Shown here one piece after another: positions 1-43,819 of a stretch of DNA of 43,819 nt. Location of the stretch: the NCBI GenBank assembly GCA_028293825.1, contig JAQGNY010000002.1:1-43819 (forward strand), in the 5' to 3' direction. A program made the translations under genes and the position numbers. The notes under the pieces are model-generated. The model saw only the letters and a program-made list of their open reading frames with translations. It had not been told where the DNA came from and made no database searches. Numbering within the stretch: the first letter of the stretch is position 1; every line of letters begins with the position of its first letter. The DNA is from Verrucomicrobiaceae bacterium (GTDB lineage: Bacteria; Pseudomonadota; Gammaproteobacteria; Pseudomonadales; CAMLJR01).

Positions 1-242
1 GGTCTATTCGTCTCTGCTTTTGTTGAGTGCTTGTGTTGAGTGCTTCTGTGATGAACGCTTTTCTGCTCCGCACTGCTTTTCGTTTACTACTTTGTTTGCG
101 GCTTGGCGCGCTGTCTGATTTAGCGCGCCATTATTTAGGCGTTAGATTTAGGTTGAATGCCACGCCGCACTTGGTCACCGCATACGTGGCAACCATACAA
201 CGCGCCAACGATTCGGGCCACTGGATTTAAACCAGTCGCCTC
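1..242. other. non-coding left edge with small repeats
   Basis: I see no convincing gene here. Short open frames exist, but their translations look like no known family. The stretch holds a 13-bp tandem duplication at 21-46 (TGTTGAGTGCTTG then TGTTGAGTGCTTC). It also holds a perfect 8-bp inverted repeat, GGCGCGCT/AGCGCGCC, at 105-112 and 122-129 with a 9-nt loop. A small hairpin, ACTGG/CCAGT, lies at 220-236, just past the stop of the STAS gene. It has no T-run, so it is a poor terminator. Confidence 0.4.
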
Positions 243-548
243 TCAAGTGATATTAAATAATCTCTCGAAGTTCGAACGCTGCAAGGTCGTGCGAATCTCC
301 GCACTGCAATTGGCGATGTGCACATCGGCTGCATTGCCGCTGGCGTGATCGCGCAATAGCAACAACATACCGAGTGCGGATTTATCCAAATAATTCGCAG
401 CGCTCATGTCGATACGATAACGCGCGGGCTTAACGGCGATCGATTCATAGGCCTGGCGAAACTGCTGCTGCGAACTGAAATCAAAACGACCGGCCACCAT
501 AATGGCCAGCTCACTGCCGTCGGACGAAAGACTGGACGTAATCGGCAT
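243..548 (-). CDS. STAS-domain anti-anti-sigma factor-like protein
   Basis: This 101-residue protein is a single STAS domain. Such proteins bind partner anti-sigma factors or kinases and are switched by phosphorylation of one serine. The phospho-acceptor region is visible as YLDKSALGML around residues 53-62, with Ser57 in the usual place (family pattern D-S-S/T-x-L/G). In Pseudomonas an anti-sigma antagonist of this type (HsbA) lies next to fliJ, and the position here matches. However, no HsbR-like response regulator or HptB-like phosphotransfer gene follows before the window edge. The gene is separated from fliJ by about 325 bp, so it probably has its own promoter. The ATG at 548 is preceded by a GAGG about 12 nt upstream. 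The fold is fairly sure; the flagellar role is inferred from position. Confidence 0.72.
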   Translation of the reverse strand: MPITSSLSSDGSELAIMVAGRFDFSSQQQFRQAYESIAVKPARYRIDMSAANYLDKSALGMLLLLRDHASGNAADVHIANCSAEIRTTLQRSNFERLFNIT

Positions 549-873
549 GACTGCTTTTTCCTCGTTATTTTATGCTTCGCGCTTATCGATCATCAGATGC
601 GGCAACCCTCGAAACTGGGGCAAAAGGGCATGGCGCCGCTTGATCGTTTAAGGCTAATACATCCATGGGTTTGAAATAGTCGCATCGATGCAGGGTCAAT
701 CACATCGAGCATCGCTCGCGAAAATCATAGTTCACAAAACTGATTCGGGAAAATTTCGCTCGCCATAAATCGCTAAAAAAAACAGCGTTGAAGAGAAGAG
801 AGAATCTAAGACGCACTAATTTTTTGACTAAAAACGATTGCACTGCGGAGCGTTACGAAAAACTGACAGGAAT
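549..873. other. intergenic region between fliJ and the STAS gene
   Basis: This is a 325-bp gap with no coding frame that I can support. It follows the stop of fliJ and must carry the signals for the STAS gene. On the minus strand a GATCGATAA lies about 30 nt upstream of the STAS start. It faintly resembles the -10 of a flagellar sigma-28 promoter (GCCGATAA), but no -35 (TAAA-type) stands at the right distance, so I do not call a promoter. Confidence 0.3.
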
Positions 874-1320
874 TTATTTTTTATCGCGCAATAATTTTTG
901 CACGGCGCGGTCGTCGAGTTCGCGTTGCAGCTTCTTATCGGACTCCACTGCTTCTCGTTGCAACCAGCGTTCGCGCACGTTATTCAACAACCGGCGCCGC
1001 GCGTATAAATCGATCCACTTCAACCGCGCTTGTTCGCGCTCGTGATCGCGCAGCCGAATCGCCGCTTCCTGTTGCACCTGCGCAGTTTCCAATTGGCGAA
1101 AAAACCCCTGGAAATTAAGGAAAAAATTGCGATCGACCGCCTGCCCCTTTTGCACGTACTGCTGCTGATAGTCGTGTTCGTAGTCTGACAGCTGCTGGCG
1201 TTGTTGCTTGGCGGTTTGCAAACGCCCGGCGCTCGCCGCGAGCTGACGCACCGCAGCCTGCTCTTTCATCGCGGCGAGTTTCAGCAATGCCTGTAATCGA
1301 TCGGACCGTTTGCGCGCCAT
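874..1320 (-). CDS. fliJ: flagellar export chaperone FliJ
   Basis: FliJ is the soluble coiled-coil stalk that sits in the hexameric FliI ATPase ring of the flagellar type III export apparatus and helps load export substrates and chaperones. The 148 residues are almost entirely charged and Gln/Arg/Ala-rich helix, without membrane segments, as expected for FliJ (usually about 145-150 residues). Sequence conservation in this family is low, so the call rests on length, composition and position. The start codon lies 6 nt after the fliI stop, which implies coupled translation. It is the last gene of the fliEFGHIJ block, and a gap of more than 300 bp follows it. Confidence 0.85.
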   Translation of the reverse strand: MARKRSDRLQALLKLAAMKEQAAVRQLAASAGRLQTAKQQRQQLSDYEHDYQQQYVQKGQAVDRNFFLNFQGFFRQLETAQVQQEAAIRLRDHEREQARLKWIDLYARRRLLNNVRERWLQREAVESDKKLQRELDDRAVQKLLRDKK

Positions 1321-1325
1321 AGCGA

Positions 1326-2663
1326 TTAAATAACCTCACCGATTAGCATTTGCTGTAATTGCTTAACGCTGTCCTCGAACGAAACCGAATCGCGCAAACC
1401 CTGCCTTAAAAATGCGCGGATATACGGCAGCATGCGAATCGCTTCGTCGGTTTCCGGATCGGCGCCGGCCACGTACGCGCCGACAGAAATCAAATCGCGG
1501 CTTTGCTGATAGCGCGAATACAACTGCTTCAAGCGCTGCATCAATTTCATGTGCGCCTCACTGACAACGTTAGGCATCGCGCGGCTGATCGACGCTTCGA
1601 TATCGATCGCGGGGTAATGACCTTCGTCCGCGAGCACACGCGACAGCACCACGTGACCGTCAAGAATCGCACGCGCCGAATCGGCCACCGGGTCCTGCAA
1701 GTCGTCTCCTTCGGTAAGCACCGTATAAAACGCGGTGACCGAACCTCTGCCGGTGGCGTCGTTGCCAGCGCGCTCGACCAGTGCTGGTAGTTTCGCAAAC
1801 ACCGAAGGCGGATAGCCTTTGGTCGCCGGCGGTTCGCCGACCGCCAACGCGATTTCGCGCTGCGCCTGCGCATAGCGCGTCAACGAATCCATCAGCAGCA
1901 AAACCTGTTTGCCTTCATCGCGAAAATACTCGGCAATACGCGATGCCAAGGCTGCAGCGCGCAACCGCATCAGCGGCGCATCGTCGGCTGGCGATGCGAT
2001 CACCACTGCGCGGCGCAGACCTTCCTCGTCGAGTACCTGTTCGATAAATTCTTTCACTTCGCGACCGCGCTCGCCGACCAGTCCAACTACCACTACTTCG
2101 GCTTCGGTGAAGCGCGTCATCATGCCGAGCAGCATGCTTTTACCCACGCCGGAGCCGGCGAACAAGCCGAGCCGCTGACCGCGCCCCACGGTCAGCGCCG
2201 CGTTAATGGCGCGAATGCCGACATCAAGCACTTCGCTAATCGGTTTGCGTTGCAGCGGATTGATGGTCGGGCCTTCGAAATCAATGGTATCGCGACAGCC
2301 GAGCGGCCCTTTGCCGTCGAGTGGGCGGCCTGAGCCGTCAATCACACGGCCAAGCAATTCGGGACCGACTTGAATACGGGTCGAGCGTTGCACCGGAATT
2401 ACTCGCGCGCCCGGCTGCAGGCCGTCGAATTTCTCGGTCGGCATCAGGAACACGCGTTCCTCGGAAAAGCCCACTACTTCGGCTTCGATATAGCGGCCCC
2501 CGCGCATGCTGACCAGGCAACGGCTGCCGATGGCGACGCCGAGACCGACTGCTTCCAACGTCAACCCAACCATGCGCACCAAGCGTCCGGCGCGGGCGGG
2601 CTGCGGTTTCGCGTCGCGCAAACGCTCGCCGCGCTGTTGCAACGCGGCGGCGAAATTAGTCAT
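1326..2663 (-). CDS. fliI: flagellum-specific ATPase FliI
   Basis: FliI hydrolyses ATP to energise early steps of flagellar protein export, acting at the cytoplasmic face of the basal body with FliH and FliJ. The 445-residue protein has the F1-beta-like fold. The P-loop is AGSGVGKS at about 169-176, and the Walker B stretch LLLMDS has its acidic residue near 259. It is followed by the [11 protein letters not shown] segment typical of type III secretion ATPases. The length is normal. Its ATG overlaps the 3' end of fliH by 8 bp, and fliJ follows after 5 bp, so the three are translationally coupled. No key residue is missing. Confidence 0.97.
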
Positions 2664-3387
2664 CGAGATCGTCCAGCAAGGTGCCCGGCTCTACCAGTTC
2701 GGCGGCGGCACTGTCGGCCAGCATTTGCGCGGCAATCTGGCGGAAGCGCAATTCGATGCTGAAATCGACCAGGCTGTGTTCGGTGATGACTTTACAGCCG
2801 CCACGATCCAACCGGTTGTCGCTTTGCAGGCGCCAATTCGGCGGCCAGTCGGCGTGATCGCGGACCAGCTCTAATTGCTGCGAATTGAGAACAACGGTGA
2901 TATTGCGTTCGCCGACCGGCAGCTCGCGCACGGCGCGGCGCACTATCGGCAGCAATTGTTCGGCCGGCAGAGCGGGCTCGCGATTTAACACGGCGCGGGC
3001 GATATCGAGCGACAGCTGCGTCATTGCGGTTTCGATAGCGGCGCTTTGCTCGGCAATCGGATCGAACAGGTTTTGCATGACCGTGCGCAACTCAGCGACT
3101 TGCTGGGCCAGCTCGGCACGCGCGGCGGCGCGACCTTCCTGCATACCTTGTTCATAGCCCGCGGTGCGGCCTTCTTTAACGCCGTCAGCAAAGCCCTCGC
3201 GTTGCGCCTGGGCGGTAATATCTTCGAGCTGACGCGCAGTCAATGCCCGCGCCACCACGCGATCGGCAGGATCGCGACCGCTTTGCGCAACGCCGGTTGC
3301 GGTCACCTTGCCCTGCTCGACATCGGGCAGTGACCAGTTGACGAATTCACCGGTTTGCGCCGCGGGAATACGGGTTTTTTCTATCAC
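2656..3387 (-). CDS. fliH: flagellar assembly protein FliH
   Basis: FliH holds FliI inactive and tethers it to the export gate and C-ring. The 243-residue protein shows the hallmark glycine-spaced helix, [18 protein letters not shown], near residues 64-81 (GxxxG-type repeats). Its C-terminal domain contains [19 protein letters not shown], the FliH/YscL signature that contacts the FliI N-terminus. I place the start at GTG 3387, because GGAG lies 7 nt upstream on the minus strand. The in-frame TTG one codon earlier is too close to that ribosome site. The gene is preceded by an unusually long 165-bp gap from fliG and overlaps fliI by 8 bp. Confidence 0.93.
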
Positions 3388-3552
3388 CAAATCACTCCGT
3401 TAGAACGTGTTGAAACCTGTGAGTAAGCGTAGCGAGCGAGGACAGGTCGTATGAGGCCGGAGCGGAGGAAGCGGAGCATACGCGTCAGTATGTGAGCATT
3501 CCGAGCACCGCCCGCGTGCGAGATGTCGAGCGCAGTAGCTTAATAACGGTTT
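3388..3552. repeat. candidate dispersed repeat between fliG and fliH
   Basis: The spacer between fliG and fliH is far longer than the other joints of this operon. It is built from recurring GAGCG/GGAGCG/CGAGC words. It contains two inverted repeats: ACCTGT (about 3415-3420) with ACAGGT (about 3442-3447), and a CATAC/GTATG hairpin inside GCATACGCGTCAGTATGTG (about 3476-3494). No reading frame in it gives a plausible protein. It looks like a small non-coding repetitive element rather than relaxed spacing. A search of the whole genome is needed to prove that it is repeated. Confidence 0.45.
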
Positions 3553-4587
3553 CTAAATCATTGCCTCGCCACCGCCGCCACCCAGCACAATTTCGCCGGA
3601 ATCGGCCATACGGCGCGTGATAACGAGGATTTCCTTCTGCGCGCCTTCGACATCGCTGACCCGCACCGGGCCCTTCGATTCCAAATCGTCGCGCAGTAAT
3701 TCGGCCGCGCGCTTGGACATATTCTTGAAGATTTTTTCTTTCAGCTCTTCGTCCGAACCTTTCAGGGCGAGGATCAAAACCTCGGACGATACTTCGCGCA
3801 ACAGCGCTTGAATACCGCGATCGTCGACCGATTTCAGATCTTCGAATACAAACATCAAATCCTGAATTTTGGTGCTGAGGTCTTCGTCGATTTCCTTGAT
3901 CGAGTCCATCAGCTCGCCTTCCATCGAGCCTTCCATATTGTTCATGATTTCCGCCGCGACTTTGACGCCGCCCATCGCTTTGGTCTGCGACGCGGCGTTG
4001 CCGGAAAATTGTTTTTCCAGAATGTCGTTCAATTCCTGCAGCGCGGACGGATGCACCGAATCCAGCGAGGCGATGCGCATGATGATGTCCAGGCGCGGCT
4101 TCTCGGCCAAATTGCCGAGTACTTCGGCGGCTTGGTCGGAGTCGAGATAGGCGACCACGATGGCCTGAATTTGCGGATGTTCGTGACGAATCAAATCGGC
4201 CACCGAGCGCGGGTCCATCCATTTCAATGTGTCGAGGCCGGTGGTATTGCCGCCGAGCAGAATGCGATCGACCAGCGAATTGGCTTTATCTTCGCCGAGC
4301 GCCTCAACTAGCATGTTGCGGATGTAACTGTCGGCACCGACGCCGAGACTGGTCGACGTGCGCGCGTCGCTCAGAAACGAATTGACGATCTCCTCGACCT
4401 GCTGCTGTTCGATATTTTGCAGATGCGTCATCGCCGCGCCGATGCGCTGAACTTCTTTTGGGCCGAGGTGACGTAGCACCGCGGCCGCGTCTTTCTCGCC
4501 TAGCGACATCAACAGCACTGCGGCCTGATCGATCCGCGACATGGCCGATTTGGCTTTTGGCGTTTTACCTTGCGCTGCTTCGCTCAC
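3553..4587 (-). CDS. fliG: flagellar motor switch protein FliG
   Basis: FliG forms the upper part of the C-ring. Its C-terminal domain meets the stator MotA to generate torque, and its N-terminus binds FliF. The 344-residue protein carries the middle-domain EHPQ motif at about 136-139. Its C-terminal domain includes the charged torque helix region (MFVFEDLKSVDDRGIQALLR) with conserved Lys/Arg/Asp residues. The start is a GTG (4587), giving an N-terminus about 15 residues longer than the next ATG. The length fits polar-flagellate FliG proteins. The gene lies 62 bp after fliF. Confidence 0.97.
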   Translation of the reverse strand: MSEAAQGKTPKAKSAMSRIDQAAVLLMSLGEKDAAAVLRHLGPKEVQRIGAAMTHLQNIEQQQVEEIVNSFLSDARTSTSLGVGADSYIRNMLVEALGEDKANSLVDRILLGGNTTGLDTLKWMDPRSVADLIRHEHPQIQAIVVAYLDSDQAAEVLGNLAEKPRLDIIMRIASLDSVHPSALQELNDILEKQFSGNAASQTKAMGGVKVAAEIMNNMEGSMEGELMDSIKEIDEDLSTKIQDLMFVFEDLKSVDDRGIQALLREVSSEVLILALKGSDEELKEKIFKNMSKRAAELLRDDLESKGPVRVSDVEGAQKEILVITRRMADSGEIVLGGGGGEAMI

Positions 4588-4649
4588 TCGTTGTTTCTCA
4601 TCGATTACTGCTCACGGCTACTGCGATGGTTAATTGCCAATTTAATTTA

Positions 4650-6383
4650 TTACTCGCTCGCGACCCATTTCTTGACCACCTGCGCGACCCGGCCCGGGTC
4701 TTCGGCAATCATGCCCTTGATGGCGGTTAATTGCTGGTCGTAACCATTTTCCGGGCTGGGCAGCATCATATTGTTGGCGGCCCCGCTCAACGTTACCGTT
4801 TCATTGCTCATCGGGGCGGCGCCCATATCGCCGAGCATCGCATTGCTCGTTTGGCGACCTTCGCGCGCGCCCTGGGTCAGCGATTTCATCGCCGGACGCA
4901 GAATCACAAAGATCAGCGCCAGCACCGCCAACAATGCAACTAACTGTTTAGCCAGACCTAATGCCCACGGCTGTTGCCAAATCGGCGTTTTTTCCGGGGT
5001 GATGTCTTCTTCAACCACAGCGACGAACGGCGAGTTGACCACGTTCACTACGTCGCCACGGGCGGCGTCGTAGCCGACCGCGTTCCTGACCAGTATAGCC
5101 AAGCGATCCAAAGCCTCCGCATCCATTGCTACGGTTTGATCGCCCGCTTTGCCGCCTTCCGGTGTTTTGTTATCCACGGCTACCGCTACGGTCACACGAC
5201 GCAATTTGCCGACTTGATGTTTGGTGTAGCTGAGCGTGCGATCCAACTCGTAATTGCGCACCACTTGTTCGCGAGTGCGGTCGCCGCTTTTACCACCGGC
5301 GCCGGCCGGTGCTGCGGAGGAACCGGTACCTTGCGGGTTCGCCGCTTGACCGGGCTGATTCGGCTGGGCACCGGCAACTTGCTCCGGCGCACGACCATCG
5401 GTTGGCGGCTGATTGCTCAATGCACCAGGCACGCCACCGGCCGCGCTGCCGGGTTTTTGTTCTTCGATGCGCTGCTCGCTGCGAATCGCCGGAGTATCCG
5501 GGTTGTACAACTCGCCTGCTTCTTCAACGGCGGTGAAATCGACATCGGCCGCGACTTCGGCGTGAAATTTACTCTGGCCCAGCAGCGGCGTGAGAATCGA
5601 ATTGATGCGATCGCGCAATTGCTGCTCGATGCGATGCGTGTATTCAAGCTGGCGATTAGCGGCGACCAGCTGCGGATCGTCGATTGCCAACTGCGACAGC
5701 AATGTGCCCTTCTGATCGACGACGGTAACGCTCTCAGGTTTCAGTTCGGAGATGCTGCTGGCGACTAAATTGATGATCGATTTAACCTGCGCCGGCTGCA
5801 GTCCGCCGCCGGGAAACAATTCGACAAACACCGACGCCGATGGCGGCCGTGCATCGCGCACGAATACCGAATCCTTCGGAATAGCCAAATGCACGCGGGC
5901 GGCGCGGACATTGGTAATGCTGGAGATCGTGCGCGCCAACTCGCCTTCGAGCGAATGGCGATAGCGCGCGGTTTCCATAAATTGGCTGGTGCCGAGCGGC
6001 TGTTGCTTGTCGAGTAATTCGAACCCGACTTTGTTGTCATTGGTGACGCCGGCATCGGCCAGCATCAACCGCGCCTGATTGATTTTGTCGGATTCGACCA
6101 GCAGCGCGCCGGTGCTGTTTTCAATTTTGTATTTGATTTGATTGGTGTCCAGCACCTGCAACACCGCCGACGAATCCAGGCGATCGAGGCTGCTGTAAAG
6201 CGGACGGTAATCGCCGCCCTGCGCCCACAACACCACCGCGACGCCAATCGCGACGCTGGCGGCCAAACCGATCAATAAGCCGAGCTGACGCAAAATGCCG
6301 AGGCCGGACATACCTTCGATCAGATCGCTTTGAATACCGCCGCGACGAGCGCCGGCTTGCGGATTAGCGGGAACGGTAGCCAT
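4650..6383 (-). CDS. fliF: flagellar MS-ring protein FliF
   Basis: FliF oligomerises in the inner membrane as the MS-ring that carries the rod and the export gate. The 577-residue protein has two membrane segments, near residues 35-54 and 476-496. Between them are the ring-building motifs (including VTVVDQKGTLLS), and there is a long Gly/Pro/Ala/Gln-rich linker around 305-375. The C-terminal tail ends with AEDPGRVAQVVKKWV, the segment that docks on FliG. The ATG at 6383 has GAGG 7 nt upstream. The gene lies between fliE and fliG in the standard order. Confidence 0.97.
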   Translation of the reverse strand: MATVPANPQAGARRGGIQSDLIEGMSGLGILRQLGLLIGLAASVAIGVAVVLWAQGGDYRPLYSSLDRLDSSAVLQVLDTNQIKYKIENSTGALLVESDKINQARLMLADAGVTNDNKVGFELLDKQQPLGTSQFMETARYRHSLEGELARTISSITNVRAARVHLAIPKDSVFVRDARPPSASVFVELFPGGGLQPAQVKSIINLVASSISELKPESVTVVDQKGTLLSQLAIDDPQLVAANRQLEYTHRIEQQLRDRINSILTPLLGQSKFHAEVAADVDFTAVEEAGELYNPDTPAIRSEQRIEEQKPGSAAGGVPGALSNQPPTDGRAPEQVAGAQPNQPGQAANPQGTGSSAAPAGAGGKSGDRTREQVVRNYELDRTLSYTKHQVGKLRRVTVAVAVDNKTPEGGKAGDQTVAMDAEALDRLAILVRNAVGYDAARGDVVNVVNSPFVAVVEEDITPEKTPIWQQPWALGLAKQLVALLAVLALIFVILRPAMKSLTQGAREGRQTSNAMLGDMGAAPMSNETVTLSGAANNMMLPSPENGYDQQLTAIKGMIAEDPGRVAQVVKKWVASE

Positions 6384-6443
6384 GCCTTACCTCGTCGTAC
6401 TTACTGGTCTGAACGTTAGAAGGTGAAACATCAGATAACCGCA

Positions 6444-6830
6444 TCAGACCGGCATATTCATGATGTCTTTGTAGGCATCGACTAATCGGTTGCGCACCTG
6501 CGTCAACGCCTGAAACGACACGCTGGCTTTCTGCGACGCCACCATGACCTGCGCCAACGATACGCCGGGGTCGCCCTGCTCGAATGAAGTCGAAAGCGCA
6601 CTCGCCTGCTGCTGCGTGTTGTTAACCGAACCGATTGCCTGCTGAAACATTTCGCCGAAACCAGGCGCTTTGCCCGCCCCGGTCGTCGCATTGGCGCCGT
6701 TGACGCCCTGCGTCAAACCCAGACCTTCGGTTCCGATCGGCGACTTAATGCCCCGCTGCTCGCTGACCTGAGTCTGCATCTGCTTCATCTGTTGCAGCAG
6801 TTGATTGATATCGGCGCGTTCTACTTTCAT
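6444..6830 (-). CDS. fliE: flagellar hook-basal body protein FliE
   Basis: FliE joins the MS-ring to the rod and is the first rod-zone protein exported. The conserved C-terminal half is clear: [18 protein letters not shown], then [19 protein letters not shown] and a final segment ending in [16 protein letters not shown]. The ATG at 6830 is chosen because GAGAGAG lies just upstream; an in-frame GTG at 6845 is less likely. It is the first gene of the minus-strand flagellar block, so the operon promoter should lie in the 319 bp upstream. I found no FleQ/FleSR regulator genes next to it, unlike in Pseudomonas. Confidence 0.95.
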
Positions 6831-7149
6831 GTCTCTCTCACTCACAGTTAGGCAGTCAAGCTTCTGACAGGGCTGCGCAAATGCGTTGCGCCTAACGGCC
6901 CGAATTAGCGATCGCTGCGTTTTGAGGTTGCCAAGAAATTGACTTGGGCGGCAAAAACGAAGGACTCACAGGGGAAAGAGCACAAAGCGGGCCAGCGTGA
7001 ATTCGGCTGGTGAGCAGACTTATTAATCATTAGCATGGCGCGTCTTTAAAAGGGCGCATTGGTCAGCTGGATTGATATCCAACCTGAACATTAACTTCTC
7101 CCGGCAAAACTGACCGCCTCTAATGGAATGAATTAACAGGATTATTCAG
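6831..7149. other. divergent intergenic region upstream of fliE
   Basis: This gap of about 320 bp separates fliE (minus) from the zeta-like kinase (plus) and should contain both promoters. A nested inverted repeat is present: GTTAGGC at 6847-6853 with GCCTAAC at 6890-6896, enclosing GCGCAA/TTGCGC at 6875-6880 and 6886-6891. I looked for a sigma-54 site (GG-N10-GC) on the minus strand. I found only GG-N12-GC arrangements, so no flagellar promoter is called. The ribosome site of the plus-strand gene is AGGA at about 7138-7141. Confidence 0.35.
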
Positions 7150-7884
7150 ATGGATCGAGCACGACGCGTCATTATCATTGCCGGCCCCGCCGGAGCCGGC
7201 AAAACCATATTCGCCCGCGAATTGTTAACCCCGGATGCCGCCTGTCCCAACTTCGTCAATGCCGATTTGATCGCCGCCGGATTGGCGCCCTTTGCGCCGG
7301 CAAGCGCAGCCGCTCCGGCCTATCAGGTCATGCAGCAGGAGTTGCAGCGCCTGTTTGTCGCCGGCGAGAGTTTTGCATTCGAGACGACGCTGGCAGAGCC
7401 GGAATACCTGTCCTCGATCGAGCAATGGCAGACAGCCGGTTATCGCGTGACGCTGATTTTCCTGCAGCTCGCCAGCGCGGAATTGGCAATCGCTCGCACC
7501 GCGCAGCGCGCGGTAGTCAGCGACATCACCGTCGACGCCGCAGCGATTCGCCGCGACTGGCTGGCCGGCTTTGAAAACTTCGAGCAGGTTTACGCCCCGG
7601 CGGTCGATGACTGGGCCCTATACGACAACTCAGACATCCGGCCGATGTTATTGGACTGGCGTGAGGACGGCGCGGCGCGCGGATCGATCGAAACTGCGAG
7701 CAATCAGGATCTGCGGCTGTCGTTCGACGCGCTGCGGCGCGCCGCGCAACAGGTACATGAGATAGCCGAGCTGACCGGTACGCCCGTCATCGTGAGTCGC
7801 AATGGCGTGCTGGCGCAGCTCAGTTCGGGGCTGGAAGAGGCGACGGTCTCGATTCACGAAGCACGCGCGCCATACGGCAAATGA
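7150..7884 (+). CDS. zeta-toxin-like P-loop kinase
   Basis: This 244-residue P-loop protein has its Walker A at residues 12-19 (GPAGAGKT). It continues with VNADLIAAGLAPFAP (about 36-50), GESFAFETTL (72-81) and a late VDDWALYDNS (152-161). That layout belongs to the stand-alone chromosomal zeta-toxin-like kinase family. True zeta toxins phosphorylate UDP-N-acetylglucosamine, but the substrate of this subgroup is not established. The Gly-Gly-His-x-Val/Ile-Pro segment common in relatives appears here as AVVSDITVDA (121-130), so substrate handling may differ. No small epsilon-type antitoxin gene is adjacent. It ends 26 bp from the convergent ttcA. Housekeeping kinase and toxin are both possible. 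Confidence 0.7.
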   Translation: MDRARRVIIIAGPAGAGKTIFARELLTPDAACPNFVNADLIAAGLAPFAPASAAAPAYQVMQQELQRLFVAGESFAFETTLAEPEYLSSIEQWQTAGYRVTLIFLQLASAELAIARTAQRAVVSDITVDAAAIRRDWLAGFENFEQVYAPAVDDWALYDNSDIRPMLLDWREDGAARGSIETASNQDLRLSFDALRRAAQQVHEIAELTGTPVIVSRNGVLAQLSSGLEEATVSIHEARAPYGK

Positions 7885-7910
7885 TCGGCAGGTATTTGTG
7901 CTGAGACGCG

Positions 7911-8837
7911 TCAGTTCAGATTGATGGCGGGAATACTGTCGACAGCGGCGCCGGGTTCGGTTTTCAGATTCGCGAAATCGAACAGCGTGTTGTCGGCCAA
8001 TTGCGATGGCACGACGTTGGTGATGGCGCCGAAGATCGATTCGATGCGGCCGGGAAATTTACGCTCCCAGTCGCGCAGCATGTCTTTGGTTGCTTGGCGC
8101 TGCAGGTTTTCCTGCGAGCCGCACAGATTGCACGGAATAATCGGAAAGCGTTTGTGTTCGGCGTAAGCAATCAGATCTTTTTCTTCGCAGTATGCGAGCG
8201 GTCGAATCACGATATTGCGTTTGTCGTCACTCAACAATTTCGGTGGCATCGCCTTCAACGAACCGCCGAAAAACATATTCAAAAATAACGTTTCGATAAT
8301 GTCGTCGCGGTGATGGCCGAGCGCAATTTTGGTCGCGCCGATTTGTTGAGCAAAGTCGTACAACGTGCCGCGCCGCAAACGCGAACACAAACCGCAGGTG
8401 GTTTTGCCTTCGGGAATAATCGATTTGACGATGCTGTATGTGTCTTTTTCGACGATGTGATATTCGATGCCGAGTTTATCGAGATACGCTGGCAACACAT
8501 CTTCAGGAAAGCCCGGTTGCTTCTGATCGAGATTTACTGCCACCAGATCGAATTCAATCGGCGCGCTGCGCTGCAAACTCATCAAGATATCGAGCATGCC
8601 GTAGCTGTCTTTGCCGCCCGATAAACACACCATGACTCTGTCGCCGGCTTCGATCATATTGTAATCGGCGATGGCTTCACCGGTTAAACGCCGCAGCCGC
8701 TTTTGCAGTTTGTTGAATTCGGTGCGCTCTTTTTTTGAAAGCTCGGGCACATGCTTAGCTATTTCAGGCGCGTCAGCGGGCGCTGAAGAAGCGGTATCAA
8801 TGGGCGCGATATTGGAGAAAAGAGCGAGATCGGTCAT
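7911..8837 (-). CDS. ttcA: tRNA 2-thiocytidine biosynthesis protein TtcA
   Basis: TtcA makes 2-thiocytidine at position 32 of certain tRNAs, using an iron-sulfur cluster and ATP. The 308-residue protein (ATG 8837) shows the PP-loop SGGKDS at 73-78. It has the two CxxC pairs that define TtcA, at Cys148/Cys151 ([12 protein letters not shown]) and Cys236/Cys239 (PCNLCGSQ), and a GHHRDD motif between them. An in-frame GTG 15 nt upstream could also serve as start. The gene stands alone on the minus strand, convergent with the kinase and divergent from mdh. Confidence 0.95.
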
Positions 8838-9148
8838 GACGAATGGCTGCACAAAAATTCGGCGGGCATTCTAGCAGTTTGTCGAAATTTACGGCCAGTT
8901 TGAGCGGCGCGGCACATCACTCTTTTCCAGCTTACTGCGACCCTGTTTCGAAATTAAGGCATGTAAAAGTGGCGGGTAGAATTTACGCCATCGCCTGACT
9001 ACAATGTCGCTCCACCCCGAGGCCCGAGCCCAGTTCTCGACGGCGACCTAACCCCGGTCCAGGTGACAGCGCCGTGTGCGATCCACACCCCGCAGTGACC
9101 TGCTCTAAAACCCGAACCCTTCAAAAACCAGCGAGATAGGACTTCACC
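8838..9148. other. divergent promoter region of ttcA and mdh
   Basis: This intergenic stretch of about 310 bp has no gene. It must hold the promoters of ttcA (minus) and mdh (plus). Toward mdh I can point to a TACAAT at 9000-9005 and a TAGAAT at 8977-8982 as possible -10 elements. The latter has a weak TTAAGG 17 bp upstream at 8954-8959. Neither is good enough to call with confidence. The mdh ribosome site is the purine-rich GAGATAGGA at about 9132-9140. Confidence 0.35.
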
Positions 9149-10129
9149 ATGACACAACCCGTTCGCGTTACTGTGACCGGCGCCGCCGGCCAGATTGGCT
9201 ACGCCCTGTTGTTCCGCATAGCCGCCGGCAACATGCTCGGTGCAAATCAGCCCGTAATTCTGCAGCTGCTCGATATCACCCCAGCGCTCGGCGCGTTGAA
9301 CGGCGTGAAGATGGAGTTGGACGATTGCGCATTCCCGCTGCTCGCTGGCGTTGTTGTCACCGACGATCCGAAAGTCGCCTTCAAAGACGCGGATTACGCG
9401 TTGCTGGTGGGCGCGCGTCCACGCGGTCCGGGCATGGAACGTAAAGACTTGCTCGAAGCCAACGCCGCGATTTTCTCGGTGCAAGGCAAAGCAATCGGCG
9501 AAGTCGCCAGCCGCGACATCAAAGTATTGGTGGTCGGCAACCCAGCCAACACCAATGCGCTGATCACACAACGCAATGCGAAAGGCATCGACCCGAAAAA
9601 CTTCACCGCGATGACCCGTCTCGATCACAACCGCGCCGCCACTCAACTCGCGCAGAAAACCGGCACCACGGTTAACGACGTGACCAACATGACGATTTGG
9701 GGCAATCACTCGTCCACGCAATACCCGGATCTGTTCCAGGCGAAAGTGAAAGGCAAACCGGCGCTCGATCTGGTCGACCAGACTTGGTACAAAGAAACCT
9801 TCATTCCGACCGTGCAACAACGCGGCGCCGCGGTAATCGCAGCGCGCGGTTCGTCGTCGGCGGCGTCTGCTGCTAACGCGGCAATCGATCACGTCCGCAC
9901 GTGGGCGCTCGGCACCGAAGGCGACAACTGGGTCAGCATGGGCGTGTATAGCGACGGCAGCTACGGCGTAGCCGAAGGTCTGATCTATTCGTTCCCGGTG
10001 CGTACCAAGAATGGCAAATGGGAAATCGTGCAAGGTTTGACGATTGACGCATTCAGCCAAGAAAAAATCAAAGCCACAGAAAAAGAACTTACCGAAGAAC
10101 GCGATGCGGTAAAACATTTGCTGCCGTAA
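9149..10129 (+). CDS. mdh: malate dehydrogenase
   Basis: This enzyme interconverts malate and oxaloacetate with NAD in the citric acid cycle. The 326-residue protein belongs to the cytosolic-type MDH branch found in many beta- and some gammaproteobacteria, not the enterobacterial type. The NAD-binding loop is GAAGQIG at 11-17. Substrate arginines lie in [11 protein letters not shown] (88-98) and TRLDHNRA (156-163), and the catalytic His187 is in IWGNHSS. The length is normal. A Rho-independent terminator follows directly, so the gene is monocistronic. The long open frame on the opposite strand of this gene is a codon-bias shadow. Confidence 0.96.
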
Positions 10130-10145
10130 TCGGTCAGCGGATCAG

Positions 10146-10181
10146 AAAAGGGGGGAACGCTCTGCGTTTCTCCCTTTTTTT
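10146..10181 (+). terminator. Rho-independent terminator of mdh
   Basis: Seventeen bases after the mdh stop, AAAAGGGGGGAACGC pairs with GCGTTTCTCCCTTTT across a 3-nt TCT loop, allowing G-U pairs. A run of seven T residues ends the site. It is in the right place and orientation to end mdh transcription. Confidence 0.85.
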
Positions 10182-10348
10182 CGATTTAAGTTACTGAATT
10201 GCGCGCTTAAATTTGCCGGAACGAAATCACCGCTCTACTATTTATGAAGAAAAATAGGTTATGAACAAAAGCATGGATGGCAAAAACTCATACGCAAACT
10301 AACACCTCAAAACTTACGCTCGACTTCTAAACATTACTCGCAGGCACC

Positions 10349-11101
10349 ATGGCCCTACTTAAACAAATTCTTGCCCGACTGGGTTTGAAGTCCGCTTCAA
10401 ACGGCAGCGACATGTCGGACAATTATTCGCAGCTCGAACTGTTGCAGAGTCGCCACAGTTTTATCGAGGTGAAATTCCCTCGCATCGAACAAAACTTCCA
10501 AAGCATGATTTTGGAGTTGCATCCCGACGACAGCTATTTACTGATCGACGAATTGTATCCGCCGGAAAAACGCCTGGAATTATTGGAAGGCGATTCCGCA
10601 GAAATCAGCGCACAAGCACCCGGCATTAAAATTTCATTTTTTTCAAAATTGCTCGCCCGCGAAAGTATCGAAGGCATACCCGTTTACCGCATGGAACTGC
10701 CGGAAGAAATTGGCTCCAGCCTGCGTCGACGCGCTTATCGTATTTATGTCGAGCGCGAAAATGGTTTGAACATTGATATTCGCGACAGCGATGGCCAACC
10801 GTTCGATGCGCGCATCGTCAATTTATCCAGCGACGGCATCAAGCTATCGCTGCGCGGCGATGTCAGCAAACTGCTCGACAAAAATCGACTGCTCGAAAAA
10901 TGTGTGATCAAACTGCCAAATCATATTGATATCGATTGCAGTATCGAAGTCCGCAACATATACGTAATCCGCACACCGTCCCTGCACACATTGGCCGGCG
11001 CCACACTCACCGTGTCGATGCCATCGCACAGCACCAAGCTCGGTCAATATCTCGCCGCGATACAACGCAAACAACGCCGCCGTGAGGCCCGCTTAGCGTA
11101 A
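10349..11101 (+). CDS. PilZ-domain protein, YcgR-like
   Basis: The 250-residue protein has an N-terminal YcgR-type domain (about 30-120) followed by a PilZ domain. PilZ domains bind cyclic di-GMP through RxxxR and D/NxSxxG motifs. Here RRAYR is at 127-131 and NLSSDG at 158-163, with Asn in place of the usual Asp. In E. coli YcgR brakes the flagellar motor when c-di-GMP rises, and a similar motility role is plausible here because the window encodes a flagellum. The gene stands alone: about 170 bp lie between the mdh terminator and its start, and it ends 3 bp from the convergent ABC permease gene. Confidence 0.8.
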   Translation: MALLKQILARLGLKSASNGSDMSDNYSQLELLQSRHSFIEVKFPRIEQNFQSMILELHPDDSYLLIDELYPPEKRLELLEGDSAEISAQAPGIKISFFSKLLARESIEGIPVYRMELPEEIGSSLRRRAYRIYVERENGLNIDIRDSDGQPFDARIVNLSSDGIKLSLRGDVSKLLDKNRLLEKCVIKLPNHIDIDCSIEVRNIYVIRTPSLHTLAGATLTVSMPSHSTKLGQYLAAIQRKQRRREARLA

Positions 11102-11104
11102 AAA

Positions 11105-13609
11105 TTAAAGCGCATTTAAAACCCGCATCGGTGGCACATTAACGACATTGCGACAACCCAAATAGCCGGCCGCGCCGATTAATGCGGCACCAAAGATTGG
11201 CCCCGTAAACCAAACCCAACCGTGCAATACGAAATGCATATCCAACTGCCGCGATTCGAATTGCCACACCGCGCATTCGGCGGCACCGGCAGCGAGCAAT
11301 CCTGCCAGCGCGCCCAACACCGCAAACTCGATCACCAGACTGCCGACAATCAATCGACGCCGCGCACCGAGTGCACGCAGCACTGCGTTTTCCTGCATGC
11401 GCAGATCAAGCGTCGATAATACGCTGGCAAATAACACCAACAAGCCACAGGCAACAATTAGCCACAACACCAATTCAATCGCGCGACTGACTTGATCGAC
11501 GATGGTGCGCACCTGTGACAGAATTGCGTCGATTTCCAAAATCGTTACCGCAGGAAATTGCCGCACCAACTCGTTGAGAATTAATTTCTGGCCTGGCGCC
11601 AAATAAAAACTAGTGATGTATGTCGCCGGATAATCGCGCAATATTGATGGCGGAAAAATCATAAAAAAATTCGGCTGCATACTGTCCCAATTCAAGCTGC
11701 GCAAACTGGTTACAACAACGGTCAGCTGCTCATCGGCCATTTGAAATAACAATTTATCGCCGAGATGAATACCGAGCCGCTCGGCCAAGCCGGATTCTAC
11801 CGACACTTCCGCACCGGCATTCGGTTCAAACCATTTGCCTTCGACAATGCGATTTTCGTGCGGCAATTGTTCGCCCCAGCTCAAATTCAACTCGCGATCG
11901 ATATCGACATCACGCTCACGCTTGCCGTCTTTTTTATCGCTTTTATCTGTTGCGACTCGCACTGTTTCGCCATTTACCGCCGTTAAACGGCCGCGCACCA
12001 TCGGATAAAATCCGGCACTGTGAATATTTTTCTGCGTCAATAATTGTTCGAGTGCGGCAGTTTGCGTCGGCGCAACATTGATTAAAAAATAATTCGGTGC
12101 GTTCGCAGGTAATTGCGTTTTCCATTCCGCCAGCAATGAAGTACGCACCAACGCGATAATCAGCAACAACATAATCGCCAGCGCAAAAATAACCATTTGC
12201 ACGGCATTCTGCGCACGGCGTCGCTGCAATGACGCCAACGCCAAACGCCACATCGACCCGGCATGCATACCGAACGAATGTGCGCCGCGCAGCAATAACC
12301 AAGCGACCAAACCGACCGCCACTAATACCGCAGCCACACCGGCGAAAACCGTCGCGGTTAACGCCAAGCTTTCGCTGTAATACCACATCAACGCGGCGAT
12401 GCTGCCAACACCGAGTACCAATGCGCCGGCACCGCGCCCGCGCCGACTTTCCAAATCGCGACGCAATACGCGCAGCGGCGGTGTTTCGCGCAGCGCCAAT
12501 AACGGCGGCAACGCAAATGCCAGCACACACACCAACGCAGTTATCAGCGCCATTACAATCGGCCACCAGGTTCCCGCAGGTAATGTCTGTTGAAAAAAAT
12601 TCGCCAGCCAATATAAAAATACCGCTTGCAACGCGTAGCCAATCGCCACGCCCAACACCACGCCAAGTGTCGCAATAATTAATAGATGTGAAAAATAAAT
12701 CGAAAATACGCGCGCGCCGGAAGCGCCGAGACAACGCAGCATGGCGACATGATCGAAATGGCGCTCACTGTAACGACGCGCCGATAACGCGATCGCAATT
12801 CCCGCCAATGCAACGCCGAGCGCGCCTGCAAGCAATAAAAACTTTTGCGCGCGTTCGATGGCATTGCCGATCCGCGGCTGCGCTTCGCCAACGCCCTGCC
12901 ACCGATGCGCCGACAATAATTGCGGTTGCAACCACGTCTGATACGTTTGCAGAACCGTATCGCTGCCGGCGAATAAATATTTGTAACGCACGCGACTGCC
13001 GGGCTGAACGATTTGCGTGGCATCGAGATCGGCGCTTGCCATCATCGCGCGCGGCGCGAAAATATCGACGCCGCTATCGGGCTCGCTAACCAGCACTGCG
13101 CCGACCCGAAAACTCGCCGCGCCAATTTCAACAGTCGCGCCAATATCGATATTCAACAGCGGCAATAATCGCGAGTCGAGCCACACCTCACCCGGCGCAG
13201 GTCCGTGCGTTGCAACTTGCGCATCGCCAAATGCGGCCTGTGCAATTTTTAATTGGCCGCGCAACGGATATTGCGGCGACACCGCTTTAATCGACGCCAA
13301 CTGCGTGTTGTCGCCGGCAACCAACATCGATTGAAAGGAAACCGTTTCCGCGCGCTGCAAGCCGATTTGATCGGCATGCTCCAGCCATTGCGGTGACACC
13401 GGCCACGCACTGCTGAGTACGCGATCGGCGGCAAGAAATTGATTGCTGTTGGCATTAATCCCCAATTGCAGACGCTCGGTAAACGACGCGATGCCGACCA
13501 CAATGGCCACCGCCATCGCCAACGACAGCAGCAACAAACCCAGTTCACCACCGCGCCAATCGCGCACTAATAATTTCAGCGCCAGCGACGCACGCGGATT
13601 CAACGTCAT
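11105..13609 (-). CDS. ybbP: ABC transporter permease, FtsX/MacB-like (YbbP type)
   Basis: This 834-residue inner-membrane protein has an N-terminal membrane helix (about residues 22-44) and a large periplasmic domain. It then has several membrane segments in two FtsX-type blocks, around 255-440 and at the C-terminus (for example [20 protein letters not shown]). That is the duplicated architecture of YbbP/LolE-like permeases. The family exports or extracts lipophilic compounds, but the exact substrate is unknown. Its ATG overlaps the stop of the ATPase gene (ATGA), and the divergent tesA next to the pair is the same neighbourhood as E. coli tesA-ybbA-ybbP. Confidence 0.88.
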
Positions 13610-14319
13610 TGCGCCGCACTCGCTTCATGCAATGCCACGCTGGGATTGCGCGCACCGGTGTCGGCGACAATTTCACCCATCGCAAATTCGATACGGCGTG
13701 CACAGCGCTCGGTTAAACGCTCTTCGTGTGTGACCAAAACCAATGTCGTTTGCGCAGCGCGATTTAATTCAAACAATAAATCGATGATGGTCGCGCCGGT
13801 TGCGGTATCGAGGTTGCCGGTGGGTTCATCGGCAAAAAGAATTTTCGGCGAATTCGCAAATGCACGCGCGATGGCAACGCGCTGTTGCTCGCCACCGGAT
13901 AATTGCCGTGGATAATGTTGTTGCCGCGAAGCAAGTCCGACGCGTTGCAAAAAATTTTCCGCCGCCGCGCGCGCATCGCGCTGCCCTTTTAATTCCAGCG
14001 GCAGCATTACATTTTCGAGCGCCGTTAAACTCGGCAACAATTGGAACGATTGAAAAACAAAACCGACTAACTCAGCACGCAACTGCGCGCGTTCATCTTC
14101 ATCGAATGCGGTAATTTCTCGATCGGATAACCAAATTTTACCGCTGGTGGGCACGTCGAGACCGGCTAACAATCCGAGTAAGGTAGACTTGCCGGAACCC
14201 GACGCGCCGACAATCGCAACACTTTCACCGGCCTTGATCTGCAGCGTGATGCCTTTCAGGATGTGCAACGCGCCGCTCGCGGTGGTTACGGTTTTTTGTA
14301 AATTTTCGCTACGAATCAT
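13606..14319 (-). CDS. ybbA: ABC transporter ATP-binding protein (YbbA type)
   Basis: This is the nucleotide-binding subunit that partners the downstream permease. From the ATG at 14319 (237 residues) it has Walker [10 protein letters not shown] at 38-46, the signature [14 protein letters not shown], and Walker [13 protein letters not shown], followed by a switch histidine in LVTHE. This is a LolD/MacB/YbbA-class ATPase. An in-frame start at 14340 would add seven residues; I prefer 14319 because GGA lies a suitable distance upstream and the family usually begins with M-I-x. The gene is divergent from tesA across 138 bp. Confidence 0.92.
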
Positions 14320-14457
14320 AAGGGTTCCAACGTGAGACAACTATTTCCAAAATCACCGCGTCCAACATCGCCGCATGCAAAACCACTCAGGGCAAATTTT
14401 TTGTTTTCAAAACTGCCGTCGACAATAGCGCCGTGGCGCCAATTGCTGCGCAGCAAA

Positions 14458-15069
14458 ATGATCGCGTGGGTAATAGTTTGCGCGGCGCAACTGTTGTTTG
14501 GTGCACAGGTCCGTGCGGATACGTCCAATTTATCGGCGCCTAATTTACTGGTGCTGGGCGATAGCTTAAGCGCCGCCTATGGTATACCGCGCGAACGCGG
14601 GTGGGTGACGCTACTGCAGCAAAAATTAACAAACTTTCACGTCGTCAACGCCGGTATCAGCGGCGACACTACCGACGGCGGTCTCGCCCGTTTACCCGCG
14701 CTGCTACAAAAATATAAACCGACAATTGTTGTGATCGAACTTGGCGGTAACGACGCTTTGCGCGGCTTTCAAATTCAACGCATCCGCGACAATTTGGAAC
14801 AACTGATAAAGCTTTGTCAGAATGCGGGCGCAAAAGTTTTATTGGTCGGCATGAAAATTCCGCCTAATTACGGCCTTCGCTACACTTCGGATTTTTTCGC
14901 GAACTACACCGACACCGCAAAAAAATATTCAGTGCCTCTGGTACCATTTTTTATGGAAGGCATCGCGACCCATCCCGAGCTGATGCAGGACGATGGCATT
15001 CACCCGCGCGCAGAAGCGCAGCAACAATTATTAGATAATGTATGGCCGTATTTACAGAAGTTGTTGTAG
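14458..15069 (+). CDS. tesA: periplasmic SGNH esterase, TesA/ApeA-like
   Basis: TesA is a broad-specificity periplasmic thioesterase/lysophospholipase/arylesterase. Starting at ATG 14458, the first 20 residues form a clean signal peptide (hydrophobic core, then FGAQVRA before the cut). The mature SGNH hydrolase has the nucleophile Ser36 in LGDSLSA, the block with GGNDALRG, and the catalytic Asp/His pair in DGIHPRAE (Asp179, His182). The length of 203 residues matches the E. coli enzyme (208). An ATG at 14332 in frame would add 42 residues that bury the signal peptide, so I reject it, although no strong ribosome site precedes 14458. Confidence 0.9.
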   Translation: MIAWVIVCAAQLLFGAQVRADTSNLSAPNLLVLGDSLSAAYGIPRERGWVTLLQQKLTNFHVVNAGISGDTTDGGLARLPALLQKYKPTIVVIELGGNDALRGFQIQRIRDNLEQLIKLCQNAGAKVLLVGMKIPPNYGLRYTSDFFANYTDTAKKYSVPLVPFFMEGIATHPELMQDDGIHPRAEAQQQLLDNVWPYLQKLL

Positions 15070-15079
15070 AGGAAACTCA

Positions 15080-15505
15080 TTAAGCAGATTTTAGATAAAT
15101 ATCGACATTAGCTTTTTTAGCCGCTTTGCGTAAATCCTAATCGAGAGTCGCGAGCGGCAATCTTTCGCGAACGGAAAGCTCTAGATAAGCCGCATCGTAA
15201 CTACTCAACTTATAAATGCGCGCTAATGATAGCGTTCTTGAGAAGGCCTGCTGTGCTGTGGCGAGATCAATACGCAGCGGCAAATTTTCGAGCTGACTGA
15301 CAAAACCTTCAACTTCGCCAGCTTCGATTTCACCGCGTCTCTCCGCACTCATTAATACATTGACCACTTCCAAATGCCGTAAGCCTGGGACCACTACATC
15401 GATGTCGTTAAATGATCTCAAAACACTCTCGGCATATTTTTGATCGATGGCTTTTTCGCTTTGCAATAGCCAACGCATTGCAACCGAATGATCCAATACA
15501 AACAT
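15080..15505 (-). pseudogene. VapC-like PIN ribonuclease cut by an amber codon
   Basis: PIN-domain toxins of the VapC type cleave RNA with four acidic residues holding metal. The open part runs from ATG 15505 to a TAG at 15137-15139 (122 residues). It shows Asp5, Glu46, Asp104 in YDAAYLEL and Asp122 in LPLATLD. Translation past the TAG in the same frame continues as DLRKAAKKANVDIYLKSA to TAA at 15080-15082, which is exactly the tail expected in relatives. The TAG therefore replaced a sense codon (Lys is usual there, so AAG to TAG is likely). All four acidic residues lie before the stop, so partial activity is possible. The ATG lies 2 nt after the antitoxin-like gene. Confidence 0.75.
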
Positions 15506-15507
15506 GC

Positions 15508-15705
15508 CTAACACCGCCTTCCTTCCTGCTTCATTGCATCCAACTCAGCATCCGATACGAAATGTTTTTTCATTTTCAATAGTGTCGCAACAGCGATCCT
15601 TGCTTTTTCTCGATTTCGTTCAATGATTGCTCCCGCCATAATGGAGACGCGATATGGTGCTTCCTCACGCGGCAACAAACCCATAGAATCCGCCATCGTT
15701 CTCAT
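15508..15705 (-). CDS. putative antitoxin of a vapBC-like pair
   Basis: This 65-residue protein sits directly upstream of the VapC-like gene, in the position of a VapB antitoxin. The start at ATG 15705 is set by a strong GGAGGT 11 nt upstream on the minus strand. The protein is rich in Arg, Lys, Met and Glu and ends with HFVSDAELDAMKQEGRRC. I do not recognise a specific DNA-binding fold, so the antitoxin call rests on size, position and coupling. Its 5' end lies 16 bp from the start of the divergent transporter gene, so its promoter must overlap that gene's coding sequence. Confidence 0.55.
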   Translation of the reverse strand: MRTMADSMGLLPREEAPYRVSIMAGAIIERNREKARIAVATLLKMKKHFVSDAELDAMKQEGRRC

Positions 15706-15721
15706 ACTAATAATGACCTCC

Positions 15722-16654
15722 ATGAAAAACTTTCTCGATAAATTCACCAGTGCATTTCCTCTTGTCGTAACCCTTTGCAGCGTGCTGGCGTTGTGGCACC
15801 CGCCATTATTTACATGGTTTAGCGGCTTATGGATCACACTCGGCCTGGGCGTGATCATGCTGGGCATGGGGATAACGCTAACAGCGCAGGACTTCACACG
15901 CATCGTGCAAATGCCGGGCTGGGTTTTGCCCGGTGTCATTTTGCATTACACCATCATGCCGCTGTCCGGCTGGGCGATTGCAAAACTGCTGGCATTACCG
16001 GATGCGTATGCCGTGGGATTAATTTTGGTTGCATGCTGCCCGTGTGGAACGGCTTCGAATGTGATCAGCTATTTATCGCGTGCGAATGTGGCGCTGTCGG
16101 TCACGCTAACGACATTCTCCACAATACTCGCCGTCGTGATGACGCCGTGGCTGACCTCCGCACTCGCCGGCTCGCGTATGGAAATTAACGCGTGGGGATT
16201 ATTCGTATCCTGTCTTGAAGTTGTTTTAGTGCCGACCATCGCTGGGGTTTTACTGAATCGTTATTCGCCGCAATTAACAAAAAAAGCCACACGCATAAGC
16301 CCGGCAATTGCAGTCTTGGTTATCGCATTAATCGTGGCATCGGTGCTCGGTGCAGGCCGCACGCAAGTTTTGCAAGCAGGACCGCGCCTGCTGCTCGGCG
16401 TTCTAATGCTGCATGTATCGGGCTTCGGCCTGGGTTATCTATTTTCGTATTGGATCAATCGCAGCGAAACCGTCGCACGCACCATCTCGATTGAAGTGGG
16501 AATGCAGAATTCAGGACTGGGCGCACAGCTCGCGCGCGCGCACTTTCCAGCAGGCTCCGGCGTCGATGTACCGAGTGCCATTTCCGCATTAATGCATTGT
16601 ATTTTGGGGAGTGTGTTGGCGGCGGTTTGGCGGCGGCGACCGCCGCAGAATTAA
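15722..16654 (+). CDS. bile acid:sodium symporter family (BASS) transporter
   Basis: This 310-residue membrane protein has about nine or ten hydrophobic segments and begins in the way typical of bacterial BASS proteins (FTSAFPLVVTLCSVLALWHP). Family landmarks include GLGVIMLGMGITL, the LVACCPCGTASNVISYLSRANVALSV stretch of the substrate/sodium site, and EVGMQNSGLGAQLA near the C-terminus. Members carry organic anions with sodium; the substrate here is unknown. The ATG at 15722 is chosen by similarity to the family N-terminus, but no Shine-Dalgarno precedes it. It ends 11 bp from the convergent metallopeptidase gene. Confidence 0.88.
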   Translation: MKNFLDKFTSAFPLVVTLCSVLALWHPPLFTWFSGLWITLGLGVIMLGMGITLTAQDFTRIVQMPGWVLPGVILHYTIMPLSGWAIAKLLALPDAYAVGLILVACCPCGTASNVISYLSRANVALSVTLTTFSTILAVVMTPWLTSALAGSRMEINAWGLFVSCLEVVLVPTIAGVLLNRYSPQLTKKATRISPAIAVLVIALIVASVLGAGRTQVLQAGPRLLLGVLMLHVSGFGLGYLFSYWINRSETVARTISIEVGMQNSGLGAQLARAHFPAGSGVDVPSAISALMHCILGSVLAAVWRRRPPQN

Positions 16655-16665
16655 TAATCGACTAT

Positions 16666-17334
16666 TCAAAACTGCTTCAACAACACTTCGCGTTGTTTCC
16701 AATCCGGCATGACATGTTCGAGTAGTTGATAGAATTTTTTGCCGTGATTGAATTCGAATAAATGACACAGCTCGTGCGCGATAACGTAGTCGATTAGCGT
16801 TAATGGCAACTTAACCAACTCGACATTTAAGGTGACGCGACCGTGGCGGCTGCAACTGCCCCAGCGACGACGCATAGAGCGCAAGCGTAATTCGGGGGCG
16901 GCGAGAATGCCGGGGAAGCGCTGGCAGACAATTAATAAACGTTCGCTAAACGTGTGCTGCGCTTGATCGCGATACCAGTCGTTGAGTTGGCGCGATAGAC
17001 GCGGCAAATTCCACGGATCGCGCGCGCTGACCGCGATGCTTTCCTCGCTGCACAGCACCGCCATTTCTTTTCCAGTGTTTACTTCTAATTTGCGCGGCGT
17101 ACCGAGAAACCAAACCGCGGAGCCCGGTTCGATTAATGTTTGCCATTGTTGGCGTTGTTGCTGCTGATCGCGGGTTTTTATAATCCAGGCGGATTTTTTT
17201 TCGACGAAGCTAACGATATGTTTTTGATTCATCCCATGCGGTGCGCGCACTTCGACGCTGCCATCAATCAGTACATACAGCGCCAAAGTTTTGCGGGTTT
17301 GGAATTTCACCGCGTAGGAAAAATTCTCGCTCAT
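16666..17334 (-). CDS. YgjP-like zinc metallopeptidase (DUF45/M48)
   Basis: This 222-residue soluble protein belongs to the YgjP/SprT-like group of zinc metallohydrolases. The zinc site is HELCH at 187-191, with a third ligand His197 in the segment FNHGKKFY. It is preceded by the family signature MRRRWGSCS near 154-162. The physiological role of the family is poorly defined; some bacterial copies sit with restriction systems, but nothing of that kind is present here. The start codon overlaps the recQ stop (ATGA), so the two genes are co-transcribed. Confidence 0.88.
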
Positions 17335-19148
17335 GATATCGCCAGGTCACCTGCCTGTTCGCGGATAACGGCGAGAAAAGCCGCACCGTAATGTTCGAGC
17401 TTGGATTGACCGACGCCACTGATATGCAACAGTGCGGACTCGGTTAATGGCTGCTCGACCGCCATCAAACGCAACGTCGCATCGTGAAATACCATGAATG
17501 GTGCAATGCCCTGCTCTTCCGCAATACGTTTGCGACAATCGCGCAACGCGCGCCACAGCGGCTCCAACTCCGGCGTGACATCAACCAGACGATTGCGCGA
17601 ACGCTGCGCGCGTGCATTGGTATCGACCGTATCGATGCGCAATGCCAACGCTATTTCGCCGCGCAATACCGGCCGCGATTGTTCGGTTAAACGCAAACCA
17701 CCGAAACCTTGCACATCGACCTCAATAAAACCGCGAATCAATAATTGCCGAATCAGTGAGCGCCACTGCTGTTCACCCAGGCCTTTGCCGATACCGAATG
17801 TGCTGAGTTTTTCGTGGCCGTACTGCAACACTTTTTCATTACTTTTGCCGAGCAGAATATCGACGGTGTGCGCGGCGCCGAAACGCTGGCCGCTGCGATA
17901 AATACACGATAATAATTTTTGCGCAGCCTGCGTTGCATCCCAGGTTTTCGGCGGCGTTAAGCACGTATCGCAATTGCCGCAGCGACGGCCGTAATCGTCG
18001 CCGAAATACGCCAGCAATGCTTCGCGGCGGCAGTCGATCATTTCGCACCAGCCGAGCAGCGTGTCGAGCTTGTGCCGCTCCTGCCGCTTGAATTGTTCCG
18101 GCGCATCGCTGCTGGCGAGCATGTCTTTCATGCGCACCACATCTTGCAAGCCGTACAGTAATAATGCCGTGGCGGGCTCGCCGTCGCGACCGGCGCGGCC
18201 CGTTTCCTGGTAATACGCTTCCATACTTTTCGGCAGATCGAGATGCGCGACAAAACGCACGTCGGGTTTATCGATACCCATGCCGAACGCAATCGTCGCC
18301 ACCATCACGATGCCGTCTTCGCGCAGAAAACGCCGCTGATTTGTTTCGCGCAAAATAGGCGACAACCCGGCGTGATACGGCAGCGCTGTGATGCCCTGCT
18401 CATTCAGCCATTCGGCGGTCGCTTCTACTTTTTTGCGCGACAGGCAATAGACAATGCCGGCTTGACCGCGATAGCTGTCGAGAAATTTCAGCAACTGTTT
18501 GCGCGCATCGACTTTCGCCGCGACCTGATAACAAATATTCGGCCGGTCGAAACCGCTGACGAACCATTCCGCATCACGTAATTGCAAACGCTCGGCAATT
18601 TCGGCGCGGGTGCGAATATCCGCTGTCGCGGTCAACGCCACACGCGGCACGTTGGGAAAGCGCTCGGAGAGCAAACTTAAACCGAGATAATCCTTGCGAA
18701 AATCGTGGCCCCATTGCGCCACGCAATGCGCTTCGTCGATGGCGAATAAAGCCAGCTCGCAGCGCTCCAGAAACTGCAGCGTGCGCGGCTGCAGCAAACG
18801 TTCGGGCGCGATGTAGAGCAGATCGAGTTCGCCGCGCAACAATTGCTGCTCGACGGCGCGCTGCGCGTCCATATCGAGGCTTGAATTTAAAAACGCGGCA
18901 CGCACGCCGAGTTGATGCAGGTTATCGACCTGATCCTGCATCAGCGCAATCAGCGGCGACACGACGATGCCGACACCGGGGCGCAGCAGTGACGGGATTT
19001 GATAGCACAGCGATTTGCCGCCGCCGGTTGGCATCAACACCAACGCGTCGCGGCCCTGGCCAACGGTTTCGATAATCGCAGCCTGCTGGCCGCGAAATTG
19101 CGGATAGCCGTAAACTGTATTGAGGATGTGCAGCGCGGGGGCAGTCAT
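17331..19148 (-). CDS. recQ: ATP-dependent DNA helicase RecQ
   Basis: RecQ unwinds DNA 3' to 5' and acts in recombination, replication restart and the SOS response. From ATG 19148 the 605-residue protein has Walker A TGGGKS at 41-46 and the FAIDEAHC motif. The helicase C domain carries GRAGRDGE, followed by a zinc-binding RQC domain with four cysteines (including CGNCDTC). The C-terminal HRDC domain ends in a [15 protein letters not shown] stretch. The start at 19148 fits the conserved N-terminus ([18 protein letters not shown]). An earlier start at 19199 is open but not conserved. Confidence 0.96.
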
Positions 19149-19324
19149 GGCGGCGATTATACCTGCCCGATCGCCGCCGAGTCGCGCGCTCGGCGCCACT
19201 AAACGCGGTTGTTAGTTCGGCAGCTCGCAGATAGAGCGTGCGCGCAGATAGAAACCCCGGTCTGCATCGGCGCCGGAGAATTGCATATACTCCGCGCGAC
19301 ACGATTTATGCGGACATCCAAGCC

Positions 19325-20635
19325 ATGAGCATCCCGAACGACGATAGCGCTGCGCTGCTGCAATTCGATCGCGAGCATTTGTGGCATCCGTACGCATCGA
19401 TGCTCGATCCAACGCCAGTGCTGCCGGTAGTTAGCGCGCAGGGCGTGCGTTTGACGCTGGCCAATGGTCGCGAATTGATCGATGGCACCAGTTCGTGGTG
19501 GAGCGCTGTGCACGGTTACAACCATCCGGTACTCAACGCCGCTGCGCAAAAACAATTGCAGGCGATGTCGAATGTGATGTTCGGCGGACTTACACATCCT
19601 TCCGCAATCCGGCTTGGACAACTTTTGGTCGATCTCACGCCGGTGCCGCTGACTAAAGTTTTTTTCAGCGATTCCGGCTCGGTCGCGGTGGAAGTAGCAA
19701 TCAAAATGGCGCTGCAATTCTGGCGCGCGCAGGATGGAAAAAAGAAACACGTCGGCCGAAAAAATAAATTGCTCACCGTGCGCGGCGGTTATCACGGCGA
19801 TACTTTTATGGCGATGTCGGTGTGCGATCCGGTCGACGGCATGCATCAGTTGTTCAATGGAATTCTTACCGAACAATTTTTTGCCGATCGCCCGCAGACA
19901 CGTTTCGGCGAACCGTTCGATACTGGCGATCTCGACTCGCTAAAAGAATTATTAGCGACGCATCATGACGATATTGCGGCATTAATTATCGAACCGATTT
20001 TTCAAGGCGCCGGCGGTATGCATTTTTATGCACCGGACTATTTGCAGCAGGCGCGCAAACTCTGCAACGACTACGACGTGTTATTGATTTGCGATGAAAT
20101 CGCCACCGGCTTTGGCCGCACCGGCAAATTATTCGCGTGCGAACACGCCGGCATCAGCCCCGATATTATGTGCGTCGGCAAGGCCATTACCGGCGGCTAT
20201 GTCACGCTGGCCGCAACGCTGTGCACCGATCGAGTTGCCGCTGGCATTTGCGCCGGCGAACCCGGCGCGTTAATGCATGGACCAACCTTTATGGCGAATG
20301 CGCTGGCCTGTGCCATCGCCTGCGCCAGCATCGAATTATTAATTTCGCAACCGTGGCAGCGCTGTGTGCGCATCATCGAAATGCATTTGCGCAGCGGCCT
20401 CGAAGCCGCGCGCGCGCTGCCCAATGTCGCCGATGTGCGTGTGCTCGGGGCGATTGGCGTCATCGAAATGCACGACGCGATCGATATCAGAAAAGCGCAG
20501 ACTGCTTTTGTCGAGCGCGGCTTGTGGGTACGCCCTTTCGGAAAAATAATTTACGCGATGCCACCGTTTGTAATGAGCGACGATGATTTGCGTACATTGA
20601 CTCAGGGCATGGTTGAGGTTGCAGCACTGCTGTAA
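19325..20635 (+). CDS. bioA: adenosylmethionine-8-amino-7-oxononanoate aminotransferase
   Basis: BioA converts KAPA to DAPA in biotin synthesis using S-adenosylmethionine as amino donor. The 436-residue PLP enzyme (ATG 19325) has the diagnostic N-terminal LWHPYASM. It has the substrate-site DGTSSWWSAVHGYNHP (53-68), the PLP-phosphate-binding SDSGSVAVE segment, ICDEIATGFGRTG with Asp257, and the Schiff-base Lys286 in VGKAITGG. No other bio gene is nearby, so the pathway is split in this genome. It is divergent from recQ. A TATACT at 19286-19291 may be its -10 box, but no convincing BirA operator is visible. Confidence 0.95.
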   Translation: MSIPNDDSAALLQFDREHLWHPYASMLDPTPVLPVVSAQGVRLTLANGRELIDGTSSWWSAVHGYNHPVLNAAAQKQLQAMSNVMFGGLTHPSAIRLGQLLVDLTPVPLTKVFFSDSGSVAVEVAIKMALQFWRAQDGKKKHVGRKNKLLTVRGGYHGDTFMAMSVCDPVDGMHQLFNGILTEQFFADRPQTRFGEPFDTGDLDSLKELLATHHDDIAALIIEPIFQGAGGMHFYAPDYLQQARKLCNDYDVLLICDEIATGFGRTGKLFACEHAGISPDIMCVGKAITGGYVTLAATLCTDRVAAGICAGEPGALMHGPTFMANALACAIACASIELLISQPWQRCVRIIEMHLRSGLEAARALPNVADVRVLGAIGVIEMHDAIDIRKAQTAFVERGLWVRPFGKIIYAMPPFVMSDDDLRTLTQGMVEVAALL

Positions 20636-20931
20636 CGAATTTTTAATATGAATTCTATTGCTGAAATCCAGCCGGAATTTTTTTCAGATAGATTTTCATT
20701 TGTGCGCGTTTATCAAAAAATTAAGAGCACGTTTAAATCGAGCGCGCTTTAATTTGTAATTAAGTAATTTTTGATTACGTAATTTTCGATTCAACCTAAT
20801 ATAAATGCTGCGTTCGCGTTAAAGGGTTTTTTAAAAACCCGTATTCAATTTCGTGATTTGCACGTACGAGCCGTTCTACGTACTATCGGTCGAACCGAGT
20901 TTTGTACTCGCCATCGACTGGTCTTTCACAC
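20636..20931. other. AT-rich intergenic region with repeats upstream of the siderophore-interacting gene
   Basis: The 296 bp between bioA and the next plus-strand gene contain no gene. Three structures stand out. A 15-bp tandem repeat lies at 20764-20791. A near-perfect palindrome, GGGTTTTTTAAAAACCC, is at 20824-20840. A hairpin, TCGGT-CGA-ACCGA, is at 20886-20898, flanked by GTAC words. TATAAA at 20800-20805 could be a -10. I see no recognisable Fur box, although the downstream gene suggests iron control. Confidence 0.4.
20764..20791. repeat. 15-bp tandem repeat, possible regulator site
   Basis: GTAATTTTTGATT at 20764-20776 is repeated as GTAATTTTCGATT at 20779-20791, one mismatch in 13 and a period of 15 bp. 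The pair sits 9 bp upstream of a TATAAA, where a -35 element or an activator/repressor site would be expected. No candidate regulator gene is adjacent, so the function is inferred from position only. Confidence 0.45.
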
Positions 20932-21753
20932 ATGACATCAGAAAATCACATGCCCGCCACTCCCGATGTTGCGCCCCGCCCACGCCGCACGCCGCGTCGA
21001 ATTGAAGTGGCGCGCATCGCAACGCTCAGTCCGCATATGGTTCGCATCACGTTTACCGGCGAGGATTTGCAGAGTTTCGTTTGGACTGGACCCGCTGCGC
21101 ATATCAAATTGATTGTGCCGGAAGACGGCTCGCACGAAGCGCCGATGCCAATACCCGATGGCCCGCGCTCGCCCACCATGCGCACCTACACACCGCGTCG
21201 TTTCAATGCGTCGACCTTTGAGCTTGATGTCGATTTTATGTTGCACGACCACGGTCCCGCAGGGCGCTGGGCAATACGCGCAAAAATTGGCGATCGACTG
21301 GTGGTATTAGGCCCGGCACCGGGTTACAAAATCGATGCGGAGGCAGCATGGTTTTTATTAGCCGGCGATGGCACTGCACTGCCGGCTATAGAAACCATTC
21401 TTGCCGATTTGCCCGCAAAAATTTCCGTACGCGCGTTAATTGAAGTAACCGACGAGAATGAAATTCGCGCATTGCACAGCGCGGGAAATGTCGATATCGA
21501 ATGGCTGATTCGCGGCGCCGATCCGCAACAAGCCGGCGCGCCATTGGAAGCCGCCATTCGCAAATTTATTGATCAGTTGCCAAGTGGCAACGGCCGCTTT
21601 TATGTCGGCTGCGAATCGAATGCGATGCGACGTATTCGTCGGCTGCTACTTAAAGAGCGAGGCTTCGAGCGCGGCACCATCGTTACGCGCGGTTATTGGA
21701 AATTAGGCAGTTCGAATCACCCGGACGGCGATTACGGCGACGACACCGTTTGA
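20932..21753 (+). CDS. siderophore-interacting protein (ViuB/SIP family FAD reductase)
   Basis: Members of this family reduce ferric siderophores in the cytoplasm with NAD(P)H and FAD, releasing iron. The 273-residue protein has an FAD-binding domain with the RTYTPRRF motif (about residues 85-92 of this start) and GPAGRWA. A C-terminal NAD-binding SIP domain starts at LLAGDGTALPAIETIL. The family tail is RGYWKLGSSNHPDGDYGDD. ATG 20932 is used; ATG 20950 is equally possible, since the conserved part begins later. No siderophore synthesis or receptor gene is nearby, so it works with systems encoded elsewhere. Confidence 0.9.
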   Translation: MTSENHMPATPDVAPRPRRTPRRIEVARIATLSPHMVRITFTGEDLQSFVWTGPAAHIKLIVPEDGSHEAPMPIPDGPRSPTMRTYTPRRFNASTFELDVDFMLHDHGPAGRWAIRAKIGDRLVVLGPAPGYKIDAEAAWFLLAGDGTALPAIETILADLPAKISVRALIEVTDENEIRALHSAGNVDIEWLIRGADPQQAGAPLEAAIRKFIDQLPSGNGRFYVGCESNAMRRIRRLLLKERGFERGTIVTRGYWKLGSSNHPDGDYGDDTV

Positions 21754-21802
21754 TCGCTGAAACTTAATTAATCGGACCCGAAAATAATTGCCGGCGGAGT
21801 TA

Positions 21803-21991
21803 TTACTGCCCCAACTTCTCGAACACGTCGGCAAAGGGCAGCACACCAATTACAGCGGAACAATTCGCCCCTGCACAAACAATCAGCGCAATCGATTTGT
21901 CTGCATTTTTTACGTGCGCATCGGCCATTGCGATAAAACCTGTTTCACCGCATTTTGGACAGGATGGTTTGATTTCGCTGTTCTCGCTCAT
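21803..21991 (-). CDS. small zinc-ribbon-like protein
   Basis: This 62-residue protein carries CPKCG (Cys11/Cys14) and a second pair, CAGANC (Cys39/Cys44), spaced as in a zinc ribbon. It probably binds one zinc ion and takes part in protein or nucleic-acid contact; I do not recognise a named family. The ATG at 21991 has GGAGC 9 nt upstream. The gene is convergent with the siderophore-interacting gene, 49 bp away, and is preceded by a 369-bp gap. Confidence 0.6.
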   Translation of the reverse strand: MSENSEIKPSCPKCGETGFIAMADAHVKNADKSIALIVCAGANCSAVIGVLPFADVFEKLGQ

Positions 21992-22360
21992 AAGCTGCTC
22001 CGATTAATAATTTTGTGCGTACGCAAATCAGACTCTGATGAGCGCTAAAAGTGCGGTATTTGATAATCGGATGTTTGCGCGATTGATTGGAAATTATTCA
22101 ATGATTAATGCGATTCGTTTAGTGCAGAGCAAAACATAAGTCGGTGTAATGATGCGGATTAATAATTGTGCGAGTAATTTTGAAAAATTTTCACGCGTTT
22201 TAACATCTAAAAATTAACTGATTTCCTGCTGCGAAAAAAATACCCGACCTATCTAAACAAGTCGGGTATTTTTTTGTTCACTACTTTGCTCGATGCTATT
22301 TTTTACGTACTTGATTAATCAACGCGCCATTGCTGTACGTATATCGCTTATAAAAGTTCA
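21992..22360. other. AT-rich intergenic region with terminator
   Basis: No gene is apparent in these 369 bp. An 11-bp direct repeat, GATTAATAATT, occurs at 22002-22012 and 22157-22167, each followed within two bases by GTGCG. The first copy lies just upstream of the zinc-ribbon gene's ribosome site. The right-hand part contains a strong terminator, listed separately, which ends transcription of the phosphotransferase gene. Confidence 0.4.
22234..22275 (-). terminator. strong, symmetric Rho-independent terminator
   Basis: A perfect 15-bp inverted repeat, AAAAAAATACCCGAC and GTCGGGTATTTTTTT, surrounds a 12-nt loop. Because the stem begins with seven A and ends with seven T, it works in either direction. 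It lies 85 bp downstream of the stop of the minus-strand phosphotransferase gene, its likely client, and also insulates the zinc-ribbon gene. Confidence 0.88.
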
Positions 22361-23473
22361 CTAGTCGTGTTTCATCGCCGCGCAAAAAGCCAGATAATCC
22401 TCGCCCGATTCGCCGCCGGAGAGATTCAGCTTCATTGCCAGCAGCTGCGTTGCGGGATTGTTACAGGGCGTTTTGTTGGTGTTCGGCAGATGACCGCTTT
22501 TGATCAACAGACTCGACGTACGAGCGATAACCAATGCCATGCGCAGCGCCGCCAATAATTCGTAGTACGCCAATTCGGAAATCTTTCGGCCCAGCTCCGT
22601 TTCAAACCGTGCGATTACTTCATCGCGTTCGGGCAGTCCCGGCAAGCGCTCAACACCAAAGCTGAGCATGCCGTCGACAAAGAACCACCAGCCTAAATCA
22701 ATCTCCGCTGGGCCTAATGCCGAGGCCTCGAAATCCAGCACCGCTGCCACATGGCCGTTGGTGGTGAACAAATAATTACCGGGGTTGGAATCGCCCCACA
22801 ACACATCGACGTGGCGATTGTCGGGTTTGTCGCGCTGCAGAATGGTTAACGCGGCATCGATGATCGGATTTGGTTGGCCCTCCATCACTTCATCGCGCCA
22901 CGCACTCAGCCAACGCAGGTACTGATCGAGCCCCGGTTCACCGAATTGTTGTTTGTCGAGAAATTCAAAACCTTGCTGCCAGTTCAAGCGGTTAATGATG
23001 GCGATGGTCGATATCGCCTCGCCCCACACCTGACTGCGTTGTTCGGCGTCGAGCTGCGTTAACAAACCTGCGACTTGATAACTGGGGTTTTGCGGCAACG
23101 ACACGCCGTCGATGCGATCCATGAGCAAGAATTTTCCGCCCAGCACAGTCGCATCGGTTTCGATTGCCAATACATTTGGCGCAGGCAATCCGCGGCGACG
23201 CAGCTCGATCATCATCCGGCCTTGGCGCGCGATATCAGTATCAAGAAACACATGCTGACCCTGTTTTTCCAGGCGTAAAACCAAGTCGCGCCGCTGCGTT
23301 TCGTTATTGCGAGTGATGTCGGCCTCGATCAGTATCGTCGCTGCCGAATAACCGTTAGCCGGTACATTGACCGATATCAGCGATAGCTGACCTTGGTCTG
23401 CAAAATGTTGGCTGAGCCATTTTTCCAATTTACTAACATCAACCGGACCATTGCTTACGTTTTTATTATTCAT
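22361..23473 (-). CDS. APH-family phosphotransferase (ACAD10/11-like kinase)
   Basis: This 370-residue protein has the aminoglycoside/choline kinase fold. The nucleotide site is in the N-lobe (VLRLEKQGQHVFLDTD), the catalytic loop is VLWGDSNPGNYLF near residues 225-237, and the metal-binding segment is VLDFEASALGPAEIDLGWW. Relatives fused to or near acyl-CoA dehydrogenases phosphorylate 4-hydroxyacyl-CoAs. Whether this one does is unknown, and no fatty-acid genes are adjacent. The Brenner motif has Trp in place of the usual His before Gly-Asp. AGGA lies 6 nt upstream of ATG 23473. Drug resistance is not implied by the fold alone. Confidence 0.8.
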   Translation of the reverse strand: MNNKNVSNGPVDVSKLEKWLSQHFADQGQLSLISVNVPANGYSAATILIEADITRNNETQRRDLVLRLEKQGQHVFLDTDIARQGRMMIELRRRGLPAPNVLAIETDATVLGGKFLLMDRIDGVSLPQNPSYQVAGLLTQLDAEQRSQVWGEAISTIAIINRLNWQQGFEFLDKQQFGEPGLDQYLRWLSAWRDEVMEGQPNPIIDAALTILQRDKPDNRHVDVLWGDSNPGNYLFTTNGHVAAVLDFEASALGPAEIDLGWWFFVDGMLSFGVERLPGLPERDEVIARFETELGRKISELAYYELLAALRMALVIARTSSLLIKSGHLPNTNKTPCNNPATQLLAMKLNLSGGESGEDYLAFCAAMKHD

Positions 23474-23867
23474 GTAATCCTCGTTATAGCTGAGATGTAA
23501 TTCGGCTCCGGCGCACCAATTAGCGTGAGTGTTGTTAAGAATATTTCACAGCACCGCACAATATTTTAAAGTTCGATTTCAAAGTTCGCGCCGCACTAAT
23601 AATTTAATTTTTACCGTTCCAGCAAAATGCCGTTGCGGGCTCATAGGATCGCATTTAACGCAATTTGGCGAGAAAAATCTGTTGCCTGGATTGACGATAA
23701 TCAGAACTGATTATCCGCGACCGATGCTATCGAAGCAAAACGTCACAGTACGTTAAATAGGTTTCCGCACTCATTGATGCTCTTCGTACGCTTCGTTCGT
23801 ATACTTGCTCCGCATGCTTCGTGTAAAACACAGAAAAGATTTTCACCTCTCTCGGCCAGGATTATCA
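23474..23867. other. divergent intergenic region upstream of the histidine kinase
   Basis: This is a 394-bp gap between the minus-strand phosphotransferase and the plus-strand kinase, without a credible gene. It contains a perfect inverted repeat, listed separately. Around 23781-23821 it also has a cluster of GCTTCGT and TTCGTACG/TTCGTTCG words, whose reverse strand (GCGGAGCA, then a GTATAC word) loosely recalls the fliG-fliH spacer. The kinase ribosome site is AGGA at about 23858-23861. Confidence 0.4.
23696..23715. promoter_or_regulatory. perfect palindrome, candidate operator
   Basis: GATAATCAG-AA-CTGATTATC is a perfect 9-bp inverted repeat with a 2-bp centre, the size and symmetry of a dimeric repressor site. 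A TTGACG at 23691-23696 overlaps its left edge and could be a -35 element for the rightward kinase gene, so a bound protein would block it. The binding protein is unknown. It has no T-run and therefore is not a terminator. Confidence 0.5.
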
Positions 23868-25973
23868 ATGGACCCAACAGATCTGGAATCCGCCGCGCCC
23901 GCAGCGCGCCCGGCCGAACTTGATTTTTTAAAGGGCGGCGGCGAAATGGGCGCGTTGATGCGCGCGCATGACTGGAGCCAATCCTCGTTGGGATCGCCCA
24001 GTGGCTGGCCACAAGCCCTGCGAACGGTTGTCCGCCTCCTCCTCAATACGGGCCACCCGATGTACATCTGGTGGGGCGAAGATGGCGCCTGTCTGTACAA
24101 CGATGCTTATCGAGAATCAATTGGTCCCGAGCGCCATCCTGGTTCGCTGGGACTACCCGCCAAACAAGTCTGGCTCGAAATATGGGATGTCATCGGTTCG
24201 CAAATCGAACACGTTCTGTCCGGCCACGGCGCCACCTGGAATGTTAACCAACTTATTCCCATTACACGGCATGGACGCAAAGAAGACGTCTACTGGACTT
24301 ACAGTTACAGCCCTATCGATGATCACACGGCACCAAATCAAATTGGTGGGGTGCTCGTCATTTGTACCGAAACAACGGAAAACGTTTTGTTGGCGCGCCA
24401 GGCCACCGCGCAAAGAGATCAACTCGATCAGCTGTTCAAACAGGCGCCGAGTTTCATGGCCTTGCTGACAGGCCCCGACCACATTTTCGAGATCACTAAT
24501 CTTCGCTATCAAAAATTGGTGGGGCATCGTGCCGTGGTAGGTAAAACGGTAGTCGATGCACTGCCTGAGGTCGTTGAACAGGGCTTCGTGGCGCTGCTCG
24601 ACGAGGTTTATAAAACTGGGATGGCCTACTCCGCGACTGGTACAAAATTCAACCTTCAGGCAGTGCCGGGCGGTCCTATCTCGGAGCGCTATGTGGACTT
24701 CGTGTATCAACCCATCAAATCTAAAGATGGCAATGTTTCGGGAATATTTGTAGAAGGCATCGACGTTACCGACCGCGCGCGCGCCGATTCCGCCCTGCGC
24801 GCCAGTGAAGCAAATTATCGCGAACTGGCCCAAACCTTGGCTGATTCCAATCGGCTGAAGGATGAGTTCGTTGCAACGTTGGCGCACGAACTACGTAATC
24901 CGTTAGCTCCGATTCGCAATGCGCTAGAGATTCAGCGGCGTGCGCTCGACGATAAAAAAGTGATCGCCGAGACCCGTGACATGATGGAGCGCCAGGTCGG
25001 TCAGATGATGCGGCTCATCGACGATCTATTGGATTTATCGCGCTTAAGCCGCGATATGGTGGAATTGCGACGCACTCATTTTTCGCTTGCGATTGCGCTG
25101 GGAAATGCCATTGAAGCAAGTCGCCCGGTCATCGAGCAGTTCAGTCATCGCATCGTTATATCGCTGCCCGGCGAAGATTTAATTGTCGAGGCGGACGACG
25201 CTCGCATCGTACAAATTTTCACAAACCTGCTGAACAACGCCGCCAAATTCACACCGGTCGGCGGTCGTATTGAAGTGACGCTGGTACGCGAAAACGACGC
25301 AGCGATTGTTTCCATTCGCGACAACGGTATTGGCATCTCGAAACCGATGCTCAATCGCGTATTTGACCTTTTCACACAAGTCGACAGATCGTATGCAGAA
25401 GTCAGTGGCGGATTGGGAATTGGCCTAACGCTCGTTCGCCAGCTCGTTGAACGCCACGGTGGTCAGATAGAGGCACGCAGTTCAGGACTTGGCACTGGCA
25501 GTGAATTTCTCATTCGATTGCCGTTGGCACCGCAGGATAAAGACGCAATTCCTCTTCGCTCCACCAACACGAATTCTGCTCGTCCTATAAATCGCTTAAA
25601 AATATTGCTGGCGGACGACAATGTCGATGCCGCTCGCAGTCTGGGCATGATTTTGAGCATGATCGGACACGACGTACGCACTGTGCATGACGGCCAATCC
25701 GCGCTGGATATCGGCAGCGAATTTTGCCCCGATGTAATGGTGTTGGATATCGCAATGCCGCTACTCGACGGACACGCCGTTTGCCGACAAGCGCGAACTG
25801 AACAGTGGGGAAAACATGTGCTGTTTATCGCGCTCAGTGGCTGGGGACAAACCGAAGATAAATTGCAGTCACTGGAAGCGGGCTTTAATCATCACCTGAT
25901 TAAACCGGTCGAACTGGAATCGCTCGAAGAATTACTCGCGCAATACACAAAAAATTCTCTGCGTTCCGAATAA
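23868..25973 (+). CDS. hybrid sensor histidine kinase/response regulator
   Basis: The 701-residue protein has no membrane segment, so it senses a cytoplasmic signal. In order it has a PAS domain of the type found in many hybrid kinases (DWSQSSLGSPSGWPQALRTV, about 30-190), a second PAS domain (about 190-305), and a HisKA domain with His340 in AHELRNPL. A HATPase domain follows (NLLNNAAKF, DNGIGI, GLGIGLTL). Last is a C-terminal receiver with Asp627 in MVLDIAMP and Lys in LIKPVE. The ATG at 23868 has AGGA 6 nt before it. No partner DNA-binding regulator is adjacent, so its target is unknown. Confidence 0.92.
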   Translation: MDPTDLESAAPAARPAELDFLKGGGEMGALMRAHDWSQSSLGSPSGWPQALRTVVRLLLNTGHPMYIWWGEDGACLYNDAYRESIGPERHPGSLGLPAKQVWLEIWDVIGSQIEHVLSGHGATWNVNQLIPITRHGRKEDVYWTYSYSPIDDHTAPNQIGGVLVICTETTENVLLARQATAQRDQLDQLFKQAPSFMALLTGPDHIFEITNLRYQKLVGHRAVVGKTVVDALPEVVEQGFVALLDEVYKTGMAYSATGTKFNLQAVPGGPISERYVDFVYQPIKSKDGNVSGIFVEGIDVTDRARADSALRASEANYRELAQTLADSNRLKDEFVATLAHELRNPLAPIRNALEIQRRALDDKKVIAETRDMMERQVGQMMRLIDDLLDLSRLSRDMVELRRTHFSLAIALGNAIEASRPVIEQFSHRIVISLPGEDLIVEADDARIVQIFTNLLNNAAKFTPVGGRIEVTLVRENDAAIVSIRDNGIGISKPMLNRVFDLFTQVDRSYAEVSGGLGIGLTLVRQLVERHGGQIEARSSGLGTGSEFLIRLPLAPQDKDAIPLRSTNTNSARPINRLKILLADDNVDAARSLGMILSMIGHDVRTVHDGQSALDIGSEFCPDVMVLDIAMPLLDGHAVCRQARTEQWGKHVLFIALSGWGQTEDKLQSLEAGFNHHLIKPVELESLEELLAQYTKNSLRSE

Positions 25974-26069
25974 TTCGAGACCTAAAACTCCGACCACGAA
26001 AACGTATAGCTATGAAACACACGCGCCAAAGCGCTTGTCTATTTTAGATAACTTGTGTTCGAGATTTCG

Positions 26070-26474
26070 ATGGAAATTTTTATTAAAGAAAAATTCGATT
26101 CCTACCCCGACCACATTCGGCCATTGCTGCTGAATCTTCGAAAAATAATTTTTGCCGCAGCCACCGAGTACGAGGTGGGAGCAATCGAAGAAACGCTAAA
26201 GTGGGGCGAAGTTAGCTATGTTGTCAAAGGCGGTAGTACGTTTCGAATTGATTGGAAACAAAAATCACCTAATCAATATTTTATGTTCTTTCACTGCCAA
26301 ACCACATTGATAGAAACGTTTAAAGAAATATACGGCGACGCCTTCATCTATGAAGGTAAAAGAGCCATCGTATTTAATATTTCTGAACAAGTGCCAGTGG
26401 CTGAATTAAAACACTGCATCGCATTATCTCTTCGGTATCACCGGTTAAAAAATTTGCCGCTGCTGGGAGCGTAG
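26070..26474 (+). CDS. DUF1801 (YdhG-like) protein
   Basis: This 134-residue protein matches the DUF1801/YdhG family. It starts with an FIKEKFDSYPDHIRPLL helix, contains EETLKWGEVSYVVKGGSTFRI and FFHCQTTLIETFKEIYG, and closes with the Arg-Tyr-His segment LSLRYHRLKNLPLLGA. Members are small soluble proteins of unknown biochemical function, some linked to iron handling or antibiotic stress by loose association only. The ATG at 26070 is preferred over a GTG at 26055. It lies 96 bp after the histidine kinase and is probably not part of the operon that follows. Confidence 0.75.
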   Translation: MEIFIKEKFDSYPDHIRPLLLNLRKIIFAAATEYEVGAIEETLKWGEVSYVVKGGSTFRIDWKQKSPNQYFMFFHCQTTLIETFKEIYGDAFIYEGKRAIVFNISEQVPVAELKHCIALSLRYHRLKNLPLLGA

Positions 26475-26646
26475 CGTGCAGCAGTGATTTTTTTGCAATA
26501 AATACTCACGCCCTTAACGACAGCTACAATTCAGCAAGCAGCCGTCACACCATAATGCGACACCGCCGTAATTTGGCCGGCGCTTACACTCGTGTTGCGG
26601 TTGTTGCTGAATAAATCGGGATAAATTACCTTGCCTGGAAATTACA

Positions 26647-28488
26647 ATGTCGTGGATGCAAACGAGCGTGACGAAAATCGGCCGTAACGACCCGTGCCCC
26701 TGCGGTAGCGGCAAGAAATACAAGCAATGTTGTCAGCGACAAAATGAATCGCAAAAAGAAGTAAAAACGGTCGAGAATCTGTCGACTCAAAATCTCATAG
26801 CGACGGCAATCGAGCATCAACGCGCCGGCCAGCTGCCACAGGCGGCGGCCATCTATCAGCAAATACTTCAGTCGGAGCCCACCAACGTCGATGCGTTGCA
26901 TCTGCTGGGATTAATTGCGCAGCAGACCGGCCAGCTTGATATCGCCGTTGATTTGATCCGCGAAGCGATCCGCATAAAACCGTTGGGCCCGATGTATTAC
27001 AACTTAGGCGTTACGCTGCACGCGCAGGGTGATCTCGATGCAGCGGCCGAGAGTTATCGGCACGCCATCGCACTCCATCCGCAGGACGCCAAAGTGCATA
27101 GCAATCTCGGCGCGGTACTGCAGCAGCAAGGTAATCTCGACGACGCGATTACTAGTTATCGCACAGCAATTGCGCTCAACCCGCAGGACGCCGGCGCCTA
27201 TGGCAACCTCGGCGTTGCGCTGGAAATGCAGGGCGATCCGACCGCAGCCATCGACAATTATCGCCGCGCACTCGCACTCAATCCCAACGACGCCAAGACG
27301 CATAACAATTTTGGCAACGCGTTGCGCGAGCAGGAACAACTCAGCCAAGCCGTCGACAGTTTGCGCACCGCCATCGCGTTAAAACCGGACTACGCCGAGG
27401 CGCACAATAATCTCGGCAATGCATTGCAGGATTTGGGGCAGCTCGACGCTGCTATCGCCAGCGTTCGCACCGCGCTCGCGCTCAATCCCGACTATTCCGA
27501 TGCGCACTGGAACGAATCGCTCGCCCTGCTGATGCAAGGCCAGTTGGAACAAGGCTGGGCCAAGCACGAATGGCGACTGCAGCAGCGCGAGCATTTCACC
27601 GACTACCGCAACCTGCTCGCGGTGCGGCCTTTGTATGCGGGCGAAAATCTAGCCGGCAAGACTATTTTGGTATGGGCCGAGCAAGGCGTCGGCGATGAAA
27701 TCTTTTTCGCCGGTGTACTGCCCGATGTAATTCAGGCCGCCGGCCATTGCGTTGTCGAATGCGACGCTCGCCTCGTGCCACTCTACGCGCGCTCGTTCCC
27801 GGGCGCCGAAATCATCCCCAAATGCTATCCGCCGCACCCGCGCACGCAGCAGGCAGATATCGACTGGCAATGTCCGATCGGCAGTCTGCCGCGCTGGTTT
27901 AGGCCGACACTCGACAGCTTCCCGCGCCATCACGGCTATCTCATCCCCGATCCGCAACGAGTGGCATTCTGGAAACAGCGCTTCGACGCGCTTGGACCGG
28001 CACCGAAAATCGGTATCACTTGGCGCAGCAAGCGCCGCAGCGCAGGCCGTGATCTGCATTACACCGACCTCAATCAATGGGGCCCGATCCTGACCATCCC
28101 GGGCCTCACCTTTATCAATCTGCAATACGACGAATGCCGTGCTGAACTCGATGCGGCTCGCGAAAAATTCGCTATCGAAATTCATGACTGGGCCGATATC
28201 AATCAGATGAACGATCTGGACGATGTGGCCGCGTTGATGAGTGCGCTCGATCTGGTGATCGCACCGACTACGACGCCGAGTATCATGGCCGGAGCCGTCG
28301 GCGCCCCAGCCTGGATGCTGCTGACACGGCATATTCTGTGGAAAACACTGGGAACCGAATACATTCCGATGTTCCCGGACTTGCGCCCGATCTGGCGCCC
28401 GCGCAATACCACCTGGGATACCGTCCTCGAAACGGTTGCTGCGGAGCTTCGCGATAAGGTCGAGCGCCATCAACCCATCAGCCTATAA
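26647..28488 (+). CDS. SEC-C / TPR / glycosyltransferase fusion protein
   Basis: This 613-residue protein has three parts. An N-terminal SEC-C zinc motif, NDPCPCGSGKKYKQCC (Cys17, Cys19, Cys28, Cys29), is followed by about eight tandem TPR repeats of roughly 34 residues (about 50-310). The C-terminal domain (about 330-600) resembles GT9/TPR-linked glycosyltransferases (VWAEQGVGDEIFFAGVLPD, KIGITWRSKR, DDVAALMSALDLVIAPTTT). TPR-linked transferases commonly glycosylate proteins, and this one heads the nonulosonic-acid operon with only 46 bp to legB. It is therefore the best candidate here for the transferase, perhaps acting on flagellin. The acceptor and donor are inferred, not shown. Confidence 0.8.
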   Translation: MSWMQTSVTKIGRNDPCPCGSGKKYKQCCQRQNESQKEVKTVENLSTQNLIATAIEHQRAGQLPQAAAIYQQILQSEPTNVDALHLLGLIAQQTGQLDIAVDLIREAIRIKPLGPMYYNLGVTLHAQGDLDAAAESYRHAIALHPQDAKVHSNLGAVLQQQGNLDDAITSYRTAIALNPQDAGAYGNLGVALEMQGDPTAAIDNYRRALALNPNDAKTHNNFGNALREQEQLSQAVDSLRTAIALKPDYAEAHNNLGNALQDLGQLDAAIASVRTALALNPDYSDAHWNESLALLMQGQLEQGWAKHEWRLQQREHFTDYRNLLAVRPLYAGENLAGKTILVWAEQGVGDEIFFAGVLPDVIQAAGHCVVECDARLVPLYARSFPGAEIIPKCYPPHPRTQQADIDWQCPIGSLPRWFRPTLDSFPRHHGYLIPDPQRVAFWKQRFDALGPAPKIGITWRSKRRSAGRDLHYTDLNQWGPILTIPGLTFINLQYDECRAELDAAREKFAIEIHDWADINQMNDLDDVAALMSALDLVIAPTTTPSIMAGAVGAPAWMLLTRHILWKTLGTEYIPMFPDLRPIWRPRNTTWDTVLETVAAELRDKVERHQPISL

Positions 28489-28511
28489 ACCTATCAACCT
28501 ATCAACCTATC
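28488..28511. repeat. three tandem copies of AACCTATC
   Basis: AACCTATC occurs three times without a gap, starting at the last base of the glycosyltransferase stop codon and ending 23 bp before legB. It resembles a slippage-prone microsatellite. Copy-number change here would alter the spacing between two co-transcribed genes without breaking either reading frame. Confidence 0.7.
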
Positions 28512-28534
28512 CATCGATAAAACGTTGAAGCCAG

Positions 28535-29563
28535 ATGCAAGTTAACAAGCACAATAAATTACCTTTTCGCCGCGTTCTCGTGACCGGCGCCGATGGCTTT
28601 ATCGGCTCTCATTTGACCGAGGCATTGGTGCGCGCCGGCTACAACGTGCGCGCCTTTGTGCTCTACAACTCGTTCAATAGCTGGGGTTGGCTCGATCACT
28701 GCGGAGCAGACGTCAAAGGCAAGTTCGAGGTCTTCAGCGGCGATATTCGAGACCCGCACGGCGTGAAAGAGGCGATGCGCGACTGCGACGCGGTGCTGCA
28801 TCTGGCGGCACTGATCGCGATTCCGTACTCGTACCACTCGCCCGATACCTACGTCGATACCAACATCAAAGGCACATTGAATGTGCTGCAAGCAGCGCGC
28901 GAGCTGCAAGTACGGCGCGTAATTCATACCTCGACCAGTGAGGTTTACGGCAGCGCGCGCTTCGTGCCGATCACGGAAGAACATCCGCTGCAGGGCCAAT
29001 CGCCCTACTCCGCTACCAAAATCGCAGCAGATCAACTGGCCTATTCGTTCTACGCCTCGTTCGGTCTGCCGGTGGTGATCGCGCGGCCGTTCAACACTTA
29101 CGGCCCGCGCCAATCCGCGCGTGCCGTGATTCCAACCATCATTACCCAAATCGCCAACGGTCAGCGTCAGATCAAACTCGGCGCAGTGTCGCCGACACGG
29201 GATTTCAATTTCGTGCAGGACACCGTTGCTGGATTTATTGCGGCGCTTAATTCCGATTACGGCCTGGGCGAGGTGGTTAACCTCGGCAGCAACTTCGAAA
29301 TTTCCATCGGCGATACGGCGCAATTGATAGCAGAAGTAATGGGCGTCGAGATCGAAATCGTTACCGATGAAGCGCGCCTGCGCCCCGATAACTCGGAGGT
29401 GGAACGCCTGTGCGCTGCGAACGCGAAAGCCGAGCAATTGTTTGGCTGGAAACCCGTTTATGCGGGCCGCGATGGTTTCAAACGCGGCCTCGTCGAAACA
29501 GTGGAATGGTTCGCCCAGCCCGACAATCGTCGCGGCTACAAATCTGATATTTACAATTTATGA
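28535..29563 (+). CDS. legB: NDP-N-acetylglucosamine 4,6-dehydratase LegB
   Basis: LegB performs the first committed step of legionaminic acid synthesis, forming the 4-keto-6-deoxy nucleotide sugar. The 342-residue extended SDR protein has the NAD loop GADGFIG at 18-24, Thr/Ser-Thr in HTSTSEVYG, and Tyr158/Lys162 in YSATK. The N-terminal LYNSFNSWGWLDH is typical of LegB rather than PseB or RmlB. The sugar carrier in Campylobacter is GDP, and the PtmE-type gene in this operon suggests the same here. It precedes legC by 19 bp. Confidence 0.9.
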   Translation: MQVNKHNKLPFRRVLVTGADGFIGSHLTEALVRAGYNVRAFVLYNSFNSWGWLDHCGADVKGKFEVFSGDIRDPHGVKEAMRDCDAVLHLAALIAIPYSYHSPDTYVDTNIKGTLNVLQAARELQVRRVIHTSTSEVYGSARFVPITEEHPLQGQSPYSATKIAADQLAYSFYASFGLPVVIARPFNTYGPRQSARAVIPTIITQIANGQRQIKLGAVSPTRDFNFVQDTVAGFIAALNSDYGLGEVVNLGSNFEISIGDTAQLIAEVMGVEIEIVTDEARLRPDNSEVERLCAANAKAEQLFGWKPVYAGRDGFKRGLVETVEWFAQPDNRRGYKSDIYNL

Positions 29564-29582
29564 CTACGGCGAGCGCAAACCT

Positions 29583-30761
29583 ATGAATGCGACCAGCGCG
29601 CAGCGCTCACTGGCCGATCAAGTCATTGCGGCGATACGTGCCGTGGTGGGCGCGGGTCCAGTGCCATTGCATGAACCCAGTTTTGCCGGCAACGAACGCC
29701 TCTATCTGCAAGAATGCATCGATTCAACCTTCGTCTCGTCAGTCGGCAAGTTTGTCGATCGATTCGAAGCGGAACTGGCCGCTTATACCGGCGCCAAGCA
29801 CGCCGTCGCACTGGTGAATGGCACGGCGGCTTTGCATATCGCGCTGAAGTTGGCGGGCGTCAAAGAAGGCGACGAAGTGCTGGTTCCGGCGCTCTCCTTT
29901 GTCGCCACCGCCAATGCGGTCACTTATTGCGGCGCCATCCCGCATTTTGTCGACAGCGAATCGCTCACGCTGGGGATGAATGCCGCCAAGCTGCGCGCTT
30001 ATTTAAACGAACACACCGAACAGCGCAGCAATCAATGCATCAACCGCGCGACCGGCCGAGTTATTCGCGCCATCGTGCCGATGCATACTTTCGGTCATCC
30101 GGTCGATCTGGAAGGACTGCTGGCCATCGCGCACGATTTCAATCTGGCGCTGCTCGAAGATGCGGCCGAATCGCTCGGCAGCTACTACCGCAATCAACAC
30201 ACCGGCACCTTCGGCCTGATGGGAACGCTGAGCTTTAACGGCAACAAGACCATCACCACCGGCGGTGGCGGTGCCATTCTGACCAACGACAGCGCGCTGG
30301 CGCGGCGCGCCAAACATCTCACCACCACTGCCAAATTGCCGCACGCTTGGGAGTACTGGCACGACGAGATTGGCTATAACTACCGTATGCCGAATTTAAA
30401 CGCCGCCCTCGGGTGTGCACAGCTGGAACAACTGCCCGCCATGCTCGATGCGAAAAGAGCTGTGTTTCACCGCTATCAAGAGGCCTTTGCGCCGCTTACT
30501 GGCCTGCGTGTCGTGGCTGAGCCCGAACATTGCCAAAGCAATTACTGGTTGCAGACGCTGCTGCTGGATACCGCGTTTGCCGAGCAACGCGATGCAATTT
30601 TAAAAGCCACTAACGATGCAGGATTTATGACCCGCCCGGCGTGGACGTTGATGCATGAGCTGACGCCCTTCAAGGATTGCCCGCGTATGGATTTGGCCGG
30701 CGCGCAGTCGCTGGTGCAACGTTTGATCAATATTCCGAGCAGCTCGAGGCTGATCGCGTGA
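29583..30761 (+). CDS. legC: NDP-4-keto-6-deoxy-hexose 4-aminotransferase LegC
   Basis: LegC adds the 4-amino group to the LegB product with glutamate as donor and PLP as cofactor. The 392-residue DegT/DnrJ/EryC1-type enzyme (ATG 29583) has ALVNGTAALHIAL, LLEDAAESLGS with Asp193, and the Schiff-base Lys222 in SFNGNKTITTGGGG. Its N-terminus, PLHEPSFAGNERLYLQECID, is the LegC subgroup hallmark. The end overlaps the GTG of the acetyltransferase gene. An upstream in-frame start lies inside legB and is not credible. Confidence 0.92.
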   Translation: MNATSAQRSLADQVIAAIRAVVGAGPVPLHEPSFAGNERLYLQECIDSTFVSSVGKFVDRFEAELAAYTGAKHAVALVNGTAALHIALKLAGVKEGDEVLVPALSFVATANAVTYCGAIPHFVDSESLTLGMNAAKLRAYLNEHTEQRSNQCINRATGRVIRAIVPMHTFGHPVDLEGLLAIAHDFNLALLEDAAESLGSYYRNQHTGTFGLMGTLSFNGNKTITTGGGGAILTNDSALARRAKHLTTTAKLPHAWEYWHDEIGYNYRMPNLNAALGCAQLEQLPAMLDAKRAVFHRYQEAFAPLTGLRVVAEPEHCQSNYWLQTLLLDTAFAEQRDAILKATNDAGFMTRPAWTLMHELTPFKDCPRMDLAGAQSLVQRLINIPSSSRLIA

Positions 30762-31387
30762 GCAAGCCGAGCTTGATTTTAATCGGCGCCGGCGGCCATG
30801 CGCATGCGTGCATCGACGTGATCGAGCAGCAGGATCAATTCGAGATTGCCGGATTAGTGGGAACGTCGGAAGAACTCGATGCCCGACATTTTTCTTATTC
30901 CGTGATTGCGACCGACAGCGATTTGCACGCGCTCAGTAAAACTTATCGCTATGCATTTATCAGCGTGGGACAGATTCAGTCGCCAGATCTACGCACGCGT
31001 CTTTATCAAGGCGCCGTCAACGCGGGATTTCAATTGCCAATCATTCTCGCGCCTACTGCCTATGTGTCGCGGCACGCCAGTATCGGTGCCGGCAGCATCG
31101 TGATGCATGGCGCTGTTGTGAATGCGGGAGCCGCAATTGGCGTTAATTGCATCGTCAATACGCGAGCAATAATCGAGCACGACACCACGGTCGGCGACCA
31201 TTGCCACATTTCAACCGGCGCTATTCTCAATGGCAATGTGACCGTCGGCGCCGGCAGTTTTATCGGCAGCGGTAGCATCGTCAAAGAAGGCGTTTCTATT
31301 GGCGCGGGCTGCATGGTCGGGATGGGATTGTCGGTGCGGCATAACCAAAATGATCACACGCGTTTTGTGGGCGCCAATAAAACATGA
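30758..31387 (+). CDS. hexapeptide-repeat acetyltransferase (NeuD/PglD family)
   Basis: This 209-residue protein has an N-terminal Rossmann-like part (GAGGHAHACIDVIEQ) and a left-handed beta-helix of hexapeptide repeats. The catalytic His141 is in AIIEHDTTVGD. By position between LegC and LegI it most likely N-acetylates the 4-amino sugar, the LegH step. NeuD-type O-acetylation of the finished sugar is the alternative. It starts with GTG at 30758, overlapping the legC stop (GTGA), and its own end overlaps the next gene (ATGA). Confidence 0.85.
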   Translation: MSKPSLILIGAGGHAHACIDVIEQQDQFEIAGLVGTSEELDARHFSYSVIATDSDLHALSKTYRYAFISVGQIQSPDLRTRLYQGAVNAGFQLPIILAPTAYVSRHASIGAGSIVMHGAVVNAGAAIGVNCIVNTRAIIEHDTTVGDHCHISTGAILNGNVTVGAGSFIGSGSIVKEGVSIGAGCMVGMGLSVRHNQNDHTRFVGANKT

Positions 31388-32391
31388 ACCGTCGAACGCT
31401 CATCATCGCCGAAGCCGGCGTCAACCATAACGGCAGCCTGGCGCTCGCCAAGCAGTTGATCGATGTCGCGGCCGAGGCCGGCGCGGATTTCGTAAAATTC
31501 CAAACCTTTACTGCCGACCGCTTGGTCACACGTACCGCACCGAAAGCCAACTATCAAAATCAACGCACCGACAACGCTGAATCGCAGTATGAAATGTTGC
31601 GCAGCTTGGAACTCAGTCCCGAATTACATCGCGAACTTATTGCGCATTGTCGAACGCGCGGCATCGGATTTCTTTCCACCGGTTTCGATATTGCAAGCAT
31701 TGATCTGCTGATGGCGCTGGGGATTAAACAGGTAAAAATTCCGTCCGGGGAAATCACCAACCTGCCCTATCTGCGCCACATCGGCGGTTTAAATAAAACC
31801 GTTATTCTTTCGACCGGTATGGCGACATTGAATGAAATCGAAGCCGCGATTGATGTGCTCGAACACGCCGGCACACCGCGCTCGACCATAACGGTATTGC
31901 ACTGCACCACCGAATATCCCGCGCCGATGACCGAAGTGAACTTGCGCGCCATGCAAAGTATTCAAGCTGCGCTCGGAGTGAGCGTGGGTTACTCCGATCA
32001 CACGTCGGGCATTGAAGTTGCGATTGCCGCGGTCGCGCTGGGCGCATCGATTATCGAAAAACATTTCACGCTCGATCGCAACCTGCCCGGCCCCGATCAC
32101 AAAGCCAGTCTGGAGCCGGCCGAATTGAAAGCGATGGTGAACGCAATTCGCAATATTGAACTGGCGTTGGGTGACGGCACTAAACGCCCCACGCCAAGTG
32201 AAGAAAAAAATAAAGCGATTGTGCGCAAATCATTAATGGCCAGTCGCGAAATAAAAGCCGGCGATATTTTCAGCGCCGATAACATCATCACCAAGCGTCC
32301 CGGCTCCGGTATTTCACCAATGCGCTGGGATGAAATAATCGGGCAAAAAGCACCGCGCGATTTCGCCGCCGATGAGTTGATCGAACTGTGA
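31384..32391 (+). CDS. legI: nonulosonic acid synthase (LegI/NeuB family)
   Basis: This enzyme condenses a 2,4-diamino-6-deoxy-mannose derivative with phosphoenolpyruvate to give the nine-carbon acid. The 335-residue protein has the NeuB barrel (IAEAGVNHNGSLALAKQLID, GADFVKFQTF, VKIPSGEITNLPYL, GYSDHTSGIE, IEKHFTLDRNLPGPDHKASL). A C-terminal antifreeze-like SAF domain begins near SLMASREIKAGDIF. Together with a NeuC-type epimerase, this points to legionaminic rather than pseudaminic acid. ATGA and GTGA overlaps join it to both neighbours. Confidence 0.93.
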   Translation: MNRRTLIIAEAGVNHNGSLALAKQLIDVAAEAGADFVKFQTFTADRLVTRTAPKANYQNQRTDNAESQYEMLRSLELSPELHRELIAHCRTRGIGFLSTGFDIASIDLLMALGIKQVKIPSGEITNLPYLRHIGGLNKTVILSTGMATLNEIEAAIDVLEHAGTPRSTITVLHCTTEYPAPMTEVNLRAMQSIQAALGVSVGYSDHTSGIEVAIAAVALGASIIEKHFTLDRNLPGPDHKASLEPAELKAMVNAIRNIELALGDGTKRPTPSEEKNKAIVRKSLMASREIKAGDIFSADNIITKRPGSGISPMRWDEIIGQKAPRDFAADELIEL

Positions 32392-33572
32392 ATAGCGAAA
32401 TTAAAAATCGAAAAATTTGCGTCATCACCGGCACCCGCGCCGAATACGGTTTGCTGCGTTGGGTCATGCAAGGCATCAAGGACGATCCGGCGCTCACACT
32501 GCAAATTATCGCGACCGGCATGCATTTGTCGCCCGAATTCGGCCTCACCTACCGCGCAATCGAGCTCGATGGCTTTTATATCGATCGCAAAGTTGAAATG
32601 CTGACCAGCTCGGATTCGCCGGTCGGTATCGTTAAATCAATGGGGTTGGGCCTGATCGGTTTTGCCGATGCGTTAAACGAATTGCAACCTGATTTAATCG
32701 TGGTGCTCGGTGATCGCTTCGAAATTTTCTCGGCGGTGGCGGCAGCGCTGGTCGCACGGATACCGGTTGCGCATATTCACGGCGGTGAGGCTACTGAAGG
32801 GTTAATCGACGAAGCGTTGCGTCATTCGATTACAAAAATGTCTCATCTACATTTCGTTGCAGCCGAAGAATATCGCCAGCGCGTCATTCAATTGGGCGAG
32901 CAACCCGAGCGGGTATTTTTAGTCGGCGGCTTAGGCATCGACAATATCAAGCGTTTGCCGTTGCTCACGCGCAGTGAACTTGAATCTTCGCTAGGATTTG
33001 CGCTCGGCAAAAAAAATCTGCTCATTACGTTTCATCCAGTCACGCTGGAAACGGCAACGGCCGAAATTCAAATGGCGGAATTATTAGCCACCTTAGCTGA
33101 GCAAAAAGATACGCAACTTATTTTCACGCTACCAAATGCGGATACCGACGGTCGAGCTTTAATCAAAATGATCGAGCAATTCGTCGCGCAGCACGCGCAG
33201 GCGCACGCCTTTGCCTCGCTCGGCCAACTGCGGTATTTGTCGTGCGTTTCTCAGGTAGATGGCGTGGTCGGCAATTCGTCGAGCGGTCTGACTGAGGTGC
33301 CGAGTTTTCGTAAAGGGACTGTCAATATCGGCGACAGACAACGCGGACGTTTGTGTGCGCCGAGTATCATCAACTGCGAGCCGACTCAATCAGCTATTGC
33401 AGCAGCATTGGAAGCACTTTATTCCGATGCTTTTCAATCCAGCTTGAATCAAGTAGAAAATCCTTACGGAGAAGGCGGTGCCAGCGAAAAAATTATTGCG
33501 ATCCTAAAATCCATTGCGCTCGATGATTTAATTAAAAAGCGTTTTTATGATTTGGATCGACCATGCGCATAG
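32388..33572 (+). CDS. legG: hydrolysing 2-epimerase (LegG/NeuC family)
   Basis: LegG removes the nucleotide and epimerises C2 of the di-N-acetylated sugar to provide the manno-configured substrate of LegI. The 394-residue protein belongs to the UDP-GlcNAc 2-epimerase superfamily. It shows CVITGTRAEYGLLRWVM, VVLGDRFEIFSAVAAAL, the HIHGGEATEGLIDEALRHSITKMSHLHF block, ITFHPVTLE and GNSSSGLTEVPSF. It starts with GTG inside the legI stop (GTGA). A hydrolysing epimerase, rather than PseG, is the main reason to call the pathway legionaminic. Confidence 0.92.
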   Translation: MNSEIKNRKICVITGTRAEYGLLRWVMQGIKDDPALTLQIIATGMHLSPEFGLTYRAIELDGFYIDRKVEMLTSSDSPVGIVKSMGLGLIGFADALNELQPDLIVVLGDRFEIFSAVAAALVARIPVAHIHGGEATEGLIDEALRHSITKMSHLHFVAAEEYRQRVIQLGEQPERVFLVGGLGIDNIKRLPLLTRSELESSLGFALGKKNLLITFHPVTLETATAEIQMAELLATLAEQKDTQLIFTLPNADTDGRALIKMIEQFVAQHAQAHAFASLGQLRYLSCVSQVDGVVGNSSSGLTEVPSFRKGTVNIGDRQRGRLCAPSIINCEPTQSAIAAALEALYSDAFQSSLNQVENPYGEGGASEKIIAILKSIALDDLIKKRFYDLDRPCA

Positions 33573-34447
33573 TGTTTATTGGCGCGGTTGAATTTTCGCA
33601 ACGTGCGCTTCAACGCTTATTGACGATGCAGGCAAATGTTGTCGGCGTTTGTACGTTGCAGCAATCGGAATTTCATTCCGATCATGTCGATCTTGCAGCC
33701 GATTGTAATGCCCATGGCATTCCGTACTTTTATGCGGAAAATATCAATGCAAGCGAAGCCGTGAATTGGATTCGCGACAAAATGCCTGACGTTATTTTTT
33801 GTTTCGGCTGGTCGCAATTATTGCAGCAAGAAATTCTCACGCTGGCACCGCACGGCGTGGTTGGATTTCATCCGGCGGCACTGCCGTCCAATCGTGGGCG
33901 TCATCCGCTGATTTGGGCGTTAGTGCTGGGGCTTGAGTCCACTGCTTCGACATTTTTCTTTATGGATGGCGGCGCCGACCGCGGCGATATTCTTTCGCAA
34001 CGCGAAATAATTATTAATGATGAAGATAACGCGCGCGTGCTGTACGACAAAGTGACGCGAATCGCCCTGGAACAAATAGAAGAGTTTTTGCCGTTGCTAG
34101 CTTCCGGCTCGTTTCAGCGCAAGAAGCAAGATCATCGACTCGCTAATACATGGCGCAGACGCGGACGCAAAGACGGCGAAATCGATTGGCGCATGGCGGC
34201 CCAATCCATTCACAATTTGGTGCGCGGTTTAACCAAGCCATATGTCGGCGCTCATTTTACCGCTGCGGATGGAACGGAAATTAAAGTCTGGAAAACTGCG
34301 ATGGTTAATGACGCGCCGAAAAATGCAGAGCCCGGAAAAATCCTGATGCAAAAAAAAGAAGGGCCTGTTGTAAAGTGTGGCGATGCAGCGATTTGTTTGT
34401 TGGAAACAGAACCTTTATTTAAGCCCGAAGTTGGTAGCTATCTATGA
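33563..34447 (+). CDS. formyltransferase, methionyl-tRNA formyltransferase-like
   Basis: This 294-residue protein has the formyltransferase fold used by Fmt, ArnA and sugar N-formyltransferases, with a C-terminal Fmt_C-like part. The active-site strand reads GFHPAALPSNRGRHP (101-115), and the conserved Asp142 is in GADRGDILSQ. His103 is present, but the usual Asn two residues earlier is Gly101. In this operon it probably formylates an amino group of the sugar, using formyl-tetrahydrofolate; initiator-tRNA formylation is unlikely. It overlaps legG by 10 bp and the next gene by ATGA. Confidence 0.8.
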   Translation: MRIVFIGAVEFSQRALQRLLTMQANVVGVCTLQQSEFHSDHVDLAADCNAHGIPYFYAENINASEAVNWIRDKMPDVIFCFGWSQLLQQEILTLAPHGVVGFHPAALPSNRGRHPLIWALVLGLESTASTFFFMDGGADRGDILSQREIIINDEDNARVLYDKVTRIALEQIEEFLPLLASGSFQRKKQDHRLANTWRRRGRKDGEIDWRMAAQSIHNLVRGLTKPYVGAHFTAADGTEIKVWKTAMVNDAPKNAEPGKILMQKKEGPVVKCGDAAICLLETEPLFKPEVGSYL

Positions 34448-35106
34448 AAACCATCGTGATTGCTCCGCATCCTGACGACGAAGTACTCGGCGTCGGCGGA
34501 ACACTATTGCGGCGTAAAGCCGAAGGCGCAACAGTCGCATGGTTGATAGTGACGAGCATTTCCACACAGGCCGGCTGGAGCAAAGAAAAAGTAAAGCAAC
34601 GCGTCGACGAGATTAATCGGATTACACATTTTTTCGGCTTTGATGAAGTGTTTCAACTCAACTTTCCGTCTGCGCAGCTCGACCGCATTCCGATGAGCGA
34701 TCTGGTTTCCGCAATTTCCGCCGCGTTCAAATCCTATCAGCCGAACGAAGTATTTTTACCGCATCCGGCCGATATTCACAGCGATCACCGTGTTGTGTTT
34801 GACGCCGTCGCCAGTTGCACGAAGTGGTTTCGCTATCCGTCGATTACGCGAATTCTTGCGTACGAAACGTTGTCCGAAACCGATTTCGGTTTGAGCGCGG
34901 AGCATGCTTTTCGGCCGAATGTATTTGTGAATATCGAATCATTTCTTGACAGAAAATTGCAGGCGATGGAAGTTTATAAATCGGAGCTGGGCGAATTTCC
35001 ATTTCCGCGCAGTAGCGAAGCAATTAAAGCTCTTGCTGCAGTGCGCGGTGCGGCATCAGGTTTTAAAGCAGCCGAAGCATTTGAACTATTGCGCGAGCGC
35101 AATTAA
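34444..35106 (+). CDS. PIG-L/LmbE family deacetylase
   Basis: PIG-L enzymes are zinc N-deacetylases of sugars such as GlcNAc-phosphatidylinositol and bacillithiol precursors. The 220-residue protein begins with IAPHPDDEVLGVGG (His9, Asp11, Asp12) and has the second zinc/catalytic region LPHPADIHSDHR with His112 and His115. It is coupled by ATGA to the formyltransferase upstream. The pair suggests removal of one acetyl group and its replacement with formyl on the sugar; this is inference. It has no signal peptide, so it acts in the cytoplasm. Confidence 0.88.
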   Translation: MKTIVIAPHPDDEVLGVGGTLLRRKAEGATVAWLIVTSISTQAGWSKEKVKQRVDEINRITHFFGFDEVFQLNFPSAQLDRIPMSDLVSAISAAFKSYQPNEVFLPHPADIHSDHRVVFDAVASCTKWFRYPSITRILAYETLSETDFGLSAEHAFRPNVFVNIESFLDRKLQAMEVYKSELGEFPFPRSSEAIKALAAVRGAASGFKAAEAFELLRERN

Positions 35107-35110
35107 TTCG

Positions 35111-35148
35111 AAGGTGTGAAACGCATGACAGAAGCGCAACTACTTTGA
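35111..35148 (+). promoter_or_regulatory. ribosome site and 7-codon mini-frame ahead of the nucleotidyltransferase
   Basis: AAGGTG at 35111-35116 is well placed for an ATG at 35125-35127, but that frame is only MTEAQLL and stops at TGA 35146-35148. The stop overlaps the TTG (35145-35147) that opens the nucleotidyltransferase frame (TTGA). This is either a coupling leader peptide or the trace of an indel: two bases fewer or one more would fuse MTEAQL to the downstream TEQRWRQ. Confidence 0.5.
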
Positions 35149-36215
35149 CTGAACAACGCTGGCGCCAAGCTATCCTCGCCGCTGATTCCATTATCGAGCA
35201 GGTGATTCACAACCTCGATCGGGTGGCGATCAAAATCGTGCTGGTCGTTAATGAGCGCGGTGAATTGGAAGGCACAATTTCCGACGGCGACGTGCGGCGC
35301 GGCTTGCTCAAGGGATTGTCGCTGGCGAGTCCGATCACCACCATCATCCATCGCAACCCGTTGGTAGTTCCGCCCGAGCTGGGACGTGAAATGGTGATGC
35401 GATTAATGGTCGCAAATAAAATTCTTCAAATTCCCATCGTCGATGAACGGCACCATATTGTCGGCCTGCATCTATGGGATGAAATCACCACCCCAATCGA
35501 ACGCCCCAATTTAATGGTGATCATGGCCGGCGGCATGGGCACGCGCTTGCGTCCGCATACGGAAAATTGCCCGAAACCGTTATTGCCCGTAGCGGGCAAG
35601 CCAATGCTCGAGCACATCATCGAGCGCGCCAAGCTTGAAGGATTTAAACATTTTGTTCTGGCCGTTCATTATCTCGGGCACATGATCGAAGACCATTTTG
35701 GAAATGGCGAGCGGCTCGGTGTGCGTATCGATTACTTGCGTGAACAGACACCGCTCGGAACAGCCGGCGCATTGAGTTTATTGTCTCCAGCACCGCAGAC
35801 ACCGTTCGTGGTGACCAATGGCGATGTGCTAACCGATATCCACTATGGCGAACTGTTAGATTTTCACGTGCGTCACAACGCCGCCGCGACGATGGCAATT
35901 CGCGTGCATGAATGGCAGCACCCTTATGGCGTCGTGCAAACGCAGGGCGTAAATATTGTCGGCTTCGAAGAAAAACCAATCGCCCGCAGCCATATCAATG
36001 CGGGTGTTTACGCGCTCGCGCCAACTGCGCTCAGCGTTCTGAATACGGCGGAACATTGCGATATGCCCAGCGTATTCGCGCGCTTGCAGGAAAAGTCCGA
36101 ACGCACTGTCGCCTATCCGATGCACGAACCGTGGCTGGATGTGGGACGGCCAGCGGATTTGCTATCGGCAAACGGTCAGATGGCCGAGAAAACTTCGCCC
36201 GAGCAAAAACAATGA
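35145..36215 (+). CDS. ptmE: CBS-domain sugar-1-phosphate nucleotidyltransferase (PtmE-like)
   Basis: In Campylobacter PtmE makes the GDP-linked precursor of legionaminic acid. This 356-residue protein has the same plan. Two CBS units lie in the first 120 residues (LVVNERGELEGTISDGDVRR; IPIVDERHHIVG). The nucleotidyltransferase domain follows, with MAGGMGTRLRPHTENCPKPLLPV from about 137 and later VTNGDVLTDI. The only in-frame start near the N-terminus is TTG 35145, with no good ribosome site of its own; see the mini-frame just upstream. Its end overlaps the next gene by ATGA. Confidence 0.85.
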   Translation: MTEQRWRQAILAADSIIEQVIHNLDRVAIKIVLVVNERGELEGTISDGDVRRGLLKGLSLASPITTIIHRNPLVVPPELGREMVMRLMVANKILQIPIVDERHHIVGLHLWDEITTPIERPNLMVIMAGGMGTRLRPHTENCPKPLLPVAGKPMLEHIIERAKLEGFKHFVLAVHYLGHMIEDHFGNGERLGVRIDYLREQTPLGTAGALSLLSPAPQTPFVVTNGDVLTDIHYGELLDFHVRHNAAATMAIRVHEWQHPYGVVQTQGVNIVGFEEKPIARSHINAGVYALAPTALSVLNTAEHCDMPSVFARLQEKSERTVAYPMHEPWLDVGRPADLLSANGQMAEKTSPEQKQ

Positions 36216-36928
36216 TCAATGGTAAACGCGTTATCGCAGTTATTCCGGCGCGCGGTGGCTCCAAAGGTTTACCGAAAAAAAACGTTAAAATATTGTGCGG
36301 CAAACCACTGATCAACTGGACCATTCAAATCGCGTTGAAATCAAAATTTATCGATGCATTGATTGTCAGCACTGACGATCAGGAAATCGCCGACATCGCA
36401 AAGGATGCTGGCGCATCGGTGCCTTTTTTACGTCCGGCGGCGTTGGCGGCAGACACAACACCAACCATTGATGTGATTGAACATGTGTTGGAATTTTTCA
36501 ACAAAGAAGCAACGCAATCTTTCGATTATTTTATTTTGCTCGAACCGACGTCGCCGCTGCGTGAAGACGACGACATCGACAATATGCTGATTAAACTCGA
36601 TGCAAACGCAGATAAATTCGATGCCATTATCAGTGTCGGCGAAGTCGGCGAGCATCCTTCGATTATGAAAAAATTGATCGGCGATGGCATCGAACCTTAT
36701 TGCCCGGATCTGCAAATGGCATTGCGCAGACAAGATAATGCGCCGGCATTCTTCCCCTACGGCGTTGCGTATATTTCAAAAATAGAAACGCTGCTGGCCG
36801 AGCGAACCTTTTATCCAAAGCGCTGCACGCACTACCGCATCAAGCGCTATCAGAATTACGAGATCGACGATATTTACGATTTCCTCGCCGTTGAAAGCAT
36901 CATGCGTCACGAATGGAAATTGGAATGA
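36212..36928 (+). CDS. legF: CMP-legionaminic/nonulosonic acid synthetase
   Basis: This enzyme activates the free nine-carbon acid with CTP to give the CMP-sugar used by glycosyltransferases. The 238-residue protein (ATG 36212) has the cytidylyltransferase signature IPARGGSKGLPKKNVK at 11-26, LIVSTDDQEIADIA, and LLEPTSPLREDDDID, and ends with NYEIDDIYDFLAVESIM. It belongs to the short NeuA/PseF/LegF class without a C-terminal esterase domain. Start and stop codons overlap those of both neighbours. Confidence 0.92.
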   Translation: MINGKRVIAVIPARGGSKGLPKKNVKILCGKPLINWTIQIALKSKFIDALIVSTDDQEIADIAKDAGASVPFLRPAALAADTTPTIDVIEHVLEFFNKEATQSFDYFILLEPTSPLREDDDIDNMLIKLDANADKFDAIISVGEVGEHPSIMKKLIGDGIEPYCPDLQMALRRQDNAPAFFPYGVAYISKIETLLAERTFYPKRCTHYRIKRYQNYEIDDIYDFLAVESIMRHEWKLE

Positions 36929-37929
36929 GAATTCTAATTATCGGATTGGGTTCGATGGGCAAGCGCCGTATTCGCAATCTGCAGGCGCTCGGCTATAAAA
37001 ATATTGCAGGCTTTGATCCGCGCGCCGACCGATGTGCGGAGGCCGCCAAAAAATATGCAATAGCGGTTTATTCGGATTTTTCCCTCGCGCTTAAAAACTT
37101 CGAGCCGGAGTCGTGGATTATTTCGACGCCGCCCGAACAGCATATGACTTATGCCTGGGACGCTTTTGAGCGCGGTATTTCCTGTTTTATCGAAGCCTCC
37201 GTCGTCGATGCCGAACGAATTCTGGAACTGCATCAGCGCGCCGAAGATACTTCGATTTTGATCGCGCCATCCTGCACGATGCGGTACTACCCGGGACCAA
37301 AAAAAATCAAAGAGCTGATTCAAGCAGGCACGATCGGAAAGCCGCTGAATATCAATTATCAAACCGGACAATATCTTCCGGACTGGCATCCATGGGAAAA
37401 CATTGCGGATTTTTATGTGTCGCAGCGCGCGACCGGCGGCTGCAAAGAAATCGTGCCGTTCGAATTGACCTGGCTCAACGATATATTCGGCGAGCCGGTG
37501 CCGTTAGCCTGCGTGACGTCGAAGCTGACTGATTTAAATGCCGATATCGATGATATTTATCACTGTTTGCTGCGCTATCCCGGCAATCTGCTTGCGAATC
37601 TAACCATCGAAGTTATTTCGCGTCCGCATGCGACGCGAGAATTGCGTATTCTCGGCAGTGAGGGCGAAATCGTTTTCAGCGTCGACGAAAATTGTGTTCG
37701 TTATGTAACAGCGGGCAGTAGCGAATGGCAGCGATTTAATTTATCGACCGGAGTGGTCGAGGCCGGCTACATTAATCCCGAAGAACCGTATATTGAAGAG
37801 ATACGATTATTTACGGCTGCGCTGGCACAGCGCGATAAATCCATTTATCCCAATTCGTTGCTCGACGACTATCGCGTATTGAAAGTGTTGTCGCGCCTTG
37901 AACAACTTGCCGACGTGAGTTCACGATGA
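36925..37929 (+). CDS. Gfo/Idh/MocA-family oxidoreductase
   Basis: This 334-residue NAD(P)-dependent oxidoreductase has the nucleotide-binding stretch IIGLGSMGKRRIRN at the N-terminus. It keeps the dinucleotide fold (IISTPPEQHMTYAWDAFERG) and the substrate-binding half with GGCKEIVPFELTWLNDIFGEP. Such enzymes oxidise or reduce sugars and sugar acids. Oxidoreductases of this kind occur in legionaminic gene sets, but the reaction here is not known. ATG 36925 overlaps the legF stop and has GGAAATTGGA upstream; an ATG at 36913 is also open. Confidence 0.85.
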   Translation: MRILIIGLGSMGKRRIRNLQALGYKNIAGFDPRADRCAEAAKKYAIAVYSDFSLALKNFEPESWIISTPPEQHMTYAWDAFERGISCFIEASVVDAERILELHQRAEDTSILIAPSCTMRYYPGPKKIKELIQAGTIGKPLNINYQTGQYLPDWHPWENIADFYVSQRATGGCKEIVPFELTWLNDIFGEPVPLACVTSKLTDLNADIDDIYHCLLRYPGNLLANLTIEVISRPHATRELRILGSEGEIVFSVDENCVRYVTAGSSEWQRFNLSTGVVEAGYINPEEPYIEEIRLFTAALAQRDKSIYPNSLLDDYRVLKVLSRLEQLADVSSR

Positions 37930-39218
37930 ATTTCCAAGAACGCTTACTCAAGGTCATTCCCGGCGGCGCGCACACGTACTCGCGCGGGTTCGATCAGTAT
38001 CCGTCAAATGCACCGCAAATATTGTTGCGCGGCAAAGGCGCGTATGTGTTCGATGCCGATGATCGAAAATACCTCGATTACGGCATGGCATTGCGGGCGG
38101 TAAATATCGGTTACGCGGAAGACGAAATCGATAACGCTGCGATCGAACAAATTAAAAATGGAAATAATTTAACGCGTCCATCCATGATCGAATTGGAAGC
38201 GGCAGAATTGTTGGTGGACCTGATCGATTCGGTCGACATGGTTAAGTTCACCAAAAATGGATCGACCTCGGTATCCGCTGCGGTAAAACTTGCGCGCGCG
38301 TATACAGGCCGTGAATTGGTTGCGCGCTGCGCCGAGCATTCGTTTTTTTCGTACGACGATTGGTTTATCGGCTCGACACCCGTCACGCGCGGTATTCCTC
38401 TCGAAACCCTCGATAAAACCAAGCTATTTCATTACAACGATATCGCCTCGCTGGAAAATTTAATCGCCCAGCACCCGAATCAATTTTCCTGCGTAGTGCT
38501 GGAACCGGCCGCGAATGAAATTCCGCGCGATAATTTTTTGCAGCAGGTGCAAACACTTTGTCGCAAACATGGAATTGTTTTTATCCTCGATGAAATGATT
38601 ACAGGCTTTCGCTGGCATATGAAAGGCGCACAGCATGTGTATGGCGTGACGCCGGATTTGTGCACATTCGGCAAAGCGATGGCCAATGGCTTTTCAGTAT
38701 CCTGCGTTGCAGGTCGACGCGAAATCATGGAGCTCGGCTCCATAGAAATCGACGGTCGCGAGCGCGTGTTTCTACTTTCCACAACACACGGTGCGGAGAT
38801 GTCCGGACTTGGCGCTTTTGTCGCATCCATGAATTTTATGCGAACGCATAACGTGGTCGAACATCTGTGGAGTTACGGCAGCAAGCTCATCGCGATGATG
38901 GAACGTCAAGCGCGAGCGCATGACATCGGCCACAGTTTTAAAGTCGGCGGCGCGAGTTGTTCGCCGTTCTATCTGACACTCGATGATGCCGGCGCCAACT
39001 CGTTGCCGCTGCGTACACTGTTCGCGCAGGAAATGATTCGCCACGGCGTGCTGATGCCGTGGATTGCACTCTGCTATCGGCATGGGCCTGCGGAACTCGA
39101 AACGACTGAGCGCGCGGTCGAACAAAGTTTCGCAATCTATCGACGTGCATTGGATGAAGGCGTCGATAAATTTTTAGTCGGTCCTGCGATCAAACCGGTA
39201 TTTCGAAAACATAACTGA
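37926..39218 (+). CDS. class III aminotransferase (glutamate-1-semialdehyde aminomutase-like)
   Basis: This 430-residue PLP enzyme has the fold of HemL. It starts IPGGAHTYSRGFDQYP and has FTKNGSTSVSAAVKLARAYTG, FILDEMITGFRW with Asp222, and the Schiff-base Lys250 in TFGKAMANGFS. Location and divergence argue against a haem role. It most likely transaminates a sugar-derived aldehyde or ketone made by a neighbouring dehydrogenase. Its ATG overlaps the stop of the oxidoreductase gene, and the SDR gene follows 10 bp later. The substrate is unknown. Confidence 0.87.
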   Translation: MNFQERLLKVIPGGAHTYSRGFDQYPSNAPQILLRGKGAYVFDADDRKYLDYGMALRAVNIGYAEDEIDNAAIEQIKNGNNLTRPSMIELEAAELLVDLIDSVDMVKFTKNGSTSVSAAVKLARAYTGRELVARCAEHSFFSYDDWFIGSTPVTRGIPLETLDKTKLFHYNDIASLENLIAQHPNQFSCVVLEPAANEIPRDNFLQQVQTLCRKHGIVFILDEMITGFRWHMKGAQHVYGVTPDLCTFGKAMANGFSVSCVAGRREIMELGSIEIDGRERVFLLSTTHGAEMSGLGAFVASMNFMRTHNVVEHLWSYGSKLIAMMERQARAHDIGHSFKVGGASCSPFYLTLDDAGANSLPLRTLFAQEMIRHGVLMPWIALCYRHGPAELETTERAVEQSFAIYRRALDEGVDKFLVGPAIKPVFRKHN

Positions 39219-39228
39219 AATAAAAATT

Positions 39229-39993
39229 ATGCTAAACGAAAAAGTAATTGTAGTTACCGGTGGTGGCGGCTTATTAGGCGGTCATTTCTGTCGCGCGATT
39301 GCGGCTCAGGGCGGTATTGCCATTGTTGCCGATGTGAATCTCGATGCCGCGCAATCGATTGTCGCTACAATTAATACGAACAACGGTCGCGCCCAAGCAG
39401 TCGCGCTCGATATCACCGACGCGGATTCTGTTGAGCGAGTGATTGCTTCACTTCACGCCGTTTACGGTCGTATCGATGCAGTAATTAATAATGCCTATCC
39501 GCGCAATGCACGCTGGGGGAAAAAACTGGAGGAAGTGACTTACGCCGATTTCTGCGAAAACGTGGGATTGCATTTGGGCGGTTATTTTTTGGTAGCGCAA
39601 AAATTCGCGCTGTATTTTCGCGCCCATGGCGGCGGCAATATTGTGAACATGGCGTCCATTTACGGCACGCAAGCGCCACGATTCGATATTTACGCGGACA
39701 CGGGCATGACCATGCCGGTGGAGTACGCCGCTATCAAAGCGGCCATCATCCAACTGACGAAATATTTTGCGCAGTATTTCAAGACCGATAACATTCGTTG
39801 CAACTCGCTTTCGCCGGGCGGAGTTCTCAATCATCAACCGGAAACATTTCTAAAAAAATACAGCGATTACTGCGGCAGTAAAGGAATGCTGGAACCCGAC
39901 GACATTATTGGCGCTTTGTTATTTCTGTTGTCCGACTCAAGCCGTTATATGAATGGGCAAAACCTTATCGTTGACGATGGGTTTTGTTTATAA
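39229..39993 (+). CDS. short-chain dehydrogenase/reductase (PtmA-like)
   Basis: This 254-residue classical SDR has the NAD(P) loop GGGGLLG at 11-17, VINNAYPRN (85-93), the catalytic Ser143 in MASIYG, and Tyr166/Lys170 in YAAIK. The C-terminus YMNGQNLIVDDGFCL is standard for the fold. PtmA of Campylobacter flagellin-glycan clusters is a related SDR. It is the last gene of the operon, 42 bp from the convergent nucleoid-protein gene. I see no strong terminator in that gap. Confidence 0.87.
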   Translation: MLNEKVIVVTGGGGLLGGHFCRAIAAQGGIAIVADVNLDAAQSIVATINTNNGRAQAVALDITDADSVERVIASLHAVYGRIDAVINNAYPRNARWGKKLEEVTYADFCENVGLHLGGYFLVAQKFALYFRAHGGGNIVNMASIYGTQAPRFDIYADTGMTMPVEYAAIKAAIIQLTKYFAQYFKTDNIRCNSLSPGGVLNHQPETFLKKYSDYCGSKGMLEPDDIIGALLFLLSDSSRYMNGQNLIVDDGFCL

Positions 39994-40035
39994 AGGTACA
40001 TGCACGCTGAGACTGATAAAACTCGCCGGCGCGCG

Positions 40036-41058
40036 CTATTCCGATTTTTTAACGTGGCGCGCAAGCTGCGACTTTAACGATTTAGGAATGGCGCGAATAA
40101 TTAATGTCTCGGTACTTGCGTCATACGTGATGTGACCACCTAACATAGAGGTGGAAAAACCGATGCTTAAATCATTATCGCGCCCATAGAACCGGGTGTA
40201 GCGCTTTAACTGTTTTCGATCGGCGTAAAGCGGGCTCGATGGCTCTTCGAAATGTTCGGTGTAAAAATTAAGTAATGCCTCTGGTACTTCCTCATCTACA
40301 TGGCGCGACAGCGCTTTAATCTCCACAGGCTCGCCGACGCGATCCTGATCAAGACAATAGTCAATTACGCGCGCACGACAATCCTGCTCTTTTTCAGGAG
40401 GTAACGCCTCCGCATAACGCTCCATAACGGTAAGGAATTCCTCCGTTTTGGCCGATCGATCCGTGCCTTCCGCAAAACCAATGAGTTCGTTCCAGGCCAC
40501 CGTTACCGGGTCTTGATTTTTCGGCGCCAAATAACTGAGATAGGTTTTTGATTGTGCACTTTGCCATTCGGTGAAACTGAGTTTGACAGCAAATTGCAAG
40601 CGGCTTGGCTGAATAGCGCTGCCCAGCGTTACGGTTTGTTGCGCAGAGATGTAGTGAATCTCTTCATGCTTTAACAAAAACAAATAAAGAACTGGACCTT
40701 CAGCGCCCGGCTCAATGATGAACCAGAGATGCCAAGGATGCGGCTTTTCACTGCTTTTCATTCCCTGCAAAATTTGCCGCGCGAATTGGAGCCCAAGTTC
40801 ATCGACATCCAGTTTTTGGCTCAGATAATCGGTAGCACCCGCGCCCAATATTGCGCCTTGAGATGCGGGATCGAAAATCCCAAATTGCCGCCGAGGATGC
40901 GTATGAAAGGCAGAACGCAGCGAATCAAATAGAACTTGATGCGCATCGTCATTATTCGTATCGGGTAATGCGCTTACTATTGCCAACTCGCCGTTTGAGT
41001 CGGCAAGTTTGAATTCATAGATGCGGCTGTAATTCAATGGTAAAACTCTCTGTCGCAA
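40036..41058 (-). CDS. nucleoid-associated protein, NdpA/YejK-like
   Basis: NdpA/YejK proteins coat the nucleoid; their exact function is uncertain. The 340-residue length fits. The C-terminal part (KRYTRFYGRDNDLSIGFSTS, then ITYDASTETLIIRAIPKSL) resembles the family's closing motif, and ELAIVSALPDTNNDD with HTHPRRQFGIFD resembles its N-terminal part. No ATG is available: the frame is closed by a stop two codons before TTG 41058, so the start is that TTG or a TTG seven codons later (41037). The protein ends convergent with the sugar operon. Family assignment is moderate. Confidence 0.65.
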   Translation of the reverse strand: MRQRVLPLNYSRIYEFKLADSNGELAIVSALPDTNNDDAHQVLFDSLRSAFHTHPRRQFGIFDPASQGAILGAGATDYLSQKLDVDELGLQFARQILQGMKSSEKPHPWHLWFIIEPGAEGPVLYLFLLKHEEIHYISAQQTVTLGSAIQPSRLQFAVKLSFTEWQSAQSKTYLSYLAPKNQDPVTVAWNELIGFAEGTDRSAKTEEFLTVMERYAEALPPEKEQDCRARVIDYCLDQDRVGEPVEIKALSRHVDEEVPEALLNFYTEHFEEPSSPLYADRKQLKRYTRFYGRDNDLSIGFSTSMLGGHITYDASTETLIIRAIPKSLKSQLARHVKKSE

Positions 41059-41190
41059 CGGCTAATGATGACGCGCAGTTTACCAACAGTTGAGGTAGGT
41101 GTGGTTTGACCAAGTTATTTAGCTGTCTAAAAATCGCAGCAGGCACGAGACAGGCATCAATAGATTGTTTCATCTGATATATGAAACGAT

Positions 41191-41493
41191 TTATTGACCC
41201 GGCTCTTCATCACGCACTCTGAGCTCATTAAGTCTGTTGTAAATCGTTTTTAAACTCACTCCGAGTACAGAGGCAGCCCGTACTTTATTGCCCTCATATT
41301 CAGCCAGCGTCGCGATAATCAGCTTTCTCTCTACATCCGCTATCGACTCGCCGACACGGACAAGCAATGATGGACCTTCTTGGGTCGACTCAGTTAGTTC
41401 GCCTAACAGAGCTTTAAAATCGGGCGCATTTTGAGCTGAGAAACGCGGACGATGAGGTACATTTTTTTTGCCATACCAGCGCGGAGTTTGCAT
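41191..41493 (-). CDS. orphan Fis-type DNA-binding protein
   Basis: This 100-residue protein ends in a Fis helix-turn-helix (about 53-95): VERKLIIATLAEYEGNKVRA, then ASVLGVSLKTIYNRLNELRV. This is the C-terminal DNA-binding module of NtrC-type activators, here without receiver or AAA+ sigma-54 domains. The first 50 residues are basic and unlike known domains. It may be a small stand-alone regulator or a paralogue of an activator tail. The ATG at 41493 has AGGA 7 nt upstream. It lies 83 bp downstream of the GlsB-like gene and may share its transcript. Confidence 0.8.
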   Translation of the reverse strand: MQTPRWYGKKNVPHRPRFSAQNAPDFKALLGELTESTQEGPSLLVRVGESIADVERKLIIATLAEYEGNKVRAASVLGVSLKTIYNRLNELRVRDEEPGQ

Positions 41494-41576
41494 ATTGCTT
41501 CCTTCATAAACGCGACGATTACGATAATTAAGAAGTAAAAATCTGCATCTCAATTAATTGAAAACTTGCGAATTAT

Positions 41577-41828
41577 TTATTTCTTACTCACCAGACCATA
41601 TATAAATAAAACAATAAATGCACCGATCGCCGCAGTCGCTATGCTCGCCAGATTCACACCGGTGATTGAACCGAATCCCACCAACGTGCCTAACCAACCA
41701 CCGACAAATGCACCAACAATACCGAGAAGAATGGTAACGATCCAGCCGCCACCCTGCTTACCCGGCATCAATAATTTGCCCAGCGCACCTGCAATTAATC
41801 CGAGAATAACCCAGCTAAAAAATCCCAT
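41577..41828 (-). CDS. GlsB/YeaQ/YmgE-family stress membrane protein
   Basis: This 83-residue membrane protein has a Gly-rich, three-segment layout: GFFSWVILGLIAGALGKLLMPG, WIVTILLGIVGAFVGGWLG, and a last helix around IGAFIVLFIYGLV. This is the transglycosylase-associated/GlsB family, often induced by envelope, osmotic or stationary-phase stress, with unknown mechanism. ATG 41828 is set by GGAG 8 nt upstream. The longer open frame before it has no such signal. A 481-bp gap lies upstream. Confidence 0.88.
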   Translation of the reverse strand: MGFFSWVILGLIAGALGKLLMPGKQGGGWIVTILLGIVGAFVGGWLGTLVGFGSITGVNLASIATAAIGAFIVLFIYGLVSKK

Positions 41829-42309
41829 TTCGTGCTCCGCTTTAGTGTTAATGCAAACATTTAGTGATAATGAAAATTCTTGAGTCGCCTGGATAGGTGT
41901 CCTGCTTGGTTGATAACGAGCCTCCGCGATAGCGCGCTCAGATAACCACCGACCTATAACTAATAGGTTTTTAGCAAGTGCCGTGCCCGAAAATACCTTA
42001 GGCGGCAATAACTTCAAGCGTAATTAAATTATCGAGAAAAATAGGCTAAAACTAGCGACGAGCGAAAGAGACGTGTTGCTAACGCCTATCTGCGCTATGA
42101 GATGGGAGCACTACTCGTGTAAATATTCCAACACAGCGGTGTTATCTACATCGCCAGATCGGATGAAAAAATCATTGGAGTTGGTGTGATTCCAAGCGAT
42201 TCGCCCGGAATAATAAAAATCGCTTTCACGGAACGGGTCGAGTTATTGCTTGCGCGAATTGGACCTTCTAACTATCTGGCTCGGGCATCAGGGATATTCA
42301 TTCCCAACG
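41829..42309. other. long intergenic region upstream of the GlsB-like gene
   Basis: These 481 bp between ppk2 and the GlsB-like gene hold no gene I can support. The plus-strand open frame at 42186-42413 runs into ppk2 on the other strand and resembles nothing known. A weak hairpin, ACCTAT-AACTA-ATAGGT, followed by TTTT is at 41952-41972. It could act as a weak rightward terminator, but no plus-strand gene ends there. Confidence 0.35.
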
Positions 42310-43197
42310 TCAGTCTTCTGGCTCACCCTCGCGCAGTAATTGCTCGCGTATCGACTGCAGCTCTTGCAAGTGCTTTTCATCACTTTTTGGGTAACTCATT
42401 TTTAACGATTTAAATGTATCCAAAATAATTTGTGAAATGATCAGCCGTGCATTTTCCTTATCGTCAGCGGGAACGACATACCACGGCGAGGCTTTCGTGC
42501 TTGTTGCGCTCAAACAGGCTTCATAAGCCTTCATGTATTGCTTCCAGAACTTGCGCTCTTCCATATCGGCGGCACTGAATTTCCAATTTTTATCTGCGTC
42601 ATCGATCCTGTCGATGAAGCGCTTACGCTGTTCGTCTTTGGAGAGGTGCAGGAAAAATTTTATGACTCGAGTGCCGTTGCGATGCAGATGTTTTTCAAAA
42701 TCAACCATGGAGTCGTAGCGCTGTGTCCAAATCTTTTTCCCTTCGTGATGCTCGTCGGGTATGCCCTGACTCTGAAGAATTTCAGGGTGTACGCGAACGA
42801 TTAGTACCTCTTCGTAATAGGACCGATTAAAAATTCCGATTCGCCCGCGCTCCGGCAAGCACTGCGAAGTCCGCCACATAAAATCGTGAGCCAGCTCGGT
42901 CGCACTAGGATGCTTAAAGCTAAAAACCTGGCAACCCTGCGGATTAATTCCAGACATTACGTGCTTGATCGCGCCGTCTTTTCCAGCGGCATCCATGGCC
43001 TGAAAAATCAGCAGTACCGAATATTGGTTGTGCGCAAAAAGCAATTGCTGCAGGGAACTAAGCTCCGCCACCTGTTTGTGCAGTAACTCTTGATACTGCT
43101 CTTTCGAGTGGTACACCGGAGCGACCACTGTCGGCCACTTTTTGAGATTGACTGTAGCGCCCTGCGCTACACGGAAATCTTTTGAATCGATTTTCAT
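42310..43197 (-). CDS. ppk2: polyphosphate kinase 2 family protein (class III-like)
   Basis: PPK2 enzymes move phosphate between polyphosphate and nucleotides. The 295-residue, single-domain protein (ATG 43197) has the Walker A segment [13 protein letters not shown] and [19 protein letters not shown]. It also has the lid/Walker B region [19 protein letters not shown], the wording I associate with class III PPK2, which can phosphorylate both AMP and ADP. A C-terminal [17 protein letters not shown] follows. A GTG three codons upstream is possible, but GGGTGA favours the ATG. No ppk1 or ppx gene is adjacent. Confidence 0.92.
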
Positions 43198-43572
43198 CTC
43201 AGTCACCCATGCCTTGCTCAGGTTTCATTCGGCGTTCAAAACCAAAAACAGCCCCAAAATTCCTTCAGCATCTTTTACCTATTTATTGCAGGTGTAAATC
43301 CCGCATTTATTATTGCGAACAACACCGATAAAAATTGATTTGTCGCGGGCGTGAATTCCTGTTGGATCAAATTGAATCGCACGCGCAATCGCCGAAGTGG
43401 ATTTGGAAATTGTGAAAACAGAGGGTTGGATTAGATAGCAGGATTCGTGCGTTAAATCGCGACTGCTGGAAACTGGCCGGACTGAGCGACGTCGAGACTT
43501 AATGAATTATTTTCACGGAGATCGCAGCGCACATTACAAACGTGGCTGCTAATCGCTGAAACAAGAACAATT
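43198..43572. other. intergenic region between ppk2 and tRNA-Val
   Basis: About 375 bp without a coding frame of note. I see no second tRNA, integrase-like frame or duplicated tRNA 3' end here, so the tRNA does not obviously mark an insertion site in this window. The promoter of ppk2 should lie in this stretch on the minus strand. Confidence 0.35.
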
Positions 43573-43649
43573 TGGTAGGACCGAGCGGGGTCGAACCGCT
43601 GACCTCCACCATGTCAAGGTGGCGCTCTAACCAACTGAGCTACGGTCCT
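43573..43649 (-). tRNA. tRNA-Val (anticodon GAC)
   Basis: The minus strand folds into a full cloverleaf of 77 nt. The acceptor stem is AGGACCG/CGGTCCT, with discriminator A and an encoded CCA. The D-arm is GCTCAGTTGGTTAGAGC, and the anticodon stem CCACC/GGTGG surrounds TTGACAT (anticodon GAC). The T-arm is centred on GGTTCGACCCC. It decodes GUC and GUU valine codons. Confidence 0.97.
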
Positions 43650-43753
43650 AAGGGAACTTGTGGCACGGCGTGCAGCAAGGGAGCGCGATTAAAAAAGAAA
43701 TGCCGAAAAATTGCAAGTCGTTTTCGCTTTTTACGGCGATTAACGCGAAAAAC

Positions 43754-43819
43754 TTAAGCGATCCAGCGCGCGATAAAAAAGGCGGCCGTGGCTGCAATAC
43801 CGCCGACAAGGGTGGTTTG
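43754..43819 (-). CDS. C-terminal end of a membrane protein (partial)
   Basis: The window edge cuts a minus-strand gene whose last 21 codons read QTTLVGGIAATAAFFIARWI-A before TAA at 43754-43756. The end is a hydrophobic helix with a terminal Arg-Trp. It recalls the last membrane segment of VIT1/CCC1-type metal transporters (LIGGxAAxxxY/FxIG), but this is too short to be sure. A GTTTTCGC/GCGAAAAAC inverted repeat lies just downstream (about 43725-43752). Confidence 0.4.
   Translation of the reverse strand, partial: QTTLVGGIAATAAFFIARWIA

Follow-up and report, generated by a model that had tools for sequence, protein, structure and literature searches.

Gene content of the legionaminic acid operon

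The window analysed (the whole stretch of 43,819 nt) lies on contig JAQGNY010000002.1 of assembly GCA_028293825.1 and was read on the forward strand; the organism is a Verrucomicrobiaceae bacterium placed by GTDB in Gammaproteobacteria (Pseudomonadales, CAMLJR01). The genes considered, with the matches that identify them, are:

26647..28488, + strand: TPR protein (TPR families) with an FlmG-like layout and a long non-TPR C-terminal part; candidate flagellin glycosyltransferase
28535..29563, + strand: LegB, NAD-dependent 4,6-dehydratase (TIGR04180, 526.6 bits; cut-off 475)
29583..30761, + strand: LegC aminotransferase, DegT family (PF01041, 308 bits; start picked by eye)
30758..31387, + strand: NeuD/PglD-type acetyltransferase, probable LegH for the N7 acetyl (TIGR03570, 189.8 bits; cut-off 160.8; PglD_N; GTG start, picked by eye)
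31384..32391, + strand: LegI, legionaminic acid synthase, NeuB family (TIGR03569, 516.2 bits; cut-off 399.65)
32388..33572, + strand: LegG, hydrolysing 2-epimerase of the canonical type (TIGR03568, 488.8 bits; cut-off 235.9)
33563..34447, + strand: FMT, ArnA-like formyltransferase, 294 aa (Pfam N and C domains; predicted fold; active-site columns)
34444..35106, + strand: PIG-L, zinc N-deacetylase, 220 aa (PF02585; HPDDE and HSDH motifs; predicted fold)
35145..36215, + strand: CBS + nucleotidyltransferase (PF00483, PF00571; TTG start)
36212..36928, + strand: CMP-nonulosonate cytidylyltransferase, LegF-like (PF02348, CTP_transf_3; start picked by eye)
36913..37929, + strand: GFO/IDH/MocA oxidoreductase of the operon (PF01408, PF22725)
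37926..39218, + strand: PLP enzyme, glutamate-1-semialdehyde aminomutase type (NF004856, 682.3 bits; cut-off 486)
39229..39993, + strand: SDR oxidoreductase, PtmA-like (NF006619, 343.9; cut-off 255)

LegB, NeuB/LegI, NeuC/LegG and NeuD all scored above their cut-offs, which identifies the cluster as a legionaminic acid (Leg) operon. The CBS + nucleotidyltransferase is presumably LegX/PtmE-like and involved in GDP-sugar supply, and the PLP enzyme is taken to be PtmF-like. The SDR oxidoreductase scored 249.9 with NF050062 (PtmA), under its cut-off of 350, and the top NCBIfam equivalog for the LegF-like protein was PseF (150.6 bits, under the cut-off of 205.7). FlmG of C. crescentus is described in PMC7591256 as a 596-residue TPR + GT-B protein.

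The original prediction placed two overlapping genes within a leg operon, between legG and the nucleotidyltransferase gene, and the gene map agrees: legG ends at 33572, its last 10 nt overlapped by the start of FMT directly after it, the end of FMT and the start of PIG-L share ATGA, and the nucleotidyltransferase ORF begins at 35145. An ATGA overlap alone is weak evidence, being frequent in operons; conservation of the arrangement is the stronger point.

Properties of the formyltransferase and the deacetylase

FMT matched Formyl_trans_N (65.9 bits; Pfam cut-off 26.1) and Formyl_trans_C (74.9 bits; cut-off 21.1), and the folds nearest to its AF2 model (pLDDT 95.8) were those of ArnA 5j63 and 2bln, with TM scores of 0.87 and 0.89, respectively, when normalised by the query length. 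It thus resembles the N-terminal part of ArnA in fold, in having both domains and in retaining the His and Asp residues (His103 and Asp139), but the identity is 28–29%, there is no fused dehydrogenase, and Gly101 occupies the column of ArnA Asn102. Folate-dependent formyltransferases have a catalytic Asn-His-Asp triad, which is incomplete in FMT. The same Gly was found in 40 of 43 aligned formyltransferase ORFs and in every PIG-L-linked Leg-type FMT examined; another group among the aligned rows, assumed by sight to be PseJ-like, has V or C in this column. The Gly is not quite a mark of PIG-L partners only, as L185/L193 has a G-type FMT with no PIG-L on a contig of 5.4 kb. FMT is neither an ArnA equivalog (NF005998 score 178; cut-off 777) nor the housekeeping methionyl-tRNA formyltransferase (TIGR00460, 140.5; cut-off 201.5). 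PseJ (PDB 6ci2, 6ci4) is, like FMT, a formyltransferase of a nonulosonic acid pathway and of the same superfamily, but its chains have 192–217 residues rather than 294. It acts in pseudaminic acid synthesis, formylating an aminotransferase-made amine, and requires no deacetylase.

PIG-L is the only match to PF02585 in the whole genome (85.5 bits; Pfam cut-off 28.2). It bears the motifs HPDDE (residues 9–13) and HSDH (112–115); in an alignment of 24 sequences H9, P10, D11, D12, E13, D114 and H115 were invariant and H112 nearly so. The AF2 model (pLDDT 92.9) has the fold of diacetylchitobiose deacetylase and BshB. With these enzymes and MshB, which deacetylate GlcNAc-type sugars at the 2-acetamido group, PIG-L shares its Zn-site motifs and fold; it differs from them in being accompanied by Leg genes and in scoring under the BshB1 and BshB2 cut-offs, which rules out the bacillithiol deacetylase BshB (TIGR04001, 59.5; cut-off 182.5).

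Conservation of the pair and interchange of partners

The analysis of neighbouring genes covered 40 ORFs matching the FMT profile, all from loci with a PIG-L scoring >200 bits. Within 400 bp, PIG-L was the next profiled gene downstream of FMT in 33 of the 40, and LegG the next upstream in 20. The end of FMT also meets the start of PIG-L (gap 0) in L030, L043, L044 and L057. Leg-type FMTs (E ≤ 1e-110; next best 8.3e-55) were present in four of the 274 genomes of the class; all four adjoin LegG, and three are then followed by PIG-L, the fourth contig stopping inside FMT. A G-type FMT accompanied LegI or LegG in 32 profiled loci, 30 of which had a PIG-L of >200 bits (in one of the 30, L080, FMT is fragmented and lies ∼9 kb away from PIG-L); the exceptions are L136, the contig just mentioned that stops inside FMT, and L107, in which PIG-L is read in two frames. 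ArnA-like proteins also reach just above 200 bits with the FMT profile (L181–L184 and L186–L190 pass), so this threshold is not discriminating outside Leg loci. Phyletic profiling, one of the checks proposed with the original prediction, did not show the pair mainly outside sugar clusters, the outcome that would have spoken against it. Chance pairing of the two genes was ruled out by their recurrence across phyla and by the near-exclusivity of the partners of PIG-L.

Of the PIG-L-anchored loci, 41 have both LegG and LegI, and 40 of these contain exactly one of four unrelated kinds of re-acylating gene (FMT, WbqC-like, ATP-grasp or GNAT), compared with a permutation mean of 18.6 (none of 10,000 permutations was as high). 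In the window, PIG-L is accompanied by a G-type FMT as the sole kind of partner. The WbqC, ATP-grasp and GNAT HMMs were built from PIG-L neighbours, so that a count of loci with at least one partner is partly circular in the PIG-L-anchored set; this is less so for the exclusivity and for two other sets of loci. Among the 54 LegB-anchored loci (which exclude the window and G242 (L017), both carrying FMT and PIG-L), a partner was present in 5 of 7 with PIG-L as against 3 of 47 without it, the PIG-L count being a lower bound since several of these loci are short contigs. In the order of a Sulfurimonas MAG, all seven loci that are not truncated by the end of a contig had a partner, six of them exactly one. 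AmidoT genes and the PseJ-like group were left out of the partner counts for the 41 and the 54 loci. L177–L180, which duplicate other loci, and L141, which lies on the contig of L044, were removed before these counts, before the counts of neighbouring genes and of NeuD, and before those of G-type FMT loci and of low-scoring LegGs.

Other combinations were also seen. L080, outside the 41 because LegI was not found in it, has FMT, WbqC and ATP-grasp; FMT and ATP-grasp occur together in L110, L114, L118 and L211; some PIG-L loci have no partner (L139 and L148, for example, plus ten lacking both LegG and LegI); and a PseJ-like gene is present in five loci with LegI but no LegG. In the PIG-L tree (which, like the LegG tree, leaves out L080 and L177–L180) two partner types were intermixed, the PIG-L of the window being sister to a WbqC-type PIG-L (SH-aLRT 98), which suggests that PIG-L has one role irrespective of the partner. 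Exactly one partner in nearly every locus with LegG and LegI makes PIG-L look like a general unmasking step, with the partner setting the new group. Relatives across several phyla suggest that the acetyl-to-formyl pair is one version of a module with exchangeable parts that rewrites this position of the sugar. It is about evenly balanced whether there is a general, so far undescribed module in which N5 of nonulosonic acids is rewritten at the nucleotide-sugar stage, PIG-L unmasking the amine, any one of four or more mutually replaceable enzymes re-acylating it, and LegG being exchanged if the group is large.

Site and stage of the proposed exchange

The genome comparison supports the acetyl-to-formyl exchange originally predicted for the pair; of the two sites then put forward, N5 is favoured and N7 disfavoured. 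Whatever the stage, the pair probably swaps N-acetyl for N-formyl at N5 of legionaminic acid. The chemistry, position and order of steps proposed draw on gene content, conservation, partners, LegG co-variation, a gene fusion and the motif and fold of PIG-L. PIG-L would hydrolyse the 2-acetamido group of a sugar precursor, and FMT would transfer formyl from 10-formyl-tetrahydrofolate to the freed C2 nitrogen, later N5 of legionaminic acid; with NeuD/LegH maintaining the acetyl at N7, the predicted product is Leg5Fo7Ac. The likeliest substrate would be the nucleotide-linked 2,4-diacetamido-2,4,6-trideoxyglucose entering LegG; the free sugar that LegG releases, or (CMP-)Leg, would be less likely. 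PIG-L would be the constant part, and the second enzyme (FMT, WbqC-like, ATP-grasp or GNAT) would choose the new N5 substituent.

A precedent for the product is found in Halorubrum sp. PV6, which has 5-N-formyl-legionaminic acid and resembles the window in having Leg genes, a formyltransferase gene directly after legG, and neuD (PMC6137143). The m/z step reported there (1546.65 to 1697.70, 2+) corresponds by our arithmetic to 302.1 Da, i.e. one formyl plus one acetyl. It differs in being archaeal; its formyltransferase is a putative one, and the main text does not mention a deacetylase, PIG-L or LmbE, nor describe gene 1052. In Campylobacter jejuni and Legionella pneumophila the Leg pathway has LegB, LegC, LegH/NeuD, LegG, LegI and LegF in common with the window but, as set out in PMC6137143, no deacetylation/formylation step. 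Formyltransferase genes are also reported from flagellin glycosylation islands, e.g. those of nine enterobacterial strains with four island types; neither PMC4875605 nor PMC5109656 mentions a deacetylase. A search of the openly licensed literature found no paper linking PIG-L to nonulosonic acids, none on a formyltransferase with PIG-L in a polysaccharide context or on WbqC with PIG-L, and none on a deacetylase freeing N5; the deacetylases that appear in the parts of the legionaminic acid papers covered are other ones.

The stage of the exchange was approached through LegG. Across 62 loci, the LegGs of non-FMT types clustered (4 changes; 17.1 after shuffling), while LegI showed no clustering by partner type (16 changes; 17.0 after shuffling). 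In the Sulfurimonas-order loci, top LegG scores were 450–503 in the three FMT loci having LegG and 183–192 in three others. In L072, a WbqC-type locus, LegG and PIG-L are fused. LegG type thus tracks the partner, LegI does not, and together with the fusion this points to a swap before LegG, a placement that is tentative and a little short of an even chance. Exceptions exist: L072 and L075 have a canonical LegG despite a non-FMT partner, and LegG scores are low in 5 of 37 loci without PIG-L. The LegG of the window falls in the canonical part of the tree, and those of FMT loci are mixed with those of PIG-L-less clusters (24 F rows; 16 changes, 21.3 after shuffling), giving no direct sign that LegG handles formyl; a formyl-specialised LegG is not borne out, the switch occurring only in the non-FMT types. 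This lack of specialisation would also fit a variant with a late N5 exchange, once LegI/LegF have made free Leg or CMP-Leg, and late modification of CMP-linked nonulosonic acids is reported for Campylobacter; however, the conserved LegG-FMT-PIG-L order, the fusion and the co-variation of LegG but not LegI make it unlikely.

An exchange at N7, in which PIG-L strips the NeuD/LegH acetyl and FMT formylates that nitrogen, is considerably less likely still, even though 7-N-formyl nonulosonic acids are known and one is made by PseJ. The LegC reaction leaves a free amine (the future N7), for which no deacetylase is necessary and an acetyl put on merely for removal would be a waste; the N5 nitrogen already bears an acetyl in the first precursor and does need one. 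Formyltransferases with the canonical Asn occur in Leg clusters without NeuD (L147 and L084), as formylation at N7 predicts (L139, where NeuD is present, is an exception), whereas NeuD is retained in 16 of the 19 FMT + PIG-L clusters having LegC, LegG and LegI. The Gly at the Asn102 column raises the alternative that FMT transfers another group or hydrolyses formyl-THF, as does the hydrolase domain of 10-formyl-THF dehydrogenase. With both domains, the His and the Asp kept, a fold near ArnA, and the Asn also missing from the PseJ-like rows, this too appears improbable. There is similarly little chance that the pair acts on another sugar of the same glycan, e.g. an N-acetylated hexosamine: a G-type FMT accompanies PIG-L in ten loci that have neither LegG nor LegI (one, L060, a 6.6-kb contig), and in the one locus of this kind scanned, L110 of Sphingomonas, the pair lies amid polysaccharide glycosyltransferase genes, but the pairs of the window and of closely related loci are flanked by Leg genes, and most PIG-Ls of the LegG/LegI-less loci (8 of 10 rows) group apart in another clade.

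N5 substituents help distinguish the sialic-acid-like sugars of flagella, capsules and S-layers. If the PIG-L module with exchange at N5 is true, it would account for the 5-N-formyl-Leg of Halorubrum and would predict 5-N-aminoacyl forms, of which one is known from Clostridium. A sequence rule could then read the N5 group from the genome, and WbqC-like proteins would gain a testable function as transferases that place acyl or aminoacyl groups on sugar amines.

The formyltransferase and deacetylase genes of the Leg operon

The legionaminic acid (Leg) operon of the window runs along the + strand from a TPR protein gene (starting at 26647) through legB, legC, neuD/legH, legI and legG to genes for an ArnA-like formyltransferase (FMT) and a zinc N-deacetylase (PIG-L), followed by those for a CBS-nucleotidyltransferase, a CMP-sugar synthetase, a GFO/IDH/MocA oxidoreductase, a glutamate-semialdehyde-mutase-like PLP enzyme and a PtmA-like SDR. 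LegB, LegI, LegG and NeuD exceed the curated cut-offs of their families. The two genes of interest are:

33563-34447, + strand, formyltransferase (FMT)
34444-35106, + strand, deacetylase (PIG-L)

They overlap at ATGA, and legG and FMT share 10 nt, confirming the overlapping pair that the original prediction placed inside the Leg operon. Across the whole genome the PIG-L family has a single match; the flagellin N-terminal domain has two, both on a contig other than that of the window. The protein at 26647-28488, encoded 46 bp upstream of legB, combines SEC-C and TPR with a C-terminal part that is not TPR; in this layout it is similar to FlmG of Caulobacter (TPR + GT-B), and it is a candidate flagellin glycosyltransferase. 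A mini-ORF of 7 codons, ATG to TGA (35125-35148), overlaps the TTG start (35145) of the CBS-nucleotidyltransferase ORF, an arrangement that may reflect either the choice of start site or translational coupling.

Both formyltransferase domains were found in FMT, whose confidently predicted structure (pLDDT 95.8) has the fold of the ArnA formyltransferase domain (TM 0.87-0.89, 28-29% identity); it scores under the ArnA and Fmt family cut-offs. Aligned to ArnA, it retains the His and Asp and has Gly in the column of the catalytic Asn. Among 43 FMT ORFs this residue is Gly in 40 (G-type) and Asn in two (Asn-type; comparison loci L026 and L084, neither adjoining PIG-L), the remaining one being a fragment without these columns. 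PIG-L, with a good predicted structure (pLDDT 92.9), retains the HPDDE and HxDH motifs; it is closest to diacetylchitobiose deacetylases, LmbE-like proteins and BshB, and scores under the BshB cut-offs. One G-type FMT (L185/L193, 2092-3060), with no PIG-L on its 5.4-kb contig, adjoins a weakly LegC-like ORF.

Distribution of the pair and partners of the deacetylase

A Leg-type FMT (E ≤ 1e-110; next best match 8.3e-55) occurs in 4 of 274 genomes of the class, adjoining LegG in all four; PIG-L comes next in three, and the contig of the fourth ends inside FMT. Because LegB was found in 17/274 genomes of the class and 39/299 of the Metabacillus phylum (TIGR04180, E ≤ 1e-100), and PIG-L in 7 of 54 LegB-anchored loci (leaving out the window and L017, which carries both genes), the cassette is, judged from gene content, an optional part of Leg clusters. 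When the PIG-L alignment was searched against the species-genome collection, the best 80 loci among the matches listed spanned, by record title, Pseudomonadota, Bacillota, Bacteroidota, Chloroflexota, Actinomycetota, Omnitrophota and others. Taken in order of PIG-L similarity, 19, 18, 16 and 4 per successive 20 carried a LegI-, LegG- or high-scoring LegB-like gene; the link to Leg genes thus weakens as PIG-L diverges. Distant G-type FMTs accompany PIG-L without LegG or LegI in L099, L102 (on opposite strands), L106, L110 (surrounded by glycosyltransferases), L114, L116, L117 and L118, where FMT probably formylates another amino sugar. The PIG-L matches of L107 (10001-10659), adjoining an intact FMT, lie in two frames, so either the gene itself or its assembly has a frameshift.

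In PIG-L loci without FMT other genes adjoin PIG-L, which Pfam assigned, in the examples scanned, to WbqC-like (PF08889), ATP-grasp (with a PylC-like N-terminal domain) and GNAT families. A single partner was present in 40 of the 41 PIG-L-anchored loci with LegG and LegI (FMT only, 19; WbqC only, 12; GNAT only, 6; ATP-grasp only, 3; WbqC + ATP-grasp, 1), a count matched in 0 of 10,000 permutations (mean 18.6). Complete Leg clusters with PIG-L therefore nearly all have exactly one of several re-acylating enzymes, a modular pattern that supports the predicted exchange of acetyl for formyl. Among LegB-anchored loci a partner was found in 5/7 with PIG-L versus 3/47 without, one of these three being a contig cut inside FMT. 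Outside the 41, FMT and ATP-grasp occur together in L110, L114 and L118, and FMT, WbqC and ATP-grasp in L080. This Helicobacter MAG locus combines several module types: its FMT is in fragments, and alongside WbqC and PIG-L it has two ATP-grasp genes and two or three that are LegG-like. None of the four partners was found in L139 and L148, nor any of those searched for in some of the PIG-L loci lacking LegG (4 that have LegI and 10 that do not). The same profiles were later applied to eight further PIG-L loci, taken from the order to which a Sulfurimonas MAG belongs; with L212 cut at a contig end, the seven scored had FMT (4; L211 also ATP-grasp), GNAT (1), ATP-grasp (1) or WbqC (1). The PIG-L tree (all trees were quick, LG+G4, with SH-aLRT as sole support) mixes FMT loci (with Leg genes: 30 rows, 18 changes) and other types (33 rows, 22 changes); the sister of the window PIG-L belongs to a WbqC-type locus (SH-aLRT 98).

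In the IMG/VR loci L031 (for example, 9372-11363 and 14657-15829), L032 and L033, three consecutive genes encode an acetyltransferase of PglD/NeuD type, PIG-L and a WbqC-like protein, a few genes upstream of a terminase large subunit (Pfam and PHROGs scan of L031 only). In L034 one gene separates PIG-L and WbqC, and both are present in L035 and L098. The terminase gene of L031 also occurs in L032, L033, L035 and L098. These loci are perhaps a form of the module used by phages to modify glycans or DNA bases.

Several Leg clusters (L043:9353-10666, L050, L056, L092, L123, L126, L131) carry a gene family whose members look, by eye, like N-acetyl sugar amidotransferases (for acetamidino formation); the single member scanned had no Pfam match.

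Position and stage of the proposed exchange

The original prediction allowed N5 or N7. By our reasoning from the pathway in PMC6137143, the N7 nitrogen is a free amine from LegC, for which one acyltransferase suffices, while that at N5 derives from N-acetylglucosamine and is hence blocked, so any change at N5 would need a deacetylase. Of the FMT+PIG-L clusters that also have LegC, LegG and LegI, 16/19 keep NeuD, a share close to that (24/31) in clusters with these three genes that lack PIG-L and any partner. N5 is thus preferred over N7. A canonical formyltransferase of Asn-type occurs in L147 and L084, two loci where no NeuD was found, which would fit production of N7-formyl by that enzyme. 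L139 departs from this in having both. The S-layer glycan of Halorubrum PV6 contains 5-N-formyl-Leg, a position stated in PMC6137143 citing Kandiba et al. 2012; a formyltransferase gene lies immediately downstream of its legG, and the text of that paper names no deacetylase. Formyltransferase genes have already been reported in flagellin glycosylation islands (PMC4875605, PMC5109656), and no paper linking PIG-L with nonulosonic acids was found in the openly licensed literature, a partial set. We infer substrate, formyl transfer and nitrogen position from sequence comparison.

The nearest profiled gene is LegG on the upstream side of FMT in 20/40 cases, and PIG-L on the downstream side in 33/40. 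In L072, a WbqC-type rather than FMT-type locus of a Sulfurimonas MAG, LegG and PIG-L are fused in a 614-residue frame without stop (2664-4505); no second fusion (both halves in one frame, E ≤ 1e-60) was found among 298 genomes of its order. The non-FMT types cluster in the LegG tree (27 rows, 7 changes versus 23.3 when shuffled), and over 62 loci with LegG and LegI there were 4 changes for LegG (shuffled 17.1) and 16 for LegI (shuffled 17.0). Scores against the window LegG were at least 270 bits in 24/26 FMT-type loci, and below 270 bits in 26/28 of other types (exceptions L072 and L075) and in 5/37 without PIG-L. Large new groups would thus seem to need another LegG, placing the swap before LegG. 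Formyl is smaller than acetyl, and could therefore pass the canonical LegG. The LegG-partner pattern could in part reflect co-inheritance of adjoining genes, and in the tree the LegGs of FMT loci do not separate from plain ones, so the comparison points only weakly to this earlier stage.

The simplest reading would be a constant unmasking step, in which PIG-L would free the same nitrogen in every locus and the partner enzyme would set which group goes on it. This modular pattern, one deacetylase with one partner, is what the analysis adds to the idea of an acetyl-to-formyl exchange.
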